Assembly: GCA_021776025.1 (NCBI GenBank)
Contig: JAJFGR010000007.1
Location: forward strand, 1 to 64,000
Direction of reading: 5' to 3'
Length of the DNA: 64,000 nt
Source: Alphaproteobacteria bacterium
Lineage (GTDB): Bacteria > Pseudomonadota > Alphaproteobacteria > Micavibrionales > Micavibrionaceae
A model generated the notes under the pieces. The model was not told where the DNA came from and did not search any database. It saw nothing but the letters and a program-made list of their open reading frames with translations. Positions 1-64,000 of this stretch are shown piece after piece. Position 1 is the first letter of the stretch; each line of letters opens with the position of its first letter. The position numbers and the translations under genes were made by a program.

Positions 1-134
1 GAACGGATTTATCGGTATACTCACAAGCGCAGCTCAACAAAGTAGCTCGCCTGTTAAATGAACGACCAAGAAAGACGCTGGACTTTGAAACACCAGCAGA
101 ACGATTTAACCAATGTGTTGCAGCGACCGGTTGA
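1..134 (+). pseudogene. IS30-family transposase, C-terminal fragment
   Basis: The third forward frame is open from the window edge to a TGA at 132-134. It reads as the last 43 residues of an IS30-type transposase, with the typical run Q-L-N-x-V-A-x-x-L-N-x-R-P-R-K-T-L and the ending T-P-x-E-x-F. This is the end of the catalytic DDE domain region. The rest of the gene lies outside the window, so I cannot say whether it is intact. The terminal inverted repeat is not obvious between 135 and 225. A copy of the dispersed AGCGGACAT motif follows at 148-156. Confidence 0.75.
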
Positions 135-225
135 GATCACCACCCAAAGCGGACATCTGAACAAACCTTATTTTGCATTTAAAAAGCCCAAATTACCCTG
201 AGGGTGTGCAAATTTATCAAATTGG

Positions 226-254
226 TTGACATAATATTTTATGTGTTGTAGTAT
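226..254 (+). promoter_or_regulatory. sigma-70 promoter upstream of glnD
   Basis: A perfect -35 box TTGACA (226-231) is followed after 17 bases by TAGTAT (249-254), a good -10 box. The predicted start is near 261, which gives a leader of about 87 bases before the glnD start codon. The leader contains no obvious second promoter. Confidence 0.7.
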
Positions 255-347
255 CCTTCGGGATTAATATTTATTGTGCCTTGCAGCAAAATAAAGAAAA
301 CGCCAAGTCATTAGCCATAAAAAGGCAAAAACAACACAGGGACTGTT

Positions 348-2855
348 ATGGGTAGCGAAATTTATGATGCGAAAGCCTATATGGCGCGCATGAAAGCGCA
401 ACAGAAATATCTGTCCGAAGAACGCCAGCCTCATATCAATAGTTTTCTGGAAGGTACATTTGATGGGCCTGGGCTTACTCGTGAACTTAGTAGGGTGGCT
501 GACGCCTATGTTATAGAGGCACTAGAGGGAAATCTTGCCGGCTTTGAAGACCAGGTTTCAGTTCTGGCCCTCGGTGCTAATGGCCGAGATGAAACCTGTA
601 TACACTCTGACCTTGATATTTTGCTACTTGTTCCACCAGGTGCTCTTGATCCAAAGCTTGAGCAGGCTCTGGAAAATCTATTTTATGCTCTACCAGAAAG
701 AGACATCCCACTTATACGCTCCGTTGATCAGTGTCTAAATAAAGTGGAGCGTAAACACCATGAGGTACATACATCCCTACTAGACAGACGCCACCTCTGG
801 GGAAGTACAAAACTTTTTGAGCAACTAGATGAGACCGTTAATGCATTTAATAAAAACAATGCTGAAGATTACGTTCTCGAAAGACTTGCATACCGAAGAA
901 AAACCCAGGAACAAAAAGACAAGCAATTTCATAACCTTGAACCCGATATCAAAGGGGGTTCTGGCGGACTGCGCGAAATTCAGAGCCTATTATGGATTGG
1001 TAAGGTACTTCACGGCTGTGAAACTCTTTCCGATCTTACAGAACATGTTCCTCTTACCAAGGAGGATTCCGGATATCTCCAAAAATCCTATGAGTATCTT
1101 TTAACCGTAAGATGCCATTTGCACGATCTGGATGAAAAAAAGGACCGGTTCCTATCAAAATACCAAAAAGACACCGCACAACGCATGGCTCCCACTATCA
1201 ATCCTGACAAATTCATGCAAGATCACTTCAAGACGACCCGCAATGTTGGTCTTATCGCTGACCTCATAAGCGCCGCCTTTGAAGAAAAAATTCAGAAAAC
1301 ATCTCCAAAAGAAGAAAAAGATTCTGGTTTTATCATAGCCGAAAATAAAATCCGCTTTGATGGTGAGCTAAAAGACCCTCTCAATATGCTGAACATTTAT
1401 CATTTTGCGCAAGGTAGAGACCTTAAACTTCACCATAGTGCAATCCAAACCATACGAAAAAAACTAAACCTTGTTGATGAAGCTTTCAGAACGAGCCTAG
1501 AAGCCAACACAATTTTTATGCAGATACTAACCCACAAGAAAAATGGCGGACAAACTTTGCGAGAAATGCAAAAAATCGGCCTTTTACAGAAATTCTTACC
1601 GCCTTTTGAGGAAATTGATTCCTGGCGACAATTCAATCTCTACCACACCAATATGATTGACGAGCATCTTTTCCAGTGCATCGAAAAGCTGGATGAGCTT
1701 AAAAACAGGCCCATAGAACCAGATGATCCTCTTGCCTATTCCTTGTCAAAAACATTATCGGAACAGGAACGCCGTGTCCTTAATACGGCCACACTCCTGC
1801 ACGATATCTGCAAGAGGCAGGGTGACAATCACTCAGAACTCGGAGCCAAGCTGGCGCAAGAAATCTGCCCGCGTCTTCGCCTGTCGATAGAAGAAACAAA
1901 CGAAGTGGCCTGGCTTATTGCCAATCATGTCCTGCTTAGGCACAAAGTATCGCGCCGCGATGTTGAAGATACTGGAACCACCGAAACCTTCAGTCAAAAA
2001 GTTAGCACAATAAGCAGGATTAACCTGCTAACGATTTTAACTGCTGCTGATACCATGGGCATAAAAGACAAAGAAGACCCTCTGCGCTGCCAATTGATTA
2101 AAGCGCTCTACGGAAAAACAAAACATTATTTTGGGACAGGAAAGCTTCAAGAACCTTCCAAACTCGATCTTCCTGAAGGATATAAAGCTGGCAAAACATA
2201 CATAGACGTCACAACCAATGAAGATGCTCAGGTCAATGAAATTACCATCGTAGCCCCCGACAGGCCTGGCCTCTTTAATGACCTGGTAAATATTCTGAGT
2301 GAAGAATGCAATATCATGGACGTAACCGTCGACACATTTAAAAAAGACGGGAAGACCATTGCTTTTGATCGCATGACAGTTCATAAAAATTCATCACGCC
2401 ACCCCTTCAGTGAAGCTGGTGCAAAACGTCTCAAAAAAAAAATAGAAGATGCTCTCAACTTTGTCGGCCCAAAGAAAGCTGAAGAGAGAAAGTCCAAAAA
2501 TTTAAATATCATCACCCATTCTCCATTTTCTTTTACGCAAGCGGTTAAATACAGCAACGAAGAAAGCTCTCTTTGTACAATCTTTGAAATCACCTCTATC
2601 AATAAACCCGGCATTCTCAAAAGTCTGACGGGGGCTTTTAATGATTCAGAGGTGGACATACGCGGTGTCCGCAGTGCTTATCACGGCGAAAAAGCCATTA
2701 ATGCTTTTTATATCTGTGACAATAAAGGCCAAAAAATTACTGATAAGAAAAAGCTGTATAATATTACCAATATTATAACGCAAAATCTTAAAAAACATGG
2801 CTCGGTTAAGGACATACCCGTCAATATGGACACTGAAATTACTCACATGCCATAA
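348..2855 (+). CDS. glnD: [Protein-PII] uridylyltransferase / uridylyl-removing enzyme
   Basis: The enzyme adds UMP to PII proteins when glutamine is low and removes it when glutamine is high, and so sets nitrogen assimilation. The 835-residue product shows the expected order. A nucleotidyltransferase domain with GRDE and SDLDILLL lies near residues 75-95, followed by its helical domain. An HD phosphohydrolase domain (LLHDICKRQG, near 485) is next. Two C-terminal ACT domains (near 630 and 745) are recognised by APDRPGLF and INKPGIL and are the glutamine sensors. It is somewhat shorter than the roughly 900 residues common in the family. The start is preceded by a weak GGGA. No partner gene is adjacent, and the next genes downstream are accessory. 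Confidence 0.93.
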   Translation: MGSEIYDAKAYMARMKAQQKYLSEERQPHINSFLEGTFDGPGLTRELSRVADAYVIEALEGNLAGFEDQVSVLALGANGRDETCIHSDLDILLLVPPGALDPKLEQALENLFYALPERDIPLIRSVDQCLNKVERKHHEVHTSLLDRRHLWGSTKLFEQLDETVNAFNKNNAEDYVLERLAYRRKTQEQKDKQFHNLEPDIKGGSGGLREIQSLLWIGKVLHGCETLSDLTEHVPLTKEDSGYLQKSYEYLLTVRCHLHDLDEKKDRFLSKYQKDTAQRMAPTINPDKFMQDHFKTTRNVGLIADLISAAFEEKIQKTSPKEEKDSGFIIAENKIRFDGELKDPLNMLNIYHFAQGRDLKLHHSAIQTIRKKLNLVDEAFRTSLEANTIFMQILTHKKNGGQTLREMQKIGLLQKFLPPFEEIDSWRQFNLYHTNMIDEHLFQCIEKLDELKNRPIEPDDPLAYSLSKTLSEQERRVLNTATLLHDICKRQGDNHSELGAKLAQEICPRLRLSIEETNEVAWLIANHVLLRHKVSRRDVEDTGTTETFSQKVSTISRINLLTILTAADTMGIKDKEDPLRCQLIKALYGKTKHYFGTGKLQEPSKLDLPEGYKAGKTYIDVTTNEDAQVNEITIVAPDRPGLFNDLVNILSEECNIMDVTVDTFKKDGKTIAFDRMTVHKNSSRHPFSEAGAKRLKKKIEDALNFVGPKKAEERKSKNLNIITHSPFSFTQAVKYSNEESSLCTIFEITSINKPGILKSLTGAFNDSEVDIRGVRSAYHGEKAINAFYICDNKGQKITDKKKLYNITNIITQNLKKHGSVKDIPVNMDTEITHMP

Positions 2856-2882
2856 ATACGAGTAACTTAAAGAGAGAAAAAA

Positions 2883-2936
2883 TGACGACCGCTGAGGGAT
2901 TCTAACCTTCGGCCTCTGATTACAAATCGGCTGCCC
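2883..2936 (-). pseudogene. decayed 3' part of a tRNA-Thr(TGT)
   Basis: Read on the minus strand, the sequence contains an anticodon loop TTTGTAA, a variable region, a T-arm-like GGTTAGAATCC and an acceptor-like end GGTCGTCA. This resembles the 3' two thirds of an alphaproteobacterial tRNA-Thr(TGT). The anticodon stem and the T stem each carry a mismatch, and no 5' half is present, so it is not a working tRNA. Such 3' remnants are what integrase-mediated insertion at a tRNA gene leaves behind. An 11-base stretch (TTACAAATCGG at 2920-2930) recurs inverted at 2971-2981. Confidence 0.5.
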
Positions 2937-2950
2937 TAAAAAAGAAGAAA

Positions 2951-3244
2951 TCACATTAAGGAAACATTATCCGATTTGTAAGTTGAATGTCCGCTATTGG
3001 CCGTGAAGGACATATCTTCCATGGACGGCTTTCCAGCTGCGCGCTCATCCCACTTTTGCTCAATCTCCTCAATAACTCTTTTTATTGAAGGGTCCTTAGT
3101 TTTTTAAGCTAGGTCCTGAGCGGATTTTATCTGCTCCATAGTCAACGCCACAAATTCAGGGCGTCCGTCTTTGGCTGTAGCCTTTTTAGGCTTAACTTTC
3201 TCGATCTTAACGTCCGTTTTTTGATGTTTATTTTTTGCTTGCAT
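2951..3244 (-). pseudogene. small lysine-rich ORF with an in-frame stop
   Basis: An ATG at 3244 opens a frame that stops after 46 codons at TAA (3104-3106) but continues in the same frame for another 50 codons to TGA (2951-2953). The first half is basic (many Lys) and the second half has a protein-like composition (VIEEIEQKWDERAAGKPSMED). This suggests one small gene of about 96 residues broken by a nonsense mutation. The end of the frame runs through a copy of the AATGTCCGC motif. I do not recognise the family. The gap to the next gene (3245-3391) holds nothing else I can support. Confidence 0.35.
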
Positions 3245-3391
3245 AACGTCTTAGCCATCACTTGTTTTTACAGAATACAAGTAACCAGGGCAAGCCTGAC
3301 GTTATGTTAATTTTATTTTAGGTTTAAAGACTGTATCTGTACCCCGTCAGCACAAACCGGATGATTGCCTTATGGGAAATGACGGAATTTT

Positions 3392-5050
3392 CTAGGCTGC
3401 TAAATCCCACTTTAGTACTTCTTCTCGCGTTGGCGCTTTAAAGTTTTTAGCTTTGAGTCTTGTCTCTACATGTTCTGCAAATGTTAATAGAGTCATATCT
3501 TTGGGAATATTATTGACCATGCCTGCTTGCATGAGCTTGTCGAGATCACCATAGCTTCTTTTAGAGTTTTGAGAAAATTTATTGGTAAGAGCTGTAACAG
3601 TTGCATCCTTATACTCAGAAAGTAGCAGAGTTTGTTGTGATAAATGTCCGTGGTTTATCGGCGTATCATTAGCTGGTGGGAGCGCCTGCTCCTTTAAAAT
3701 ATGCCAAGCCACGCTATTAAACGTTGAGGCAAGGCTCAACGTTTTTTTAGGGCTCTTCAATTCAGTGCCAAACTCTTCATGAGCAAACTCTCCCATAGTT
3801 GTGCCTTCCGGCACACCTTCTACGCGGCTTGCGTCAAAGGCCTGATAAACACTGTTCCATGCTCGTTTATCATTAGCGAGCGCGCATGGCCCTTTTATTA
3901 CACCAGAGAGTACCCTCGGTTCTATGCCATCAGGATTATTCTTAATGTAAAGCTCCATCGCCTCGCGCACATTTTCCCGCGTGTAGGTAGAGGTGTAGGC
4001 CCGTTTGTCGGCCAAAAAGGTAATGCTATCATTAGACTTGGGTGTAACAACTTTAGATTTTCGTGCGCTTGAAGACCGCGCCTTACGTCTATTGATACAT
4101 TCAGGTACGGCAATAGCAGGGTCGGTACTTGTTTCTGCCTTTTTAAGCATTTTTTTTAAAGCTTGTTTCTCAAAACTGGAAATGGACTCAGAGGTCACAT
4201 TCATCATCTCCCCGACTTCTGCTAAGGTTCTTATTTCTTCAGCGTTAGGTTCTAAGTAACGCTTTTTAATAGCCCCTCTTTGCTTATCAGTTAGCTCAGT
4301 AGCATCTAACAGCCGATTAAGATAACAAGCATAAGATGTCTTTGCGGCAGCAGCAAAGACATCAGGAGTGTTAGTTTCTAACATATCAAGATGTGTTGGA
4401 CCGTATGCATTATTCTTACTGAAAGGGGCATCTAAAGATAATGTGCCTGTGTAGTGCATTGTAAGGATTTTTTTTACGTGGCTAATCGGTACGCCGAGCT
4501 TTTCCTCTATGGTGTCTTCGGCGTCAGATGGTGATTTATGGGGGTTATTATCTTTGTACTCTTTCATAAGAGTGTCGTAACTATTCAAAATATTTTGAGA
4601 ACTTAGAGATAATTTTGCAGGGTTTGTTTGTGTTGTTTTTTGTTCGGCCGCATATTTTTGCACATACTTGTATATCCACCACCCTGCATAAGTGAGTACG
4701 CTATTCTTAGAGGATGTTTGGAATCTTTTAATGCCTTCTATCAAACCTATGCGAGCTTCTTGATGAAGATCATCAACATCAATCCCTGTTTTCTTAGCAA
4801 AATAATCGGCTTTCTTTTTACAAAAGCCATCATAGGCAGTTAAAAGCTTAACCAATGCGTCTTCACTTTTTTCTTCTTGATACTGCCGTACCAACTTATA
4901 CGTATCTTCTTTAGAAAGCTGTTGATTGCTTGTTTCAGAGTCTGGATCAGGTTCTTTGCTAAGGGCTAAAATTTCTTCCTCTGAGGGGTTTTCAATCCCA
5001 TCACTAGTGTCAGGGGGTGTTTCCAGTGTTGCTGACGTTGTTTTTTCCAC
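3392..5050 (-). CDS. sigma-70 family protein with a long C-terminal extension
   Basis: The N-terminal 310 residues look like a primary-type sigma factor. Region 2 (about 60-133) has the DLHQEARIGLIEGIKRF core and a TYAGWWIYKYV segment like region 2.3-2.4. Region 3 is near 165-187 and region 4 near 250-302, with a helix-turn-helix around TLAEVGEMMNVTSESISSFEKQAL. There is no region 1.1 and no obvious 1.2. Residues 303-552 are not part of any sigma family I know and seem to contain two related segments (about 395-434 and 497-536). The start is GTG, and a TAG stands in frame four codons upstream. Its neighbours are remnants, so this is probably an accessory-element regulator rather than a housekeeping sigma. 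Confidence 0.75.
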   Translation of the reverse strand: MEKTTSATLETPPDTSDGIENPSEEEILALSKEPDPDSETSNQQLSKEDTYKLVRQYQEEKSEDALVKLLTAYDGFCKKKADYFAKKTGIDVDDLHQEARIGLIEGIKRFQTSSKNSVLTYAGWWIYKYVQKYAAEQKTTQTNPAKLSLSSQNILNSYDTLMKEYKDNNPHKSPSDAEDTIEEKLGVPISHVKKILTMHYTGTLSLDAPFSKNNAYGPTHLDMLETNTPDVFAAAAKTSYACYLNRLLDATELTDKQRGAIKKRYLEPNAEEIRTLAEVGEMMNVTSESISSFEKQALKKMLKKAETSTDPAIAVPECINRRKARSSSARKSKVVTPKSNDSITFLADKRAYTSTYTRENVREAMELYIKNNPDGIEPRVLSGVIKGPCALANDKRAWNSVYQAFDASRVEGVPEGTTMGEFAHEEFGTELKSPKKTLSLASTFNSVAWHILKEQALPPANDTPINHGHLSQQTLLLSEYKDATVTALTNKFSQNSKRSYGDLDKLMQAGMVNNIPKDMTLLTFAEHVETRLKAKNFKAPTREEVLKWDLAA

Positions 5051-5133
5051 GAGGCATATCTACTTTTTTAAACAAGAAAGATGTAATATTATAAAATTAT
5101 GAAAACGTCAAGCATTTTACATACTGAGGCGCA

Positions 5134-5316
5134 TCAGATTTCATCATTATCCGGCTCGAGATAATCTGGAGCATTCTCCGCTTCTTTCTTTATGTTCGTA
5201 TGGTGCTGCGGATCTGGGGGCTTTGAACGAGCGTTAAAACCGCTACGCAGAGGTTTTCTTACTGGTTTAGCTATATTTTCCTCTGTCTGAGTTAAAGGCT
5301 CTTTCCGGCGGTGGTC
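5134..5316 (-). pseudogene. 60-codon open frame without a start, gene remnant
   Basis: Between two TGA codons the minus strand is open for 60 codons and has a coding-like, proline- and charge-rich composition. It ends in PDYLEPDNDEI. There is no ATG, GTG or TTG start with a ribosome site. It resembles the hydrophilic tail of a mobilisation-type protein, but this is only an impression. The dispersed motif AGCGGACAT (5320-5328) sits directly at its upstream edge. This is why I read it as a gene truncated at an element boundary. The rest of the 5051-5374 gap is AT-rich promoter-like DNA for the sigma gene. Confidence 0.25.
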
Positions 5317-5374
5317 TCAAGCGGACATTCAAAAGCTTAAAAGTTTAACAGAATCCACGAAGTTTAGGGCGCTT

Positions 5375-7066
5375 CTAAGTCATGCCGTTTTTGTCCATAT
5401 CGTCATAGTATGTGTTACGGAACTCTTCCAAAAGCTGTGTTACCTCTTCCTTAGGAATATCGTTTACTTCCAGTACAGCGCCGCTGAGCATTATGCTGGC
5501 CTCTAATGTTTCCGACACAGGAAGGGTTGCGCCAGCCTTACGCAATTTCTCACAATGCTCTTTGTCACGACCGCGGGCATAGATCGGTGTATCCGGGTAG
5601 TGCTGACGCATAATATGAACGAGTCGTTCGGCGATTGCGGCTTCGTCTATTGTAATGACAAAGACGTTGGCATTTTCTGCGCCCATCCGGTTTAGCACAT
5701 CATAACGACCGGCATCTCCATAAATCACCGAAAAGCCTTCTTTGCGGGCTTTGGTAACGCAATCGGGATCATTATCCAGAGCCAGATAAGGCACGCCGCC
5801 AGCATCTAGAATTTTTGCAATGCGTTTTCCCATCCGGCCAAACCCAGCCAAAATCACGAATTCCTCATTATCCAAGGCCATAGCATCGATGGAATCTTGT
5901 GCCTTCTTCCCACCTAGCAGACTCTCAATTTTCTCTCCCGCTATCGCCATGAGCGGTGTTGTGGCCATGCTTAAGGCAATAACCAGCGTAAGCATCTGGA
6001 ACATCTCCATCTCCATGAGGCCCGTTGTCATTGCCAGCCCAAATAGAACAAACCCAAACTCTCCACTTTGCGACAACAACAGCGCAGCGCGAACAGATGA
6101 ACCATTATTTGTGCCCGCAATCCTGCACAGCGCCCATGTCATGATGGCTTTAATAAAGAGCAATCCGCCAACCAGACCCAAAATTAAAGGCGCTTTTTGC
6201 ATGAGAAGACCAAAATCGACAGACATCCCCACAGACATAAAGAATAGCCCAAGAAGAATGCCGCGAAACGGATGAATGTCGGCAATAATTTGATGACGGT
6301 ATTGTGAATCCGCCAGCATCAGTCCGGCCAGAAAAGCGCCAAGCGCCATGGATAACCCTACGGTTTCCATCAGCCATGCTGTGCCGAGTACGGCAAGAAC
6401 AGCCGCGGCAACAAAAACCTCCGCGTTGTGACTATGGGCTATCAGTCGCAAAACAGGCGTTAAAACAAACCGGCCTGCCAAAATAACAGCACCGATCACA
6501 AAAAGCGTGTTCAACAGGGCAAACTCAACGCCCTGAACCAGCGGCGTGTCATGCGCCAGAAAGGATACAAGCGCGAGCAGCGGGACAACGGATAAATCCT
6601 GGAGCAGTAAAATAGAAAAAGATGTGCGCCCCGCTACAGTTTTTAACCCGCCGCGCTCAGTTAATATTTGAAGGCCGAAAGCGGTCGAAGATAAAGCAAG
6701 GCCAAACCCTATGATGATTGCTGTTTCCTTCGATGCGCCTAGAAACAAAGCCAGTCCACCCAGAACAAGCCCCGTCAAAATGACTTGCGCCGTTCCAAGA
6801 CCAAAGACAAGGCGTTTCATCGACCATAATCTGGCAAGATTGAGCTCAATGCCGATGACAAACAACAAAAAGACAACGCCAAATTCGGCAATATGTTGAA
6901 TTTCCTGAACCTGATGGATCACGCCAAAGCCCCATGGCCCAACAATCGCTCCGGCAACAAGAAACCCAAGAACAGAGCCAAGCCCAAGCCGGTGAAAGAC
7001 CGGAACAGCCAAAACGGCTGCGGCCAGAAGAATGAGGATGTGCGTTAGGTCAATGGTTTCTGGCAT
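5375..7066 (-). CDS. CPA2-family cation:proton antiporter, Kef/YbaL type
   Basis: This inner-membrane transporter exchanges K+ (or another monovalent cation) for H+. About 12 membrane helices fill residues 1-380. They include the family start GLGSVLGFLVAGAIVGPW and the conserved LLFVIGIELN and LSSTAFGLQ segments. A cytosolic RCK/TrkA-N domain follows (about 402-520) with a Rossmann GFGRMGKRIA and an acidic residue at the end of strand two (LALDND). The length (563) matches YbaL better than KefB or KefC. No KefF/KefG ancillary oxidoreductase gene is adjacent, so glutathione gating cannot be inferred. An AGAGGA ribosome site lies just before the ATG. Confidence 0.88.
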   Translation of the reverse strand: MPETIDLTHILILLAAAVLAVPVFHRLGLGSVLGFLVAGAIVGPWGFGVIHQVQEIQHIAEFGVVFLLFVIGIELNLARLWSMKRLVFGLGTAQVILTGLVLGGLALFLGASKETAIIIGFGLALSSTAFGLQILTERGGLKTVAGRTSFSILLLQDLSVVPLLALVSFLAHDTPLVQGVEFALLNTLFVIGAVILAGRFVLTPVLRLIAHSHNAEVFVAAAVLAVLGTAWLMETVGLSMALGAFLAGLMLADSQYRHQIIADIHPFRGILLGLFFMSVGMSVDFGLLMQKAPLILGLVGGLLFIKAIMTWALCRIAGTNNGSSVRAALLLSQSGEFGFVLFGLAMTTGLMEMEMFQMLTLVIALSMATTPLMAIAGEKIESLLGGKKAQDSIDAMALDNEEFVILAGFGRMGKRIAKILDAGGVPYLALDNDPDCVTKARKEGFSVIYGDAGRYDVLNRMGAENANVFVITIDEAAIAERLVHIMRQHYPDTPIYARGRDKEHCEKLRKAGATLPVSETLEASIMLSGAVLEVNDIPKEEVTQLLEEFRNTYYDDMDKNGMT

Positions 7067-7281
7067 GGTCCTCTTTCGGTGTTTTAATTCTCATAAAGAA
7101 CAACCAAACTATATAATTTTAGCCATAAAAATGGTATCTAAATATCTGATTTTTCCATGATTTAGCTATACAAAAAACTAATGTTTCCAGTATGGAAAAT
7201 GGGCTCTGGTAGGTGGGAATTATTGGGATTAATTAAGGGATGCAAAGATTCCGTTTCCGGCCAAAAACGGACATCTTCTTA

Positions 7282-7349
7282 TTTTAGTATTTAGGTAGTT
7301 TATAGGGATATCTTCGCAAGGACCAGTAGAGACCGGTATTTTCCACAAT
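7282..7349. repeat. dispersed repeat A, copy 1, in the 7067-7448 gap
   Basis: This stretch matches 19636-19700 with small gaps. The best shared runs are TAGTTTATAGG and CCAGTAGAG, followed by TATTT-CC-CAAT. In both places it follows a copy of the (A/G)CGGACAT motif by a few bases and lies just past the stop codon side of a minus-strand gene. Its role is unknown; an element end or shared 3' untranslated signal would both fit. The remainder of the gap (7067-7260) is AT-rich and probably carries the promoter of the antiporter gene. Confidence 0.55.
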
Positions 7350-7448
7350 AACGCTTATCACATTTAGCTTAATAGGTACGAAGTATGATGAAAAATGCCA
7401 GCATGGGAACAGGCTTCATTAAACTTTGCGATAGAACCGGAAGACTTG

Positions 7449-8690
7449 CTATTGTGGCCGAAGTTGGAAATCTTTAGCGATGTCAGGAGTAAGTTGTTTT
7501 CTCTGGATTTTGGCTCTTACATAATCGTGTATTTCTTTGTGTCTATGGGCGTCATTTAGGGCGTTATGATCTCCGTTGCCTGCAAATTCTATAGGCAAAC
7601 GCGGATTTCCAAATTTATCGCACAGGTGAACGATGTCACGCGCCAGAATTTTTTCTATTTGGGCTTCTTGTAAAACGTCTCTCAGGTTTTCACTGTTTTT
7701 ACTCAGAATATTGAAGAGCAAATATCGGTCATGATCGTCGTGAAACGACCAAAAATCAACAAGGTTGGCTGGTCCGACAAAATTCAAGATTTCCGGTCCG
7801 ACTTGCTCCAAGCTTTTCCATTCGGATTTTTCGATGTCTAAATGGGGTAAAACATTTTTTTGCAGCCAGTGATCGGGAGGAATTAAATCGATATAGTCTT
7901 TGATCACGGCATAATATTCACGTGATTTGTCATGAGAGACCATGCCAATGCTAATGGGGTAACAGGTGAATTTGTTGGGATTGTAGAATTCGAGATCATA
8001 AAAGAATAGTTTGTCACCTTCTTTTAGTGTTGGATCCTCAGGGACCATTGGAGGCATATTTTCTGTTTTATGCGCCAGTTTTCTTAGGTGGTTAAAATGT
8101 CCTCTATATGCTGCGGCAAAACCAGGTACTGCAGTTTTTTCTACAGATTCTATTAATTCAGGATCATTAAGGCGATGACGTAAATGAACAAGATCACGCG
8201 GTAAAAACTTTTCTATGCCTGTTCCATTGAAGATAGAGTAGGGGTTGCCTGCGGTACCACCAAACATAGAGGTAAGGAGGTGCCTGTTGGCACGGTCTTT
8301 GAACGTCCAGAATTCAACCTTTTTAGCCGGTGCGGAGGATACCATGTTCATGACTTTATGCTTTAGGTTATCAGCCGTGATTGGCGTTGCACCCGAAGCA
8401 ATAAGGTTCTCGATTTCTCGTCCCGTCTTCGCGCTGTTTTCTTTTATTTCTTCAATGTAATCTGTAATGACAAAACGGTTAACATCCTGACTGTCTTCTG
8501 GGTTCATTTCAAAATAGTAAGGCTTCTCTTCAAACTTTTTGCTTTGGTGTGATCGAAAGCCATAGAACCAGCGCCGGAGTTCTGGAAATTCAAGTAGTCG
8601 AGTTTCTTGATTAGAAGCGGAAGCGTGAATGGACGAAATTCCTAGTTCTTCTTGCCTCTCTCCTGCGCCTTGTGTTAGCCCCTTAGTCAT
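7449..8690 (-). CDS. DEDDh exonuclease-like protein with a tandem-duplicated domain
   Basis: The C-terminal half (about 215-400) is a DEDDh 3'-5' exonuclease of the exoribonuclease AS/Rv2179c kind. Motif I is FFYDLEF (D222, E224), motif II lies in the DFWSFHDDHDR region, and motif III is HNALNDA (H365, D370). The N-terminal half (about 38-200) repeats the same plan: WFYGFRS at motif I, VEFWTFKDRANRHLL at motif II, then FLPRDLVHLRHRL. It has lost every acidic metal ligand and the motif III histidine context (GHFNHLRKLAH). So one active and one dead copy sit in one chain. It stands alone between element remnants. The target is unknown; RNA is likely from the family. Confidence 0.72.
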   Translation of the reverse strand: MTKGLTQGAGERQEELGISSIHASASNQETRLLEFPELRRWFYGFRSHQSKKFEEKPYYFEMNPEDSQDVNRFVITDYIEEIKENSAKTGREIENLIASGATPITADNLKHKVMNMVSSAPAKKVEFWTFKDRANRHLLTSMFGGTAGNPYSIFNGTGIEKFLPRDLVHLRHRLNDPELIESVEKTAVPGFAAAYRGHFNHLRKLAHKTENMPPMVPEDPTLKEGDKLFFYDLEFYNPNKFTCYPISIGMVSHDKSREYYAVIKDYIDLIPPDHWLQKNVLPHLDIEKSEWKSLEQVGPEILNFVGPANLVDFWSFHDDHDRYLLFNILSKNSENLRDVLQEAQIEKILARDIVHLCDKFGNPRLPIEFAGNGDHNALNDAHRHKEIHDYVRAKIQRKQLTPDIAKDFQLRPQ

Positions 8691-8859
8691 ATCTGGTCGT
8701 TCATTTTATTGTGAGTAGGAGAACCATACATCGATAATTGAATTATGTCAATTATTATGCCTTTTAACCTCCAAAATCGCTTAAAAACTTACACACTTTT
8801 AATTTCAAGGAATAATTATTTAATAACTTCAAGGGCTTATCTCTGCCCTTGACCGATTC

Positions 8860-8911
8860 AAAATCTGTTGTCCGTATGGACGTGCCGGTTCAAGTCCGGC
8901 TAGGCCCACCA
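8860..8911 (+). pseudogene. 3' half of tRNA-Leu(UAA), att-like remnant
   Basis: These 52 bases equal the 3' exon of the tRNA-Leu at 17587-17638, including the encoded CCA, with one difference (8901 T for C). The match starts exactly at the second anticodon base. The 5' half is absent and replaced by unrelated DNA. A CTTACACACTTT motif stands 72 bases upstream (8788-8799), as it also does before another tRNA-Leu-like core at 30218. This is the structure of an attachment-site scar from an integrase that cuts in the anticodon loop. Confidence 0.75.
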
Positions 8912-9033
8912 CCTTTTACAAATATTCACAAAAAATGTCATCAACCCCATGCCCAGTAGAAGAATCTTGTGAATGCAGCAGATTATATGACTATAGCCGG
9001 TATCTGAGATAGATAAATCTTTTCGATTTATAA

Positions 9034-9156
9034 GCCCTCATGTGCGCGGACATGACCGTTTCTCCACCCGGGAGGAGGGCGTAAACGCTAGTAGTAGCGC
9101 CCCTGTTTAGTCTTGGCGCTCTTAATAATCCTTAAAGACCTTCTGTGAGATCATAA
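9034..9156. repeat. dispersed repeat B, copy 1, oriT-region relic
   Basis: This block matches 22514-22615 upstream of the MobA/MobL relaxase gene. It starts with GCCCTCAT and a CCCGGG core and ends with a 42-base stretch in which GGCGCTCTTAA, AAAGAC and TTCTGTGAGATCATAA are identical. The nick-like TAAGTGCGC that follows the second copy is missing here, so this looks like a worn transfer-origin region of a lost mobilisable element. With the tRNA-Leu scar it fills the gene-free stretch 8691-9214. Confidence 0.5.
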
Positions 9157-9214
9157 GCGTGATCTATCATATTTATCAATTTTTGAAAAACCGTAATTGT
9201 CGTAATGTAAACCG

Positions 9215-10603
9215 TTAGAGGTTAACTATTACTTCTACTTTTTTGTTGTTCTGTTGTATCTGAACGCTATTAGGATGCGGATTATTTAAATTATTATAAT
9301 GTCTTATTTTTAAATATGATTCCTGTACTTTAAGATGCTCTAAATTAAAGTTTTTGTCATTTTTTTGAGATGCACATATCAAAGTGAAATGAAGGCTTTT
9401 TTTATTAGAAGATTTGAGCGTAATAAATATTTGGTACTTCACACCCTTAAGCATTAGTGATTTGCAATATTCACTTATGTTATCAATAACCTTACACATA
9501 GCTCGTTCATAACCTGTTATAAACCATTCTAAGCCTGCCTCTGATATCATGATAGGTACACGACAGTTTGCTAAGTTTTCAAATGAATTTTTTACCATGC
9601 TCTCGATTTCTGTGTCCGTAATGGAGGTTTTCTGTTCATATCGAAGGATATGTGCTCCATCATTGTAAGCCTCGTAAAACCATTCTATGAACCTTTGAGT
9701 TTCCTTATTCAGAACAGTTTGAATTCCAAGGACATATTCTGCCATTTGAATATCATTATTTTGATAAAAATCTGCTGAAATGCTTTCATAGATTTCATCT
9801 TTGGTTTTAAGACGCTTATCCAAAGTATCTAAGAAATTTTTATAATTTACTAAGACAGATTCTGTAGCTTCAATGTTTTCAAAATAACTCCCTGCGATGC
9901 TTTTGATGTTTGTTAAAATCTCTAAAATCAAAATAATTTCGTCAGAAGTATCAGTCTTCTCAGTCGTCACAGTTTTAAGCTCAGGGAGTGTCCATATAGA
10001 TCTGCTTGTTTCCAAAAGATCATTAACAGGTTTGGAAATGCTCTTTTGAATCATGTTAGCTAAAGGAAAGCTGATCAAGACTAGAACGAACAAAAGACAT
10101 CCAAACACAAAAAACATCTGAGTGCGCATTAATTCCGATACTCTTTCTAAATGGGTATAGACAAAAAGAGTGCCTAAATTCTGTAGATGCTTTTCTTGAA
10201 TTGTGCTGCTAAAGACTTCAAAATTTGAACTTCGATCCGGGGAACCGTCTTGAGCTGTTTGGCAACTTTGTTCTGGCAATTCTGATCCGAAAAAACTTGC
10301 AAACAGTTTGCCTTCCACATCATAAAGGCAGGCTTGTTTTATAGATTTATCGTGTTGAAAAGCTGATAGAATTTTATTCGCATTCTCTAAATCTCTAAAT
10401 GCTAGTGATGCGGATAAGTGATCGCCGGTGATATTTGTCGTGATCTGAAAATTAATTCTCAGTTCCTGGCGTGTTTGTGAAATATCATAATAACTTACAG
10501 CAGATAAACAAACCAGTGTAGAGGGTATACAGACAGAGAAAATAATAAATATTATTTTCCATTTTATTGAAAGTTTTGAAAATAACTTTAATGGAGCCAT
10601 CAT
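9215..10603 (-). CDS. CHASE8-HAMP membrane sensor with an unclear output domain
   Basis: The protein has a membrane helix at about 15-35, a periplasmic CHASE8-type sensor domain (about 40-155), a second helix near 160-180 and a HAMP linker (about 180-235). CHASE8-HAMP proteins are normally diguanylate cyclases or histidine kinases controlled by the periplasmic repressor YfiR, and a YfiR gene lies directly upstream. Here residues 236-462 contain no GGDEF, no recognisable phospho-accepting histidine block and no glycine-rich ATP lid. A segment near 385-425 (VIDNISEYCKS, then alternating strands) could be a degenerate HATPase fold. It is the last gene of the operon; its ATG abuts the YfiR stop codon. 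Confidence 0.65.
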   Translation of the reverse strand: MMAPLKLFSKLSIKWKIIFIIFSVCIPSTLVCLSAVSYYDISQTRQELRINFQITTNITGDHLSASLAFRDLENANKILSAFQHDKSIKQACLYDVEGKLFASFFGSELPEQSCQTAQDGSPDRSSNFEVFSSTIQEKHLQNLGTLFVYTHLERVSELMRTQMFFVFGCLLFVLVLISFPLANMIQKSISKPVNDLLETSRSIWTLPELKTVTTEKTDTSDEIILILEILTNIKSIAGSYFENIEATESVLVNYKNFLDTLDKRLKTKDEIYESISADFYQNNDIQMAEYVLGIQTVLNKETQRFIEWFYEAYNDGAHILRYEQKTSITDTEIESMVKNSFENLANCRVPIMISEAGLEWFITGYERAMCKVIDNISEYCKSLMLKGVKYQIFITLKSSNKKSLHFTLICASQKNDKNFNLEHLKVQESYLKIRHYNNLNNPHPNSVQIQQNNKKVEVIVNL

Positions 10604-11137
10604 CTATAGAACCCTTCTTGCAATTTCAAGTAACTCAGAGTTAACGAAAATGCCTTTTTCTTTAAGAAGGCTATTATTGATTTCAATTTTTATGGTGTTG
10701 TCTATGGATACAAATCCAATCGTGCCCTTTTGATAAATGAAGTCCTTCACATCGCTCACAGTAACAATCGAACGATGTGAGGATGTTTTATAAAGTATCT
10801 GCTGCATTTCAAATTCTGCTGTTTCAGATATGTAGAGGATATTGCAGCTATCAAATGTAGATGACAGGTTTTTGGATTGAATATTCAGCGCACCGCTTAA
10901 ACCAGAGTTTTCTGTAATTTGAACGAGTTTTGCGCCTAATGCATCGTCGCCCACAACACAAATTTTTAGAGCGTCCTCTGAATTTTCCCACGAGATAAAC
11001 TGGGAAAGATTAACAAGATAAAGAGCTTTAATATATTCCGGATCATGGGAAGGGGGTTTGTCGCCTTCCGCCACGCAAACTGAAACATTATGTAGAATCG
11101 TGATGCAAAAAAATAAAAGCACCAGAAAATATTTCAT
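10604..11137 (-). CDS. YfiR-family periplasmic protein (DUF4154)
   Basis: YfiR proteins sit in the periplasm and hold a CHASE8-type sensor inactive until a signal, often redox or envelope stress, arrives. This 177-residue product begins with a signal peptide (MKYFLVLLFF) and carries the family landmarks. These are an early YIKALYLVNLSQFISW, then ICVVGDDALG, SCNILYISE, the hallmark TVSDVKDF and GTIGFVSIDN, and the ending NSELLEIARRV. I place the start at 11137; an ATG nine codons further upstream has no ribosome site. The mature chain keeps one cysteine (C118, in the SCNILYIS strand), so the disulfides of Pseudomonas YfiR cannot form. It is followed directly by the CHASE8 gene. Confidence 0.85.
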   Translation of the reverse strand: MKYFLVLLFFCITILHNVSVCVAEGDKPPSHDPEYIKALYLVNLSQFISWENSEDALKICVVGDDALGAKLVQITENSGLSGALNIQSKNLSSTFDSCNILYISETAEFEMQQILYKTSSHRSIVTVSDVKDFIYQKGTIGFVSIDNTIKIEINNSLLKEKGIFVNSELLEIARRVL

Positions 11138-11221
11138 GTTTTGAGTTCTCTCAAACTTTGACATTTATAAAGCCAAAGGGAAGATATTTGATACCTACCC
11201 TTTGGCTATTATAGATAAAAT

Positions 11222-11896
11222 TTATGCGACTTTTTGAAGCTTTTGGTAGCCATCGTCAGTGACATCAAGCATCATGGTGCTCCAAAGTGCGCTTGCTTGT
11301 TTCGCTGCAGCAACAGCCATAGTTGGATTATCTTCAATATGTTTTCTTAACATACCCATCAAGATTTTGCCATGCGCAAGGTCTTCTTTCGCATGAGCGC
11401 AGATCCATCTTTTTTCTTTAGATCCAAGACACAATCTCTCAACAAAACCCGCAACGTCATCCTGAAGGTATTTGGCAACGTTTTCAAATACATAAAGCAT
11501 TGCCAGATAACCGTTATCATGCCGGCCTTGCAACGAAATCCAAAAATCGTTAATCGCTACCACAGTTTCCGGTGTCTCGTTAGAAGGGGTGACACCAAAA
11601 GCCTCGAGATCTTTCAACGCGAGTCTATAGTGCAAGGCTTCGGCAGTATCAAACTCCATGAAAAGCTTTTTTATGTCTTCTCCTTGGACATGTTTAGCGG
11701 CGGTCGCACATTTCTGTCCGGATTCAAGTGTGTAGTGATACATCACATCCAAAAAGTAAATGTAAGCCTTCTCATCGGCGTATTTTAAAAACTCTCTTGC
11801 CACTTCAGCTGCTGATTTCGCACAAGACTCGACCTCAGTTATTGCTTGCAATGCTCTTTTAGAGAGATTTTCTGTTGGTGTTGCTTTAGTAGTCAT
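11222..11896 (-). CDS. haem-oxygenase-fold / TenA-PqqC-like protein, possible metal oxidase
   Basis: The helical 224-residue protein has the features of the haem-oxygenase-like superfamily that includes TenA, PqqC and the iron-dependent HDO oxidases. It has an early Y-H-Y-T-L-E-S helix, a D-T-A-E-A-L-H helix and a late A-K-E-D-L-A-H-G helix that could supply carboxylate and histidine ligands. The substrate is unknown. The start ATG at 11896 is chosen for its AGGAG site; the frame stays open 72 codons further up without a ribosome site. The 234 bases before it (11897-12130) hold no other gene and may be a leader. It lies between the receptor genes and YfiR in one operon. Confidence 0.6.
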   Translation of the reverse strand: MTTKATPTENLSKRALQAITEVESCAKSAAEVAREFLKYADEKAYIYFLDVMYHYTLESGQKCATAAKHVQGEDIKKLFMEFDTAEALHYRLALKDLEAFGVTPSNETPETVVAINDFWISLQGRHDNGYLAMLYVFENVAKYLQDDVAGFVERLCLGSKEKRWICAHAKEDLAHGKILMGMLRKHIEDNPTMAVAAAKQASALWSTMMLDVTDDGYQKLQKVA

Positions 11897-12130
11897 GGTA
11901 TTACTCCTTTTCAAAGTACTAGTGTTGAGGCTGGGTTTAAGGAATGCTTTTCTGGCGCCTCTGTCAGAAAATGCACTGTAAGACTGGAAGTGTGGACGTG
12001 ATAGGTCCGAAAGGTCTTGCTGATTTAAACTCACCTCAACCATTTTTATATGTTTCCAGCCTGTTCTTATTAAAAAAGTTAACAAACATCCAAATGTTCC
12101 CAAAATAACCATTGGTTTTTGCTTTCTTTA

Positions 12131-12418
12131 TTACCCCCTTCTTTCTTGATTGCCCAGCCGCCGATCAGAAACTTTGGCTTCGATTTTCTCTGGTGTTTTT
12201 TTGCGGCCGCGCTCCTTGAGTCTTATATCCAGGTGAATCTGACTGGGAGCTTCGGTGTATTGGAGATCATCCAAAAAACTAAAATTCATATCGATATCTA
12301 AATCGAAACGTTTTATGGAATTTCTTATTTTATTAAACCCAATTTCGATGGTTTTTTCTATTTCGTTCAAGGTAGATAATTGATCTTTCTGACTATTTTT
12401 TAACAACTCAGTATTCAT
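12131..12418 (-). CDS. 95-residue hypothetical protein of the receptor operon
   Basis: A small, highly charged protein without signal peptide or membrane segment. The first 40 residues form a predicted amphipathic helix (LSTLNEIEKTIEIGFNKI). The middle has an alternating strand-like stretch (APSQIHLDIRLKERG) and the tail is basic. I do not recognise a family. It is preceded by a good GAGG site and lies 18 bases after the TonB receptor gene, so it is very likely co-transcribed. Being specific to this operon, it could be a binding partner or a substrate of the neighbouring enzymes, but nothing in the sequence proves this. Confidence 0.6.
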   Translation of the reverse strand: MNTELLKNSQKDQLSTLNEIEKTIEIGFNKIRNSIKRFDLDIDMNFSFLDDLQYTEAPSQIHLDIRLKERGRKKTPEKIEAKVSDRRLGNQERRG

Positions 12419-12436
12419 AATATTTTCCTCAGTGTA

Positions 12437-14431
12437 CTAAAAGTTAAGGTCGAGTTTTACAAACATACTTCTGTCGACTTCGGCAGGAGAACCGTAAAGG
12501 AAAGGTTTAAACTCTGGATGTGACGGTTTCAGAAGGTTTAGCCCGACTAGACTAACTTCAATACCTTCTCGTGGTTTCCAGCCCAATCTCGTGTCAAACC
12601 TTGTATAGCTGGGTATATCAAATGCCTCTAATTCATCGACAAAAGAAAAATTGGTGTCCAGTTCGAAGTTATTTGGAAGATTAACTCGCGATAAGAGCGA
12701 GAATTGTTGCTCAGGTGTTTTGAGCTCTTCATCTGGGATGGATGTGTCATTACTTTTCTTATCTGCATGAAGAGCAAGATCTATATAGCTGTAATTTGCC
12801 GTAAGGCTCCAGTTTTTAAGGGGTACATATTTTGCTTCAATTTCAAATCCGTAAGCTTCACCAGAACCAAAATTTTCTGTAATTAGCGCTGCAATCGTAC
12901 CGGTACTAGGAAAAGGTGAAACTCCCGGCTCAAAAGTTCTGAGATTATCGTAAATATTCAAAAAAACCGAAGTGTCAAAAGCCAGTTTCTGCGTTGCTTT
13001 ATATCTATGACCCAATTCAAAAGCTGTCAGATCTTCTGATTTGTAATCTGAGTTTCCTGCCAGTCTTACAAAGCCACCAGGCGTACTTGCCGCAATGAGT
13101 GATATGCTTTGCTCGGCTATAGTGGGCGTGCGCACCGCTCTTGATACAGCGCCCCAAACAGTTTGTTTATTGGATGGATACCATGCAAATCGCGCATTAG
13201 GTTGAAATTCAAAATCTGTAAAATAGTGATGTTCAATCTTTGCTCCGACAATAAAGTGTAATACATCCGGTATTGCTTTGTATTCATTTTGTACAAAACC
13301 GCTATAAATATTTCCTGAAATATCGTCAGGAAAATACTCTAAATAGCTTTGGCCGTTTGAGAGCGTTCTGCTTTCTAAGCTATCTCGTATATGACGATAA
13401 CCCAGACCCCATATCAATTCGTTTTTAGAGTTAAGTTTTCTTGTGTTGTGATAATTGATATCGAATGTGAGGGCCTGTAACTTAAGTAAGTTATCAGAAT
13501 CTCTTTCATGGTAATCAATATAAGATTGTATTTTTTGATGTGTTTCGAATCCTTGTTTTTCCCAATTTCCAAGCAAGTGAAAACCCTGTGTCTTTTCGCT
13601 CTCCGATACTGAAGCTGTAACTGCTGGGGTTATTAACCCCGGAAAATTCTGGGTTTGATCAAGATCGCCGGAATAAAGCTCTCCAGATAAATTCCACTCA
13701 GTGTTTGAAGGCAGGTCGGAATCCACTCGAAAACCTACCTTGTATTGCTTCCATTGATCATCATTACCTGTTTGATCGGCGAGATTGGTTAATTCATCTT
13801 TTCCCAATGCTTTTGAATATACCCTATAAAATGTTTCATTATTAATCTGTCCACCATGTCTTAATTCAAGTGTGCCATCTTCTTGGTTACCATAAAGGAG
13901 AGAGGCGTACGTACCTTGGGTATTTTGCGCTTTTTTAGTGATAATATTTATCACACCATTAACGGCATTAGAGCCCCATATGGTTGCGCCAGGACCTCTG
14001 ATCACTTCAATTCTGTCTACATCAGCTAAAACAGTGTCTTGAATATCCCAGAATACTCCTGAGAATACGGGCGTATAAATAGACCTGCCATCAATAAGGA
14101 CCAAAAGCTTATTTGAATACTGCCTGTTAAAACCTCTTGAAGATATTGCCCATCTGTTTGAGTCGATCTGAGCTACGTTAATACCTGGGGTATATCTCAA
14201 TGCCTCAGGAATAGATGTTGCGCCAGATCTTCTTATATCTTCTTGTGTTACGACGCTTATGGAGGATGCCGTTTTAAATTGTATCTCCGGCTTTTTCGTA
14301 ACTGTAGTGACATAAGTTTCTGAGAGCTCTGCAAAGCTTGGTAACTGAGCATTGTAATTTGTTTCAGCATAAGCTGAAGTAGAAATAAGAATTAAAAATA
14401 ACAACGCAGAAGCTTTTTTTATCATTTGCAT
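12437..14431 (-). CDS. TonB-dependent outer-membrane receptor
   Basis: The 664-residue product has a signal peptide (MQMIKKASALLFLILISTSAYA), a plug domain (about 40-165) and a 22-strand barrel ending in aromatic LDLNF. The plug carries SISVVTQEDIRRSGATSIPEALRY, VLIDGRS and RIEVIRGPGATIWGSNAVNGVINIITK, which are classic for this family. Such receptors import siderophores, haem, B12 or sugars using the proton motive force through TonB. Receptors paired with YfiR and CHASE8 proteins form a recurrent gene arrangement, so the ligand may also be the signal. The start overlaps the upstream GNAT gene by 10 bases. No TonB or ExbBD gene is in the window. Confidence 0.92.
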   Translation of the reverse strand: MQMIKKASALLFLILISTSAYAETNYNAQLPSFAELSETYVTTVTKKPEIQFKTASSISVVTQEDIRRSGATSIPEALRYTPGINVAQIDSNRWAISSRGFNRQYSNKLLVLIDGRSIYTPVFSGVFWDIQDTVLADVDRIEVIRGPGATIWGSNAVNGVINIITKKAQNTQGTYASLLYGNQEDGTLELRHGGQINNETFYRVYSKALGKDELTNLADQTGNDDQWKQYKVGFRVDSDLPSNTEWNLSGELYSGDLDQTQNFPGLITPAVTASVSESEKTQGFHLLGNWEKQGFETHQKIQSYIDYHERDSDNLLKLQALTFDINYHNTRKLNSKNELIWGLGYRHIRDSLESRTLSNGQSYLEYFPDDISGNIYSGFVQNEYKAIPDVLHFIVGAKIEHHYFTDFEFQPNARFAWYPSNKQTVWGAVSRAVRTPTIAEQSISLIAASTPGGFVRLAGNSDYKSEDLTAFELGHRYKATQKLAFDTSVFLNIYDNLRTFEPGVSPFPSTGTIAALITENFGSGEAYGFEIEAKYVPLKNWSLTANYSYIDLALHADKKSNDTSIPDEELKTPEQQFSLLSRVNLPNNFELDTNFSFVDELEAFDIPSYTRFDTRLGWKPREGIEVSLVGLNLLKPSHPEFKPFLYGSPAEVDRSMFVKLDLNF

Positions 14432-15111
14432 TTTTTTTCTCCAAGAAAAGAAACTGGTTTATCCAAAATGTTTCCATGGTTTCTTATGCCTTTCCAATGA
14501 TCAGGCAATTCTAAACTTGATATGCAGACTTTGAGCTCACCATATTTTCCTTTTTTATCAGGGATTTCTATATCTTTATGGATCTTATATTCAAAAGGTA
14601 ATCCAATTGCTTTTGCCGCCTGCTTATTGCATCTGGCTTGAGCTAAAGAAGAAATGGAAAATAAATACTTGTAACCCTTAGCTATGGAATACGAGACCAT
14701 TTCAGTGAAAATGTAATGAAGCAAATCTAAGCTTCTAAAGCTTTTCACAACAGCAAGCCGTGTAAATTCACAATACGGCACATCTTTTAGTTGAAACTCA
14801 GGAAACAAATCCTCAAGGGATAACTCATCGCTATCCATAGGAATGCCTTTTGAATCTTCTGGAAACTTTCCGACAATTCTGGCACCCCCAATTACTATAT
14901 CCTTGTATGTAACAAGTAAAGTGTCAGAAACGGGATCATAAGCATGCTCGCTTCTATCAAAAACTCTTGGTAGGCCCTTTATTTCTCCATAACACGCGGC
15001 TCTCACGTCATCAAATTCAGTGAGCATATTCTGGTTTTTTGTGAAAAATGGAAAAATATCGCTTTGCAATCGGCAAAACTCATCTCCTGTACTGGTAAAT
15101 TCTTTTCTCAT
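14422..15111 (-). CDS. GNAT-fold N-acyltransferase, LuxI/PEP-CTERM-associated type
   Basis: The 229-residue protein shows the layout of acyl-homoserine-lactone synthases and related acyltransferases. There is an R-A-A-C-Y near 38, then D-x-V-S-D-T-L-L-V and GGARIVGKFP, then CEFTRLAVVKSFR near 120. This resembles the E-(F/S)-x-R-x-A-V motif of LuxI proteins. It probably transfers an acyl chain to an amine, but neither substrate can be read from the sequence. I prefer the ATG at 15111; the frame extends five codons to a GTG. It is the first gene of the operon and overlaps the receptor gene. A LuxR partner is not present; an XRE regulator is divergent. Confidence 0.6.
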   Translation of the reverse strand: MRKEFTSTGDEFCRLQSDIFPFFTKNQNMLTEFDDVRAACYGEIKGLPRVFDRSEHAYDPVSDTLLVTYKDIVIGGARIVGKFPEDSKGIPMDSDELSLEDLFPEFQLKDVPYCEFTRLAVVKSFRSLDLLHYIFTEMVSYSIAKGYKYLFSISSLAQARCNKQAAKAIGLPFEYKIHKDIEIPDKKGKYGELKVCISSLELPDHWKGIRNHGNILDKPVSFLGEKKCK

Positions 15112-15184
15112 TACTATAATACCCACGCAGTTACACAGTGCTGTCTCAGCTTGGTAAACAAAGCCGGAACATCTTTAATTCAGA

Positions 15185-15212
15185 ATTACAACCATAAGTT
15201 TATTGCTGTCAA
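15185..15212 (-). promoter_or_regulatory. sigma-70 promoter of the GNAT-receptor operon
   Basis: On the minus strand a perfect TTGACA (15212-15207) is followed after 16 bases by TGTAAT (15190-15185), five of six for the -10 box. Transcription would start near 15178 and run into the acyltransferase gene. A second, weaker candidate lies upstream, TTGACT at about 15262-15267 with TAGATT 18 bases downstream. The region is shared with the divergent XRE gene. Confidence 0.6.
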
Positions 15213-15327
15213 CAAAAAAAGAACAGGCCACGAACAAATCTAGGATCTGCATACATATGTAGTCAATACAAGGAGGGGGTATAATGATTGTAATTTTTTT
15301 ATTTTACAGAATATTTAATGGGATATA

Positions 15328-15756
15328 ATGAGATTTATGACGAGCGAAGTAAAAACTAAAGGCAAGCCTAATGAGATGGATGTTCATGTCGGACAGCGCC
15401 TTAGAGTACAACGTGTCCTTTTCGGTCTTAGCCAAGAAAAACTGGCTGAGGCAATCGGGATTACTTTTCAACAAATTCAAAAATACGAATGCGGAAAAAA
15501 CCGCATCAGTGCAGGACGTTTATTTGATATAAGTAAAATACTCGATGTTCCGGTGAGTTATTTCTTTGAACATTTTGGGAGATTCCCTTCGAGTGCTCAC
15601 GTGGCGCAAGGACTTTTAGACAATGATCAGGATGAAGACATTATGAGTAGTAAAGAGACCCTCAATCTTGTTAGCGCCTATTATTCCATAGAAGACCTGG
15701 AAGCGCGAAAAGATATATTGAAGATCATCAAGTCATTTTCAAAAAAAAATGTATAG
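15328..15756 (+). CDS. XRE-family transcriptional regulator
   Basis: The product has one helix-turn-helix of the Cro/CI type at residues 21-78 (VGQRLRVQRVLFGLSQEKLAEAIGITFQQIQKYECGKNRIS). It is followed by a short tail without a recognisable sensor. This single-domain form is common in alphaproteobacteria. A TATAAT stands directly before the first ATG (15322-15327), so the second ATG, three codons in, may be used on a nearly leaderless transcript. It is divergent from the receptor operon and upstream of the integrase, so it could regulate either. Confidence 0.8.
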   Translation: MRFMTSEVKTKGKPNEMDVHVGQRLRVQRVLFGLSQEKLAEAIGITFQQIQKYECGKNRISAGRLFDISKILDVPVSYFFEHFGRFPSSAHVAQGLLDNDQDEDIMSSKETLNLVSAYYSIEDLEARKDILKIIKSFSKKNV

Positions 15757-15840
15757 GTCAGCTCCATAAAACTAATTAAGCGCTTCATTTTTAGATCTCA
15801 GCTTATATACAGATTCATAAAAATTTTTACAAACCCAATC

Positions 15841-15879
15841 AAAACAATAGAATATACAGATGTCATCTGACTTAAAATC
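15841..15879. repeat. 39-bp repeat shared with 30190-30228, attP-like
   Basis: The sequence equals 30190-30228 except for one base. It contains the near-palindrome CAGATGTCATCTG (15857-15869) and runs straight into GACTTAAAATC, the first 11 bases of the tRNA-Leu(UAA) anticodon loop core. In the second copy the match to tRNA-Leu continues to 16 bases. Both copies lie beside tyrosine integrase genes, so this looks like a P-arm joined to a core site. Confidence 0.6.
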
Positions 15880-15985
15880 ACTTTACATAGACCAAAATCA
15901 CAAAAAATTTCAATTAAATCAATATGATAAAAGTTTTAACTTTTACATATTATACTTACACATGTCTTACACACTTTTTATATTC

Positions 15986-16020
15986 CAGATGTCATCTGAT
16001 TTTTTGTCAGATGACATCTG
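15986..16020. promoter_or_regulatory. 14-bp inverted repeat before the integrase start
   Basis: CAGATGTCATCTGA (15986-15999) and its exact complement (16007-16020) surround a 7-base T-rich loop. Each arm is itself a near-palindrome, CAGATGwCATCTG, which also occurs at 15857 and 30206. The pair ends 23 bases before the preferred integrase ATG. It may be a regulator or excisionase operator, or an RNA hairpin limiting integrase expression. CTTACACA repeats stand just upstream (15955 and 15966). Confidence 0.6.
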
Positions 16021-16043
16021 CAAAATCTGCTGGAGTTAAGAAG

Positions 16044-17288
16044 ATGCAACAAGAAACACACTCTTTCATGGATGGAAAAGTTCACGTTTATAAACGTGAC
16101 AACTCCCGCTTCTGGCAATGTGCCACCTATATGAACGGACGCAATCACCGCGTTTCAACAAAAGAAGAAAGCCTTACTCTTGCAAGAGAGTTCGCGCGCG
16201 AATGGTATATGGCGGTTTACGTAGACTTTAAACGCCAAACCCATAGCAGCCGAACCACCCAACTGCTCGAAAAGTTTGATCCTTTGGATACATCCAAACC
16301 CGAGCCAATAACAAAGCCTCAGAAATCCTCCGGCTATACATTCGCTCAAGCCGCCGAGAAATTTATCGGCGAATATGAATTGAGCGTAGCCGGACAACGC
16401 AACGAACGTTACGCCAAATCTCATGAACGGCGTTTGCTGCTTCACTTAATCCCATTCTTTGGCGATATGCCTATAAAAGACATTAACGCTGGCTTGATGC
16501 AGGAACATCGTATCAGACGAACTCAGAACGGATTTAATGGTAAAATTCCTACACGCAGCACACTGCATCACGAAACGGTTACTATGCGTTTAGTGCTTAA
16601 AACAGCGCACCGTTACGGCTGGATAGATGCCGTGCCGGACATTTCCCCACCCTACAAAACATCAGGGAAAGTTGCACACCGAGCATGGTTTGCACCAGAA
16701 GAATACAAAACGCTTTACGAAGGAACGCGAGAACTCGCAAAAAATCCGACATTAGAACGTTACAGAACGGTCTACGAGGATTTACACGACTACGTGCTAT
16801 TCATGGCGAACACTGGGTTACGGCCTGACGAGGCCGGACGCCTTGAATACAGGGATGTCACACCCGTGACAGACCAAGATACTGGCGAACGCCTTTTAGA
16901 AATTGAGGTGCGCGGTAAGCGCGGCATTGGACACTGTAAAAGCATGACGGGGGCTATTCTGCCGTTTCAGCGGATGCAAGAACGCCATAACGGCCAACCG
17001 ATGGATAAAATCTTCGGCAAGACCCCATGTCTTTTAAACAAGGTTCTGGAAGATCTAGATCTCAAAACAGACCGCGATGGAAATATACGAACGGCTTACA
17101 GCCTTCGTCACACCTACATCTGCTTACGCTTGATGGAAGGTGCGGACATTTACCAAGTGGCCAAGAATTGCCGCACCAGCGTTGAGATGATTGAGAAATA
17201 CTATGCTGTTCATCTCAAAAACACGCTGGACGCTTCGGCGATCAATGTCAGGAAGCCCAAGAGAAAGCCGCGAAAATCAGACGAATAA
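16044..17288 (+). CDS. tyrosine-type site-specific integrase
   Basis: The enzyme cuts and rejoins DNA at att sites through a tyrosine. The core-binding domain spans about 60-170 and the catalytic domain about 185-395. I see the first arginine in NTGLRPDEAGRLEY, the YSLRHTY box with R and H, and the nucleophile in MIEKYYAVHL near the end. The start at 16044 (414 residues) is preferred because GGAG stands 8 bases upstream. A longer frame opens at 15924 but would run through the CTTACACA repeats and the palindrome. The gene ends 53 bases before the tRNA-Leu gene and points towards it. That is the reverse of the usual order, in which the integrase follows the tRNA 3' end. Confidence 0.9.
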   Translation: MQQETHSFMDGKVHVYKRDNSRFWQCATYMNGRNHRVSTKEESLTLAREFAREWYMAVYVDFKRQTHSSRTTQLLEKFDPLDTSKPEPITKPQKSSGYTFAQAAEKFIGEYELSVAGQRNERYAKSHERRLLLHLIPFFGDMPIKDINAGLMQEHRIRRTQNGFNGKIPTRSTLHHETVTMRLVLKTAHRYGWIDAVPDISPPYKTSGKVAHRAWFAPEEYKTLYEGTRELAKNPTLERYRTVYEDLHDYVLFMANTGLRPDEAGRLEYRDVTPVTDQDTGERLLEIEVRGKRGIGHCKSMTGAILPFQRMQERHNGQPMDKIFGKTPCLLNKVLEDLDLKTDRDGNIRTAYSLRHTYICLRLMEGADIYQVAKNCRTSVEMIEKYYAVHLKNTLDASAINVRKPKRKPRKSDE

Positions 17289-17341
17289 AAGATTTAGTGG
17301 CTTGAATAAACAGCAACATCCCCTTATCAATAACCTTGGAT

Positions 17342-17638
17342 GGGCCTGTGGCGGAATGGTAGACGCTGCAGACTTAAAAAATTGAGTGCACACCGGGAAA
17401 CCGGAGATGTAGAACTGCTCAAATTCGGGGAAACCTTTCAAATGGCAATCCCGAGCCAAGCCTTTTGGAAACGAAAGGAAGGTGTAGAGACTAGACGGGC
17501 AGCACCTAAAGCTTTTTAGCAACGGTGAAGGGATAGTCCAGACCACAAACCTCATTTAGAGGGCAGTGAAGACTGTAGCGGGTAAGAAAATCTGTTGTCC
17601 GTATGGACGTGCCGGTTCAAGTCCGGCCAGGCCCACCA
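17342..17638 (+). tRNA. tRNA-Leu(UAA) interrupted by a group I intron
   Basis: The exons are 17342-17375 and 17587-17638. Joined, they give an 86-nt class II tRNA with acceptor GGGCCTG/CAGGCCC, anticodon arm GCAGACTTAAAATCTG, a long variable arm, a T arm GCCGG/CCGGC and an encoded CCA. The intron lies between U34 and A35 of the anticodon, the same position as in cyanobacterial tRNA-Leu(UAA). A possible promoter is TTGAAT (17302) with TATCAA (17325). The 3' exon is duplicated at 8860-8911. Confidence 0.93.
17376..17586 (+). ncRNA. self-splicing group I intron, IC3-like, in tRNA-Leu
   Basis: The 211-nt insert follows a U and ends in G, as group I introns do. Its core has the conserved strings GGCAATCCCGAGCCAAGCC (P and Q region, near 17443), AGAGACTAGACGGG (R region, near 17487) and AAGGGATAGTCCA (S region, near 17528). 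These closely match the tRNA-Leu introns of cyanobacteria. It carries no homing endonuclease or other ORF. It should remove itself from the precursor with guanosine as cofactor. Confidence 0.92.
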
Positions 17639-17730
17639 CTTCCTTAGAATTTCGAATACGGCCAAAAGCGGACATTTAGAAAAAGAAGATCATCTTAGCA
17701 ATATTTTTTCCGATACCGATAAATCAATTA

Positions 17731-17759
17731 TTGTCCGAGATATAGAATCGCATTATAAT
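17731..17759 (+). promoter_or_regulatory. sigma-70-like promoter of the reverse-transcriptase leader
   Basis: TTGTCC (17731-17736), 17 bases, then a perfect TATAAT (17754-17759). The predicted start near 17766 falls within two bases of the first position of the 140-bp direct repeat, so the transcript would begin with that repeat. A copy of AGCGGACAT (17667-17675) lies between the tRNA-Leu gene and this promoter. Confidence 0.6.
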
Positions 17760-17767
17760 AGCTCCGT

Positions 17768-17907
17768 TTCCCACCTGCCAGATTATCTGGAAACAAGTTG
17801 GTGACTGTTCATCGCAGCCCGTGTTGTGGTTGGAATGTAGCAAACCAATGAGGCGCCCCTTGGGGTTACTCATTAAGGCTTTTGTGAAATTCAACTTCAG
17901 AGCCTCT
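17768..17907 (+). repeat. 140-bp direct repeat, copy 1, RT-associated leader
   Basis: Identical to 18122-18261 except for three adjacent bases (17826-17828, GTG here and ACA there). It contains two strong foldbacks. The first is CCAGAT-T-ATCTGG (17779-17791). The second is AATGAG closing on CTCATT with an inner CCCC-TT-GGGG (about 17847-17874). The predicted transcription start coincides with its first base. It is most likely part of a structured RNA that the downstream reverse transcriptase binds or copies. Confidence 0.8.
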
Positions 17908-17943
17908 GCCTTTATCACGCTCAAAACAACAAGGAAAAATGCA

Positions 17944-18336
17944 ATGAATGAAAAGCTCTTAACGTTTAACTTCCATATAGGAGCTAGCGGACATGTTTCA
18001 GGGACCGGCGGGGCGCTCGGGTGGCGCGCGATGGCGCTCTTAGGGGCAAAAGTCGCAGATATTTTACATAACGTAAAGTGGGCGGGAGGCAAAATTGCGG
18101 AAGTTGCGGTAAAACACATAGTTCCCACCTGCCAGATTATCTGGAAACAAGTTGGTGACTGTTCATCGCAGCCCGTGTTACAGTTGGAATGTAGCAAACC
18201 AATGAGGCGCCCCTTGGGGTTACTCATTAAGGCTTTTGTGAAATTCAACTTCAGAGCCTCTAGCTTGGTTGAAATGGATGTTTTAGTATGGATTTCAACC
18301 AAGCGGACAGGGTTTTTCCTAAACCACAACAAATAG
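17944..18336 (+). CDS. possible 130-residue protein between and across the repeats
   Basis: An ATG with a well-placed AAGGA site (17931-17935) opens a frame of 130 codons. The first 60 residues are unique, glycine-rich and protein-like (HIGASGHVSGTGGALGWRAM). The rest is the translated second repeat followed by the start of the RT gene region. It overlaps the RT gene by 49 bases. I do not recognise it. The frame runs back open through the first repeat as well, because the repeats are 354 bases (118 codons) apart. It may be a real small gene or an accident of a structured RNA region. Confidence 0.35.
   Translation: MNEKLLTFNFHIGASGHVSGTGGALGWRAMALLGAKVADILHNVKWAGGKIAEVAVKHIVPTCQIIWKQVGDCSSQPVLQLECSKPMRRPLGLLIKAFVKFNFRASSLVEMDVLVWISTKRTGFFLNHNK
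18122..18261 (+). repeat. 140-bp direct repeat, copy 2, RT-associated leader
   Basis: Second copy, 354 bases after the first and ending 26 bases before the RT start codon. 137 of 140 bases agree and all differences are contiguous (18180-18182). The same two foldbacks are kept. The surroundings of the two copies share nothing beyond the repeat itself; the copies end sharply after GAGCCTCT. Confidence 0.8.
18264..18303 (+). promoter_or_regulatory. perfect 12-bp inverted repeat around the RT start codon
   Basis: CTTGGTTGAAAT (18264-18275) pairs with ATTTCAACCAAG (18292-18303). The 16-base loop contains the RT start codon (18288-18290), and there is no ribosome site before it. As RNA this would hide or present the start codon, so translation could be controlled by the fold or by the RT protein itself. 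It follows directly on the second repeat. Confidence 0.65.
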
Positions 18337-19532
18337 CCTCCATCAAAAAAATTGAAGAAGCTTGGAGAGATTCTAATGATTCCAAGGGCACCGGCAGCGC
18401 GCGTGGTGTAGATGGAGAAACGGCCTATAAATTTAAAGGTCGGTTGCAAACAAATTTTCATGAAATAAGACAAGATTTAATCGATGGAACATATGATTTC
18501 AGTAAATTGAAAGCGTTTCCGATTGAGAAAAAACCAGGGAAATACAGAATAATCTGTATTCCCACCATCAGAGATAGGCTTGTTCAGAGGCTAATATTGA
18601 GAAGCCTTACATGGGATTCAAAAACCGGTCGGGAACGCGACCGTCTAAAAACTCAAACTACAGTTAGTTTTGGCGTTAGAAAAGGTAAGGAGCAGAGTGT
18701 TCATGGAGCTATTAAGGCAGCTCTAAAATATCGCAATAAATGTGGCTGGGTGGTTAAAACAGACATTTCTAAGTTTTTTGACCAGATACCTCGTAAAGAA
18801 TTAAAGAAACTTGTGAGAAACAGACTGGGGTCTTCAAGTATTGTTCCTTTAATTGAAAAGGCTATTGATTGTGAGTTGGAAATTCCAAGAGATAAAGAGC
18901 TGCAAGAAATTATAAAAGATAATGGAATAAAAGCGAATGTAGGACTTCGACAGGGAATGCCTTTGTCACCTCTTCTGTCTAATTTGGTGCTCAACAAGTT
19001 TGATAGAAAGGCAGAGCGCAAGGGACTGAAATTAATTCGTTACGCTGATGACATTATTGCCTTCGCTTCTGATGAAGATGAAGCGAAACAAATTTTTTCT
19101 TTTATTGATTCAGAGTTGAGAAAGATAAAATTGAAAATACCAGCGCTTGGCGCAGGCGATAAGTCTGACATTTTTTTGCCTGATAAGCCTGTGATTTTTC
19201 TTGGAATAGAAATTTATAAAAATAAAAAAGGTGAATATGATCGTAGAATACCAAAAGCAACCTTTGAAAAAGCTAGAACTAAAGTTCAGCAACATAAAGA
19301 CCTGAATTGGAATCTTGAAAACAACTATTCATATGCTGATGTGATTAGAAGATTGAAAGATATTCCAGAAGGGTACAGTTCTGCTTTTGGCGATTGCACA
19401 AATCTTGGCTCGCTTCTTGATTTGCTTAAAAAGGAAGGGGGTGATGTTAAGCAGCATCTGATCTCCGAAATATTTGGTGAAGAGGTTTATGCTCGCCTTA
19501 CACCAGAAGAGAAAGACTTTTTAGGGTTTTAG
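18288..19532 (+). CDS. stand-alone reverse transcriptase of uncertain group
   Basis: The 414-residue protein has the RT palm and finger motifs in order: RGVDGETAYKF near 40, PIEKKPGKYRIICIPTIRDRLVQR near 78-101, KTDISKFFDQIP (157-168), LRQGMPLSPLLSNLVL (220-235) and RYADDIIAF (251-259), then FLGIEIY near 304. There is no maturase thumb with HNH nuclease, so it is not a group II intron protein. It lacks the retron NAxxH and VTG signatures, and the QGMPLSP box differs from the xGxxxSQ of diversity-generating retroelements. It most likely belongs to the unknown-group or defence-associated RTs. The repeated leader is its likely RNA partner. Confidence 0.88.
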   Translation: MDFNQADRVFPKPQQIASIKKIEEAWRDSNDSKGTGSARGVDGETAYKFKGRLQTNFHEIRQDLIDGTYDFSKLKAFPIEKKPGKYRIICIPTIRDRLVQRLILRSLTWDSKTGRERDRLKTQTTVSFGVRKGKEQSVHGAIKAALKYRNKCGWVVKTDISKFFDQIPRKELKKLVRNRLGSSSIVPLIEKAIDCELEIPRDKELQEIIKDNGIKANVGLRQGMPLSPLLSNLVLNKFDRKAERKGLKLIRYADDIIAFASDEDEAKQIFSFIDSELRKIKLKIPALGAGDKSDIFLPDKPVIFLGIEIYKNKKGEYDRRIPKATFEKARTKVQQHKDLNWNLENNYSYADVIRRLKDIPEGYSSAFGDCTNLGSLLDLLKKEGGDVKQHLISEIFGEEVYARLTPEEKDFLGF

Positions 19533-19635
19533 TTTTGAAGTGTTTTTCATACTTAGAGCTATCACTTTTGTCGAACATTCCCTGAATTGCGACCTCTTCT
19601 ATGTCCGCTTTGGGTCGACAGCCGCTATTTTCTCT

Positions 19636-19700
19636 TTTTAGTGTTCGGATAGTTTATAGGAATTGCCTCGTACGCACCAGTAGAGTCCTATTTCCGCAAT
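19636..19700. repeat. dispersed repeat A, copy 2
   Basis: Matches 7282-7349 with small gaps. It follows ATGTCCGC (19601-19608) and ends before the 3' end of the next minus-strand gene. Together with AGCGGACAT at 17667 the motif forms an inverted pair that brackets the tRNA-distal RT cassette. Function unknown. Confidence 0.55.
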
Positions 19701-19723
19701 CAATAGCTTCAATGGCTTAGACT

Positions 19724-20635
19724 TTATTTAACTGCAATTGCATTGGGCAGTAGTACATTTAGGTTTCCGCTTTCTATTAAGCGCGGTGTACCATGTTCGG
19801 TGGTTCTGACCAGCATTCCTGCAGTATTTCCGCCAGTTAAGGCAATAGCATCCTTGCACCCCAAACCATTTTCGTTCTTGGGCTTTGATAAGAAGCTAGC
19901 CAAAGTGAATAAATCTATTTCAGAAGTTATGCCCATAAAAACTTGGTTGTCTTGTGCTAAACAGATAAAAGAACGCTTGTGTTTCCCATTAACAAACTTG
20001 GGATCATTTGTATTGTTGAGCGTAGCTTTAGAATTATTTTGAACAAGAAGAGGCCCACTTTGCAAACAGTCTGGCCAAGGCTCAAATTGAGCTTCATTTT
20101 TATATGCATCAATTACGATCTTTTTGCCATCCGTACATATAAATCCATCAGTAATCCAAGTTTTATGAGGTTTGTTTAAAGTAACTGTTCGTACCTTAAT
20201 GTAACCTAGTGGATAGGCGGGCTGTATAGAGCTTAAATAGCCGCCAGAGTGAACAGCGGCAAAATTAGCTGATTGAATAAATTCATTTAAATTATTTCCA
20301 GAGCCGTAGGTGAATACGGCTTCTCCTGAATCGGAGGTTATTGGTTCACCAGATTCAGTGGTTAAAAAAGCCTGAGAAGAAATTAAACTTAAGGAGCGCT
20401 TTGTTAAATCTACCTCGGTTAAGGTTATATCAAAAGGTTTTGCTTCTGTATTTATTGATAATTTTTTTGTTTCTATTCCATCAAGTTCGCTGTGGAAATC
20501 ATTGGAAAAATCTTTTGCTAAAAAATCGTGTGCTTCTTCTTTAGGTTGTTGGTTTGATGTTTTCATCCATAAGGAACCAACAAGAACTAATAAGCCAAGG
20601 CCAGCTAACAAAATTATCTTGGGTTGATGGTTCAT
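19724..20635 (-). CDS. membrane-anchored phosphodiester-glycosidase-like protein (NAGPA/DUF2233)
   Basis: An N-terminal membrane anchor (about 7-22) is followed by an extracytoplasmic domain that resembles the phosphodiester glycosidase family. Landmarks are AAVHSGGYLS (the usual N-x-G-F position), QSGPLLVQNN near 195, RSFICLAQDNQVFMGITSE and CKDAIALTGGNTAGMLV near 262. The last equals the A-x-N-L-D-G-G-x-S-A box of the family but with T in place of the aspartate, so the catalytic state is uncertain. It is translationally coupled to the upstream gene by a 4-base overlap. Confidence 0.65.
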   Translation of the reverse strand: MNHQPKIILLAGLGLLVLVGSLWMKTSNQQPKEEAHDFLAKDFSNDFHSELDGIETKKLSINTEAKPFDITLTEVDLTKRSLSLISSQAFLTTESGEPITSDSGEAVFTYGSGNNLNEFIQSANFAAVHSGGYLSSIQPAYPLGYIKVRTVTLNKPHKTWITDGFICTDGKKIVIDAYKNEAQFEPWPDCLQSGPLLVQNNSKATLNNTNDPKFVNGKHKRSFICLAQDNQVFMGITSEIDLFTLASFLSKPKNENGLGCKDAIALTGGNTAGMLVRTTEHGTPRLIESGNLNVLLPNAIAVK

Positions 20636-21177
20636 TTGGACACTCCGTAAATATTTACAAGTGCCTTAATCGAAACCGCTTCATCAGAGAATTGTGCGGG
20701 ACTTCTAAAGGCAAGGGTGTGAATATTTTCTCCAAGTGGATAAAGTCCCTGGGCCTTAGAACGTTTGATGTATTCAGTTAAGTTTATAGTATTGAGCTGA
20801 TTCTCAGAATTTATGGGTAAAAGCTCTTGATCTAGGTGTACTTCTACTTTTCTTGGAGGCGCTCCCGATCCCACACGCACCATTTCAACGGTGAGAATTG
20901 TTTTTTTATAACCGTTTATGTATATGGGAATATATTTGACTTGGTCTGTTGGTGTTCCGTCAGAGGAAAATGTCTGATTAAAGGTAAAATGATCTTTATA
21001 AGAAATTCCTATATATTCTTCTTTGAGAACTTCTTCAATTTTAGACTCTACATATGAGTCAATGCCAAGGGCGCATATGTACAAAACGCTGCCGATTACG
21101 CCTGCTCCACAAATAGTCCAGAGCGGGTGTCCTAAGAGCAGTTGAAGAAAGTTCTTAAATGTTGGTCTTCCTGACAT
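20632..21177 (-). CDS. hypothetical membrane-anchored protein, partner of the NAGPA-like gene
   Basis: A single membrane helix at about 20-36 (GAGVIGSVLYICALGI) precedes a 140-residue extracytoplasmic domain. That domain is mostly strand (IPIYINGYKKTILTVEMVRVG, IHTLAFRSPAQF). I do not recognise a family. It ends in an ATGA overlap with the NAGPA-like gene, so the two are made together and may form one envelope complex. The upstream 170 bases contain no other gene. Confidence 0.55.
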   Translation of the reverse strand: MSGRPTFKNFLQLLLGHPLWTICGAGVIGSVLYICALGIDSYVESKIEEVLKEEYIGISYKDHFTFNQTFSSDGTPTDQVKYIPIYINGYKKTILTVEMVRVGSGAPPRKVEVHLDQELLPINSENQLNTINLTEYIKRSKAQGLYPLGENIHTLAFRSPAQFSDEAVSIKALVNIYGVSK

Positions 21178-21348
21178 GCTCTATAGTTACAGCTATAGGC
21201 TCGTATCCTCAAGTTTTTTGATTTCAGCATTTTCAGCTTTATATTTTCCATACTCACCGTTATCAGATTTTTATTTTATTTAGGTTAAAGAAAAGCTTAA
21301 ATGTCTTAGGTGGTATATAGGTGAACGCAAAGCGGATGATTTTCTACT

Positions 21349-22422
21349 ATGGCTGTAATTGAAGGACAGATTGAGCCGCTCAAAAAAATAAAGGGCATAC
21401 TGCATGACAATGGAATTACACGATTTAGTTCCATTGGCGAGATTAATTCTTTTAAAAAAAACTATCAGATAGAAAAAAATATAATATCTAAGGAAATTGA
21501 AGTTGAAGTAACTTGCCAAATAAAGCAGCTAGAATGTGACCTCGTCAAATATCAGCAAGAATATGAAGATTTTAAAAATGAAATAATTGGCGACATACAT
21601 AGTGAAATCAAAAGCCTGGATATAGAATTAAAAATCATTAAAGAAAAAAGCAGTAAAAGCTTTATTTACAAAATCCTCTGCTATCCAAAAACAAAATCTC
21701 TAACAAATAAGAATGCGCACTTAGAAACAAATTTTGACAATGTCGTAAGCAACAGAACGCACCACTACGAAAAACAAGCTGTCGAAACCAGAGATAAATT
21801 AAACGATTATACGACCAATAAAGACAAAATAATATCAGAGCGCACCCTAGATTCATCGCGAGAGTTAGAGAATACAAAGGAGGTTGTTGACGGACTTTAC
21901 CCTTTAATTGCTGGAGCAATAGGGGAGAATTCCGTCACAAAAGAAGTCCAAAAGCTGCCTGATAACTTTCATTTGTTTAATGATTTTTCAGTGGAGTTTG
22001 ATCCACCTATCTACAACAAAAAAGAAGATGACAGGATATACAGTATTCAAATAGATCATCTATTAGTCTGTGAGGCGGGAATTTTTGTTTTAGAGACAAA
22101 AAACTGGGGCAAACAATCAGTTAATAGCCTTGATCTGAGGTCTCCTATAAAACAGATACGAAGATCAAGTTTTGCTCTGTTTGTGATGCTAAATAGCCGA
22201 TCAAACCACAATATCAATTTGGAGCGCCACCACTGGGGCAGCAAACAGATACCTGTTAGAAACCTAATCGTTATGACTGGCGCGAAACCAAAAGAAGAAT
22301 TCAAGCATGTAAAAGTCTTATCGCTTAAGGAACTGAACGGATACATAACCTATTTTGACCCTATTTTTAGCACTGCAGAAGTCGAGAGCCTTTGTGATTA
22401 TTTAAAAATGAAAACATCCTAA
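21349..22422 (+). CDS. NERD-domain (nuclease-related) protein with coiled coil
   Basis: Residues 1-155 are rich in charged heptads and probably form a coiled coil. Residues 180-330 are a NERD domain of the PD-(D/E)xK nuclease superfamily: IAGAIGENSVTKEV, then IQIDHLLVCEAGIFVLETKNWG, which supplies D and E-x-K. The C-terminal VRNLIVMTGAKPKEEF and a final helix match the family. NERD proteins are often found in mobile or defence gene sets. No partner gene is in the same direction until the relaxase. Confidence 0.78.
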   Translation: MAVIEGQIEPLKKIKGILHDNGITRFSSIGEINSFKKNYQIEKNIISKEIEVEVTCQIKQLECDLVKYQQEYEDFKNEIIGDIHSEIKSLDIELKIIKEKSSKSFIYKILCYPKTKSLTNKNAHLETNFDNVVSNRTHHYEKQAVETRDKLNDYTTNKDKIISERTLDSSRELENTKEVVDGLYPLIAGAIGENSVTKEVQKLPDNFHLFNDFSVEFDPPIYNKKEDDRIYSIQIDHLLVCEAGIFVLETKNWGKQSVNSLDLRSPIKQIRRSSFALFVMLNSRSNHNINLERHHWGSKQIPVRNLIVMTGAKPKEEFKHVKVLSLKELNGYITYFDPIFSTAEVESLCDYLKMKTS

Positions 22423-22513
22423 ATCAACCAAATGGATGGCCCAAAACAGCAAAGTATTGGAATACTAGCCTTGTACCTAAGCCTCAAACCCAGTAAAACG
22501 GCTTTATGCCGTA

Positions 22514-22640
22514 GCCCTCATAGGCATGACCCCTTCCCCGCCCGGGTGGGTGGTGAGCCCTTCGTTTAGCTCCGGCGCTCTTAAATATTCCTAAAGACAT
22601 TCTGTGAGATCATAAAAGTGTAATAGCGCACTTACGCAAA
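22514..22640. other. putative origin of transfer (oriT), with repeat B copy 2
   Basis: The block upstream of the relaxase gene shares its first hundred bases with 9034-9156. It then contains TAAGTGCGC on the minus strand (22634-22626). The same string is the core of the RSF1010-type nic site, which MobQ relaxases cut, and the adjacent gene is a MobQ relaxase. The CCCGCCCGGGTGGG region and the GGCGCTC segment may provide stem structure. The gap 22423-22513 holds nothing else I can support. Confidence 0.5.
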
Positions 22641-22689
22641 CTATGTTTGCAGAGCGCTTATGGCACAACTTTTACTGCGTAAAAAAACA

Positions 22690-24897
22690 ATGGCGATCTA
22701 CCATTGCTCAGTTCGAACCTTTTCGAGGGCTAGCGGCCACTCCGCCGTTGCCGCCGCAGCCTATCGCGCTGGAGCATCTCTGCGATGCGAGCGCTCCGGG
22801 CGTACTCATCACTACGAAAACCGCCATGGTGTACATAGCGCTTTTATACTCGCTCCAAGCTCAGCCCCCTCAAAGTTCCACTCTCGTGCCATCCTATGGA
22901 ATGCAGCAGAGGCCAGTGAGAACCGCAAAAACTCAAGGCTAGCGCGTGAAGTTATTCTTGCTCTCCCCCATGAGCTATCAGATGCACATCGCGAGGCTTT
23001 AGCCCGTGACATGGCGCTATATCTGATAGAGCGCTACCGCGTGGCCGTAGATGTTGCAATCCATAGCCCTGTTGCTGGGGATGGTCATGATCCCCGCAAC
23101 CACCACGCCCATCTGCTCTTCACCACCCGTGAAATCACATCTGAGGGCTTTGGCGTAAAAACCCGCATTCTTGATGACAAGAAAGCAGGCCCGCAAGAGA
23201 TTGAACTCTTGCGCGAGGTTTGGGAGGTATTGGCCAATGATACTTTGGCCAAAGCCGGGCATTCCGATGTTCAGATTGACCGCAGGACGTTAGATGACCA
23301 AGGCATCGACCGTATCCCCCAAACCCATATAGGGCCGAAAGGCCAAGAAATAGCAGCCCAAGAGGCCCAAGATGATGAAGAGGAAGAAAGCGGCAAAGGA
23401 GAAACCGGCAAGAAGGGTTCCGGCGGCGGGAGTGGGCAAGCGCCCACAGGCGATAATAAGAATAAAGATGATGAGGGCGATAAAAGCGGCGATAGCGGAT
23501 CTGGTGATCCGGTAGCTTTGAAGCTGCAAAGCAAGCGTAAAACTGACGATGGGCGCATCATCAACTACCCCGCCATCGATAAGAACAAGTCTAGATCCGC
23601 ATTCGTTGCTGAGATTAAGAAGCTCAACGCCCAAAGAGCCGCCTTTGGTGAAAAGCCGCTCAAAGAGCAAATCAAAGACATAGATAAGCTCATGGAGCGT
23701 TTGGATACCCGCCTTGCGCATATGGAAGAGCTATCTGGTAAGACAGCTTTGCCCAGCCGCATCATGGTCGCGCTTGAAAAAGCGGTTTCTACGGCTACTA
23801 AGCTTATTGGATTGCGCGAGGTTGCTAAGGATAGCTTTAAACTTTCACAAAGCGAGCAGCGCGTGAGGGTAGAGCGCCAGCAAGGCCGCTATGGCAAAAC
23901 CTACCGGCGCGGACTTCACTCACAAATCCGCGAGATGAAGACAAACATCGAGAGCTTGCAAACCAAGCAAGAGCAGCATGCTCGCTACTCAGCTTTCGTA
24001 GAAAAATTAGAAAAAGAAATTGTAAGGCACACTCCCTCTATTACCCCTAGGAAAGAAACGTTTAAGTCTGTTTCTAAGACAACGCGGCAAGAGTCCTCCC
24101 TTAAAGTTCAGCTTAAGGCGAGTGCAGCGCGTGAAAACTTACCACTCCGTTATCAACAGCAGGTTCAGGTGAAAAGACCTGCGTCCGTTGATACCCCAAA
24201 ACTAAATGAAATTGCGGCGAAGAAGTTTGAGCTTCCCGTTAAACCCCAAGAGCCTAAAAGCGAAGCGCGCGTTGAAACAAAAACACTACAGCAACGCTTC
24301 ACCGCTAAAGCAGAAAAGCCGCCCTCTGAGACCAAAGAGCCAACCTACAAAACAAAGAACGTCGTTTCGTTTAAAGCGCTCACTGAGGAAAGAAAAACCC
24401 ACCGGGTCATTAAGGCGGAGACCCTTACTGATTCGAGCGCCTATAAGCAGCCCCTCAAAACTGAAATCAAAGGCTTAAAAGTAGAGGCTGCAAAACGAGG
24501 GCGAAACTTTGTGCGCACTCAAAAAACAATCAATAGTGAGCGCGCCGCAGCCAAAACCGAAGTAAAGGGTAAGTTCAACAAGCCCGAAGATCACGGCCCG
24601 AAACAAGTGCGAACTAGGGATGTTTTAGAGCGCTTAAAAGAAACCGCTTCTAAAGCGAGAGAGAAAATTCCGCTGCGGTACAGGGCCACAGCTCATGAAG
24701 AAAAGGTAGATAAACCAGCTAGGCAAAGCACAAAGGGAAGTTTTACAGCAGCCCAAGGGCAAGCTTCCGACACAGAGAACCCCACCGCTAAAATGAACGC
24801 AGGGTTTAACAATGCTTCAAACCTCAACACAAAACAACCATCAGAAAAAAGAACCAGTACACAGCCAAAAGAAGAGCCTGACGCTGAACTCATATAA
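22690..24897 (+). CDS. MobA/MobL-family (MobQ) conjugative relaxase
   Basis: Relaxases nick oriT and pilot the strand into the recipient. The N-terminus AIYHCSVRTFSRASGHSAVAAAAYRAG is the family signature including the tyrosine. HNHHAHLLFTTRE-type histidines near 135-145 form the HUH metal site. Residues 230-735 are a long charged, low-complexity and helical tail of unknown role. I choose ATG 22690, which gives the usual MAIYHC start; the frame extends 10 codons upstream. No primase, MobC or coupling protein gene follows, so it would depend on a helper. The oriT-like site is directly upstream. Confidence 0.88.
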   Translation: MAIYHCSVRTFSRASGHSAVAAAAYRAGASLRCERSGRTHHYENRHGVHSAFILAPSSAPSKFHSRAILWNAAEASENRKNSRLAREVILALPHELSDAHREALARDMALYLIERYRVAVDVAIHSPVAGDGHDPRNHHAHLLFTTREITSEGFGVKTRILDDKKAGPQEIELLREVWEVLANDTLAKAGHSDVQIDRRTLDDQGIDRIPQTHIGPKGQEIAAQEAQDDEEEESGKGETGKKGSGGGSGQAPTGDNKNKDDEGDKSGDSGSGDPVALKLQSKRKTDDGRIINYPAIDKNKSRSAFVAEIKKLNAQRAAFGEKPLKEQIKDIDKLMERLDTRLAHMEELSGKTALPSRIMVALEKAVSTATKLIGLREVAKDSFKLSQSEQRVRVERQQGRYGKTYRRGLHSQIREMKTNIESLQTKQEQHARYSAFVEKLEKEIVRHTPSITPRKETFKSVSKTTRQESSLKVQLKASAARENLPLRYQQQVQVKRPASVDTPKLNEIAAKKFELPVKPQEPKSEARVETKTLQQRFTAKAEKPPSETKEPTYKTKNVVSFKALTEERKTHRVIKAETLTDSSAYKQPLKTEIKGLKVEAAKRGRNFVRTQKTINSERAAAKTEVKGKFNKPEDHGPKQVRTRDVLERLKETASKAREKIPLRYRATAHEEKVDKPARQSTKGSFTAAQGQASDTENPTAKMNAGFNNASNLNTKQPSEKRTSTQPKEEPDAELI

Positions 24898-24917
24898 ATT
24901 CTGCAATATTTTTTTAA

Positions 24918-25193
24918 TTACTGATCTAAATCATCACTTTCTGAGACATCTTCATCAATATACCCGTCATCTGAAGGGGTTGTTTCCCAACTGGAATCCT
25001 CAACGATTTGATCATGCTCTGCCACGCAGTCATCAAAAACATCATTCCATTCATTGTCACTGGTATCCTCGTTAGCGAAATTTTCGCAGATTTCCTGAAC
25101 GGATGGTATGTCCACGTTATCATTTGCAACGACATATTTAGGAGCAAGGCTGAATGTAAATAATGCCACTGCGATAAAAACTGATTTTTTCAT
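24918..25193 (-). CDS. small secreted acidic protein
   Basis: The 91-residue product starts with a clear signal peptide (MKKSVFIAVALFTFSLAP...VVA). The mature part has more than 20 Asp and Glu and two cysteines (EICENF and DDCVAEHD) that may form a disulfide. AAGGA lies 7 bases before the ATG. No family is recognised; such acidic periplasmic proteins often bind cations. Confidence 0.6.
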   Translation of the reverse strand: MKKSVFIAVALFTFSLAPKYVVANDNVDIPSVQEICENFANEDTSDNEWNDVFDDCVAEHDQIVEDSSWETTPSDDGYIDEDVSESDDLDQ

Positions 25194-25217
25194 GTAAAAT
25201 TCCTTCGTGTTTTATAT

Positions 25218-25247
25218 CATTCCGGAGGCTTTAGAACCTCCGGAATG
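25218..25247 (-). terminator. perfect 11-bp hairpin between two small minus-strand genes
   Basis: CATTCCGGAGG (25218-25228) and CCTCCGGAATG (25237-25247) flank an 8-base loop. It lies after the stop of the 41-residue gene and before the secreted acidic gene. No T run follows on the minus strand, so it may be an attenuating or processing hairpin rather than a full terminator. Confidence 0.5.
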
Positions 25248-25261
25248 CCTTTGAGTTGGGG

Positions 25262-25387
25262 TTAACAGCAACCGGATTTGCCGGCCTTGTCTTTTTTCTT
25301 ATCTGTCGTGCAAGCCGTTTTTTGTTGAGGGCCTTGGGCGGGCTTGCTGGCAGGTTTCTTTGTTGGTTTTGATTTATTAGCAGCCAT
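25262..25387 (-). CDS. 41-residue lysine-rich protein ending in Cys-Cys
   Basis: ATG at 25387 has a strong GGAGG site 9 bases upstream. The product is basic and repetitive (K-P-T-K-K-P-A-S-K-P) and ends in GKSGCC, with one more cysteine in the middle (KTACTT). There is no signal peptide. The cysteines and lysines suggest metal binding or nucleic-acid association, but no family is recognised. It is divergent from the FNR-type box at 25493. Confidence 0.55.
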   Translation of the reverse strand: MAANKSKPTKKPASKPAQGPQQKTACTTDKKKDKAGKSGCC

Positions 25388-25492
25388 TATGAATGACCTC
25401 CATTTTGGGTTGCAGCCCTTATCGCGTGCTGCGAGCGGATGACTCAGTCACTGGATCATGAAAAAACTATATGCTTTTTTCGGTGTAAAAAC

Positions 25493-25506
25493 TTGACGGC
25501 GGTCAA
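25493..25506. promoter_or_regulatory. FNR/DNR-type binding site
   Basis: TTGAC-GGCG-GTCAA, a perfect dyad with 4-base spacer that matches the Fnr/Dnr consensus and the box at 26987-27000. It lies 76 bases before the start codon of the 25582 gene and 105 bases before the divergent 25387 start. The stretch 25388-25581 contains no other gene. Confidence 0.65.
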
Positions 25507-25581
25507 GTTTTATAAGCGCAATTACACGCATCATTAAAGTAGGTTTAAACCCAAGGAAAGCGCCCACTTGAAGGAGGTTTT

Positions 25582-25809
25582 ATGTCTGAAAATTTAGATA
25601 TGCTCTGGAGCAAAGTTAAAGATTTAAAGCATGATGCCCAACGCATGACTGACAACAAAAACATCCATGGATTGATCAATGATTTGATTGATGAAATCGA
25701 GGTGGCGCTGTCGGAAGAAGAATACGACGATTATGAGGACAACGACAATATTTACGATAGCCATGACGGCGATGACAACGTTGTCGATTTCATGATGGAA
25801 GATGATTAA
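25582..25809 (+). CDS. 75-residue acidic hypothetical protein
   Basis: Preceded by an ideal AAGGAGG site. The first half is helical (LWSKVKDLKHDAQRM, INDLIDEIEVAL) and the second half nearly all Asp and Glu. No membrane segment or known domain. It probably shares the FNR-type promoter with the SemiSWEET-like gene 35 bases downstream. Confidence 0.55.
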   Translation: MSENLDMLWSKVKDLKHDAQRMTDNKNIHGLINDLIDEIEVALSEEEYDDYEDNDNIYDSHDGDDNVVDFMMEDD

Positions 25810-25844
25810 AAAACCGGAAAAACGGTGAAAATAGAGACTGTGCA

Positions 25845-26165
25845 ATGATGGAAACAATATTTATCACGTTATATCCGTTGGCTGCTTTTTGCCATGTTGC
25901 AGCCTATTTACCGCAAATTAAGGCGTTAGCTGTTAACAAATCAGATGTCACGGTTATGCCTCTTCTGCCATGGATTGTTTGGTTGGTCGGGAATTTTGTT
26001 ACCTTAGGGTACGCAGTTTTCCATCTGAAAGATTTGATGCTGAGTATGACAGTCAGCCTTACAGCGGTTTTTATCAGCGCCATCATTGCTCTTATTGTAT
26101 ATAATCGCTCCAAATATTCCGCGCCAAAAAACACTGAAGATGATATTTGGAATGCTGCGGTATGA
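25845..26165 (+). CDS. PQ-loop / SemiSWEET-like small membrane protein
   Basis: The 106-residue protein has three membrane helices (about 5-24, 38-60, 68-90). The PQ-loop signature is in AAYLPQIKAL and a second conserved W-x-x-G-N in the third-helix pairing region (WIVWLVGNFVTLGYAVF). SemiSWEETs dimerise and move small sugars, but other substrates are possible. The stop codon abuts the end of the convergent Crp/Fnr gene. Confidence 0.7.
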   Translation: MMETIFITLYPLAAFCHVAAYLPQIKALAVNKSDVTVMPLLPWIVWLVGNFVTLGYAVFHLKDLMLSMTVSLTAVFISAIIALIVYNRSKYSAPKNTEDDIWNAAV

Positions 26166-26966
26166 TTACATCATCTTAAGCATACGTGATACGTCACACG
26201 CGGCTTCATTGCAGAGCAGTTTTTGTTCGCGTGAACATTCCTCGTCGCGGCAACAATAAACTTCGCAATAACTCTGCAAGGCATCCAAGTCTTTGATTGT
26301 TACGGTGCGTCCTTCAAAGCTCATGTCCAAATCCTCTTTCAAACGTCGCATAGCGCGAGATAAGGTTTCGGGTTGCATCTCAAGGCGTCCTGCAATTAAG
26401 AGCTTGTTATAAGGCAGCAGGATGGTTTGGACGCCGCCCCTGTCCATTGATAATTTTAACAAGAACGCGGCTAAGCGTTGGGCAGATGTCAATTTGCTGT
26501 GAAGCTCGAGAAAATAGCTCGTTTTATTGAGTTGATCGGCTAAAGCAGAGATAATTTTTAAGGCCACAACAGGCCGATCAGTAAAACGTTCTCGCAAGAC
26601 ATCGCCGGGAATTGTAAGGCATTTGGCATTGCGGCCTACAATTTGTGCACTACAAGGATGGATTCGCCCTTCAACAACGCATTCCTCGCCAAATGTATCA
26701 CCGCGCGTTGCGATGAGCTGTACAAGCTGTTCACCTTCTTGATTATCCCGATATATTTTTACCCACCCTTCGATAACGATGTATAAAAAACCAGCGGGGT
26801 CACCATGCTGGAACAGGAAGTTATTCTTGAAATATTCGATGGTTTTGGCGCGTCTAAGGAACCAATTGACATCGGCTTCCGGCAACTCGGCAAAAAGCGG
26901 CACCGATTTTAAAAGCAGGAGGTTATCCGAGGCACTGATTTCCTGTATGGATTCATCTTGGATCAT
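26166..26966 (-). CDS. Crp/Fnr-family regulator with cysteine-rich tail
   Basis: Residues 15-125 form a cyclic-nucleotide-binding fold, and 150-230 a winged helix with recognition helix QPETLSRAMRRLKED. The E-x-x-x-S/T-R is typical of Fnr/Dnr proteins that bind TTGAC-N4-GTCAA. Two such boxes are nearby, one 20 bases before its own start. The C-terminal 35 residues carry six cysteines (YC, YCC, EEC, LLC, AAC), which is not normal for Crp, Fnr or Dnr. They could hold an iron-sulfur cluster or zinc. There is no N-terminal cysteine cluster of the classic Fnr kind. Confidence 0.85.
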   Translation of the reverse strand: MIQDESIQEISASDNLLLLKSVPLFAELPEADVNWFLRRAKTIEYFKNNFLFQHGDPAGFLYIVIEGWVKIYRDNQEGEQLVQLIATRGDTFGEECVVEGRIHPCSAQIVGRNAKCLTIPGDVLRERFTDRPVVALKIISALADQLNKTSYFLELHSKLTSAQRLAAFLLKLSMDRGGVQTILLPYNKLLIAGRLEMQPETLSRAMRRLKEDLDMSFEGRTVTIKDLDALQSYCEVYCCRDEECSREQKLLCNEAACDVSRMLKMM

Positions 26967-26986
26967 AAAACCAGTGTCAGGAAAAC

Positions 26987-27000
26987 TTGACCACCGTCAA
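26987..27000. promoter_or_regulatory. FNR/DNR-type site between the Crp/Fnr and CBS genes
   Basis: TTGAC-CACC-GTCAA, in the 95-base divergent region. It is 20 bases from the Crp/Fnr start codon, close enough for autorepression. It is 61 bases from the CBS gene start, a distance that allows activation. Confidence 0.65.
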
Positions 27001-27061
27001 ACTTTTTTTTCAGTATTCAGGGAGAATGAAACTCTGATTCTTATAAAGAATGGAGATTAAA

Positions 27062-27571
27062 ATGACATACAAACATGCCCTATCTCTTCAAGACATTATT
27101 GAAAAACGCCCATTATTGGTTGCCAAACCAACAGATCTAATCAGGAGCATTGCTTGCCTTATGCCTGCACATAAAACTGGGGCAGCAGCCGTTATTGATG
27201 AGGGCGGAAAACTGATTGGCATTTTGACTGAACGGGATATCGTTCAAAAAGCTGTTGGTGTGTTCCGCAATGTAGATGAAACGACAGTGGAGGCTATTAT
27301 GTCGCGTAATCCGGTAACGATTCCAGTTGAAGGCTCTGTTAGTCTTGCTTTGTCTATTATGGCCAGCAAAGGCTTCCGGCATTTACCCGTTATGTCTGGT
27401 AACAAGGTCCTGGGTATTCTCGATATCCGTGATCTTTATGATGTGATGGCGGATAATTTAAGCGCTACCATTAAAAAGAACGAGGAAATGCTGGCCTTTG
27501 CCTATGGCTCGCCATATTCCGCAAGTTTTTCTGAAAATGGAATAACGCACATATCGGGGATCAAACAATAA
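27062..27571 (+). CDS. CBS-domain-pair protein
   Basis: Two CBS domains (about 12-70 and 78-130) fill the 169-residue protein: AAAVIDEGGKLIGILTERDIV and HLPVMSGNKVLGILDIRDL. CBS pairs bind adenosine nucleotides and usually signal energy state. No catalytic domain is attached. The start at 27062 has GGAG 6 bases upstream; an earlier ATG at 27050 overlaps that site. It is likely under the FNR-type box shared with the divergent regulator. Confidence 0.82.
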   Translation: MTYKHALSLQDIIEKRPLLVAKPTDLIRSIACLMPAHKTGAAAVIDEGGKLIGILTERDIVQKAVGVFRNVDETTVEAIMSRNPVTIPVEGSVSLALSIMASKGFRHLPVMSGNKVLGILDIRDLYDVMADNLSATIKKNEEMLAFAYGSPYSASFSENGITHISGIKQ

Positions 27572-27701
27572 TTTTCCAGTGTTAGCCAACAAGCTATTAT
27601 TCTCTTTCTTTTTTATAAAAAAAGCGTATTTAGAATAATGAATTTTTTCTGGTCGGGCCTTTATACGAAGGTGCGGCCATTTTTTACGAAAGCTATAGTA
27701 T

Positions 27702-28736
27702 TTGATAAACACTATTGTTCAAAAAACCGCAGAATACCTCGCTGTTCCGTCTGTCGTTGGCCATGAACAGTTTTTCATGGATTTTCTGTATGAAGACTTC
27801 AAAAATGAAGGGCTTTCGGTTTTCAAAAATGATGGCTTGCTTGAAGTTCACGGCAAATCACCCAAAGATGCAATTATATGCGCTCATATTGACCGCCACG
27901 GCCTTATCAGTCTTGGTGATGATGAATATGTTTATGCGGCGCAATATATGAAAGAAATTAAATACGGCGAAAACAATCTGTCCTCACAGAAACAGGTTGA
28001 GAGCATTGCCAAACGTTTTGAAGGCGAAAAAGTTTACGCTTACCATCCTGACAGCGGTGAACATCTTGGTGAGGGCCGTATAGAAGCCTGCTATCCGCAC
28101 ATGAAAAATAATGACGCGTTGTTTTTTGTCGAGGGCATTGCGCAGCTTGAACAAAACATTCCGCTTGCCTATACCCGTCAGGCGAGCTTTGAGGGCGGCA
28201 TGCTCAAAGGACAAATCGATAATGTCATTTCGATTGCCGTAGTTTACGCCTTGTTTAAAGGTGGTTATGAAGGCACAGCCCTTTTAACCTGTGAAGAAGA
28301 AATCGGCAAAAGCTGGATGCATATTGCCGAATACCTTGATGGAATGCAGATAAACACAGATCGCCTGCTTGTTCTCGATACTAGCCCTTACAGCGAACAA
28401 AAAGTAATTGACGAAGGCCCTGTCATTTTTAGAAATCGCGATAAAAGTGAAGTCTTTAACAAGGTATTTGTTGACCAACTGAAAATGCGTTGTGAAGAGA
28501 TTAAACGGCCTTTCCAAGTCAAGGATGAGGTATTATTAGCCAGCGGTAAAGATATAGACGATTTAGGCTCAACAGAACTAGGGCGTTTGGTGCAAAGCAC
28601 CGAAGGTAAGTGGAGCGGCGCAACCGTACAAATTCCAACGCTGATGTATCACACCAGTAATGAGACCACGAGCGTAAAAGCTATCGAAAATTACTACGGA
28701 TTTCTACATAATATTTTGATTGAAGACAGGATTTAA
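27702..28736 (+). CDS. M42/M20-like zinc peptidase of a RimK operon
   Basis: The 344-residue protein has the metal ligands expected for a co-catalytic zinc aminopeptidase: AHIDRHG near 66, GQIDN near 172, LTCEEEIGKS near 194, LDTSPY near 226 and YHTSNETTS near 322. It resembles M42 enzymes and glutamyl or deblocking aminopeptidases. The start codon appears to be TTG, since no ATG or GTG stands in frame before the conserved N-terminus. It is followed after 4 bases by RimB and RimK genes, so it may trim glutamate tails or free substrate for them. Confidence 0.72.
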   Translation: MINTIVQKTAEYLAVPSVVGHEQFFMDFLYEDFKNEGLSVFKNDGLLEVHGKSPKDAIICAHIDRHGLISLGDDEYVYAAQYMKEIKYGENNLSSQKQVESIAKRFEGEKVYAYHPDSGEHLGEGRIEACYPHMKNNDALFFVEGIAQLEQNIPLAYTRQASFEGGMLKGQIDNVISIAVVYALFKGGYEGTALLTCEEEIGKSWMHIAEYLDGMQINTDRLLVLDTSPYSEQKVIDEGPVIFRNRDKSEVFNKVFVDQLKMRCEEIKRPFQVKDEVLLASGKDIDDLGSTELGRLVQSTEGKWSGATVQIPTLMYHTSNETTSVKAIENYYGFLHNILIEDRI

Positions 28737-28740
28737 CGAT

Positions 28741-29226
28741 ATGCCAAAAATCAAAACCATGATCGGTTGGGAGGAATGGTGCGCATTTCCCGATTTGGAC
28801 TTACCGGCCATTAAAGCCAAGGTCGATACGGGGGCAACAACCTCTTCAATTCATGCCTATGATATTGAGCCTTTCACGAAAGGTGGGGCAGAGTTTGTGC
28901 GCTTTAAAATCCATCCTTTGCAGAAAAATAAAACACTGGAAATTGAGTGTTTTGCCCCGCTATCCGATTACCGCAATGTTACGAGCTCCAATGGAGAGCG
29001 GGAAAAACGATACGTCATAAAAACGCCTTTAATTATTGGTGAGAAAACGATAGAAGCCGAAGTGACCTTGTCCTCACGACACAAAATGACATTCCGCATG
29101 CTGCTCGGACGTGATGCTATGCGCAGAGCAAAGCTTGCTGTTGACCCTGCGAAGTCTTTCTTGTTGGGCAAAGTCAAAGATGCTGAAAATTTATATAAAG
29201 ATGTTTCAGGAGAACAAAAAAAATGA
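28741..29226 (+). CDS. rimB: RimB-like retropepsin-fold protease (ATP-dependent zinc protease family)
   Basis: This 161-residue protein belongs to the family encoded beside rimK. It shows the retropepsin motif [15 protein letters not shown] with the catalytic aspartate near residue 29, and the second conserved [10 protein letters not shown]. RimB acts against poly-glutamate tails put on ribosomal protein S6 by RimK. Start 28741 avoids overlap with the peptidase gene; the gene ends in an ATGA overlap with rimK. Confidence 0.8.
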
Positions 29227-30110
29227 GAATAGCCATACTCGCAACGAACCCAGATTTGTATTCCAACAAGCGTCTTATGGAGGCAGGAAAAGAACGCGGA
29301 CATGAAATGCGTTTTATCTCCATTCGTAACTGTTACATGGATATTACGGCGCGCAAGCCCGAGATTCATTATCGTGGTGGGGAAATACTCAAGAAATTTG
29401 ATGCGGTTATTCCGCGCATTCGTCCAAGTCTATCTTTCTACGGAAATGCCGTATTGCGACAATTTGAAATGCAGAAATCCTATATGCTCAACGGGCCGAT
29501 TGCGATTGGCCGCGCGCAGGATAAGCTCCGCACGATGCAGCTTTTATGCAGCAAAGATATTGATATTCCACGTACAGGATTTGCGAATTCACCGCTGGAT
29601 ACCAAAGATATGATTAAAACCGTTGGCGGCGCACCTGTTGTCATTAAGCTGCTTGAGGGAACACAAGGCAAAGGCGTTGTTTTGGCTGAAACAGCCAAGG
29701 CTGCTGAATCTGTTATTAATGCTTTCAAGAGCCTTAAAGGGAACGTTCTTATTCAGGAATTTATCGAAGAATCCGCCGGAACGGATTTAAGGTGCTTTGT
29801 CGTTGGCGACAAAGTTGTTGCTGCTATGGAGCGCCGCGCTGCCGAAGGCGAGTTTCGGGCGAATATTCATTTGGGCGGGACAGGACACAAAGTTAAAATC
29901 ACTCCGCAAGAACGTAAAATATCTGTTGCTGCTGCCAAAGTTGTTGGCCTCAAGGTATGTGGCGTTGATATTATCCGTTCCAATGATGGGCCGAAGGTTT
30001 TAGAGGTTAATGCATCGCCAGGCCTCGAAGGTGTTGAAGGCGCAACAGGTAAGGACATTGCAGGCTTGATGATTGAACACATTGAAAAGCAAGTGACCAA
30101 AAGAAAATAG
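29223..30110 (+). CDS. rimK: RimK-family alpha-L-glutamate ligase
   Basis: ATP-grasp ligase that adds glutamates to the C-terminus of ribosomal protein S6 or a similar acceptor. The 295 residues match RimK over the whole length: N-terminal [19 protein letters not shown], central [18 protein letters not shown] (glycine-rich ATP loop) and [18 protein letters not shown]. The metal-binding end is [27 protein letters not shown]. Last gene of a three-gene operon. Confidence 0.92.
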
Positions 30111-30139
30111 ACTTAAATACAGCATATTTAACTTGAAAA

Positions 30140-30233
30140 CTTACACACTTTCTTACACACTTTAAAAAAGTACCAAATTTTATTCAATTAAAACAATAGG
30201 ATATACAGATGTCATCTGACTTAAAATCTGTTG
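30140..30233. other. attP/attR-like site: CTTACACAC repeats plus tRNA-Leu anticodon core
   Basis: Two tandem CTTACACACTTT units (30140-30163) are followed by the 39-bp block also found at 15841. Next comes GACTTAAAATCTGTTG (30218-30233), which is exactly the spliced anticodon stem-loop sequence of tRNA-Leu(UAA). After that the tRNA match ends. The site lies 22 bases past the stop of the integrase at 30255. It fits an integrase core site of an element that targets tRNA-Leu. Confidence 0.55.
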
Positions 30234-30254
30234 GTTTGTACATACTTTATAGCC

Positions 30255-31514
30255 TTACAGCTTTCCAACATCATAGGCGATTTTATTGAGCCAATGCAGT
30301 TTCGTTTCTAGCGTGTGGCCTCTCCCGTATTTGGGGCCGCTTTTTTTGTGTCCCATAAGTTCGTCAATAATTTCTTCGGGGGCTTGTATGTCGCGAAGAC
30401 GATCTTTGAATGTATGCCTCAAAGAGTAAAGCGTGTGGCGCTTTGTTGGCTTTAAGTCATTCTCTCTCAAGTATTTATTTACCGTTCCAGAAAAATAATC
30501 TGGATTTTTCCATCTGTTGAATCCATTTTGCTGTAGTTTTAGTGCGGCAAGGGCATAGCCAACTAATGGAATTTTTCTTTCTGAGGTTCGGGTTTTTAGA
30601 TTGTTTCGTATCCAAACATAAGGGATTGGTTCATCAAGTTTAATGTCTGCGCGTGTAAGCCCCAGCACTTCACAATCGCGCAATCCTATTTCTGCCATCA
30701 CAAAAACGGCGCGACGTGCTTCCTCGTTCAATGTTTCCAAAGTTTTTAGAAGCGTATTTTGAACGTAGTTTTCTTCAAAGGGTGGGCGAGGGTTGTCAAT
30801 GACCGTGAAGCGCGTCTTTGTAAACATACCATCAAAATTAGAGTCAATTTCACAGTGAAGCGCAACATCTTGCAGCATGTCTTTTACGAAGCGTAATTGT
30901 TTGTTGCCGGTATCTGAGCTGTGGCCGCTATTGATTTTTTCGAGCCACCACTCCCTGAAAGATAGCACCTCTTTGCGGGTTATATCTTGGAGAGGCTTGT
31001 CGCCAACAACATCTATAAAATTCAACATTGCGGCATTTCGAGGATTTTTCCATTTTTTAATTTGATGTTCTGATTTTCCTGTCAGCCGATCAACGCATAA
31101 AGGCCAAAACTTATCGATACAGGCGCTGAGTTTGATTTGGGGCTCTTCTGCGCCGCCAAGTATGGCCGTGGCCATTGGGGCGTTTTCTATGGGCGTTTCT
31201 ATGCGCTCTATGATCCTATCAAGAGGGCGTTGCGCTATTTCTGCAGCCGTTCGATAGGTGAAACCTTTCGATTTAGCTAGGTTGACGGCAGATATGTATT
31301 TTTCTTCTATGTTATGAGCGTTGCCAGAGCTAATTAAGGCTTTCCAAAACACATCCATTTCATGATTGTAGATGTCTGCTTTTATACGCGCTTCTTTAAT
31401 GTCTTTGGTTTTTAGGGAGATTCGGACTTCTTGACGTTTGTCCAAATGCTTCACTTCCTCAGGAACTCTTCTGCGGTAATAGTATGTTTTTTTGACTTTG
31501 AGTAGGTAGTCCAT
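30255..31514 (-). CDS. tyrosine integrase with DUF6538-like N-terminus
   Basis: The 419-residue protein starts with the motif YLLKVKKTYYYRRRVPEEV typical of the DUF6538 arm-binding domain. The core-binding domain spans about 150-235. The catalytic domain shows IGLRDCEVLGL, LYSLRHTFKDRL, LMGHK and the nucleophile in KYGRGHTL. It lies 153 bases downstream of the tRNA-Phe 3' end on the same strand, the usual place for an integrase that uses that tRNA. No second copy of the tRNA-Phe end was found to the left in this window. So the element is either decayed or uses the tRNA-Leu-type core at 30218 instead. Confidence 0.88.
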   Translation of the reverse strand: MDYLLKVKKTYYYRRRVPEEVKHLDKRQEVRISLKTKDIKEARIKADIYNHEMDVFWKALISSGNAHNIEEKYISAVNLAKSKGFTYRTAAEIAQRPLDRIIERIETPIENAPMATAILGGAEEPQIKLSACIDKFWPLCVDRLTGKSEHQIKKWKNPRNAAMLNFIDVVGDKPLQDITRKEVLSFREWWLEKINSGHSSDTGNKQLRFVKDMLQDVALHCEIDSNFDGMFTKTRFTVIDNPRPPFEENYVQNTLLKTLETLNEEARRAVFVMAEIGLRDCEVLGLTRADIKLDEPIPYVWIRNNLKTRTSERKIPLVGYALAALKLQQNGFNRWKNPDYFSGTVNKYLRENDLKPTKRHTLYSLRHTFKDRLRDIQAPEEIIDELMGHKKSGPKYGRGHTLETKLHWLNKIAYDVGKL

Positions 31515-31667
31515 ATGATGATGGTGCCCTATTGTGTATCAATATGTGTATTGATTTGTGTATCAATACGTGTATCACTTTAGGTAACATGAGGCGATTG
31601 CTAAGTCAATGAATTCGCTGTATGTATTGAGTTTGCTTGTGTGTGGGGGTTTTTACTGGGGGAGAAA

Positions 31668-31742
31668 TGGTGCCCGGGGAGAGAATTGAACTTTCGACAC
31701 GGGGATTTTCAGTCCCCTGCTCTACCACTGAGCTACCCGGGC
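31668..31742 (-). tRNA. tRNA-Phe(GAA)
   Basis: Complete cloverleaf on the minus strand. It has acceptor GCCCGGG/CCCGGGC, D arm with GCTCAGTGGTAGAGC, anticodon stem-loop GGGGA-CTGAAAA-TCCCC with anticodon GAA, T arm with GTTCAATTC and encoded CCA. The stretch 31515-31667 between it and the integrase has GTATCAATA-type repeats near 31535-31575 (TGTGTATCAATA, TGTGTATCAATACG) that may be integrase arm sites. Confidence 0.95.
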
Positions 31743-31812
31743 ACGCGCCGTCTACAACACGATAAAGCGTTATAGGAAAAAGGGGGGGCAATGTCTAGAG
31801 GGATTTTCGGCG

Positions 31813-33042
31813 TTATTCAGACAAAATCCCCTGAAAACGGTCAATTAGAGGCGGTGTGCGGCGTTTGCGGGTGATTTCAATGAGCCCAAGTGCGGTTATG
31901 CCGTGGATTTGCACGGTGCAGGGGTCGGTGTTCATAACGTCTTCCAGCGCGGCAATAAGCTTGCCCTGATCCTTCTTGTTCTGGGATTTGAGGAAATCGA
32001 TAACAACAATACCGCCGCAATTGCGCAGGCGTAGCTGCCGGGCTATTTCTTTTGCGGCCTCAATATTTACCCCTAAATTGGAATCCTTGCACCCGCCCTT
32101 GTTAATGTCGATGGCGGTGAGTGCCGCGGTGCCCTGAATGATGATATTGCCGCCGCTGGGCAAAATGGCATACGGGCTAAACAGATCTTCAATCTGGCCA
32201 ATGATGTCGCGTTCATTAAACAAAGCGAGGTCTTCGGAGGCGTTATCCAGCTCTACAGGTTCGATTTTTGTCACCAGATCGGGGGCGAAGATGGAGCACC
32301 ATTCTTCAACATACTTGTAATGATCCATAGTGACAATTTCGATGCGGTCAATTGTTTGGTCGGCCTGATCGCTGAGTGTACGTTGGATTGCGTCCGGTCC
32401 AAGGGCGATAAGCTGCGGCTTATTGCCTTCAAAATATGTTTGAATTTCTTCCCAAGCGCCTTTGAGTATCTTACCTTCGCGAATGAGCATGTCGCTTTGG
32501 GTGTCTGCTGCTGCCATGCGTAGGATGCAGCCTTGCATATCTTCAAGGTTATCCATCATTTTATGTAACAGTTTGCGGAGTTTTTTATCGCGGATGCGCT
32601 GAGATATGCGGTTGCAATCCATGTTTGCGCAATAAATTAAATAGCGCCCCGGTAGGGTGATATCCATGCTCATTTGCGGAGTTTTGTTTTCGGGCGAGGT
32701 CATGTCATCATGATCCATCGGTAGATAAGCGGTTTTAGCCTGGACGGCGATCATGTCGCCGGCCTTGAAACGTTTACCAATGGCCTCGCTGCCGCCCTTA
32801 TGGACTTTGCCTTTTGCGTCGGTCCAGCGCACATCACTGTTATAAAGAATGCCGGTGTTGTCACCATCCAGATCAACGAAAAGGGCATCCATGGCTTTGT
32901 CGATAGTTTTGACTTTGGCCCAATAGATGGAACCCCAGCGGACTTCTTCATGGATAGGGTCGACTTCAAGACCTTCCAACCGCCCACTTTGTAAGGCGGC
33001 GGCCCATAAACTGCCCTCTAATTCTTCAATCAGAATATCCAA
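31813..33042 (-). CDS. rng: ribonuclease E/G family protein, short RNase G type
   Basis: Single-strand endoribonuclease for rRNA maturation and mRNA decay. The 409 residues show an S1-like segment near 38-110, then the RNase H-like and DNase I-like fold. The latter carries the catalytic IDINKGG (usually VDVNSG) near 315 and NIEAAKEIARQLRLRNCGGIVVIDFL. No C-terminal scaffold is present and the Zn-link CPxC is not seen, so it is a shortened form. It is followed by no zinc-ribbon gene. It lies 18 bases after maf. Confidence 0.85.
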   Translation of the reverse strand: MDILIEELEGSLWAAALQSGRLEGLEVDPIHEEVRWGSIYWAKVKTIDKAMDALFVDLDGDNTGILYNSDVRWTDAKGKVHKGGSEAIGKRFKAGDMIAVQAKTAYLPMDHDDMTSPENKTPQMSMDITLPGRYLIYCANMDCNRISQRIRDKKLRKLLHKMMDNLEDMQGCILRMAAADTQSDMLIREGKILKGAWEEIQTYFEGNKPQLIALGPDAIQRTLSDQADQTIDRIEIVTMDHYKYVEEWCSIFAPDLVTKIEPVELDNASEDLALFNERDIIGQIEDLFSPYAILPSGGNIIIQGTAALTAIDINKGGCKDSNLGVNIEAAKEIARQLRLRNCGGIVVIDFLKSQNKKDQGKLIAALEDVMNTDPCTVQIHGITALGLIEITRKRRTPPLIDRFQGILSE

Positions 33043-33074
33043 AACGTCTTAAACCTCGCTGCCCTTTGCTGCTT

Positions 33075-33656
33075 TTAGGCGCTTTGTTTAAAACCGGCGC
33101 CGTCCAATATTTTCATTGTATCATAAAGAGATAGGCCAACGACATTGGAATACGATCCGCGGATATATTTTATGTAAGACTCTGCGAGTCCTTGTATGGC
33201 GTAACCGCCCGCTTTGCCTTGCCATTCGCTGGATTTGATATAGGTTTCGATATCCTGATGGCTGAGGTGTTTGAATTGTACCAGCGTATCGATACAGCGC
33301 TCTATAACTTTGCCATCTGGTGTGACGAGCGCGATTCCGCCATAAACATGGTGACGACGTCCGGATAAGGCTTTGAGGCAGTGCCGAGCATAGGCTTTAT
33401 CTTCGGCTTTATCGAGAATTTTACGGCCTGCGCCGACGACCGTATCAGCAGCGAGAATAAAGGAATCAGGATGCTGTTCGGCGATTTTTTGCGCTTTGGC
33501 GATGGCCAAACGCTGTGCTAAATCTTTCGGCAATTCACTTTTTAAAGGCGTTTCATCAATATCAGCGGGGATGATTTCATCGGGCGTAATGCCGATTTGT
33601 TTGAGGAGCTCACTGCGGCGCGGCGAGGCCGAGGCCAGGATAAGCTTACTTTTCAC
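33075..33656 (-). CDS. maf: Maf-like nucleoside triphosphate pyrophosphatase
   Basis: House-cleaning enzyme that hydrolyses non-canonical or excess dTTP/UTP. It has the hallmark start [18 protein letters not shown], an AADTVV near 72 and [14 protein letters not shown] near 150. The 193-residue length is standard. It overlaps infA by 11 bases and is co-transcribed with infA upstream and the RNase G gene downstream. Confidence 0.93.
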
Positions 33657-33864
33657 GGTAAATAATACGGCCCTTGCTCAGATCATAAGGTGTCATTTCA
33701 ACAACAACCGTATCACCTTGCAGCACGCGAATACGGTTTTTGCGCATTTTACCGGCAGTGTGGGCCAGAATGACGTGGTCGTTTTCCAGTGTCACCCGGA
33801 ACATCGCGTTGGGGAGGATCTCGGAAACGACCCCTTTGAATTCCATTAAATCTTCTTTAGGCAT
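33646..33864 (-). CDS. infA: translation initiation factor IF-1
   Basis: The 72-residue S1/OB-fold protein matches IF-1 over its whole length ([60 protein letters not shown] read in short blocks). It binds the ribosomal A site during initiation. Its location before maf and RNase G is the usual alphaproteobacterial order. Confidence 0.97.
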
Positions 33865-33950
33865 AAGCTCACTTATTCATAATTTATCAAAGACTAACGG
33901 TATACACCGCGCAAGCACAAGAATGCAATGGATTTTGTCCACATTAGCCC

Positions 33951-34433
33951 TTAGTGCAAACCGTGGGCTTTACCGCTATGCAGGACACAAATCAGGGTGA
34001 AGAGACGGCGTGCGGTTTTGTGGTCCATCTCGATTTTGTCTTCGAGCCGTTCTATGAGCATGTCGGCCCCTTCGTTGTGCAAACCGCGGCGGCCCATATC
34101 AATGGCTTCGATGCGTGATGGTTTTCCTTCTTTTACGGCTTCGTCGTAGCTGCGCACAATGATGAAGTAATCTTTGACGAGACGTCTATAGGGTTTGAGT
34201 GAGAGTACCAGTATTGGCAATTTTTCGTTTTTAGCGTTTTGGATACGGAAGACTAAGCGGTTTTCCTCAAGGCTCAGTGATACAGTGTAGGGACCGTTTT
34301 CATCCTTAAAAGGAACGAAATGATTTTCGGCAGTCAGATCGCGCAGGGCGATTTCACGGTCGCGAGCGATCATATTTCCTTCTGGCGTTTCGGCCATATT
34401 TTGAATGGATATATATTTTATGCTCTTAAGCAT
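33951..34433 (-). CDS. UPF0262 family protein
   Basis: An alphaproteobacterial protein of unknown function normally located after hisG or hisD. Here the ATG at 34433 overlaps the hisG stop by 8 bases, so it is translationally coupled. Landmarks are IARDREIALRDLTAENHF, SLKPYRRLVKDYF and GRRGLHNEGADML. The 160-residue length is as expected. A longer in-frame start 13 codons upstream lies within hisG and is unlikely. Confidence 0.88.
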   Translation of the reverse strand: MLKSIKYISIQNMAETPEGNMIARDREIALRDLTAENHFVPFKDENGPYTVSLSLEENRLVFRIQNAKNEKLPILVLSLKPYRRLVKDYFIIVRSYDEAVKEGKPSRIEAIDMGRRGLHNEGADMLIERLEDKIEMDHKTARRLFTLICVLHSGKAHGLH

Positions 34434-35085
34434 GATCCACGGCGGCTTGGAAAGCGCTGACCCAGTGTTCAATGCCCCCCGGGTTTGTTTTCATCGCTGT
34501 GCGACCTACAACTAATTTTGAAGAAATTTCGAGGATGGTTTCGGTTTCGGTGAGGCCGTTGGCTTTGAGCGTTCCGCCCGTTGAAACCAAATCAACGATG
34601 CGTCGGCACAGGCCTAGAGCCGGGGCAATTTCCATCGCGCCGTTGAGCTTAATACATTCAGCTTGAATGCCCGCTTTGGCATAGTGGCGCGCTGTCAGAT
34701 TTGGATATTTTGTGGCAATGCGGATATGACTTTGGCGCTCAGTGTGCGCGTCAGCAACTTCATCGTTAGGCATAGCGACAGACAAACGGCATTTTCCGAT
34801 ACCTAAATCAACGGGTGCATAAAGTTCGTCATAACCGAATTCCTCAATCGCATCGGAGCCAACGATACCAAGGTCCGCGCCGCCATAGGCGACAAAGGTG
34901 GCCACATCAAAAGCGCGCACGCGAATGATGTCGAGGTTTTCATGATTGGTGGTGAATTGCAGTTTGCGGCTGCTTTCATTGGTGAAGTCATCTTCCGGCA
35001 CGATATCGCATGCCGAAAGGATTGGTATCAGCTCCTCGAGGATGCGGCCTTTTGGCAGCGCTAGTATGAGTTTTTGTGTAGTCAT
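34426..35085 (-). CDS. hisG: ATP phosphoribosyltransferase, short form
   Basis: First enzyme of histidine biosynthesis, joining ATP and PRPP. The 219-residue short form lacks the regulatory ACT-like domain and needs HisZ, which is not in the window. Clear motifs are LALPKGRI at the start, YGGADLGIVGSDAIEE near 68, and the PRPP loop DLVSTGGTLKANGL near 170. Confidence 0.93.
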   Translation of the reverse strand: MTTQKLILALPKGRILEELIPILSACDIVPEDDFTNESSRKLQFTTNHENLDIIRVRAFDVATFVAYGGADLGIVGSDAIEEFGYDELYAPVDLGIGKCRLSVAMPNDEVADAHTERQSHIRIATKYPNLTARHYAKAGIQAECIKLNGAMEIAPALGLCRRIVDLVSTGGTLKANGLTETETILEISSKLVVGRTAMKTNPGGIEHWVSAFQAAVDHA

Positions 35086-35201
35086 AAGAAGGAGATACAG
35101 GGATTGGTGCGGCGCGGCAAGATGTTTATGTTTGAAATTACGGCGCTTACGTTTACAATTGTATTATCTGAACATCTTTTACGGGTGAGAAAGTTTGTAT
35201 A

Positions 35202-35564
35202 ATGAGAATTCTTATTGTTGATGATAATCAGTTTATCCTCGAGGTAATCCAGAAGATGCTTAGTGATGAGCCTCATGAGCTTTTTACTGAAAATAATGTT
35301 GATGATGCTATCAGTTTTATCGAGAGCAATGAGAACTGCGATCTGGTGATTACCGATATTGTTATGCCGGAAAAGGATGGAACCAAGTTGGCGCAGTATG
35401 TGAAAAAACATAGCCCGAGTATTCCGGTTTTAGCGATTACTGGCGGCGTTGAAAACGCGGTTGAAGATTACGCCATTTACGCGGAAATGTTTGCTGATGA
35501 GGTTCTTAAAAAACCACTGAAAAAAGACGAATTGATTGAGACGATTAACCGTTTGGGGGTGTAG
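35202..35564 (+). CDS. single-domain response regulator (CheY-like receiver)
   Basis: The 120-residue receiver has D8-D9 in the acidic pocket (LIVDDNQ), the phospho-acceptor D52 in LVITDIVMP, T79 in LAITGG and K102 in VLKKPLKK. There is no output domain, so it signals by protein contact. No kinase is adjacent. It is convergent with murA, with one base between the stops. Confidence 0.9.
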   Translation: MRILIVDDNQFILEVIQKMLSDEPHELFTENNVDDAISFIESNENCDLVITDIVMPEKDGTKLAQYVKKHSPSIPVLAITGGVENAVEDYAIYAEMFADEVLKKPLKKDELIETINRLGV

Positions 35565-35565
35565 T

Positions 35566-36939
35566 TTAGGCTTTTTGGATGTTTGCGCCGCAGGCAGAAA
35601 GCTTACCGACAATATCTTCATAACCGCGCTCCAAGTGGTAGATGCGGTTGATGGTGGTTTCGCCTTCGGCAACAAGACCGGCAAGGACAAGTGCCACGGA
35701 AGCGCGCAGATCGGTCGCCATGACTTCAGCGCCTTTAAGACCCTTCACACCGCGCACGATGGCGGAATTCCCCTGCACAGTAATGTTTGCGCCCATGCGG
35801 TTGAGTTCCGGCACATGCATAAATCTGTTTTCAAAAATCGTTTCGGTGACCAGCCCTGCGCCTTCGGCCATGGTCAGCATTGCCATGAATTGTGCTTGTA
35901 GGTCTGTCGGGAAGCCGGGATGCGGTTCGGTCATAATATCGATAGCTTTGAGCGGCACGTTCGGGTCGCGACTGACAATAATGTCATTGCCGTCTTTGTC
36001 GATCTCGATACCTGTTTGAGAGAGGTGGCCGATGGCGGCGCTTAAGTCTCTCAGCCGTGTGTTTTGCAAGCGTACTGTACCGCCGGTCATCGCGGCGGCG
36101 ACCATATAAGTTCCGGTTTCAATGCGGTCGGGGATGATGGAGTGATTAGCGCCGCTCATGTGGGGTACACCTTCGATGCGGATTGTATCTGTGCCCAATC
36201 CCTCAATCTTCGCACCCATTTTGATAAGACATTCGCCAAGGTCAGCAATTTCCGGTTCGCGCGCGGCATTGGCCAGTACAGTTTCACCCTTGGCAAGGAC
36301 GGCGGCCATCATCAAATTCTCTGTTGCGCCTACGGAGACTTTTGGGAAAATAATCTTGGCACCTTGCAAGCCGCCCTTTGGGGCCTTCGCATTAATATAC
36401 CCTTCATCCAGAATAATCTCTGCGCCCATTTCCTCTAATGCTTTGATGTGCATATCAACAGGGCGCGTACCGATGGCACATCCGCCGGGCAGGGAAACTT
36501 TAGCTTCACCGAAACGTGCAAGCAACGGGCCAAGAACCAAAATGGAACCGCGCATTTTGCGGACAATATCGTATGGCGCGGTTTGTGTGTGGATAGGGCC
36601 GGTATTAATTGCCAGCAAGTTGCCTTGGCGTTTTACGGCGCAGCCCAGATATTCCAGAAGCTCTGTTTGTGATTGCATATCGCGCAGGGAATTCGGGCTG
36701 TTTTCAAAATAGATGGTTTGATCGGTGAGCAGCGCCGCGCACATGAGTTTCAACGCGCAGTTCTTTGCGCCGCTAATGGGAATATTACCGTTTAGCGCTT
36801 GACCACCAATGACCTTAATCTTATCGAGGGAAGAAGATGCAGGCTCTTTATGGGAGGTGTCGTCAGCGCTAAAGCCGCGGGAGCGTAACGCCTCGCTGTC
36901 CCATATATTTTCCTGATCTGTCTGCGTAACTGGTTTCAC
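35566..36939 (-). CDS. murA: UDP-N-acetylglucosamine 1-carboxyvinyltransferase
   Basis: First committed step of peptidoglycan synthesis. The sequence has the N-terminal [21 protein letters not shown], the active loop with [15 protein letters not shown] (cysteine nucleophile present, so fosfomycin-sensitive type) and the ending [12 protein letters not shown]. The likely start is GTG 36939 with AAGGA 10 bases upstream. That gives a tail of about 38 residues before the usual start and a 71-base overlap with dcd. No ATG exists nearer the conserved start. Confidence 0.92.
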
Positions 36940-37486
36940 AGGGCTTACTTCCTTTAAAAAACAAAAATTGCGCAATGCCTTCATTGGCGTAAACGCGTGC
37001 TGGAAGCGGCGTGGTGTTGGATATTTCCAACGTGACATGACCTTCCCAGCCGGGCTCCAAAGGCGTTACGTTCACGATAAGACCGCAGCGCGCATATGTG
37101 CTCTTACCTAGACAGATCACCAGTACATCTTTAGGGATGCGAAAGTACTCCACCGTATGGGTGAGAACAAAGCTGTTGGGAGGTATTACGCAAATATCGG
37201 TGTTTCTGTCAACAAAACTCTGTTCCGAGAAGTGCTTAGGATCAACTAAGGCATTGTCAACATTGGTGAAAATTTTAAAGTCTGGCGCGCAGCGGGCATC
37301 GTATCCGTAGGAAGAAAGCCCGTATGAGATTATGCCATCGCGTTTTTGTTTTTCAACAAAAGGCTCAATCATGCTTTGGCTTTCGGCAAGATCGCGGATT
37401 TGATGATCGGCAAGCAGGCCGGGCAGCGTTGCGAGGTCCTGAAAATCCTGAGCATCTTTTTTGTCTTTATCCTTGAGGGTTTCCAT
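36869..37486 (-). CDS. dcd: dCTP deaminase
   Basis: Makes dUTP from dCTP. It has [22 protein letters not shown], the catalytic [17 protein letters not shown] and the closing [13 protein letters not shown]. Start 37486 (205 residues) has AGGA in front; the family is usually 185-190 residues, so the first 18 residues are an extension. The 3' end overlaps murA in another frame. Confidence 0.93.
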
Positions 37487-37616
37487 CTTTTGCATCCTGT
37501 GAAGTGTCTTTACGCTTATTCTTGTCGGCTTTTTTGAGTTCTTTGCGTTTTCGCAGATTATCACGCAGCGCTTTGCTACGCTTATCCAGCTTGTCTTGAT
37601 TCTGTTTTGCCGACAT
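37467..37616 (-). CDS. 49-residue basic protein upstream of dcd
   Basis: ATG 37616 opens a frame of 49 codons that overlaps the dcd start by 20 bases. The product is almost all Lys, Arg, Asp and Asn, a single charged helix ([22 protein letters not shown]). It resembles the small lysine-rich DUF4169-type proteins of alphaproteobacteria, but the match is not certain. The overlap with dcd suggests translational coupling. Confidence 0.5.
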
Positions 37617-37704
37617 AATTCCAGAGTACGCAAAAACACTCGTGACAGGCTAGAGAATTTGGTGTAGTTTCCCGCTCGTCTTGGGGATAAACTCCTAAGG
37701 GTGC

Positions 37705-37779
37705 GCTGCTGTAGCTCAGTGGTAGAGCGCGTCATTGGTAATGACGAGGTCGGGAGTTCAATTCTCCCCAGCAGCACCA
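37705..37779 (+). tRNA. tRNA-Thr(GGT), island insertion site
   Basis: Complete cloverleaf: acceptor GCTGCTG/CAGCAGC, D arm with GCTCAGTGGTAGAGC, anticodon stem-loop CGTCA-TTGGTAA-TGACG, T arm GGGAG-TTCAATT-CTCCC and encoded CCA. The last 23 bases are repeated at 49236-49258. Confidence 0.96.
37757..37779 (+). other. attL core of the tRNA-Thr island
   Basis: The T-loop to CCA end of the tRNA (TTCAATTCTCCCC then AGCAGCACCA) is repeated without change at 49236-49258. The two copies bound an 11.5-kb island whose first gene is an integrase, which is the standard result of tRNA 3'-end integration. Confidence 0.9.
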
Positions 37780-37893
37780 GTTCTTCCTTCGTCCACATTC
37801 ATAAACGATCGCTACTAGCCCCGTAAACCTTAGCTTATGGGTTGTTCAGTTACATGGTTATTCACATACATCCGCTATCGATCGTTTACAATG

Positions 37894-37952
37894 TGCCCCC
37901 AAATGGGGCATAATTGGGGGCATAAGTTAAATTGACATATTTAGATGCCCCC
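37894..37952. promoter_or_regulatory. integrase arm-type sites, TGCCCCC/GGGGGCA repeats
   Basis: TGCCCCCAAAT occurs at 37894 and 37946, with GGGGCATAAT at 37905 and GGGGGCATAA at 37916 in the opposite orientation. The last TGCCCCC ends two bases before the integrase start codon, so integrase binding would also repress its own gene. Two more GGGGGCAT copies stand at the other end of the island. Confidence 0.6.
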
Positions 37953-37954
37953 AA

Positions 37955-39187
37955 ATGAAGCTTAAAGACATACAATGCAAGAACGCAAAACCCAAGGAAA
38001 AGCCTTATAAGCTGGGGGATGGCGCGGGTATGTATCTAGAAATAATGCCCAATGGCTCTAAGTATTGGAGACTTAAATACAGAGCTTTGGGCAAAGAGAA
38101 GCGTTTAGCGTTAGGGGTGTACCCTTCTGTTTCATTGTCCGAAGCAAGGGAGAAAAGAGATGAAGCCAAGAAGTTAATCAGAGAAGGTATTGACCCCGTT
38201 CAATCTAAGCGGAAATCGCGCAAGGAAGCGATGCTGCAATCTGAAAACACTTTTAAAGCCGTAGCGCTGGAATGGCATGAACTGAATAAAGATCGCTGGA
38301 GCGAAGGGTATGCGCAAAAGATGATGCGCATCCTCACAATGAACCTTTTTCCCTACCTAGGCGATGAACCAATCTCACAAATTAAGCCGCCTGATCTTTT
38401 AGATGTTTTGCGCAAGGTAGAGAAACGTGGAGCGCTTGAGATTGCATCCAAAACCAAACAGATAGCCGGTAGGGTGTTTTGCTACGGCATTCAAACGGGA
38501 AAATGTGAATGGAACGCTGCTGATAATCTTACGGGTGCATTGAAGGTTAATAAAACAGAGCATTTCAGAACGCTGGACGTGAAGCAGGTGCCAGACTTTC
38601 TTAAAGCCCTAGAGCGTAACGAAGCGAGATTATTTGAGCGGACCCGCCGCGCTTTATGGCTTTCTCTGTATACGTTTTGTAGACCTGTAGAAATAAGAAA
38701 AGCACGTTTTGAAAACATAAATTTTGAAGAAGGCATCTGGATAATTCCGGCAGAGATTATGAAGGCGCGTCGTGACCACATCGTGCCATTATCCCGCCAA
38801 GCTATGGAAGTCTTGGAGGCCCAAAGGCTGGAGGTTGAGGTGTTAAACACGCCTTGGGTGTTTCCGTCGCAGCATAAGCCCATAAACCCTATGAGCGATG
38901 GCACGGTGAATAAAGCCATACAAAGGTTGGGTTACGGTAAGGAAATCGTAGCCCACGGCTTTAGAGCCTTGGCCCGAACTACCATTAGAGAGAAGTTAGG
39001 GTATGACAGTGAAGTTATTGAACGCCAGCTTGCCCATAAAGCTTCAGGTCCATTAGGTGAAGCCTATGACCGCACACAGTTCCTCGATGAAAGGAAAAGA
39101 ATGATGGATAACTGGGCGAGTTACATTGACGCACTGGCCAGTGACGGCAAAGTTGTACATGCGAAGTTTGAGAAGAAAGTATCATGA
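37955..39187 (+). CDS. tyrosine integrase, DUF4102 (P4-like) type
   Basis: Arm-binding DUF4102 domain at 1-80 (KLGDGAGMYLEIMPNGSKYWRLKYR, ALGVYPSVSLSEAR), core-binding domain about 95-195 and catalytic domain about 205-390. Catalytic residues lie in FCRPVEIRKAR, AHGFRALARTT, RQLAHK and the tyrosine in EAYDRTQF. It follows the tRNA-Thr by 175 bases. It overlaps the next gene by 4 bases. Confidence 0.93.
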   Translation: MKLKDIQCKNAKPKEKPYKLGDGAGMYLEIMPNGSKYWRLKYRALGKEKRLALGVYPSVSLSEAREKRDEAKKLIREGIDPVQSKRKSRKEAMLQSENTFKAVALEWHELNKDRWSEGYAQKMMRILTMNLFPYLGDEPISQIKPPDLLDVLRKVEKRGALEIASKTKQIAGRVFCYGIQTGKCEWNAADNLTGALKVNKTEHFRTLDVKQVPDFLKALERNEARLFERTRRALWLSLYTFCRPVEIRKARFENINFEEGIWIIPAEIMKARRDHIVPLSRQAMEVLEAQRLEVEVLNTPWVFPSQHKPINPMSDGTVNKAIQRLGYGKEIVAHGFRALARTTIREKLGYDSEVIERQLAHKASGPLGEAYDRTQFLDERKRMMDNWASYIDALASDGKVVHAKFEKKVS

Positions 39188-39954
39188 GTGAGACCATACG
39201 TCCCGCAAGTTGGGTGCAAGCGGATACTGCAAAAAGCCTTTTGAGTTTATATGAAAGTTTGTCTTTAAGTGAGGCTCATATCCGCGAAGAGCGTAAGCAG
39301 GGGAGAGACACTTTTATGATATTCAATCCTAGTAAAAAGCAGGGCAGCATCCTCACTCTTTATGAAAGACAAAAAAATGCGGTTCAAGAACTCTTAACAT
39401 CATCGAAGTTAAAATCTTTTTGGGAAGCCGCAACTCCCGAGCAACGTAAAAATTTAGAAGAGGTGTGTAAAAAGGCTTTTAACGATTGGAATACAAAGCC
39501 CAATATTACAGTTACGGAGAAAAAGAAAAAGCTTAAACAAGCTAAGGGACATGTAGAAAAAATTATCAGCATTATGGGGAGTGACCCCAGTCTTCAAAGA
39601 GAGATCTCGATTGCCCTAACGGAAGCCGTTAATGCTCAATGGAAATGCACTGAAAATGTAGGTGGTGACGGGGAAGCGCTTGAAATTATTCACGCAGGAA
39701 AGTTTATCAGGGGGTTGGCAGAAGAAATTGAAAATATTCGTTCCTCTGATAATTGGCAGTCCACACATCGGGGTTACCCTACCCAAATAAAAGCAACCTC
39801 TGCCGAAAAGCAGTTTTTTATAAGGCGTTTTAGCCCGATATTTTACCAAGTCCTCGGAGAAAACAATCATGCGGCTATAGTGAAAATTCTTAGTACGCTG
39901 TTTCCCCATTTTAGCGTCACTCCAGACATGGTCAGGAAGGCTAACGCGGAGTAA
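39184..39954 (+). CDS. island hypothetical protein coupled to the integrase
   Basis: A soluble, helical 256-residue protein. There is no signal peptide or membrane helix, and there is a lysine-rich stretch near 105-120. I do not recognise a domain. The ATGA overlap with the integrase suggests they are made together, so a role in integration or excision or in element control is possible. Confidence 0.5.
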   Translation: MSETIRPASWVQADTAKSLLSLYESLSLSEAHIREERKQGRDTFMIFNPSKKQGSILTLYERQKNAVQELLTSSKLKSFWEAATPEQRKNLEEVCKKAFNDWNTKPNITVTEKKKKLKQAKGHVEKIISIMGSDPSLQREISIALTEAVNAQWKCTENVGGDGEALEIIHAGKFIRGLAEEIENIRSSDNWQSTHRGYPTQIKATSAEKQFFIRRFSPIFYQVLGENNHAAIVKILSTLFPHFSVTPDMVRKANAE

Positions 39955-40066
39955 ACCGATCTTTTTTTAGCGCACTTTAGTCCGCAAAAGCTGTTTACTA
40001 TCAATTGCTTATGTTTCGTTTCGTCTGTTACCGTTAATGTAATTTCAACCATTAACGGAGTAAGAA

Positions 40067-40252
40067 ATGCTTTATACAATTCCCGAAACTAAAAAGCTTA
40101 TAGGACTGGGCACGACCCGAATATACGAAGAAATATCTGCTGGTCGCTTAAGAGCAAAAAAGTGTGGCCGTAGAACCCTAGTGCCCGTTGAGGCCATTCA
40201 CGATTTCATCGCTAACCTTGAAGATTATCCTTCTAAAAATCAGGAGGTGTAA
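40067..40252 (+). CDS. AlpA/excisionase-like helix-turn-helix protein
   Basis: 61 residues with the MerR-like winged helix pattern of excisionases: TIPETKKLIGLGTTRIYEEISAGRLRAKKCGRRTLVPVEAI. GGAG lies 7 bases before the ATG. In islands with DUF4102 integrases this protein normally steers excision or activates the integrase. It starts a six-gene run to 43158. Confidence 0.8.
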   Translation: MLYTIPETKKLIGLGTTRIYEEISAGRLRAKKCGRRTLVPVEAIHDFIANLEDYPSKNQEV

Positions 40253-40254
40253 TC

Positions 40255-40488
40255 ATGGCAAATCAAAAGAAAACCCCCAGCGGCGACAACCGCGAAGGGG
40301 CTAATAAATATCATTCAAGAAAGCCTACCAAGCCTACTCCGTTCCCGCAACATGTTCTTGACTGGCAAGCACACATCCAAGCCATTGAGGACTACAGCGC
40401 AGACCCGTCTCCAGTGCGGAGGCGAATAGCTGAGGCTATAGCGGCACGCTGGCACAGATCTGTAACGCACGAGGTGTTCAATGCGTGA
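40255..40488 (+). CDS. 77-residue island hypothetical protein
   Basis: Basic N-terminal half rich in Lys, Pro and Ser (KYHSRKPTKPTPFP), then a helix (WQAHIQAIEDYS, RRRIAEAIAARWH). It starts one base after the stop triplet of the excisionase gene and overlaps the next gene by 8 bases. No family recognised; the basic character suggests DNA contact. Confidence 0.5.
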   Translation: MANQKKTPSGDNREGANKYHSRKPTKPTPFPQHVLDWQAHIQAIEDYSADPSPVRRRIAEAIAARWHRSVTHEVFNA

Positions 40489-41047
40489 CCTTATAAGGTT
40501 CTGGCTCGACCACTGCCAATCAAGTAGAGCTTACTCTCTGTTAGAAGAGCATGGCTACATACACAATAGCTATATGCATGGTGACATCGGCGGCTTAAAC
40601 GCCCGTATGTCGGGTAGGTTCTTTGAGCTTGATGAAAACGGCGAGTTTATGATTGCGCAGGCGGTTTGGCGCGATACCCCATCCCCATCCAATCCTGTTG
40701 GTGACCCAATCCTTTACGATATTATCGCATTTCATCCCGGGAGGCCGAACAAGTGGTATTTTCTACGCGGTGAGCCCGGATTGATACTTGGCGAAAAAGC
40801 ACATCACAGAGCAAGTTTGTTCGATGAACCTCTGATCATTCACTCAAATCCGTTTTCTTGGTTGACGTCTGGGTGTGTGGGCAGCGTTCTTCTGGATCAT
40901 CACGGCTTAAACCAGCTTTACGGCCTTCACGAAATCATCTGTGAAAACGTTGAACACGGCACACGCATCGAGACGGGCTTGAGTATTTATTACAAAACAA
41001 ACATGCCCCGCTTCAGCGTGCCCGCATTAACGGAGAATAGAGTATGA
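40481..41047 (+). CDS. 188-residue island hypothetical protein
   Basis: Soluble protein with an aromatic- and glycine-rich middle (DIGGLNARMSGRFFELDENGEF, YDIIAFHPGRPNKWYFLRGEPGLILG). This looks like the N-terminal part of proteins fused or adjacent to RepA-type helicases in phage-plasmids and islands. It overlaps its neighbours on both sides, so it is one unit with the AAA gene. No catalytic motif is evident. Confidence 0.5.
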   Translation: MRDLIRFWLDHCQSSRAYSLLEEHGYIHNSYMHGDIGGLNARMSGRFFELDENGEFMIAQAVWRDTPSPSNPVGDPILYDIIAFHPGRPNKWYFLRGEPGLILGEKAHHRASLFDEPLIIHSNPFSWLTSGCVGSVLLDHHGLNQLYGLHEIICENVEHGTRIETGLSIYYKTNMPRFSVPALTENRV

Positions 41048-42240
41048 GTACAATTCCTTTAGACGTAGCGCGTAACAACGCGTGGTCATCTGATGTCGTT
41101 ATCCGGCGCATATCAGATGTAAAAGCAGAGCCCATTAACTGGCTTTGGAAGGATAGAATAGCCCGAGGTAAAGTTTCGATGATTGCGGGCGATCCTGGCC
41201 TTGGTAAATCACAACTAACGGCTCTGATGGCTTCTATCGTTTCAAGAGGCGGAACATGGCCCGTAGACAAGACACCATGCCCCAAGGGAAGCGTTATCTT
41301 TCTATCTGCCGAAGATGATGCCGCCGATACTATCAGACCACGTCTCGAGGCCGTAGAAGCGGATATATACAAAGTTTGGGTGCTGGATGCTATTAAAGAG
41401 CAGGATAGTGATGGGAAGCCTATACAACGCTGTTTTAACCTCAAAAGCGATTTGGAGCGCTTAGGGCAGCTATTAGAAAAACTTGATGATGTGGCACTGG
41501 TTATTATTGATCCTATATCAGCGTATTTAGGAGGCACTGACAGCCATAAGAACTCGGACATCAGAGCCTTACTTTCTCCCCTTTCTGATTTGGCATCCAA
41601 ATACCAAACAGCCTTCATATGTGTTACGCACCTCAATAAAGGGCAATCCAAACAAGCCCTCCAGCGCGTAACAGGCTCAGGTGCTTTTGTTGCTGCTGCG
41701 CGGGCTGCTTATGTCGTGGCAAAGGATCAAGACACACCAGAGCGGCGTTTGTTTCTGCCCATCAAAAATAACATTGGCGATGACTTAAGCGGCTTTGCGT
41801 TTTCAATACAGAGTGTGCAGTTAGATAGCCGCATAGAAACCTCCAAGATTGTATTTGAAGACATGCTTATCACCGCAAGTGCAGACGAGATGCTTTCGCC
41901 TGAAATTGATGATGGTGAGAAGACCGCTATTGATGAAGCGATGGAGTTTTTGGAAGACACGCTTGGCCACCTTGGTTTGAGTTATAAAAACGTCGAAAAG
42001 CTAGCAAGAAATGCCGGGGTCTCCGTTCGAACTCTGCGCAGAGCAAAGGATAGGCTCGGAGTTCAATCTATAAAAGAAGGCCCATCATGGATTTGGAAGT
42101 TCCCGGAAAACAAGGAAGATGTCCAAGATGGCCGTGCAAATGAGATGGACACCTTGGCCACCTTGAATAAAAACACCGATGCGGAAGACGACGAAGAGCG
42201 TCTAGCAATTCAACAATTCGATGGAGGTCAACATGACTAA
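41044..42240 (+). CDS. RepA-like RecA-fold ATPase
   Basis: A hexameric-helicase type ATPase. The Walker A is MIAGDPGLGKSQLTA near 45, followed by VIFLSAEDD, the Walker B LVIIDPISAYLG near 160 and the motif ICVTHLNKG near 198. A C-terminal winged-helix-like part (LARNAGVSVRTLRRAKDRLG) follows. Relatives serve plasmid and island replication (RSF1010 RepA) or copy control. Overlaps by 4 bases upstream and 8 bases downstream with island genes. Confidence 0.82.
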   Translation: MSTIPLDVARNNAWSSDVVIRRISDVKAEPINWLWKDRIARGKVSMIAGDPGLGKSQLTALMASIVSRGGTWPVDKTPCPKGSVIFLSAEDDAADTIRPRLEAVEADIYKVWVLDAIKEQDSDGKPIQRCFNLKSDLERLGQLLEKLDDVALVIIDPISAYLGGTDSHKNSDIRALLSPLSDLASKYQTAFICVTHLNKGQSKQALQRVTGSGAFVAAARAAYVVAKDQDTPERRLFLPIKNNIGDDLSGFAFSIQSVQLDSRIETSKIVFEDMLITASADEMLSPEIDDGEKTAIDEAMEFLEDTLGHLGLSYKNVEKLARNAGVSVRTLRRAKDRLGVQSIKEGPSWIWKFPENKEDVQDGRANEMDTLATLNKNTDAEDDEERLAIQQFDGGQHD

Positions 42241-42685
42241 AGAACCTGATAATACAGGCCGAAAACAGGACGGTAAATTCCGACAAGGACAATCAGGAAA
42301 CCCTGCCGGCAAGCCCGTGGGAACGCGCCACAAGGCCACGCAAGCAGCCTTAATGTTATTAGATGGAGAAACTGAGGCCCTCACACGTAAGGCCGTTGAT
42401 CTGGCTTTAGAAGGCGACACAACAGCGCTAAAGATGTGTTTGGATCGCATAGTGCCATCCCTCAAATCAACTGCCCCGACAGTAAAGCTGAACGTGCCAA
42501 TGCCCGAAAGTCTTACCGACGCTGCAAAAGCATTTATTAGTGCGGCCGCAAACGGAGAAATCCCCCCTGATATTGCCGCACAAATGGTTTCAGCCTTAGC
42601 GGGCGCTTCGCGTGTCGAGGAGATGGAAAGTGTGAAACAACGGCTAGAAGGCCTTGAGCGAGCTATAAAGGAACAAATAAAATGA
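42233..42685 (+). CDS. DUF5681-domain protein
   Basis: The N-terminus has the DUF5681 signature GRKQDGKFRQGQSGNPAGKPVGTRHK, common in phages and islands and often next to packaging or transfer genes. The rest is helical with a final coiled coil (MESVKQRLEGLERAIKEQI). Start 42233 is chosen for its GGAGG site five bases upstream. Confidence 0.75.
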   Translation: MTKEPDNTGRKQDGKFRQGQSGNPAGKPVGTRHKATQAALMLLDGETEALTRKAVDLALEGDTTALKMCLDRIVPSLKSTAPTVKLNVPMPESLTDAAKAFISAAANGEIPPDIAAQMVSALAGASRVEEMESVKQRLEGLERAIKEQIK

Positions 42686-43158
42686 AAAGTATAAAACCTG
42701 TAATCTATGAAAACCTGACAAACCGCCAACGTATGATCGCCAGTGTTGAAGCCTTAGCTAGAGATGATTATGATGAAAGAGTAAAGCTAGTAAAGTCTTG
42801 CCCTAAGAAGACCTATAAACAAGCAGATGCTGCATACGTCGACATGATGGAAACTCTATTAGATTTATCACTGGCTATTGAATGTGATTTAAGGGGTCAA
42901 ATGATTAACTTTCTGATTGCAAAAGTTACTGAACACGAAGCAATGATGGTTTTCTTGCAAAGTATTTCAGATATGAAAGAAGGCTGGAAGCTTGCCATTG
43001 AAGAGTTAGGAGTAAATCCTGATAGCCTCGCCAAAGCTTGTCAGCCTATTATGCACCATTCTTTTGATATTTACTGCACCTTACCTAAGCCGAACCCTGA
43101 TAAGGCGGAAGAAAGCAGGGTAATATTTAGCGGGTATTTTGAGAAGGTAATGGAATAA
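42682..43158 (+). CDS. 158-residue island hypothetical protein
   Basis: All-helical soluble protein, starting in an ATGA overlap with the DUF5681 gene. There is no signal peptide and no known motif. It is the last gene of the forward run; the convergent secreted-protein genes follow after 70 bases. Confidence 0.5.
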   Translation: MKSIKPVIYENLTNRQRMIASVEALARDDYDERVKLVKSCPKKTYKQADAAYVDMMETLLDLSLAIECDLRGQMINFLIAKVTEHEAMMVFLQSISDMKEGWKLAIEELGVNPDSLAKACQPIMHHSFDIYCTLPKPNPDKAEESRVIFSGYFEKVME

Positions 43159-43228
43159 CCGGCTTCCTGTTCTTTAGTGGATACACGGGCCAATATAACA
43201 GCCTTCATTTCTTTATATCTATCCCTTG

Positions 43229-43696
43229 TTATATTTTTGAACATTTTCCAATCTCTAGATGCGGGGTGCTATCTCCTTCTTTCAATTCCGTACCCAGCGC
43301 CTTAATTGTAGGCCTTACGTAACCATCTTCATCCACAACTTGAAACCGTAGAGTGTTTGAATTAAACCACAGGCTATGGTTTCCAAAACCACGACAGTCC
43401 ATGTTTTTATGCTCATTGAAACCACGGCAGAAGAAAATTGGAAAGCTTTCTCCAAGCTGATGAACAATGTAGTTCGCACCTTTATACATATCTGCAATAA
43501 TGACATCGTCTTTTGTAGTAGTACGGATTACGTATTTATTATCAGTACTAAACACTGTGGCACTCCATTCTTTACTTTGTTTAGAATATTTAAAGCCAGT
43601 AGACTGTTCTGCTATACATAGATAGCTCTCAGCAAGCGCCGGAAACGATAGGGTGCATAAAAATAGCATAAGTGTTGCTAGGGCTAGCGCTTTCAT
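43229..43696 (-). CDS. secreted hypothetical protein, 155 residues
   Basis: Signal peptide MKALALATLMLFLCTLSFPALA, then a beta-rich mature protein with three cysteines (YLCIAE, FFCRGF, DCRGFG and a late GKCSK make four). It has W-S-A-T-V-F and alternating strands. It overlaps the upstream gene by 4 bases. It belongs to a run of five secreted-protein genes on the minus strand. Function unknown. Confidence 0.55.
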   Translation of the reverse strand: MKALALATLMLFLCTLSFPALAESYLCIAEQSTGFKYSKQSKEWSATVFSTDNKYVIRTTTKDDVIIADMYKGANYIVHQLGESFPIFFCRGFNEHKNMDCRGFGNHSLWFNSNTLRFQVVDEDGYVRPTIKALGTELKEGDSTPHLEIGKCSKI

Positions 43697-44298
43697 TCTA
43701 GCTTCTCCAGTGCAGGTCGCAGAATTTGATCGAAAACTGGCATTTTTATATCAAGGAAATTGCCCACGTCTATACACATGGCAGCTTGGGTTTTATTTTC
43801 ACATGAGTATAATGAGAGCTGATTTAAGGTAATAACATCTTCAGTAATCAAGCGTTGAAGATTTTCTCCTTGAAAACCCATTGTATTTCTAAACAATGAT
43901 GCCCAGTTCAGGATCTCAATTTCATATGGTAGATCGCCTTTAGATAATGCTTTGGTTATACCTTCATTGGCAGATAAATATTCTTTTGAACGATCAATGT
44001 TAAATTCCAAGGAAAACAAAGCCTTTCCAGCTCTGTTTGTCTCACCAGATTTCATTTCACTTTCTAGCCACTGTTTTTCTTTAGGGGAGAGCAAGGGTAT
44101 TGCTTTGTTCATAGCGTGAAAATGCTTATTGAGATATTTTGCATAGGCAACACGACAGGGCTTTTCTAATGGCTGTGCCAATGATGCAGTATCCCATCCT
44201 ACCCCACACTCATCACGCCAATTCTCTTCAGCAACACACACAGGCGGGTTCAATAGAAAGATTAGAATAGTAACAAATAAACAGTACCAATACTTCAT
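43693..44298 (-). CDS. secreted hypothetical protein, 201 residues
   Basis: Signal peptide MKYWYCLFVTILIFLLNPPVCVA, then a helical domain with five cysteines that may pair. The ATG at 44298 is favoured over 44337 because it forms an ATGA junction with an upstream 20-codon frame and gives a clean signal peptide. No family recognised. Confidence 0.55.
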   Translation of the reverse strand: MKYWYCLFVTILIFLLNPPVCVAEENWRDECGVGWDTASLAQPLEKPCRVAYAKYLNKHFHAMNKAIPLLSPKEKQWLESEMKSGETNRAGKALFSLEFNIDRSKEYLSANEGITKALSKGDLPYEIEILNWASLFRNTMGFQGENLQRLITEDVITLNQLSLYSCENKTQAAMCIDVGNFLDIKMPVFDQILRPALEKLE

Positions 44299-44337
44299 AA
44301 CAGTAGCTCTCTTTGTATTATCCTCGCAACGATCCAA

Positions 44338-44718
44338 TCATACGGAGTGACAAGCATCTATGATATTTTTCAGCTTATCAGATGTTACAATGACGTTTGT
44401 ATTATAGAATAATTTTACTGTTGTTTTTGTTTTTCTAGTAAAATCAATAATGGCTGCGTTTGGTGCCTTTCCAAAAGATAAATAAATAGTACCTACTGTA
44501 GAGTTAGGAAGATACTTTACACTTTGTGAAATGGGTTCAAAAATTCCAACATCTAAACTGTCTATTCCCCCTGAAACACATTCGATAGCGCTCACAATGG
44601 GCCGGTTTAGCTCCGTCTGATAATAAGGTTCTTTTGCCCTCATAGTTTGAGGAGAAGAGGCACAAGCTGATATAAGCAAGATGCTGAATAAACCCAAAAA
44701 TGACCGAGTGAAGCGCAT
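44338..44718 (-). CDS. small lipoprotein of the secreted-protein run
   Basis: The N-terminus MRFTRSFLGLFSILLISAC ends in a lipobox (ISAC), so the protein is membrane-anchored by lipid. AAGGA lies 7 bases before ATG 44718. The 126-residue product ends at 44338 in IIDACHSV. A second frame that starts within its last codons reads MLVTPYDWIVARIIQRELLL and ends on the ATG of the next gene. A very similar tail ends the fragment at 45477. A frameshift at the end of this gene is therefore likely. Confidence 0.55.
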   Translation of the reverse strand: MRFTRSFLGLFSILLISACASSPQTMRAKEPYYQTELNRPIVSAIECVSGGIDSLDVGIFEPISQSVKYLPNSTVGTIYLSFGKAPNAAIIDFTRKTKTTVKLFYNTNVIVTSDKLKNIIDACHSV

Positions 44719-44769
44719 AGTATTATCCTTAATTGTCATCATCCCCTAATCTTTCTCTTTCATTTTTAC

Positions 44770-45117
44770 TCAGTTGCAAATGTCTTCGTATTTTGGCTGC
44801 GGGTAGATCCTGCAATCATACTGCCCTTTGATACTGCCGTTGTAATAGCGCCCCTTGGAGCCAGCGCCTAGCAAGCTTTCAACAACGCTTGGCGGTATAG
44901 AGCAGTAGTGGTAATAAATGCCATTGAGATTAATCAGCATATATTCGTTGCTCTCATCGTAACAAACACGATGTATAAAACTACTATCTGTAATCTTATT
45001 ACATTCCATAGATTTTGTGGGTACTGATCCGCGATATTTCACGTAGACACATTCAGAAGCAAAACTAGGTGAAGACAGCAAAAATAAAAAAATTGAGATG
45101 ATTAGTTTTGGTAACAT
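44770..45117 (-). CDS. secreted KTSC-domain protein
   Basis: Signal peptide MLPKLIISIFLFLLSSPSFA, then a KTSC-like domain of about 55 residues (SNEYMLINLNGIYYHYCSIPPSVVESLLGAGSKGRYYNGSIKGQYDC). KTSC is the small domain also found at the end of some lysyl-tRNA synthetases. Here it is exported and carries several cysteines. Role unknown. Confidence 0.65.
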   Translation of the reverse strand: MLPKLIISIFLFLLSSPSFASECVYVKYRGSVPTKSMECNKITDSSFIHRVCYDESNEYMLINLNGIYYHYCSIPPSVVESLLGAGSKGRYYNGSIKGQYDCRIYPQPKYEDICN

Positions 45118-45138
45118 CTATTTCTCTCCAAATTAGTT

Positions 45139-45480
45139 TTATTGGTGCTGATCTTTTACGTCTGATGCTTCACAGCTAGCGTAATTTGAAGCGTCATTTG
45201 CGAAGTTTATGGTACTATTCGCAAAATCAGCGGCTTCATCTGCATAGTCAGATAGTTTCCGGATATAATCATTAACTTCAGAAATATAACTGTCGATTTC
45301 CCACTGATCGCAGCCTCCACCAGAGTATGAATTCATACAATAAGGCACATTTGGCTTTGAATACGATCCTGGTGGGCTAGGAGGGCTTCCATAAAAGCTA
45401 GGCTCAGAGCAATATGCATAGGCCTGAGCTGGCATCATACTTAAAAAAAACAGAGCTGTTAAAAGCTGCCTATCCCTCAT
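45139..45480 (-). CDS. secreted helical protein with Pro/Gly/Tyr-rich start
   Basis: Signal peptide MRDRQLLTALFFLSMMPAQAYA, a loop segment rich in Pro, Ser, Gly and Tyr with three cysteines, then one long Ala/Asp-rich helix (ISEVNDYIRKLSDYADEAADFANSTINFANDASNYASC). The helix composition recalls the repeat protein at 46719 on the other strand. No family recognised. Confidence 0.55.
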   Translation of the reverse strand: MRDRQLLTALFFLSMMPAQAYAYCSEPSFYGSPPSPPGSYSKPNVPYCMNSYSGGGCDQWEIDSYISEVNDYIRKLSDYADEAADFANSTINFANDASNYASCEASDVKDQHQ

Positions 45481-45608
45481 AATGGGAGCTCCCTTTGCAA
45501 AAGTTTAGCTACAACCCAATCATAAGGCGCAACCTTTAATTTACCTGATATAGCCGTTTTACACTTTGGGCAGGCAATAATCAAATCATCTACGCGAGAG
45601 TGGTTTTG
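45477..45608 (-). pseudogene. 5'-truncated frame ending in PYDWVVAKLLQREL
   Basis: 43 codons are open from a TAG to a TGA that overlaps the start of the next gene (ATGA). The text has a CPKC pair (IIACPKCKTAISGKLKVAPYDW). No start codon with a ribosome site is seen, so it is probably the tail of a lost gene. Its last 16 residues resemble the out-of-frame tail after the lipoprotein gene at 44338. Confidence 0.35.
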
Positions 45609-45689
45609 CTAAAGTAGTGAAGAACATTTGCATATTAGCGGTCTATTCTATAATCTCGCCTCATACATTACTATTTTTGGAGCAGACGA

Positions 45690-45836
45690 ATGACCAGATT
45701 ATTTTTGGCTATATTTGCAATTGCCTTCCTGACACCCATCGTGGCTGATGCGCATGGAGGGGGATGCCGTAAGTCATCTCCTGCAGGCCAATGCTGCCAC
45801 ATGGATAACAGTACGGGCATAGTGCATTGTCATTAG
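45690..45836 (+). CDS. 48-residue secreted Cys/His-rich peptide
   Basis: ATG 45690 has GGAG 6-8 bases upstream. A signal peptide (MTRLFLAIFAIAFLTPIVADA) is followed by HGGGCRKSSPAGQCCHMDNSTGIVHCH. This Cys/His pattern recurs in small exported YHYH-like peptides of proteobacteria and suggests a metal site. It lies 24 bases before the M48 peptidase gene. Confidence 0.65.
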   Translation: MTRLFLAIFAIAFLTPIVADAHGGGCRKSSPAGQCCHMDNSTGIVHCH

Positions 45837-45860
45837 TGCCACTAATCAGGATTAATTAGC

Positions 45861-46703
45861 ATGAGGCTAGCACGTATAATATTTATGTTGATTATGCCGT
45901 TTTTTATGACGGCTTGTGCTGGCTCTGCCTACCAGTTGCCAAAAGTGGATCATGCTGAAATGATGCTGGTCGAGAATGAGATAAAAGCCGATGAAAAACC
46001 TCTAAAAGTTTACAAAAGAAGTAGCGCACATTACAAAAACAGAGTGGCAAAAATCGCAAAGCGGCTACAAAAAAGTGCGAAGTCATTATGCGATATATCT
46101 GAATACAATCCTTGTAATTTTGAGGTAAACTATAGCAACGAGGATACGGTAAACGCGTACGCGCATGAAAATAATAAAATCACGGTATTCAAGGGCTTTC
46201 TGCAGTATTTAAAAAATGACGAAGAAATGGCGGCGCTGATTGGTCATGAGATGGGCCACCATCTTGCGAACCATAACGAAGAGCAGCTGCAAAATGCACA
46301 GACAGGGGCGGCCGTATCGGGAATTGTCACTGCATTACTAATAGGGGCGGCAAACGCCAACAATCCTTACTATAATTCTTATCAGCAGCAGCAAGACCAA
46401 CAAGCTCTAGAGGATATGATGGTTGCAGGGTTTGAACTAGGAAAAATGAGTTATTCTAAGGAGCAAGAAAAAGAAGCAGATTTGCTTGCTGCTTATTTGC
46501 TTAGGCACGCGCGCTACGATCTCAAAAAGGCACAAAATTTAATGTACGTAATGTCAAAAATTGATGCTGATGAGGTTCCTGGAAAAGCCGCACTGCTAAG
46601 CAGTCACCCTCCAAGCTCAGCAAGGGTAGTCGCTTGGGAAAAAACTATAGATGAAATAAAAAGCAATGAAACAAAACTTCCCTATCTTAAAAATCAAAAC
46701 TAA
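45861..46703 (+). CDS. M48-family metallopeptidase lipoprotein
   Basis: An N-terminal lipobox (FFMTAC) shows lipid anchoring. The gluzincin site is LIGHEMGHHLANH near 128-140, with the third ligand in KEADLLAAYLL near 210. It resembles the BepA/LoiP class of periplasmic quality-control proteases. A Gln-rich insert (YQQQQDQQ) follows the active site. Its placement next to small exported proteins suggests that it processes them, which is inference. Confidence 0.85.
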   Translation: MRLARIIFMLIMPFFMTACAGSAYQLPKVDHAEMMLVENEIKADEKPLKVYKRSSAHYKNRVAKIAKRLQKSAKSLCDISEYNPCNFEVNYSNEDTVNAYAHENNKITVFKGFLQYLKNDEEMAALIGHEMGHHLANHNEEQLQNAQTGAAVSGIVTALLIGAANANNPYYNSYQQQQDQQALEDMMVAGFELGKMSYSKEQEKEADLLAAYLLRHARYDLKKAQNLMYVMSKIDADEVPGKAALLSSHPPSSARVVAWEKTIDEIKSNETKLPYLKNQN

Positions 46704-46718
46704 AGCAAGGATTGTACT

Positions 46719-47087
46719 ATGAAATACTCCGCGTTTTTTATTTCAATACTAATTTTTTTAACTCCTCTAAATACATACGCCCAAGACTGCTACGATGCTT
46801 ACAGTAGTGCTGATGATGCATATACATATGCAAGAAGAGGGTATAACTCTGATAATCTTGATGATTTGCAATATTATGCACGCAAAGCTAAAAACTCTGC
46901 CGAGGAAGCTATGAGTGCTGCCGAGGATTGTTATTGCGACGATGCTTACAGTAGTGCTGATGATGCATATACATATGCAAAAAGGGCTTACCGCGAAACT
47001 GATTTTGATAGCGCTCAGTACCAGATAAGAAGAGCTAAAAACGCAGCTGATGAAGCAATGTCAAATGCAGACGACTGCGGTACATGA
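46719..47087 (+). CDS. secreted protein with two 45-residue helical repeats
   Basis: After a signal peptide (MKYSAFFISILIFLTPLNTYA) come two near-identical units. Each starts with DAYSSADDAYTYA and ends with AKNxAxEAMSxAxDC, with a cysteine at either end of each unit (DCYDAY, DCYCDDAY, DDCGT). The DNA of the first 27 bases of each unit is also almost identical, so the duplication is recent. The end overlaps the next gene by 38 bases. Confidence 0.7.
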   Translation: MKYSAFFISILIFLTPLNTYAQDCYDAYSSADDAYTYARRGYNSDNLDDLQYYARKAKNSAEEAMSAAEDCYCDDAYSSADDAYTYAKRAYRETDFDSAQYQIRRAKNAADEAMSNADDCGT

Positions 47088-49026
47088 CACTAAAACCAAG
47101 GCGAACAAATTGAGTTTAGCAGAAAATGAAATAGAAGAACTTTTTGACGCTTCAATACCATTTATTGACACAATCAAAAAATTAATAAGTCCACACATAG
47201 GCCCATTCAAAGTTTCAAATGCCCATATTTTAAAATTGGATGGAAACAAAACAGAAGATCAATATCTCGTAATTCACAACTCTGACGAAGAAGAGATAGT
47301 CCCGATAGATGCAGTTGCTGTTTTTATAGACCTTCACGAAGAGCTAACACCAGACAGTCTAGAGGTTGCATACAAGCGCTCCCAAGAAATAAAGGCCATA
47401 CCAAAATCTGATGTGCAAGGCCCTCCAGATGGGGATATCGCAATGACGGTTTGTATTGTTCTAGCGCGAAGCAGCCTTTTAGCGTTGGAGGCAATTTCAG
47501 AGCAAATGGGCGAGATAAACAACACAATACCTTCGCATAAGTGGCCTGATGCTGTAGCTGTACTGTCTAGCGGAATTCTTAATTACACAGCAAATATTCC
47601 CGCCCATGATAGCTCAGGTGATTTTTATTTACCGACGCAGGATTACGCAGAAAGCGCACCCGCGCCATCAGTTTTTGTTCACAAAACCATCAGAGCTGGC
47701 GGCAAAAGCACAATAAACAAGGTTTTAGCTCTCATTATTCCTCGCTTAGCTATTTTCTTACCTAGCGCATCAGCATCATTGCCGAACTATAATGACTTCT
47801 TGGAAGACTTTCCCTCCCACGGAATAACCACCCAAACATATCAATTTAATTTATCGAACGATCTTATTCCCATGACACATGAGCAAGCTTTAGCTGCTCA
47901 ACTGCCAACTGACAGCTTTAATATTGTTTCAGAGAAACAGAAATTGGGTTCTGTACAATTTCAGAAGTGGCAGGACGGAGGGGTTTTTGTAGTTCGAGGC
48001 GCTTTTCCCATGGATTTATTTCTAGTTTTCCTGAGAGAAGTCGTTCCTAATATAGATGCGTCAGGTTTGCAGTTTTTTAGAAATTCTGAAACCCAAGTGT
48101 CGTATGTTTTACCCATGGGCGAAAAAGAGTTTTTTCAAACTCTTGACATTTTCCAACAACGCTCTAGCAATATCAGAATTGAGCGAGAAACAGCTAAAAT
48201 TCTACTGCAAAAAACAGAAGATGAAGGCACAAGTTCACCTTTCTCAGCTCGCCTTATGTTCGGCATTATTAAAACACGAGATATAGCCTTTTACGATAAA
48301 GAAGGGCGCAATAAATTTGACGATTTATATGAACCCGTAATCTCAAACTTTCGTAATGCTCGTGAAACTGCCCAAGATATACGCCAAAAGTGGGAAGACC
48401 ATAAAGAGAAGCTGGCATCTGGCGATATAGTTGATATCCAAGGTAGAACAGTAAAGATAAGTGAGAGCTTAGATAGGCCAATCAAACGAGATTTGGAAAG
48501 CTTTATAAATCTATCTGTGAGAACAATAAAACAGTCCATGCAAAATCTAACTAAAGAGCTTGAGGTTGATATTGGGTTTTTATTTAAAAAAGAGACAACC
48601 TTTCAAGATGGCCTCAAGAAACTTCAAACAAGTGATCCAGCTTTAGCAGACTATATTACTGGCGTGAGGCAATGGTCTGAACCATTAATTTTAATTCGTA
48701 ATAATGACCTCGAACATGGAGACTTTCCGCCTCCAAGAGTAACTTACAATCTAGATGCTTTACCCGTAACAGCTGAGGAGCCTGAAATAAATGGTAAGCC
48801 TATTACCGAGTTTACAGATGAAATCATTGATTGTATCTCCTGCTTTGTTGAGGAAGTTACCACACATTGCTTGCAAAGAAAGTTTCCTAAAGGCGTTGAT
48901 ATCAAAGAAACCACATTAGCGGAGAGAAGCCCTGAAAATCCTCTTCGCTTTGTCGTGACAGTGGTGACCGATCAAACAACGCCATGGAAGCTAACAGCAC
49001 ACACTTCAAAGTTTGAAGATGTCTAA
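47050..49026 (+). CDS. large island hypothetical protein with a HEPN-like motif
   Basis: A soluble 658-residue protein. Residues 40-120 (AVAVFIDLHEELTPDSLEVAYKRSQEIKAI) are laid out like DUF6602-type nuclease domains but lack the E-x-K. The C-terminal region has LILIRNNDLEHGDFPPPRV near 558, an R-x5-H of the HEPN ribonuclease kind, followed by a helix pair. The start is uncertain: ATGs at 47050 and 47065 lie in the previous gene, and a TTG at 47109 has AAGG before it. Its place at the cargo end of the island suits a defence role. Confidence 0.5.
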   Translation: MKQCQMQTTAVHDTKTKANKLSLAENEIEELFDASIPFIDTIKKLISPHIGPFKVSNAHILKLDGNKTEDQYLVIHNSDEEEIVPIDAVAVFIDLHEELTPDSLEVAYKRSQEIKAIPKSDVQGPPDGDIAMTVCIVLARSSLLALEAISEQMGEINNTIPSHKWPDAVAVLSSGILNYTANIPAHDSSGDFYLPTQDYAESAPAPSVFVHKTIRAGGKSTINKVLALIIPRLAIFLPSASASLPNYNDFLEDFPSHGITTQTYQFNLSNDLIPMTHEQALAAQLPTDSFNIVSEKQKLGSVQFQKWQDGGVFVVRGAFPMDLFLVFLREVVPNIDASGLQFFRNSETQVSYVLPMGEKEFFQTLDIFQQRSSNIRIERETAKILLQKTEDEGTSSPFSARLMFGIIKTRDIAFYDKEGRNKFDDLYEPVISNFRNARETAQDIRQKWEDHKEKLASGDIVDIQGRTVKISESLDRPIKRDLESFINLSVRTIKQSMQNLTKELEVDIGFLFKKETTFQDGLKKLQTSDPALADYITGVRQWSEPLILIRNNDLEHGDFPPPRVTYNLDALPVTAEEPEINGKPITEFTDEIIDCISCFVEEVTTHCLQRKFPKGVDIKETTLAERSPENPLRFVVTVVTDQTTPWKLTAHTSKFEDV

Positions 49027-49162
49027 AGTAATGCTAATGTCCGCTATTGGCCGAAGACAGACAAAAAGCCGGCTTAAAAATCAATTTGTTGGTACAAATG
49101 TTGGTATATGCAAAGTTAGCACCGGAAAGTCGGTTCACATATTAGTTAGAGAATGTGAACTT

Positions 49163-49182
49163 GGGGGCATAAAAGGGGGCAT
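49163..49182. promoter_or_regulatory. integrase arm-type sites at the right end of the island
   Basis: Two direct GGGGGCAT units (49163-49170 and 49175-49182) match those before the integrase at 37916. With the attR core 54 bases further on they complete the expected attachment region. The stretch 49027-49162 also has ATGTCCGC (49037) and TTGGTA repeats but no gene. Confidence 0.55.
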
Positions 49183-49235
49183 ATAAGAACAATGAGCAGT
49201 AAATGTTGTTTTATATCAATGTTTTAATTGTCTAT

Positions 49236-49258
49236 TTCAATTCTCCCCAGCAGCACCA
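49236..49258 (+). other. attR core of the tRNA-Thr island
   Basis: Exact 23-base copy of the 3' end of tRNA-Thr(GGT). The upstream tRNA part is absent. It marks the right border of the island, immediately after which the core porin gene ends. Confidence 0.9.
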
Positions 49259-49269
49259 TTTTTTCTTCC

Positions 49270-50679
49270 CTAAAAATCCCACTGTGCGCGGGTGTTATAG
49301 ACGATGGGGTCATCGTTGGCGACGACGGCGTTGCTGTCCGTATCAACAATCACGACATTGCTCATCAAGCGGATGCGATCGGTGAGATACCAGTTGATCC
49401 CGGCTGTGACATTATCAAGCTCACCGCCTGTTATGCCTGCGCCTGCGTCATTGAGGTCGGCATTCTCAAAGCGTCCGGCAAGTTCCCATGTGCCCCAGTC
49501 ACCATTTGATGGGTTAAAGGGTTTATTGGGTTTGACGCGGCCGAATTTACCAGTCTTGCCTGTATAGGGGCGCGTTTCACCGGTGAGAAAGACGCTGGCT
49601 TGTGCGTAGTAGCCATGAAATTCTGCATCGGCATTGCCGCCGTTTCGATTAACTTGGGTGTTGAAATATTCTCCCTGAATATTCACCGGGCCGAAAATGC
49701 CGGCTGCTTCAGCAACAAAAACATTCACGTCATCAACGGCTGCGAAAGAGCCTGTGTCGATAATATTATCGCCTTCTCCGGCCGGTTTGGCGGCAAAGCG
49801 CACAGAGCCGGTTGGGCGACGGTGGCTGAAGCCTGCACCGAGATGCAGGACGTTATCTTTTCCTGTGTTGGGGGAAAAGCCGAGGACGTTGATCGATCCG
49901 CGGACATCGATGTTGATGTCTTCATCATCGCCGGTTGCGTCATTGCCTGCATCTTCGTTGAATACACCTGCGGCGAGGGAGAAGTTTTCACCGCCACCTT
50001 TAACATTCACACCCAATTCTTCATCGCGTGTGAAAATGTTTGTGGGCGCAGAGCGTTCCAGAAACTGGATGTAGTTCGCGCTGGTATTTTGTTGGAGGCC
50101 GACGCTGGGTTTGGTGTTCCCTAATGTGATGTCGGCGGCATCAAGGCCGGAGTAGGTGAGGGAGACTTCTTTTAAGCTTACGCCTTCATCGGCGAAGTCC
50201 ACTTGAGTTTTGTAGCTAAAATCTTTGCCGAGCTTTCCTTTAAGTCCTAAACGCGCACGGCGCAAGTCGGCGCCGGATGCGTGATCTTTTTTATCATCCT
50301 GAAAGGCTGTTATATCGGCATGAACGCGGCCAAAAACTTGCGTCGAGTAGTTACCATCGGCGGATTCAATTTTGAGGGATGGGGCCATGCTGATTTTAAC
50401 GTTGCTATTTGAGCCGCCTGCTGCCGGTTGAATGGCTGCAATTTGCTGGGCGGTTGTGTCCTGTATATTTTGCACTTGTTTTTGCAATTTGATTTGCTGT
50501 TGTTTTTCTGCAGAACGTTCAGATTTTAGCGATTGAATTTCCTGCATCATGATGCGCATCTGCGCTTCCATCGCGGCAATGCGGTCGTCTTTATCATCGG
50601 CAAAGGCTGCCGTTGATAAAACAACACAAGACACGGTTACTGTTAAAAATCCAAGAACAGTATTTTTGGTTAAAAGCAT
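49270..50679 (-). CDS. OprO/OprP-like phosphate-selective porin
   Basis: Outer-membrane 16-strand trimeric porin. Signal peptide to about 28, then a coiled coil (DRIAAMEAQMRIMMQEIQSLKSER, 30-70). The barrel has the family start VFGRVHADI, ADLRRARLGLKGKLGKDFSYKTQVDFA and a terminal RAQWDF. It is 32 bases downstream of a PiT-like transporter gene, which supports phosphate as substrate. Confidence 0.88.
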   Translation of the reverse strand: MLLTKNTVLGFLTVTVSCVVLSTAAFADDKDDRIAAMEAQMRIMMQEIQSLKSERSAEKQQQIKLQKQVQNIQDTTAQQIAAIQPAAGGSNSNVKISMAPSLKIESADGNYSTQVFGRVHADITAFQDDKKDHASGADLRRARLGLKGKLGKDFSYKTQVDFADEGVSLKEVSLTYSGLDAADITLGNTKPSVGLQQNTSANYIQFLERSAPTNIFTRDEELGVNVKGGGENFSLAAGVFNEDAGNDATGDDEDINIDVRGSINVLGFSPNTGKDNVLHLGAGFSHRRPTGSVRFAAKPAGEGDNIIDTGSFAAVDDVNVFVAEAAGIFGPVNIQGEYFNTQVNRNGGNADAEFHGYYAQASVFLTGETRPYTGKTGKFGRVKPNKPFNPSNGDWGTWELAGRFENADLNDAGAGITGGELDNVTAGINWYLTDRIRLMSNVVIVDTDSNAVVANDDPIVYNTRAQWDF

Positions 50680-50711
50680 TTTTTTCTCCAGATTAAAAAT
50701 GTTTGTATTAA

Positions 50712-51680
50712 TTAATTCACAGCTTGCGGCATGAAGATGTAGTGAACTGATAGTACAATTGCGACAGAAACACTCAGCCCAATGATCATTTTCATGAAGT
50801 CTCTACCGATAATCGGGAAGACATAGCCGAATTTGTAATTCTCCCGATGCACAGTTGCAATGGCCAGTTCTCGTCCTGTGAGGATACCAACAAAGACCCA
50901 TGTTGTAGACATGGGGATGGAGTTGAGCTCTTTGAAGTACCAAAGGATCAATGCGTAGACACAATCGATAATCGTAGCGGAGCGAATAAAGCGCGAGCCG
51001 GTTTTTTCCAGTACGATGTTTTGGATTTTTCCGCCGTGAGTATAGAAAATAAAGCCAAGCCAAAAAACTAAAATGGCGAGCACGCCAGCGAGAATGTCAA
51101 CGGGAACCTGACGTGGCAGATACACTGCAATGTTGGCCATATCGTGGGATAGCCATGTGAACCAGAGGAAGCCGGTTGATAACCATTGGGCGGTGCGCCA
51201 AAACGCGCGCGTGCCTTTTTTAACCGTATTGAATTTTTCGTTGATGAAGTGCCCCATTATCATCCAGAGGCCATAAGCGGCCATTGCGGCGACGCCGTAA
51301 CCGACTACACTTTTAACGAGGACTTTTTCAAGGATGACGGTGGAGGCGAAGACTGATAGGACAAGGAAAGTTGTCGAAACCGGTATGCCGATCCTGGTTA
51401 AGAGCACCAACACGGCTGGCGCAGCAGCGTGATACCATTGGAATGTCACAGGGGGGATTTTTTCTAAACGTCCGTAAGAAATATCACCGTCATTTATGTG
51501 CCATCCGTAAACCAGTGTGAAGACTAAAACCAAGCTGGTTGCGGCCCAAAGCCAGTACCATTTAAAAACACGTGTGTTTGAGGCAATGAATGTTCCGAGT
51601 GTTTGGACCGAATCATTTCCGATAACCGAATACGCTGCCAGCAAAAAGCCAATCGCAGCGTAAATTGTCTGTAAATCCAT
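50712..51680 (-). CDS. PiT-like phosphate permease homologue
   Basis: About nine membrane helices. The inverted repeat signature of PiT transporters appears as YSVIGNDSVQTLGTFIAS near 20 and SHDMANIAVYLPR near 180, with MSTTWVFVGILTGRE near 258 and VSTTFLVLS near 105. It is shorter (322) than typical PiT (490). It probably moves phosphate together with the adjacent porin. No Pho box was certain. Confidence 0.75.
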   Translation of the reverse strand: MDLQTIYAAIGFLLAAYSVIGNDSVQTLGTFIASNTRVFKWYWLWAATSLVLVFTLVYGWHINDGDISYGRLEKIPPVTFQWYHAAAPAVLVLLTRIGIPVSTTFLVLSVFASTVILEKVLVKSVVGYGVAAMAAYGLWMIMGHFINEKFNTVKKGTRAFWRTAQWLSTGFLWFTWLSHDMANIAVYLPRQVPVDILAGVLAILVFWLGFIFYTHGGKIQNIVLEKTGSRFIRSATIIDCVYALILWYFKELNSIPMSTTWVFVGILTGRELAIATVHRENYKFGYVFPIIGRDFMKMIIGLSVSVAIVLSVHYIFMPQAVN

Positions 51681-51789
51681 CTTCTAAACCTTTTCTCAGT
51701 GGGCGTTAAAGTTCTCTCGTGAGAAAATGCTTAGCACTGAGATAATTTAAAAAACAGTCTTGTTCTTAAGTTTGTTTTGGTTAAAGTTG

Positions 51790-52677
51790 TTATTTTTTGC
51801 TGCCACCCATGCGCGGAATATAAATGGGTTCCGGTTTTACTATCGGCACAAATTCTGGCTTAGGCGCTATGAAACACAGTGGCACCTTAGCTTTCAACAG
51901 TTCCGGCCATTTATTAACCCACCCTTTTTCATGCTCGGCTTCTTGAATCAATGTGTGATTAACACACTCCGAATCGCCAAGTGCTTGCAAATATCCATGG
52001 AGTTCTGCCGGGGGAACAGTTTTGTCTTGGCCACCGATGAAGTGATGTTGCGGAACGCCGCGTAAGGCAAGTAGTCTTGGGCCCAAAGCGTCGAGATCGA
52101 AACGTCCGGCGACGGTTCTTAAAGATAAAACATCTTTACGGTCCACCGACAAGGCTGCTGCAAGCGTGGCACCGCCGTCATAGCCGACGAGGTTAAAGCT
52201 GGTTACGCCGTAACGCGCTTTGATGCCGTCAAGAGTAGCATTGTAAGCGCTGAGTGTTTCGGCGCTATATTGTGCATCGCCCCAATAGGTTTGATCGCAA
52301 GGGGCGTCTTTGTCTTGTAGGCCGCTATATTGGCAGGGGCGAGCCAGATAGGCCAAATTTTTTGATTTATCCATTGAGGCTAAATGGAGGCCAACGGGAT
52401 TATGCGGCGTTGGGTCGAATAACGTGGTGTCCCCTAAGAAATCGACTTCGCCATTTCCTTCTATATAAAGTGTGGCTGTTTTCCCGCGCTCATGCATACG
52501 CTCAAACGCTGTCAAAATAAACGGACCGGCTTCGACAGGGCGTTTGACCATCCATGCGGGGCGCGCCACGCGGTCTGCGACTTCCCCGCGTAAAACGTCA
52601 TTGATGCCGCAGGCGCTTATGCCAAGGGAAGTGAAGGCTGCGATGGCCAGTGCGCTATATTTGAAAAATTTATTCAT
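51790..52677 (-). CDS. alpha/beta-hydrolase-like lipoprotein with Asp at the nucleophile elbow
   Basis: Lipobox GISAC at 19-23 shows lipid anchoring. The fold is read from FNLVGYDGGATLAAAL near 163 (the elbow, usually G-x-S-x-G), FIGGQDKTVPP near 213 and EAEHEKGW near 243 for Asp and His of the triad. The serine is replaced by aspartate, as in haloalkane dehalogenases and epoxide hydrolases. Substrate unknown. Confidence 0.65.
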   Translation of the reverse strand: MNKFFKYSALAIAAFTSLGISACGINDVLRGEVADRVARPAWMVKRPVEAGPFILTAFERMHERGKTATLYIEGNGEVDFLGDTTLFDPTPHNPVGLHLASMDKSKNLAYLARPCQYSGLQDKDAPCDQTYWGDAQYSAETLSAYNATLDGIKARYGVTSFNLVGYDGGATLAAALSVDRKDVLSLRTVAGRFDLDALGPRLLALRGVPQHHFIGGQDKTVPPAELHGYLQALGDSECVNHTLIQEAEHEKGWVNKWPELLKAKVPLCFIAPKPEFVPIVKPEPIYIPRMGGSKK

Positions 52678-52704
52678 GTGTTTATCCCGTTTTTTACCAC
52701 CTTA

Positions 52705-53337
52705 TCACAGGCTTTCGTCGGTTTCATCTGCTCTATCGGGTTTCCATCCCTCTTTCCACTGTTTTAGATCGACAATCTCTGCTGGCTCCCCATTATCGTG
52801 GAACCATGAATCAACGACATAGAAATCTCCGCCCTCTAATTCACTGATCACGGCTGTTTGATGCGGCCAGCGCCCGGCATGAATAATCGGGAAGCGTGCA
52901 TTCGGGCTTTCTACGCGGTGATGGCGCAGCAGGCCTTTTTGCTTGAGCAGGGAAAGATAGATTGTTGTATTCGTGCTTTCGTCGACGCAATCGAGCTGAT
53001 AATGCCCGATTTTTCTGAATGTTCCGTAGTGATCGACGTGAGTTCCTGTTTGGTTGCCGACTTTTTGTTCAAAAACGGCGATGGCTTGTTTGATGGCTTC
53101 GCGTTCGGCTTCCGGGTTTTTAACGTGTTTGAAAAGCTTATCCATATCTTTCCAGTCTTTTTCGGAGAACTGCGCGTCCGCTATATATTTACAGCCATAG
53201 CCGTGACAGTGCTGAAAATTTTGTGGGGTTTGTTGTCCTAGACCTTTTTTAGTCAAATAGAGCTGGTAGGAAGGTGCTTGCGCGCTTGCGCAGCCCGTTA
53301 CTAAAATCAATGTAAATAAGCCGATGATATTTTTCAT
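52705..53337 (-). CDS. lipoprotein with a transglutaminase-like Cys-His-Asp arrangement
   Basis: Lipobox VTGC at 14-17. The mature part has HYQLDCVDESTNTTIYLSLL near 115, GRWPHQTAVISEL near 158 and DFYVVDSWF near 172. Such a C...H...D order is that of transglutaminase/papain folds, but I do not know the family. It overlaps xthA by 4 bases. Confidence 0.55.
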   Translation of the reverse strand: MKNIIGLFTLILVTGCASAQAPSYQLYLTKKGLGQQTPQNFQHCHGYGCKYIADAQFSEKDWKDMDKLFKHVKNPEAEREAIKQAIAVFEQKVGNQTGTHVDHYGTFRKIGHYQLDCVDESTNTTIYLSLLKQKGLLRHHRVESPNARFPIIHAGRWPHQTAVISELEGGDFYVVDSWFHDNGEPAEIVDLKQWKEGWKPDRADETDESL

Positions 53338-54098
53338 GATTCAATCTCAATCATAATCGGTGTGTGGTCCGATGGTTTATCGAGGGCACGCGGGTTTTTA
53401 TCGATCGTGCAGTTGATAAGCTTGTCAGCAATTTCGGGGGAGAGCAGAAAGTGGTCGATGCGGATACCTTCATCTTTTTGCCATCGTCCGGCTTGATAAT
53501 CCCAGAATGTATATTGGCCGCTTGCGTTATTTAGTGCGCGGAATGCTTCGTATAGCCCGAGATTGATGAGCTTGCGGAATGCGGCGCGGCTTTGTGGCTG
53601 CGCTAGTGCATCTTCAGTCCATGCTTTGGGGTCGTAACAATCTTTATCTTCGGGAATAACGTTGAAGTCACCGCCAATGGCGAAAGGGATGTTTTCTTCG
53701 CGCAGGTGCTTTAATCGTTCATATAATCGTTCCATCCACCCGAGCTTATAGGGGAACTTCTCTGTATCAATTGGGTTGCCGTTGGGCAGGTATATATTGA
53801 TCAGGCGTAGGCCATGCGTTTCAAATTCTATATAGCGGGCTTGTTCATCTGTCTCATCACCGGGGAGGTGATTGAGGATTACTTCAATGGGCTCTTTCGA
53901 AAATACCGCTACGCCGTTATAGGTTTTTTGGCTGACAGCAGCTGTTTCCCAGCCCAGTGCCTTAAAAGCATCGGCCGGAAACTCCTCGCCTTTAAGTTCC
54001 TGTACCATCAAGATGTTAACGCCGGAATCCGCGAGATATTTCTCGACGTGTTCCCGACGGGCTTTAATTGAATTAACGTTCCATGAGACAATTTTCAT
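53334..54098 (-). CDS. xthA: exodeoxyribonuclease III
   Basis: AP endonuclease and 3'-5' exonuclease of base-excision repair. It has SWNVNSIKARREHV, LMVQELKG (metal glutamate), LPNGNP, GGDFNVIPEDKD, the D-H pair RIDHFLLS and SDHTPIMIEI at the end. Length 254 is standard. Confidence 0.95.
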   Translation of the reverse strand: MKIVSWNVNSIKARREHVEKYLADSGVNILMVQELKGEEFPADAFKALGWETAAVSQKTYNGVAVFSKEPIEVILNHLPGDETDEQARYIEFETHGLRLINIYLPNGNPIDTEKFPYKLGWMERLYERLKHLREENIPFAIGGDFNVIPEDKDCYDPKAWTEDALAQPQSRAAFRKLINLGLYEAFRALNNASGQYTFWDYQAGRWQKDEGIRIDHFLLSPEIADKLINCTIDKNPRALDKPSDHTPIMIEIES

Positions 54099-54122
54099 GG
54101 AAGATGAGAATAGCGATATCGT

Positions 54123-54482
54123 CTAAAGATTCAATACATCATCATGGGTGCTGGCGGCAATCGCCATGACTTCACCAATAAGGTCTTCCGCTACGCCCAG
54201 CTCTTCCAGTGTTCCTTGAAGGTGCTCAGCGATTGCGCCGAAATGCTCTTCTGTTAGGTCTAAGTGCGCATGTGCTTCACGCATGTTTTTGCCAGGATAG
54301 CTTGGGATTCCACCAAACGCATAGGTCATGAAGATCTTTTGTTTGCGGGCTTGGGCTTCCATATCGACATTTTCGAAAAAATGATTGACGCGTGGGTCGG
54401 CCATGACCTTGGTGTAAAAAATATCGATGGCTGCGTCGACCGCGTCCTTACCGCCAAGTTTTTCGTATAATGCTGTGCTCAT
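54123..54482 (-). CDS. group 1 truncated haemoglobin
   Basis: A 119-residue 2-on-2 globin with LYEKLGGKDAV, FYTKVMADPRVNHFF, the distal KQKIFMTYAFGG and the proximal histidine in REAHAHLDLTEEHF. Such proteins bind O2 or detoxify NO. Start 54482 has AGAGG in front; an upstream extension of 21 residues is unlikely. Confidence 0.92.
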   Translation of the reverse strand: MSTALYEKLGGKDAVDAAIDIFYTKVMADPRVNHFFENVDMEAQARKQKIFMTYAFGGIPSYPGKNMREAHAHLDLTEEHFGAIAEHLQGTLEELGVAEDLIGEVMAIAASTHDDVLNL

Positions 54483-54612
54483 GGAATACCTCTTTGTTTG
54501 GTTTTGAACTACCAAAACAATCTGCTTTTTTTGCACTGAAATCAAGTCTGCATATAAATAAAAACAACAGGAAAAGCGATGAAATCTGCACTGTTTAGGT
54601 CCTAGTTAATAT

Positions 54613-54930
54613 CTAAACCGCGAAGCTCGTTCCGCAACCGCAACCAGATTCGGCGTTGGGGTTGTCGATGACAAATTCGGAGCCTATCAAGTTATCTTTG
54701 AACTTGATGGTTGAACCTTTTAGGAAAGGCATCGAGATATCGTCGGTTATAACGGCGTCTGCGAATTTCAAATCTTTATCTTTCACGTCTTCTGTAAGCT
54801 CCAGAATATATTGAAAGCCGCTGCATCCGCCGCCTTCAACCGTTACGCGCAGCACCAGGGCCTCTTGGCCTTTGCTTTCGCGTAATTCTTCAATGCGCTT
54901 TACGGCGCTGTCATCTATAGTTAGGCTCAT
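54613..54930 (-). CDS. erpA: iron-sulfur cluster insertion protein, A-type
   Basis: The 105-residue A-type carrier has the three cluster cysteines: GGGCSGFQY near 37 and AESGCGCGTSF at the end. It passes 2Fe-2S or 4Fe-4S clusters to target enzymes. It is divergent from dgt with only 28 bases between the start codons, so their promoters must overlap. Confidence 0.9.
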   Translation of the reverse strand: MSLTIDDSAVKRIEELRESKGQEALVLRVTVEGGGCSGFQYILELTEDVKDKDLKFADAVITDDISMPFLKGSTIKFKDNLIGSEFVIDNPNAESGCGCGTSFAV

Positions 54931-54958
54931 ATCTCTATTATATAGAACAGAGAGCCAA

Positions 54959-56179
54959 ATGAGCAACCTTGCAGAACAGCCACCAGCCTATAATTATTGC
55001 GCGCTTCCGTTAGCCGCCTACGCTTGCGTGCCGGAACAAAGCCGTGGGCGGGTGCACGAAGAGAGCGAAAGCAAGAACCGCACAGCGTTTCAGCGAGATC
55101 GCGACCGGATTATTCATGCCTCTGCTTTTCGCCGTTTAAAATATAAAACGCAGGTGTTTGTCTATGATGAAGGCGATCATTACCGCACGCGGCTTACTCA
55201 TACTTTGGAAGTGGCGCAGGTAACACGCTCGATTGCGCGCGCGCTGATGGTCAATGAAGATTTGGCCGAAGGTATAGCGCTGGCGCATGATTTAGGGCAC
55301 ACGCCGTTTGCGCATATTGGTGAGGAGTACTTAAATAAATGTATGGAGCCTTATGGCGGGTTTGATCATAATGATCAATCTCTGCGCGTTTTGACGCGGC
55401 TTGAGCGGAAATATCCAAACTGGAATGGGCTCAATTTGACATGGGAAACTTTGGAAGGAGTGGTGAAGCATAATGGGCCACTCAAGATTAAAAAGAACGA
55501 TTCTCATATCGCCGTACGGGAGTTGCAGGCCAAAATTGAATTGGAGTTGAAAGGGCATGCTTCGATAGAGGCGCAGGTGGCTGCGCTGTCCGATGATGTT
55601 GCCTATAACAATCATGATGTTGAAGATGGTCTGCGTGCGCATCTGTTTACGCTCAAAGATCTTGAAGAGGTTCGTTTGCTGGGCGAGGTGATTGGCGATG
55701 TCAAAGCCGAGCATGGGGAGCTTGCTAATCGCTATCTTGTGCAGGAAATGATTCGTGAAATGATTGGGGCGATGGTTGAGGATGTCCTCAGTGAAACTGG
55801 ATCACGTCTCAAAGATTTGAATCCGGGAAGCCCCGATGATATTCGCGGAGCGGGGCGGCAGATGGTCGCATTCTCTGATGATATGCGTGAAAAGGTGGAC
55901 GAGCTGCGCGCCTTTTTGTTCGAACGCATGTATCGCCATTACACGATTAATCGTTTGCATTTAAAGGTTGAGCGGATCGTTGGTGACTTATTCACAGCTT
56001 TTACGAAAAACTATTCCGTGTTGCCGGATAATTGGCAGGCCCGCGTGAAAGAGGCGGGGGGTGCGGAGAATGAGCAAATTAGAGCGCGCATCGTTGCCGA
56101 CTATATCGCCGGAATGACCGACCGTTATGCTATACGTGAACATGAACGTCTGTTTGATCTCTATTGGGATCTGAAATAA
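54959..56179 (+). CDS. dgt: dGTP triphosphohydrolase-like protein
   Basis: HD-domain enzyme of 406 residues. It has FQRDRDRIIHASAFRRLKYKTQVF, RTRLTHTLEVAQVTRSIAR and the HD site AHDLGHTPFAHIGE, then LSDDVAYNNHDVEDG. It hydrolyses dGTP to deoxyguanosine and triphosphate. Start 54959 is inside a longer frame that runs back into erpA. Confidence 0.92.
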   Translation: MSNLAEQPPAYNYCALPLAAYACVPEQSRGRVHEESESKNRTAFQRDRDRIIHASAFRRLKYKTQVFVYDEGDHYRTRLTHTLEVAQVTRSIARALMVNEDLAEGIALAHDLGHTPFAHIGEEYLNKCMEPYGGFDHNDQSLRVLTRLERKYPNWNGLNLTWETLEGVVKHNGPLKIKKNDSHIAVRELQAKIELELKGHASIEAQVAALSDDVAYNNHDVEDGLRAHLFTLKDLEEVRLLGEVIGDVKAEHGELANRYLVQEMIREMIGAMVEDVLSETGSRLKDLNPGSPDDIRGAGRQMVAFSDDMREKVDELRAFLFERMYRHYTINRLHLKVERIVGDLFTAFTKNYSVLPDNWQARVKEAGGAENEQIRARIVADYIAGMTDRYAIREHERLFDLYWDLK

Positions 56180-56225
56180 ACTTAAGCCATCATTTTTAAC
56201 GAATCACTGCGTGAGGGGACTTCAC

Positions 56226-57287
56226 ATGAATCAAGATCCAAACTATCCGCGTTATGGCACTCAGCAGCCGCATTCTTATGGTCAGCCGAGTTTTGATGCG
56301 CCGCCGTCAAAAAGAGGTTTCATTGAAAAATTTTTTGGACCGAGCGTTGCTCATAAATTTTCTAGTCCGCTTTTTGCGACGGGCGCGTTGCTTTTATGCG
56401 GCGTGGCGTTTGCCGGCGTGATTATGGCTGTATATCCGGGTGAGGAAACTGAAATACCTGTCGTGAAGGCTGACACTCTTGCTTACAAGGAAGTTCCGAC
56501 AGATCCCGGCGGCATGAGAATCCCCAACCGTGATAGCACAATCTTTACAGCGATGAGTGGTGAAGAGGCGGGTGAGTCTGCACCGATAGAGAATCTTTTG
56601 GAAGAAGAGCCGGTTGATAAGCTGGCGGCGTTTGCGCGTCAGGTTGAGGAATCAATAGAAGAGCCAGGAGAGGCTGCCGGTGAGGTTAAAGAAGAGCCTG
56701 CGCAGGATCTTTCCACGTTGGTGGCAGCGGAGACGGAAGAGACCGAGCCTGTGATGCTGCAGAAAATTGAGAAAAAAGTTGAAGAAAGAATGGAAGCGAA
56801 GAATTCACAGCAAGTCGCAGTGGCGGAGCCTGCTCCGATTGTTGTGGAAGAGGCGCCATCGCGTCCGATTATTGTTCACAAGCCGGGCGAAAATCCGGAA
56901 ACGCTTGAATTTGTGAAGTCTGTTTTGGACAGGAAAGATAGCAATGTGGCCTCAGCTGGTAGTGCCAGTGATGTGGCGACCGGGGCGGCCTCTATTCAAC
57001 CCGCCGCTGGTGATGCGACGCGCGGGTTTGATATCACCCCGGGCCAGCATTACGTGCAGCTTGGGAGTGTAAAATCTCTGGATGGTGCAGAAGGTGAATG
57101 GGGCAAGATCCAGAAAGCGTTTTCAGAAGAGCTTGGAAGTGTTCCTCATCGCGTTAAGGCTGCAGATTTAGGCGATCGCGGGACGTTTTACCGGATTCAA
57201 GCTGGCCCGATGAGCAAAGAGAGCGCATCGCAGATTTGCGATTCTATTAAGATTCAAAAACCCGGGGGGTGCCTTGTCATCCAATAA
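56226..57287 (+). CDS. SPOR-domain membrane protein
   Basis: Short cytosolic, Pro/Gln/Tyr-rich N-terminus, one membrane helix (about 48-68, SPLFATGALLLCGVAFAGVIM), a long acidic linker (100-260) and a C-terminal SPOR domain. The latter has GQHYVQLGSVKSLDGAEGEWGKI, HRVKAADLGDRGTFYRIQAGPMSKESA and CLVIQ. SPOR domains bind denuded septal peptidoglycan. Overlaps nagZ by 14 bases. Confidence 0.9.
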   Translation: MNQDPNYPRYGTQQPHSYGQPSFDAPPSKRGFIEKFFGPSVAHKFSSPLFATGALLLCGVAFAGVIMAVYPGEETEIPVVKADTLAYKEVPTDPGGMRIPNRDSTIFTAMSGEEAGESAPIENLLEEEPVDKLAAFARQVEESIEEPGEAAGEVKEEPAQDLSTLVAAETEETEPVMLQKIEKKVEERMEAKNSQQVAVAEPAPIVVEEAPSRPIIVHKPGENPETLEFVKSVLDRKDSNVASAGSASDVATGAASIQPAAGDATRGFDITPGQHYVQLGSVKSLDGAEGEWGKIQKAFSEELGSVPHRVKAADLGDRGTFYRIQAGPMSKESASQICDSIKIQKPGGCLVIQ

Positions 57288-58281
57288 CTTTTCCGAAGGC
57301 GCTGATGATGCTGGCGCTGTTATATTCTCTTTAAAAAGCTGCGCTGTTTCTAACGAAGAGCGCAGCTTTTTTAAGGACTCCAATCCGCTGGGCTTTATCT
57401 TGTTTGCCCGGAATTGTGAAAATCCGGCGCAGCTTAAAGCTCTCACGAATGATCTGCGCGAAACGCTTGGGCGGAATTGCCCGATCCTGATAGATCAGGA
57501 GGGTGGGCGCGTGCAGCGACTGAAGCCGCCGGTTTGGCGGCAATATCCGCCGATGAAGTCATTTGGGGATAAGGCGGCCTCCGACATGGACGGCGCGCTG
57601 GAAGAGTTACGCTTCACAATATTGCAGATGGCTGAAGAGCTTTCCGAATGCGGGGTGAATGTGAATTGCGCACCGGTGCTGGATGTGCTCACGGAAGCCA
57701 CTCATGATGCGATTGGTGACCGGGCGTTTTCAGAAAATCCTGAAATTGTGGCTCGGCTCGGCCTTTCTGTATGTCGACATTTCCTAGCTGCCGGACTTAC
57801 TCCTGTGATTAAACATTTGCCCGGGCATGGGCGTGGAAAAGTGGATAGCCACAAAGGCTTACCTCATGTTCTTGCATCGTTGGAAGAATTAAAAAGCCAA
57901 GATTTTGAGCCGTTGCGTATCGTATCGAAATCTGATGTTGGATCGTCTGTTTGGGGGATGGCGGCGCATATTGTTTATGATCAGATTGATCCCGATCATC
58001 CGGCTTCGGTGTCTCCAAAAATCATCAATGACATCATTCGCGGTGAAATTGGTTTTGAAGGGTTTTTGGTGAGTGATGATCTCGATATGGAGGCTTTGGC
58101 GGCCTATGGTAATCCCGCTGCACGCGCGCTGGCTTCAATCGAAGCAGGCTGTGACGCCGCGCTATATTGCTCCGGCGAACTCTCAGAGATGGAAAAAATT
58201 GCCAAAACTGTGCCTAACTTAAGCGCTAAGGCGCGCAAATGCTTGCAAAAAGCGGCTGAAAATTCCAATATGGCGGCATGA
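57274..58281 (+). CDS. nagZ: beta-N-acetylhexosaminidase
   Basis: GH3 enzyme of peptidoglycan recycling. It shows ILIDQEGGRVQRL, GDRAFSENPE, KHLPGHGRGKVDSHKGLP (catalytic His loop) and VSDDLDMEA (nucleophile Asp). The start is TTG with a GGGGGGT run in front. It is coupled to the SPOR gene and to scpA (4-base overlap). Confidence 0.93.
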   Translation: MSSNNFSEGADDAGAVIFSLKSCAVSNEERSFFKDSNPLGFILFARNCENPAQLKALTNDLRETLGRNCPILIDQEGGRVQRLKPPVWRQYPPMKSFGDKAASDMDGALEELRFTILQMAEELSECGVNVNCAPVLDVLTEATHDAIGDRAFSENPEIVARLGLSVCRHFLAAGLTPVIKHLPGHGRGKVDSHKGLPHVLASLEELKSQDFEPLRIVSKSDVGSSVWGMAAHIVYDQIDPDHPASVSPKIINDIIRGEIGFEGFLVSDDLDMEALAAYGNPAARALASIEAGCDAALYCSGELSEMEKIAKTVPNLSAKARKCLQKAAENSNMAA

Positions 58282-59105
58282 ATACAGCCCAAGCCGAGCT
58301 TTCCGAGTTTCAGGAAGACCCGCCGCGCACGGAAAAAGTGAGCGAAGCGGACCCTTTGCTATTGAATATTGACGGGTTTGAAGGCCCGATCGATGTGTTG
58401 CTGGAGCTTGCACGCAATCAAAAAGTTGACCTAATGCAGGTCTCAATCCTGCAGCTGGTGCGGCAATATCTTGATTTTATGGAGCGTGCTAAGGAGATGA
58501 ACCTTGATTTGGCCGCGGAATATCTGGTGATGGCGGCGTGGCTGGCTTATCTCAAATCCCGCCTGCTGCTCCCCCGCGATGAAGAAAGCGTTGATGCGAG
58601 CGCTGAGGAAATGGCCGAAGCCCTGCAATTCCAGCTTCGCCGGTTGGAAGCGATGCAGGATGCGGCGGAAAAGCTGATGGGGCTGCCGCAACTGGGGCAA
58701 GAGGTGTTCGTCCGTGGCCAGCCTGAAGGGGTGCAGATTAAAACGACGACTACATGGAATGTGAAATTTTACGATCTGATCAAGGCCTATGGCGATATCA
58801 AAAAACGGATTGAAGGCTCTCATTATGACTTGCCGGAATATAATTTGATGTCGACGGAAAATGCGATGTCACGCTTGACCCGCATGCTCGGCCAATTGCC
58901 GAAAAAAGGGATGAGCTCTGTTTGGAGCACTTTGGAAAGCTTTATGCCTGAAGGGGTGAAAGACCGCCTGTTTGGCCGCAGCGCAATGGCATCCACCTTT
59001 ACCGCCGGGCTGGAATTGGCGAAACAGGGCAAGTTGGAGATTAAGCAAGACGGCCTGTTCCGCCCAATTTATATGCGCGCGCTGGCTGGAGGGGATGAAA
59101 AATGA
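58278..59105 (+). CDS. scpA: segregation and condensation protein A
   Basis: Kleisin subunit of the SMC complex. It has the N-terminal FEGPIDVLLELARNQKVDLMQVSILQLVRQYLDFM and AAWLAYLKSRLLLP, and a C-terminal winged helix. Overlaps scpB by 4 bases. Confidence 0.93.
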   Translation: MNTAQAELSEFQEDPPRTEKVSEADPLLLNIDGFEGPIDVLLELARNQKVDLMQVSILQLVRQYLDFMERAKEMNLDLAAEYLVMAAWLAYLKSRLLLPRDEESVDASAEEMAEALQFQLRRLEAMQDAAEKLMGLPQLGQEVFVRGQPEGVQIKTTTTWNVKFYDLIKAYGDIKKRIEGSHYDLPEYNLMSTENAMSRLTRMLGQLPKKGMSSVWSTLESFMPEGVKDRLFGRSAMASTFTAGLELAKQGKLEIKQDGLFRPIYMRALAGGDEK

Positions 59106-59800
59106 ATGAACTGACCCGCATTATTGAAGCGTTGCTCTTTGCGAGCGCAGAGCCGCTTAGCACATCCGATCTACATGAACATATGCCGGAAGGGGCCGAT
59201 GTTGGTGGGGCGCTGATGGAGCTTAAGGCTCATTACGAAGGGCGCGGGGTGAACCTCGTTGATCTGGATGGTAAATGGGCGTTTCGCACGTCTACGGATT
59301 TAGTGGATGCTCTTGCGCTGGAAAAGCAAGTGACGCGTAAGCTTTCGCGCGCTGCGCTCGAAACACTGGCAATTATTGGGTATCATCAACCGGTGACCCG
59401 CGCCGAAGTTGAAAATATCCGCGGTGTGGCGACGCATCGGGGGACGCTGGATGCGTTGATCGAGGCGGGATGGGTGAAACCGGGGCGCCGCCGTGAAACA
59501 CCGGGCCGTCCGCTGACTTGGGTTACAACGACCGAATTCCTCGACCAATTCAGTCTTGAATCAATACTGGATCTGCCGGGGCTGGATGATTTGAAGGCCT
59601 CGGGCATGCTGGATCGCCGTCCGGCGATTGAAGCCATTCCCGGTGCCCGCGATCTGTTCGCTGGACAAGAAGATGGTGAAGGCGTAGAAGAAGCGGATGA
59701 GGCTGGCGAAATTGAACAAGAAGCGCTTGAAAAAGCAGAAGCTGATCGCCAGCAAGATGCCCGTGAAAACAAATTTGAAGAAGAATTAGAGGAGCTTTAA
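59102..59800 (+). CDS. scpB: segregation and condensation protein B
   Basis: Two winged helices with IIEALLFASAEPLSTSDL, ALETLAIIGYHQPVTRAEVENIRGV and LDALIEAGWVKPGRRRETPGRPLTWVTT. The C-terminal 45 residues are acidic. It works with ScpA and SMC in chromosome compaction. Confidence 0.93.
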   Translation: MNELTRIIEALLFASAEPLSTSDLHEHMPEGADVGGALMELKAHYEGRGVNLVDLDGKWAFRTSTDLVDALALEKQVTRKLSRAALETLAIIGYHQPVTRAEVENIRGVATHRGTLDALIEAGWVKPGRRRETPGRPLTWVTTTEFLDQFSLESILDLPGLDDLKASGMLDRRPAIEAIPGARDLFAGQEDGEGVEEADEAGEIEQEALEKAEADRQQDARENKFEEELEEL

Positions 59801-59804
59801 GCCC

Positions 59805-59984
59805 ATGGCCCCCGGACCGTTACAGATACTGATTGTTGTTTTGTTGATTTTGGTCGTGTTTGGCGCCTCGCGCCTGCCGTTTATCGCGGAAAATTTGGCC
59901 AAAGGTATTAACAGCTTCAAAAAAGGCCTCAAAGATGATGAGCCTGCTAAAACGCTCGACGACAATTCCGATAAAGAATCCTAA
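59805..59984 (+). CDS. tatA: Sec-independent translocase subunit TatA
   Basis: A 59-residue protein: short periplasmic start, one helix (LQILIVVLLILVVFGASRLP), an amphipathic helix (FIAENLAKGINSFKKGLKDD) and an acidic tail. It forms the Tat pore. It starts four bases after the scpB stop and precedes tatB by 12 bases. The usual FGxxKLP is FGASRLP here. Confidence 0.93.
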   Translation: MAPGPLQILIVVLLILVVFGASRLPFIAENLAKGINSFKKGLKDDEPAKTLDDNSDKES

Positions 59985-59996
59985 AAGAGAGGTCCC

Positions 59997-60287
59997 ATGC
60001 TAGATTTCGGCTGGGCAGAATTATTCCTGATTATGGCTGTGGCCGTTTTGGTGATTGGCCCGAAGGAAATTCCTGGGCTGATGCGCGGGATTGGCCGCCT
60101 ATTTCGCCGTTTTCAATATATGAAACATTCAATATCCCAGCAATTTGACGATTTTATGGATGAAGAGGGGCTCAATGAGGCGGTGAATTTTGAGGCCAAG
60201 CACACGGGCGACGAAGATTTCGATGAGGCGGCCGAGGATGAAGATATCATGGTGCCTTTGAAGAAGGAGGCGAGCAAAGATGAGTGA
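59997..60287 (+). CDS. tatB: Sec-independent translocase subunit TatB
   Basis: 96 residues with the TatB start FGWAELFLIMAVAVLVIGPKEIPGLMRGIGRLFRRFQYM, then an amphipathic helix and an acidic tail. It forms the twin-arginine receptor with TatC, whose gene overlaps by 8 bases. Confidence 0.93.
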   Translation: MLDFGWAELFLIMAVAVLVIGPKEIPGLMRGIGRLFRRFQYMKHSISQQFDDFMDEEGLNEAVNFEAKHTGDEDFDEAAEDEDIMVPLKKEASKDE

Positions 60288-61053
60288 AACAATAGCCGCG
60301 CCTCTAACAACCCATCTGATTGAATTGCGTCAAAGACTTCTTTGGGTGATTGGCGCGATGATCGTCGGCACGGGCGTGTGTTTTGGTTTTGTTGAGCAGA
60401 TTTACAGCTTTCTTGTTGCGCCTTTGGCGGGGGCGATGGAGCCGGGAGATTCTCAGCGCCTGATCTATACGGGCCTTACCGAAGCATTTTTTACTTACGT
60501 TAAGGTGGCGTTTTTCGCCGGGATATTCCTGACCTTTCCAATCCTGCTTCTCCAGATTTGGGGCTTTATTGCCCCGGGGCTGTATGCAAAAGAAAAGAAA
60601 GCCTTCCTGCCGTTTATCATTGCCACGCCGATCCTGTTTTTTGCCGGGGGCGCGGTGGTCTATTACGTTGTGCTTCCCATGGCTTGGCCATTTTTCCTTT
60701 CGTTCCAAACTACGGGGGCGGAAACCGCGCTGCCGATCCAGCTTGAAGCGCGGGTGAGTGAATATCTTGATCTGATCATGACGCTGATTTTTGCGTTTGG
60801 CCTGTGCTTTCAGCTTCCTGTGGCACTCACACTCATGGGCAAGGCGGGGATTGTTACTGCCGACTGGCTGGCTTCGAAACGTAAATATGCGCTGATCATT
60901 ACCTTTATTGTGGCTGCCTTTATCACACCGCCAGATGTGATTAGCCAAATCCTGCTGGCTGTGCCAATATTGGGGTTGTATGAACTCTCTATAATCTTGA
61001 TCCGTAATGTCTCAAATAAGCCCAAAGAGCCTTTATCAAAAACGTCTGCATGA
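60280..61053 (+). CDS. tatC: Sec-independent translocase subunit TatC
   Basis: Six membrane helices over 257 residues. It has the N-terminal THLIELRQRLL, YTGLTEAFFTYVKVAFFAG, GLYAKEKK and the ITFIVAAFITPPDVISQ signature. It recognises the twin-arginine signal. The last 47 bases overlap the zapE frame. Confidence 0.95.
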   Translation: MSETIAAPLTTHLIELRQRLLWVIGAMIVGTGVCFGFVEQIYSFLVAPLAGAMEPGDSQRLIYTGLTEAFFTYVKVAFFAGIFLTFPILLLQIWGFIAPGLYAKEKKAFLPFIIATPILFFAGGAVVYYVVLPMAWPFFLSFQTTGAETALPIQLEARVSEYLDLIMTLIFAFGLCFQLPVALTLMGKAGIVTADWLASKRKYALIITFIVAAFITPPDVISQILLAVPILGLYELSIILIRNVSNKPKEPLSKTSA

Positions 61054-62098
61054 TGGTGCGTTAAAGCCGGACCCTATTCAGGAAAAAGCTGCGCTTTCGC
61101 TCGAGCGGCTTTATCAGAATGTGCTCAGCGGCAAGCCAAAAAAGCGCTGGTTTTCAAAAAATGACAAACCGATTAAAGGTGTTTATTTTTACGGCGGCGT
61201 TGGGCGCGGTAAATCGATGCTGATGGATTTATTCTATGAATGCCTGCCTGAAGAGATGCCCAAAACCCGCGTGCATTTTCATGCTTTCATGATTGATGTG
61301 CATGATTACATTCATACCCGCCGGGAAAATGATGGCATCCGCGAAGGGGTTGATGCGACGTTGCCGCTGCTTGCTGCGCGGATTGCCGATAAATCGCATG
61401 TGTTGTGTTTTGATGAATTTCACGTGACCGATGTTGCCGATGCGATGATTTTAGGGCGGCTGTTTCGCGAGCTGTTTGATCGCGGCGTTGTTGTGGTTTC
61501 CACAAGTAACTGGGAACCTGACAGGCTTTATGAAGGTGGCTTGCAGCGCGACCGTTTCTTGCCATTTATTGCGCTCTTGAAAGAACATCAGGAGGTTTTT
61601 TATCTCGACAGCCCGCATGATTACCGCACGCAATTTCTTACGCAAGAGGGCACGTATTTCACGCCGCTTGGCGCGGAAACAACCCGCCATGCGAATACGG
61701 TGTTTAATGCGCTGAGCGATAACGCTTGTCCACAGGAAGAAGAGCTTGAGGTGAAGGGCCGTACAATTCCGGTTCTTGCAGCGGCGAAAGGTGTGGCCCG
61801 TTTTAGTTTTGCCGAGCTATGCGAAAGGCCGCACGGCGCGGAAGATTATCTCGAAATCACGCGTAACTATCACACCGTTTTCCTCGAAAATATTCCCAAG
61901 CTGGGTTATGACCGGCGTAATGAAGCCAAGCGTTTGATGACGCTGATTGATACGCTGTATGAAGCGCATACGAAGCTGGTGGTTACGGCCGATGCGCCGC
62001 CGGATCAGCTTTATCGCGGCCATGACCATGAATTTGAATTTGAGCGGACAATCAGCCGTTTGTTAGAGATGCAGTCTGCGGCGTATCTGTTTGATTGA
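61007..62098 (+). CDS. zapE: cell division ATPase ZapE (AFG1-like)
   Basis: AAA-like ATPase with Walker A GGVGRGKSMLMD, then FHAFMIDVHDYIH, Walker B LCFDEFHVTDVADAMIL and STSNWEPDRLYEGGLQRDRFLPFI. It acts at the Z-ring. The first ATG lies within tatC; the conserved region begins soon after, so the overlap is probably real. Confidence 0.92.
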   Translation: MSQISPKSLYQKRLHDGALKPDPIQEKAALSLERLYQNVLSGKPKKRWFSKNDKPIKGVYFYGGVGRGKSMLMDLFYECLPEEMPKTRVHFHAFMIDVHDYIHTRRENDGIREGVDATLPLLAARIADKSHVLCFDEFHVTDVADAMILGRLFRELFDRGVVVVSTSNWEPDRLYEGGLQRDRFLPFIALLKEHQEVFYLDSPHDYRTQFLTQEGTYFTPLGAETTRHANTVFNALSDNACPQEEELEVKGRTIPVLAAAKGVARFSFAELCERPHGAEDYLEITRNYHTVFLENIPKLGYDRRNEAKRLMTLIDTLYEAHTKLVVTADAPPDQLYRGHDHEFEFERTISRLLEMQSAAYLFD

Positions 62099-62162
62099 TT
62101 TGGCATAATACATGCAACAATAGTAACGAATTTTAAGGATTTTTAGGTACTCTAGATAAGCT

Positions 62163-63413
62163 ATGGTGAATTTAATCGAAAAATTCTTCGTGAAGAAGAA
62201 AAAAACCTATCAAGAACAACGGGATGCGCTGGCTTCGGCCAATGTGAGGCAGCGTATGTCATTGGCTAGTGATTCCAAGACAAATAGGGAAATTTTGTAC
62301 TATCTGGCGGAAAAAGACCCGGAACCCAAGGTTCGTAAGGCTGTCGCGCAGAATAAATCGATGCCGGTGCAGGTTTCAACCGTTTTGGCCGGTGATAACG
62401 ATGAGGATGTGCGTTTGGCTTTGGCGGCGCGTTTGGTTGATCTCTTGCCCGATGTTTGCGAAGACAAGCAAAGCCAGCTTTATGCCTTTGCCGTGCAGGC
62501 GCTCGGGACGCTGGCGCTTGATGAGGTTTTGAAAATTCGTGTGGCGTTATCTTCAACATTGAAAGACCATGCCCACACGCCGCCGAAAATTGCCGGGCAG
62601 CTGGCGCGGGATGTAGAGCAACAGGTTTCCGAGCCGATCTTGCGGTTTTGTTCGGCGCTTTCCAGCAAAGATTTACTCGATATTTTGAAATCCCATCCGG
62701 CGAGCTGGGTGATTGAAGCGATTGCTAGCCGCGAAGAGGTTAGCGAGGAAGTTTCCGAAGCTGTGATTGAAACGCGCGATACATATGGCGGCGGCGCGCT
62801 GATTGGCAATGATAGTGCGATGATCACCGTTAGCTTGCTGCACAAAATTGTCGAGATTGCACGCAGCCTGCCGGAATGGCAAAAACCGATGGCGGTGCGC
62901 AAGTCTTTGCCCACATCCATTGCGAAAGATCTGGCGGAATTCGTCGATGCGTCTGTGCGTGAGCTGCTCATCAGCCGTGCGGATTTTGATGAAAATACGA
63001 CAGAGGAAATTGCCGCTGTGTTTCGCCGCCGCGTCGATTTTGTTGATGAAAGTTCAGAAGAGACAACGCGGGAAAAACTCAAGCGTCTTATTAAAGAAGG
63101 TAATTTAACCGAAGAAACAATCTCCGATGCGCTGGCGATGCGTGACCGGGAATTTGTGGCGGCGGCGATTGCCCATATGGCTAAAACAACGCCGGAGAAC
63201 GTCACCAAGATTTTTGATATGCAGGCGGCCAAACCCATTGTGGCGCTATCCTGGCATGCCGGGCTGTCTATGCGCATGGCGATGCAGCTGCAAAAAGACG
63301 CAGGGCGGGTGAACCCAACAGAAATTATCTATCCCAAAGGCGGCACCGATTACCCGCTGGATGAAGAGGCGCTGAACTGGCAGCTTGAGTTTTTGGGGCT
63401 GAAGAAAGCTTAA
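62163..63413 (+). CDS. DUF2336-domain protein
   Basis: The 416-residue soluble helical protein matches the alphaproteobacterial DUF2336 family. It has HEAT-like repeats (VRQRMSLASDSKTNREILYYLAEKDPEPKVRKAVAQN) and the central DLLDILKSHPASWVIEAIASREEVSEEV. Function unknown. It lies between zapE and mdh as a single transcription unit. Confidence 0.85.
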   Translation: MVNLIEKFFVKKKKTYQEQRDALASANVRQRMSLASDSKTNREILYYLAEKDPEPKVRKAVAQNKSMPVQVSTVLAGDNDEDVRLALAARLVDLLPDVCEDKQSQLYAFAVQALGTLALDEVLKIRVALSSTLKDHAHTPPKIAGQLARDVEQQVSEPILRFCSALSSKDLLDILKSHPASWVIEAIASREEVSEEVSEAVIETRDTYGGGALIGNDSAMITVSLLHKIVEIARSLPEWQKPMAVRKSLPTSIAKDLAEFVDASVRELLISRADFDENTTEEIAAVFRRRVDFVDESSEETTREKLKRLIKEGNLTEETISDALAMRDREFVAAAIAHMAKTTPENVTKIFDMQAAKPIVALSWHAGLSMRMAMQLQKDAGRVNPTEIIYPKGGTDYPLDEEALNWQLEFLGLKKA

Positions 63414-63522
63414 TCCAGCCCTGTATTTCCAATAATCGTATGTTTTTGCTTGCCTTCTGTTGGGGAGGAGGGTATTTATGGCAATCAAATTTATTAATGA
63501 CTGTGTTTAAGGAGAGTTTTCT

Positions 63523-64000
63523 ATGAGTATATTGCGTCGTCCAAAAATTGGGGTCGTGGGTGGAGGTCAGATTGGCGGCATAATTGCTTTGTTGGCGGCT
63601 CAAGACGGTATTGATGTAGGTCTAGTGGATATTAAGGGTGGGCTTGCTCAGGCTAAAGGACTGGATATAGAGCAGGCTGGTTATGCTGGTTCTTTCGGTT
63701 CTGCTGTAGAGGGTGGCGATTCTTATGAAAATTTGGAAGGTAGTGATATTGTTATCATTACATCTGGTTTGCCGCGTAAGCCAGGCCAGAACCGTGATGA
63801 CTTGCTGCTTATAAATGCAGAGATCATTAAAGCTGTTACTGAGCAAGTAATGAAACATACAAAGAATCCTGTTCTGATTTACGTGGCCAATCCTGTTGAC
63901 GCCATAACTAGATTGGGGAAAGAAATTTCCGGTTTAGACTCAAATAAAGTCATTGGTATGGCCCCTTTTCTTGATAGCTCAAGGTTTGCAAAGCTTCTTA
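63523..64000 (+). CDS. mdh: malate dehydrogenase, 5' part
   Basis: TCA-cycle enzyme of the LDH-like type. Visible are the NAD loop VGGGQIGGIIALLAA, the acidic LVDIKGG, SDIVIITSGLPRKPGQNRDDLLLINAEI with the mobile-loop arginine, and VANPVDAIT. A perfect AAGGAG precedes the ATG. The frame runs off the window at codon 159. Confidence 0.95.
   Translation, partial: MSILRRPKIGVVGGGQIGGIIALLAAQDGIDVGLVDIKGGLAQAKGLDIEQAGYAGSFGSAVEGGDSYENLEGSDIVIITSGLPRKPGQNRDDLLLINAEIIKAVTEQVMKHTKNPVLIYVANPVDAITRLGKEISGLDSNKVIGMAPFLDSSRFAKLL

Follow-up and report, generated by a model that had tools for sequence, protein, structure and literature searches.

The window, i.e. the whole stretch of 64,000 nucleotides analysed here, comes from contig 21 of a 2.3 Mb assembly. 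Its minus strand carries a series of closely spaced genes, which encode, in this order, a putative N-acyltransferase (AT), a TonB-dependent receptor, a 95-residue open reading frame (ORF), a haem-oxygenase-fold enzyme, a YfiR-like protein and a CHASE8 sensor. The AT and receptor genes overlap by 10 nt, the genes of YfiR and CHASE8 abut directly, and both the barrel and the plug domain of the receptor are confirmed by Pfam. The co-directional genes and the divergent XRE regulator lie where the preliminary description had placed them. The locus and its surroundings comprise the following features:

8860 to 8912, plus strand: direct repeat of the tRNA-Leu(UAA) 3' end (53 bp, 98%), the distal boundary of the module and integrase region
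9215 to 10603, minus strand: CHASE8 membrane sensor with a probably degenerate histidine-kinase (GHKL-fold) C-terminus (PF17152 and structure match)
10604 to 11164, minus strand: YfiR-like periplasmic protein, 186 aa (PF13689, NF053591)
11222 to 11899, minus strand: haem-oxygenase-like dimetal oxidase (HDO), 225 aa (PF14518, PDB 3dde, ligands)
11900 to 12112, minus strand: annotated N-terminal extension of the oxidase, apparently a non-coding remnant of the receptor gene's 3' end (receptor alignment, codon positions)
12131 to 12418, minus strand: 95-aa ORF, probably what is left of a duplicated receptor 3' end (ungapped alignment, absent from the G059 locus)
12437 to 14431, minus strand: TonB-dependent receptor, TOL_0244-like, 664 aa (NF053590, AT-linked clade)
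14422 to 15111, minus strand: FeeM/LuxI-fold N-acyltransferase (AT), 229 aa from ATG, 234 aa from GTG at 15126 (AlphaFold2 model, PDB match)
15328 to 15756, plus strand: divergent XRE/HTH_3 regulator (PF01381, 50.6 bits)
15924 to 17288, plus strand: probable tyrosine recombinase/integrase with CAGATGTCATCTGA repeats ahead of it (sub-threshold integrase-domain Pfam matches)
17340 to 17637, plus strand: tRNA-Leu(UAA) gene split by a group I intron (exon sequence; RF00028, 65 bits at 17366-17561)

Not all of these features are functional genes. The preliminary description had counted six, including one for an unknown 95-residue protein, and only five remain: residues 8-73 of the 95-aa ORF give an ungapped alignment with receptor residues 557-622 (score 71; equalled in 0 of 2000 shuffles, maximum 59), and the ORF was not found at the locus of the congener (G059; the window genome is G000). 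Its candidacy as an independent new component was rejected on this alignment to the receptor C-terminus. A second alignment pairs residues 13-63 of the annotated oxidase with receptor residues 612-663 (score 57; equalled in 0 of 2000 shuffles, maximum 51). The window and G059 share 74% identity over the 71 codons of this pre-oxidase stretch, in which the differences are spread flatly over the three codon positions (20/19/22), the corresponding counts being 60/41/117 for the oxidase proper, 215/131/402 for the receptor and 69/50/123 for AT. Because of this flat upstream pattern, and of an AAGGAG ribosome site ahead of the ATG at 11899 in both species, the start of the oxidase is placed at 11899 and not at 12112; the long frame from 12112, whose upstream 71 codons do not evolve as coding DNA, was rejected. 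Taken together, the 95-aa ORF and the N-terminal stretch of the oxidase suggest, from their alignments, that the 3' end of the receptor gene was once duplicated and that the copy has since decayed; the oxidase was likely brought between the receptor gene and yfiR by the recombination event behind this duplication. The strong promoter of its own that had been attributed to the operon was likewise abandoned, since sigma-70-like sites are not in excess over shuffles (21 vs 21.6 expected) and the intergenic site reaches only 9/12.

The AlphaFold2 model of AT (pLDDT 71, pTM 0.71) has its best PDB match in FeeM (2g0b; Foldseek E 3.4e-8; VIA Z 16.9, 168 aligned, rmsd 2.8 Å), with the next structure less than one Z unit behind (VIA 16.9 vs 16.1). 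GNAT folds are common, and the AHL synthases TofI (Z 14.7) and LasI (Z 14.4) appear among many other GNATs that match the model; in the structural alignments with FeeM and LasI/TofI the identity is about 11-18%. AT scores 19.4 bits against the FeeM Pfam family PF21926, below the cut-off of 27, and no match to the Pfam autoinducer-synthase family was obtained up to E 1. Residues R37, Y41, D59, E115 and R118 are invariant across the four Micavibrionaceae homologues, and R37...D59...E115-x2-R118 corresponds to the active-site pattern R...D...E-x2-R of LuxI-type AHL synthases; of this pattern, E-x2-R is kept in the homologue of G251, and E and R are both lost in that of G443. The LuxI-like fold proposed for the acyltransferase is supported by FeeM as best structural match and by the conserved LuxI-type active-site residues, with the Pfam match to FeeM remaining sub-threshold. 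As a separate observation, the AT genes of G101 and G102 (L078:9924-9980 and its equivalent in L079) have no ATG, GTG or TTG in their own frame before the first conserved residues, and a short upstream ORF, preceded in G101 by an AGGAG site, runs into a stretch of A residues at which frameshifting would lead into the frame of AT; either a programmed frameshift or a shared homopolymer error would account for this.

At E<1e-20, AT homologues were recovered from six genomes of Alphaproteobacteria (G000, G059, G101, G102, G251 and G443), and in 6/6 loci AT is located immediately upstream of a TOL_0244-like receptor. AT, receptor, YfiR and CHASE8 form a full set in G059, G101, G102 and G443, and G251 has only the AT-receptor pair, with YfiR and CHASE8 absent beside it. 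In class samples of 385 genomes the receptor occurs in 16 and AT in three, always together with the receptor. On a tree of 23 receptor sequences the six AT-linked receptors form a single clade (support 91/89) that spans three families; the AT label changes once on this tree as compared with a mean of 5.4 for shuffled labels, and 0 of 500 shuffles were as low. G443 has two receptors, one with AT and one without, the latter grouping with same-family receptors that have no AT, outside the AT-linked clade. These comparisons argue that AT and receptor belong together, the linkage to one receptor clade being the strongest evidence. G832, which belongs to another class of the same phylum, has a more distant, solitary AT relative without a receptor. 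A scan of GTDB contigs with the single AT protein gave no matches, a scan with a four-row AT profile found only three Micavibrionaceae relatives, and no AT was found on plasmids.

The same comparisons bear on an OlsB-like role, in which AT would adapt the envelope by making a membrane aminolipid or surfactant (an N-acyl amino acid), the receptor, YfiR and CHASE8 would sense envelope or metal status, and the two would be co-regulated without any ligand relation. The AT profile weakly matches OlsB-like PF13444 acyltransferases that adjoin an apparent PlsC-type gene, and one AT homologue, that of G102, reaches 34 bits to PF13444 (cut-off 22.4). However, no PlsC-like partner was recognised beside AT, and AT is linked exclusively to the one receptor clade across three families, so that we regard this role as unlikely.

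The receptor scores 599 bits against NCBIfam NF053590 (TOL_0244) over residues 32-663, under the equivalog cut-off of 645, and the receptors of G059, G101 and G102 reach 588, 638 and 625 bits against the same cut-off. YfiR obtains 72.6 bits to NF053591 (TOL_0243), under the cut-off of 125, and 99.3 bits to PF13689 (DUF4154), over the cut-off of 24.9. Similarly, the CHASE8 protein obtains 86.5 bits to NF053592 (HK_near_YfiR_like), under the cut-off of 194, and its CHASE8 domain 42.1 bits to PF17152, over the cut-off of 27. The preliminary description had called receptor, YfiR and CHASE8 a known arrangement; what holds is the resemblance to the NCBIfam triad, but all three proteins stay below its cut-offs and, judged by these scores, are relatives rather than certified members of the TOL_0244/TOL_0243/HK triad. 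In the open-access literature no dedicated paper on TOL_0244-type receptor-YfiR-kinase systems was found; a search for DUF4154 together with TonB-dependent receptors found none, and one for YfiR, TonB and CHASE8 led to papers on other subjects.

The output end of the triad is altered in the Micavibrionaceae. HisKA and HATPase_c domains are present in 7/7 scanned CHASE8-position proteins of other loci, whereas neither was detected in the CHASE8 proteins of the four Micavibrionaceae AT loci, from which the DxGxG box is gone as well. In the window protein the sole His in residues 205-322 is H318, and there is none in the expected phospho-acceptor helix. Nevertheless, residues 325-462 of the predicted structure (model pLDDT 63, which calls for caution) match the CA domain of NtrB (1r62; Z 14.0, 119 aligned, 2.1 Å). 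The CHASE8 protein of these four loci is best read as a pseudo-histidine kinase. The XRE regulator adjoins the module in 4/4 Micavibrionaceae loci (window, G059, G101 and G102); it is divergent in the first two of these, and in G101 and G102 it follows CHASE8 directly. Downstream of CHASE8 in the window, a candidate RNA element (9000-9200) was rejected on a shuffle z of only -1.55 and on the Rfam result for 8690-9240, in which a tRNA remnant at 8833-8908 stayed below threshold and the only other match, on the opposite strand, was at chance level. Downstream of the module in G059 (L014:8101-11644), an apparent subtilisin-like protease and an AAA ATPase are seen by eye in adjacent positions.

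The possible metal oxidase of the preliminary description is corroborated by a match to PF14518 (Haem_oxygenas_2) over the cut-off (46.9 bits), by PDB 3dde (E 1.8e-6) and by a complete 3H/3C dimetal ligand set, i.e. E86-x2-H89, E138 and H168-x3-D172-x2-H175, as described for UndA-type enzymes (PMC13108848). All six ligands are conserved in seven homologues. At the module position the oxidase is present in 2/6 AT loci, namely in the window and in G059, and its status as a conserved sixth member was rejected on this count. Conservation of both accessory genes with receptor and YfiR, which the preliminary description had treated as decisive, holds for AT, as seen in the full sets of G059, G101, G102 and G443 and in the single receptor clade, and fails for the haem-oxygenase-fold gene, which is in place only in the congener. 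Thus, the operon is real and partly conserved: AT is its conserved and interesting part, the oxidase is lineage-specific and the 95-aa ORF is a false component. Beyond the XRE gene, downstream in the locus, G101 and G102 encode a protein that by eye resembles a cupin/JmjC-type oxygenase and has no NCBIfam match. In other Micavibrionaceae (L072-L076) a different haem-oxygenase-like oxidase lies between apparent AMP-binding ligase and short-chain dehydrogenase genes, possibly a conserved biosynthetic cluster.

A further alternative is a role in metal acquisition, with AT and oxidase tailoring an acylated metallophore, the receptor taking it up and YfiR-CHASE8 reporting the metal status. The receptor is similar to the siderophore-receptor family and haem-oxygenase-like dimetal oxidases perform N-oxygenation (PMC13108848), but the module is without metallophore assembly genes and the oxidase was not found in 4/6 AT loci, which makes such a role quite improbable.

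Module and probable integrase are flanked by two copies of the tRNA-Leu(UAA) 3' end, at 8860-8912 and 17588-17639 (36 bp exact), the right copy belonging to the intron-split tRNA-Leu(UAA) gene. About ten more copies are present in the own genome (contigs C2, C4, C13, C20 and C21; loci L017-L022), several of them behind ACAGATGTCATCTGACTTAAAAT, and they look like a family of small integrative elements that target the intron-interrupted anticodon-loop sequence; it might even be speculated that the group I intron protects tRNA-Leu(UAA) from insertion. As the intact tRNA is at the other end from where it usually lies, the geometry of the element is unusual and its exact boundaries are uncertain. 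An empty site was not found, the left flanking gene having no full-length match in the congeners; the one flank gene of G059 that was compared matches the own genome only weakly, and on a different contig. Several further observations concern the surroundings. The intron of tRNA-Leu(UAA) lies in the anticodon loop, and the own genome holds a second full intron-split copy and a third that is truncated within the intron (C4:40833-41139 and C21:793703-793906); ARAGORN reports neither of the full intron-split genes. The region 17640-30227 contains a reverse transcriptase (18288-19532), a MobA/MobL relaxase (22660-24897) and a copy of the element-end sequence at 30206. Apparent type I restriction-modification genes lie beside a tRNA-Leu/intron fragment at a contig end (L018, C21:784001-794635), and the last 156 bases of L018 match window positions 1-156 in inverted orientation. 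That the module is fortuitous cargo, i.e. that a mobile island carries a known receptor triad beside an unrelated acyltransferase and oxidase, is the least probable alternative: the module adjoins an integrase at a tRNA-Leu hotspot and the oxidase and the relic look like local additions, but the AT-receptor adjacency in 6/6 loci tracks the receptor phylogeny and the two genes overlap.

The reading that we favour, with a probability of about 45%, is a variant of the receptor-YfiR-CHASE8 envelope-sensing triad into which a small-molecule N-acyltransferase has been wired, and which makes and senses, or imports, an acyl molecule. The LuxI/FeeM-type fold of the model and the complete dimetal site support a module that may modify acyl molecules. 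We infer the biochemical and signalling steps, i.e. acylation, modification, import, sensing and relay, as follows. Judged by its fold and active-site residues, AT would acylate an amino-acid-like amine, with acyl-ACP or acyl-CoA as the donor. In the window lineage the dimetal oxidase may modify the product, and G101 and G102 carry the apparent cupin/JmjC-like protein instead; this acylation-oxidation step is modelled on the tyz cluster, which combines an N-acyl amino acid synthase with an O2-dependent oxidase (PMC10404671). The exclusive AT-receptor linkage suggests that the receptor binds, and possibly imports, the released acyl molecule. In Pseudomonas YfiBNR, YfiR is sequestered at the outer membrane by YfiB, and in some YfiBNR homologues kinase outputs replace GGDEF (PMC3375315). 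By analogy with YfiB, the occupied receptor might change how YfiR is captured at the outer membrane, and YfiR would then control the CHASE8 protein. The latter would have to act on a partner, and not by phosphorylation, because its kinase fold is kept but the phospho-acceptor histidine and the G-box are lost, and the adjacent XRE protein would be the likeliest transcriptional partner or autoregulator. Points against making and sensing by one module are G251, which has no YfiR and CHASE8 beside the AT-receptor pair, the loss of E and R of E-x2-R in G443 and the solitary AT of G832.

A further point against the favoured reading is that small diffusible acyl signals are not the usual cargo of TonB receptors, which is siderophores, cobalamin or glycans. 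Quorum or self sensing via an outer-membrane receptor, in which a LuxI/FeeM-fold synthase is coupled to its own TonB-dependent receptor and onwards through YfiR and the CHASE8 pseudokinase to XRE, with no LuxR-type receptor in the module, is doubtful. The acyl signal of canonical LuxI systems passes into the cell and is read there by LuxR. If our favoured reading is true, an acyl molecule would be read at the outer membrane, a route different from LuxI-LuxR, and a first candidate ligand class would be available for the TOL_0244-type receptor-YfiR-kinase systems named by NCBIfam. The recurrence of the AT-receptor pairing in distant relatives hints at an unusual way of signal making and sensing.

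Among known systems, FeeM and LasI/TofI share the fold and the R...D...E-x2-R pattern with AT, which differs in not exceeding the FeeM Pfam cut-off and in having no LuxR-type receptor among the module genes. The module oxidase shares the PF14518 match and the 3H/3C set with the haem-oxygenase-like dimetal oxidases UndA, BesC, SznF and CADD and differs from them in its operon setting. The tyz acyl-oxazolone cluster of Mycobacterium tuberculosis (PMC10404671) has the succession of N-acyl amino acid synthase and O2-dependent oxidase in common with the module; it uses a flavin oxidase and a ThiF-type cyclase, whereas the module has an HDO, and the abstract on the cluster describes no receptor. With YfiBNR of Pseudomonas aeruginosa (PMC3375315) the module shares a YfiR-like periplasmic repressor and a CHASE8/YfiN-like sensor, but it has a receptor in place of the Pal-like YfiB and a pseudokinase output without GGDEF. 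Finally, the gene order receptor-YfiR-CHASE8 is common to the module and the TOL_0244/TOL_0243/HK_near_YfiR_like triad, from which the module differs by the upstream AT, the apparently degenerate kinase domain and the inserted oxidase. The new part as compared with the known triad is the linked acyltransferase.

What the first reader, a model, noticed from the sequence alone, without database searches (positions are those of the whole stretch)
17731..19532. Reverse transcriptase driven by a promoter that starts exactly at a duplicated, structured 140-bp leader
TTGTCC-N17-TATAAT predicts a transcript beginning at the first base of a 140-bp repeat. A second copy ends 26 bases before the RT start codon. 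Each copy has two strong foldbacks. The RT has YADD and QGMPLSP motifs but no maturase, no retron NAxxH/VTG and no DGR signature. Known defence RTs (for example DRT2) copy an upstream non-coding RNA, but a leader with two long direct repeats is not a form I know. This is the strongest candidate for an undescribed system here.
Basis: partly seen in the sequence, partly recalled or inferred. Interest (0 to 1): 0.85.

Follow-up and report, generated by a model that had tools for sequence, protein, structure and literature searches.

The report
Reverse transcriptase with endless-gene repeat leader
This bacterial reverse transcriptase sits behind a leader made of two long direct repeats, and across 23 groups of relatives the repeat unit reads as one protein frame without stops when joined head to tail, which suggests that the enzyme copies the leader over and over into a repetitive, probably membrane-active, protein gene, as the DRT2 phage-defence system does but with different parts.

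Summary
A 145-bp repeat (97% identical, start-to-start 354 bp) precedes an RT gene. The RT belongs to an apparently undescribed family (about 45 loci, Alpha-, Beta- and Gammaproteobacteria), closest in fold and sequence to group II intron, CRISPR and G2L4 RTs. It has no maturase domain and is neither DRT2/UG, DGR nor retron. Two-copy leaders occur in 36 loci (23 sequence clusters): R = 63-150 bp, unit (R+U) = 291-453 bp. In 22 of 23 clusters the unit is a multiple of 3 (P = 5e-10) and one sense-strand frame is stop-free around the joined unit. Most units carry a Shine-Dalgarno and start codon in that frame after repeat 1, and a transmembrane-like segment. Between repeat 1 and the start codon there are 0 stops in 426 codons, against 35 in the other two frames. 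The leader RNA shows covariation (0/500 shuffles). Best reading: R1-U-R2 RNA is a template with retrovirus-like terminal repeats; cDNA made on R1 re-anneals to R2 round after round, giving a concatemer with a never-ending ORF. This works like DRT2/Neo but with another RT lineage, sense-strand coding and long repeats. cDNA, toxicity and defence are inferred, not shown.

The parts
17731..17759 (+). predicted sigma-70 promoter of the leader (TTGTCC-N17-TATAAT), expected start at about 17766-17768
   Evidence: sequence; 0 of 100 shuffles reach its score; not conserved at a fixed distance in homologues
17768..17912 (+). repeat copy 1 (R1), 145 nt
   Evidence: conserved in L011/G041 and, as a single copy, in L007/L012/G102
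17826..17828 (+). site s in R1: GTG, where R2 has ACA; copies of homologues differ at the matching position
   Evidence: aligned columns 50-54 hold 19 of 26 mismatches in the nine mismatch-bearing loci of alignment A3
17913..18121 (+). unique part U of the unit (209 nt), open in the neo frame throughout
   Evidence: 89% identical to G041 over 183 nt
17931..17946 (+). AAGGA Shine-Dalgarno-like site and ATG start (17944) in the neo frame, 31 nt after R1
   Evidence: stronger versions in relatives, such as GGAGGTGCCCATG in L015 and GAGGAGGTTATG in L121
17944..18336 (+). native one-unit reading frame (130 aa), through U and R2, stop overlapping the RT gene; no Pfam match
18122..18266 (+). repeat copy 2 (R2), 145 nt
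18180..18182 (+). site s in R2: ACA; candidate start or jump position of cDNA synthesis (inferred)
18263..18304 (+). hairpin (13-bp stem) with the RT start codon in its loop; only after R2
   Evidence: z -2.35; both arms kept in L011 and L007
18288..19532 (+). reverse transcriptase, 414 aa, RQGMPLSP and YADD, no maturase domain
   Evidence: dN/dS 0.09 against L012; AlphaFold2 pLDDT 90.9

Best explanation
The leader RNA R1-U-R2 is the template of a stand-alone reverse transcriptase and works as a gene factory. The promoter before R1 makes an RNA that begins and ends with the same 145-nt sequence. The RT starts in or near R2 (inferred), copies U and R1, and at the 5' end of the RNA the new cDNA, complementary to R1, re-anneals to R2 on the same or another RNA, as R regions do in retroviral strand transfer (inferred). 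Each round adds one 354-nt unit, giving a concatemer (R-U)n. Made double-stranded and transcribed, it carries an open frame on the same strand as the leader that starts at an ATG in U and never meets a stop (the open frame is shown, the product is inferred). The product would be a repetitive polypeptide with one or two membrane-spanning or amphipathic segments per unit, most likely a growth-arresting effector of abortive phage defence, as Neo is in DRT2 (inferred by analogy). In the chromosome the frame ends just after R2, at or near the RT start, so only a one-unit form could be made without the RT.
For: Shown: (1) 36 two-copy loci in 23 clusters, 22 with unit length divisible by 3 (P = 5e-10 at chance 1/3); about 20 different lengths from 291 to 453, so length changes have come in threes; window and G041 differ by 6 nt. 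(2) In each of these 22 clusters one sense frame is stop-free around the joined unit. For units under 50% GC the chance by dinucleotide shuffling is 0-0.02. (3) From R1 to the start codon: 0 stops in 426 neo-frame codons, 35 in the other two frames, P = 2e-8. (4) SD plus start codon in the neo frame within about 100 nt of R1 in most clusters. (5) Hydrophobic segment in U: combined P = 5e-14 against codon shuffles. (6) Leader RNA covariation: 11 pairs changed on both sides, 0 of 500 shuffles on every measure, shifted controls 41-49% paired against 87%. (7) The two copies are 94-100% identical within a locus but diverge between loci, and their mismatches concentrate at one aligned site. (8) RT under purifying selection, dN/dS 0.09-0.17 where not saturated; neo U part below 1 in 7 of 7 pairs. 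(9) Duplications also stand in complete records (L004, L005, L009, L010, L014, L042), so they are not an assembly artefact. (10) New locus L121, found after the prediction was noted, fits length, frame, SD-ATG and hydrophobic segment. Control: DGR repeats near RTs (L070-L079) have spacings mostly not divisible by 3 and no open sense frame; other RT loci have no such repeats.
Against: No transcript, cDNA, protein or phage data. About ten family loci have one R copy and no U although their RT stays under selection (L036/L038 dN/dS 0.15); natural deletion and short-read collapse cannot be told apart. L024, L048 and L080 are out of frame, L030 has one stop. In L121 the single mismatch is not at site s, so that prediction failed. 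The window's own unit lacks a clear transmembrane segment (19-residue maximum 1.27). Internal promoters are convincing only in a few units. No constant defence neighbour.
Confidence: 0.7

Rival explanations
1. Ordinary operon: U plus R2 encode a small membrane protein that is translated from the chromosome and coupled to the RT; R1 is a regulatory or structural duplicate and no concatemer is made.
For: SD and start codon in U; the frame ends at or just before the RT start, overlapping as ATGA in L004, L010, L025 and L069; hydrophobic segment.
Against: Nothing in it requires R1 to be in phase with U, yet 22 of 23 clusters keep the spacing divisible by 3, and the stretch between R1 and the start codon has 0 stops in 426 codons. 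In L017, L046, L058 and L069 there is no start codon before the end of R1, so R1 is not translated in the ordinary way.
Confidence: 0.15
2. The leader is a non-coding template or scaffold whose repeats serve only RNA structure or cDNA repeat synthesis (as DRT10 or DRT9 cDNA), with no coding role; the open frame is incidental.
For: RNA covariation; strong nucleotide conservation of the leader against saturated synonymous sites in the RT; weak amino acid constraint.
Against: Unit length in threes, one stop-free sense frame, SD-ATG and hydrophobic bias are not expected of a non-coding RNA.
Confidence: 0.1
3. A diversity-generating or retrohoming element in which one repeat is template and the other target.
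For: Two near-identical 100-150-nt repeats beside an RT, one at the end of a reading frame.
Against: Mismatches are not at adenines across the repeat but at one site of three bases or fewer; the RT is outside the DGR clade and has QGMPLSP; DGR loci in the same search differ at 9-19% of positions and keep no reading phase.
Confidence: 0.02

Closest known systems
DRT2 / Neo (Tang et al. PMC11100668; Wilkinson et al. PMC12039810)
   Same: RT with a structured RNA encoded just upstream; a template unit whose concatemer has a length divisible by 3 and one stop-free frame; proposed repetitive toxic protein; hydrophobic bias.
   Different: RT is not a Drt2 (53.5 bits, cut-off 390); neo is on the sense strand here, antisense in DRT2; unit 291-453 nt against 120; 63-150-nt direct repeats against 3-nt ACA homology; in DRT2 the promoter forms only at the repeat junction, while here both junctions already exist in the chromosome.
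Group II intron RTs, group II-like RT G2L4 and CRISPR-associated RTs
   Same: Nearest in sequence and fold: G2L4 9d4s Z 30.1, GsI-IIC 6ar1 Z 29.4; TIGR04416 187.8 bits.
   Different: Below the TIGR04416 cut-off of 300; no GIIM domain; no intron RNA; separate clade.
DRT10 (UG17; PMC12632851) and DRT9
   Same: RNA-templated repetitive cDNA proposed.
   Different: DRT10 makes 9-nt repeats with a SLATT partner and YVDD; here a gene-sized unit, no constant partner, YADD. The UG17 profile scores the window RT no better than it scores other group II-type RTs.
LTR retroelements (R region strand transfer)
   Same: Same sequence at both ends of the template RNA as the proposed jump device.
   Different: No integrase, gag or mobility; fold closest to group II-type RTs; analogy of mechanism only.

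Membership tests
DRT2 | RT matches the curated Drt2 family | tested here: not met
   NF041746 53.5 bits against cut-off 390
DRT2 | concatenated template unit has length divisible by 3 and a stop-free frame | tested here: met
   22 of 23 clusters
DRT2 | neo is antisense to the ncRNA, about 120-nt unit, short ACA homology | tested here: not met
   open frame is on the sense strand, units 291-453 nt, repeats 63-150 nt; DRT2 features from PMC11100668 and PMC12039810
DRT2 | rolling-circle cDNA, toxic Neo, phage defence | not testable with these tools
   needs experiments
Group II intron RT/maturase | maturase (GIIM) domain, TIGR04416 above cut-off, intron RNA | tested here: not met
   only RVT_1 in Pfam for the window and L027 while maturase-bearing controls show GIIM; 187.8 against 300 bits; no group II intron RNA in Rfam
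Diversity-generating retroelement | adenine-specific differences between the two repeats; RT in the DGR clade | tested here: not met
Retron | RT matches retron families | tested here: not met
   NF038233 71.6 bits against 235; retron RTs separate in the tree
DRT10 / UG17 | SLATT partner gene | tested here: inconclusive
   no constant neighbour family among 85 flanking proteins of 28 loci; only the 25 commonest families are listed
G2L4 group II-like RT | sequence membership of the G2L4 clade and end-joining function | not tested
   fold is close (Z 30.1) but no G2L4 sequence was in the tree

The most novel reading that the evidence does not exclude
A second, independently evolved system of de novo gene synthesis: a group II-like RT uses long terminal direct repeats, like the R regions of retroviruses, to turn a leader RNA into an endless sense-strand gene for a multi-pass membrane toxin.
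Probability: 0.6. Interest if true: 0.95.

Novelty: new variant of a known kind. Interest (0 to 1): 0.88.

Why it matters
DRT2 is the only system I know of in which a cell writes a gene that its genome does not hold in readable form. A second case in another RT lineage, with another jump device and the opposite coding strand, would show that the trick arose more than once, would explain a group of orphan group II-like RTs, and would give a simple handle (repeat homology, unit length in threes) to find more such hidden genes. It also makes a clean prediction that one long-read experiment can test.

Tried and rejected
Single-sequence searches of genome contigs and viral contigs with the RT found nothing; the profile search worked. 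UG17/DRT10 membership suggested by PADLOC was rejected: the same profile scores other RTs of the maturase-bearing group II type as well or better. DGR was considered because of the two repeats and rejected. A DRT2 reference search gave only degenerate or plasmid hits, and the DRT2 sequences dropped out of the tree after trimming, so DRT2 was tested by profile score only. Energy folding of one repeat copy is not significant, and the 520-nt leader likewise. A promoter at a fixed distance from R1 in all homologues was sought and not found. Codon-position bias in neo is weak, though dN/dS is below 1. A consensus structure for R2 plus its 3' flank was weak. Phages hold no close member. A sample of 398 Pseudomonadota genomes held none but the window's own, so the family is rare. 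A collapsed second copy elsewhere in single-copy genomes was not found. Literature searches found no description of this leader type; subscription papers were not searchable.

Full report
What is there. The window lies in a 2.3-Mb alphaproteobacterial genome in which this RT and this leader occur once. The repeats are 17768-17912 and 18122-18266, 145 nt, 97% identical, with 209 unique bases (U) between them. The RT gene is 18288-19532. The promoter TTGTCC-N17-TATAAT ends 8 nt before R1.

Relatives. A 79% identical RT in another family of the same order (G041, L006/L011, a MAG titled Micavibrio sp.) has the same two-copy leader; a 77% identical one (G102, L007/L012) has a single copy joined to the upstream flank of R1. 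A profile search found about 45 family loci in Alpha-, Beta- and Gammaproteobacteria, some on plasmids and in contigs catalogued as viral; one contig titled Heimdallarchaeota is nearly the same as the Acinetobacter locus L043 and is probably contamination, and one is titled Marinimicrobia. The family is sporadic.

The key result. I measured the longest direct repeat upstream of each RT. 36 loci have two copies, 63-150 nt and 94-100% identical. They fall into 23 clusters of units that can be aligned. In 22 of 23 the spacing is a multiple of three, with about 20 different lengths, and in each of these 22 one sense frame has no stop when the unit is joined to itself; antisense frames are open in only some. 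The exceptions are L024 and, within otherwise good clusters, L048 and L080, which look like single-base deletions, and L030 with one stop. Between R1 and the first start codon in U, the neo frame has 0 stops in 426 codons and the other frames 35. An ordinary gene starting in U would not need this; a frame that runs on from one unit into the next does. Most clusters have a Shine-Dalgarno and start codon in that frame. L121, fetched after I wrote the prediction down, fits length (375), frame, SD-ATG and hydrophobic segment, but not the expected mismatch site; L122, fetched with it, has no repeat.

Protein. The neo sequence is loosely constrained (dN/dS 0.22-0.78 in U) and has no convincing Pfam match. 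A hydrophobic, often transmembrane-like stretch after basic residues is enriched (combined P = 5e-14). The window's unit has instead a glycine- and alanine-rich, possibly amphipathic stretch (inspection).

RNA. In the ten-sequence alignment A3 (R1 plus the start of U), 30 pairs include 11 with changes on both sides, 0 of 500 shuffles reach any measure, and shifted controls drop from 87% to 41-49% paired. The structure was derived from this alignment, so the shifted control leans in its favour. The two copies of a locus differ mainly at one site, columns 50-54 of A3: 19 of 26 mismatches. Copy-specific bases at a fixed place in otherwise homogenised repeats suggest a functional difference, perhaps the place where synthesis starts or jumps; this is inference. 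Between window and G041 the RT's synonymous sites are saturated (pS 0.81) while U is 89% identical, so the leader is held at the nucleotide level.

RT. Only RVT_1 is found. The best curated profiles are the group II RT (187.8, cut-off 300) and others far below cut-off, Drt2 among them. Family members score 365 bits or more against the family profile, all other RTs 193 or fewer. FastTree puts all 37 family tips together, apart from maturase-bearing group II RTs, RT-Cas1, DGRs and retrons; the sister is a small group of uncharacterised RTs. Support on the family stem was lost in rooting. The AlphaFold2 model (pLDDT 90.9) is closest to G2L4 and GsI-IIC RT. Purifying selection is strong.

Context. 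No gene family recurs beside the RT (85 flanking proteins of 28 loci), so RT plus leader looks self-contained. Restriction-modification, HipA, resolvase and integrase genes occur near some loci, housekeeping genes near others. This fits an accessory element and does not prove defence.

Mechanism. Shown: conserved repeats, phase, open frame, start sites, RNA structure, selection on the RT. Inferred: the leader is the RT's template; R1-to-R2 strand transfer makes (R-U)n; the concatemer is transcribed and translated; the product is a membrane-active effector; the trigger is phage. Single-copy loci are the main unexplained observation.

Known systems. The outcome is like DRT2 (PMC11100668, PMC12039810) but membership fails on RT family, coding strand, unit size and jump device. 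I therefore call it a new variant of a known kind. No paper found describes it.

Noticed in passing
window 17342-17638: tRNA-Leu(UAA) gene split by a group I intron (Rfam RF00028 at 17366-17561; ARAGORN finds it only with introns allowed), directly upstream of the leader.
   Followed up: partly
window 15924-17288: Tyrosine-integrase-like ORF beside the tRNA gene; RTs of L011 and L012 also sit just downstream of tRNA genes, which suggests an integration hot spot.
   Followed up: partly
window 17724-18473, minus strand: An antisense frame is also open through the whole unit in the window and L011, but not in most relatives.
   Followed up: partly
window 21349-24897: NERD nuclease-related protein followed by a MobA/MobL relaxase downstream of the RT, remains of a mobile element.
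   Followed up: no
L012, L021, L022, L026, L029, L036, L038, L040, L041: Family loci with one repeat copy and no U; in the genomes searched with it (G102 and those of L036, L038) no convincing U stands elsewhere. Deletion or assembly collapse.
   Followed up: partly
L004, L010, L025, L069: The neo-frame stop overlaps the RT start codon (ATGA), which suggests translational coupling.
   Followed up: no
L051: Cas6-RT-Cas1 fusion in a Nitrospiraceae MAG, met as an outgroup.
   Followed up: no
L045: Contig titled Heimdallarchaeota carries an Acinetobacter-type leader and RT; probably contamination of the MAG.
   Followed up: no
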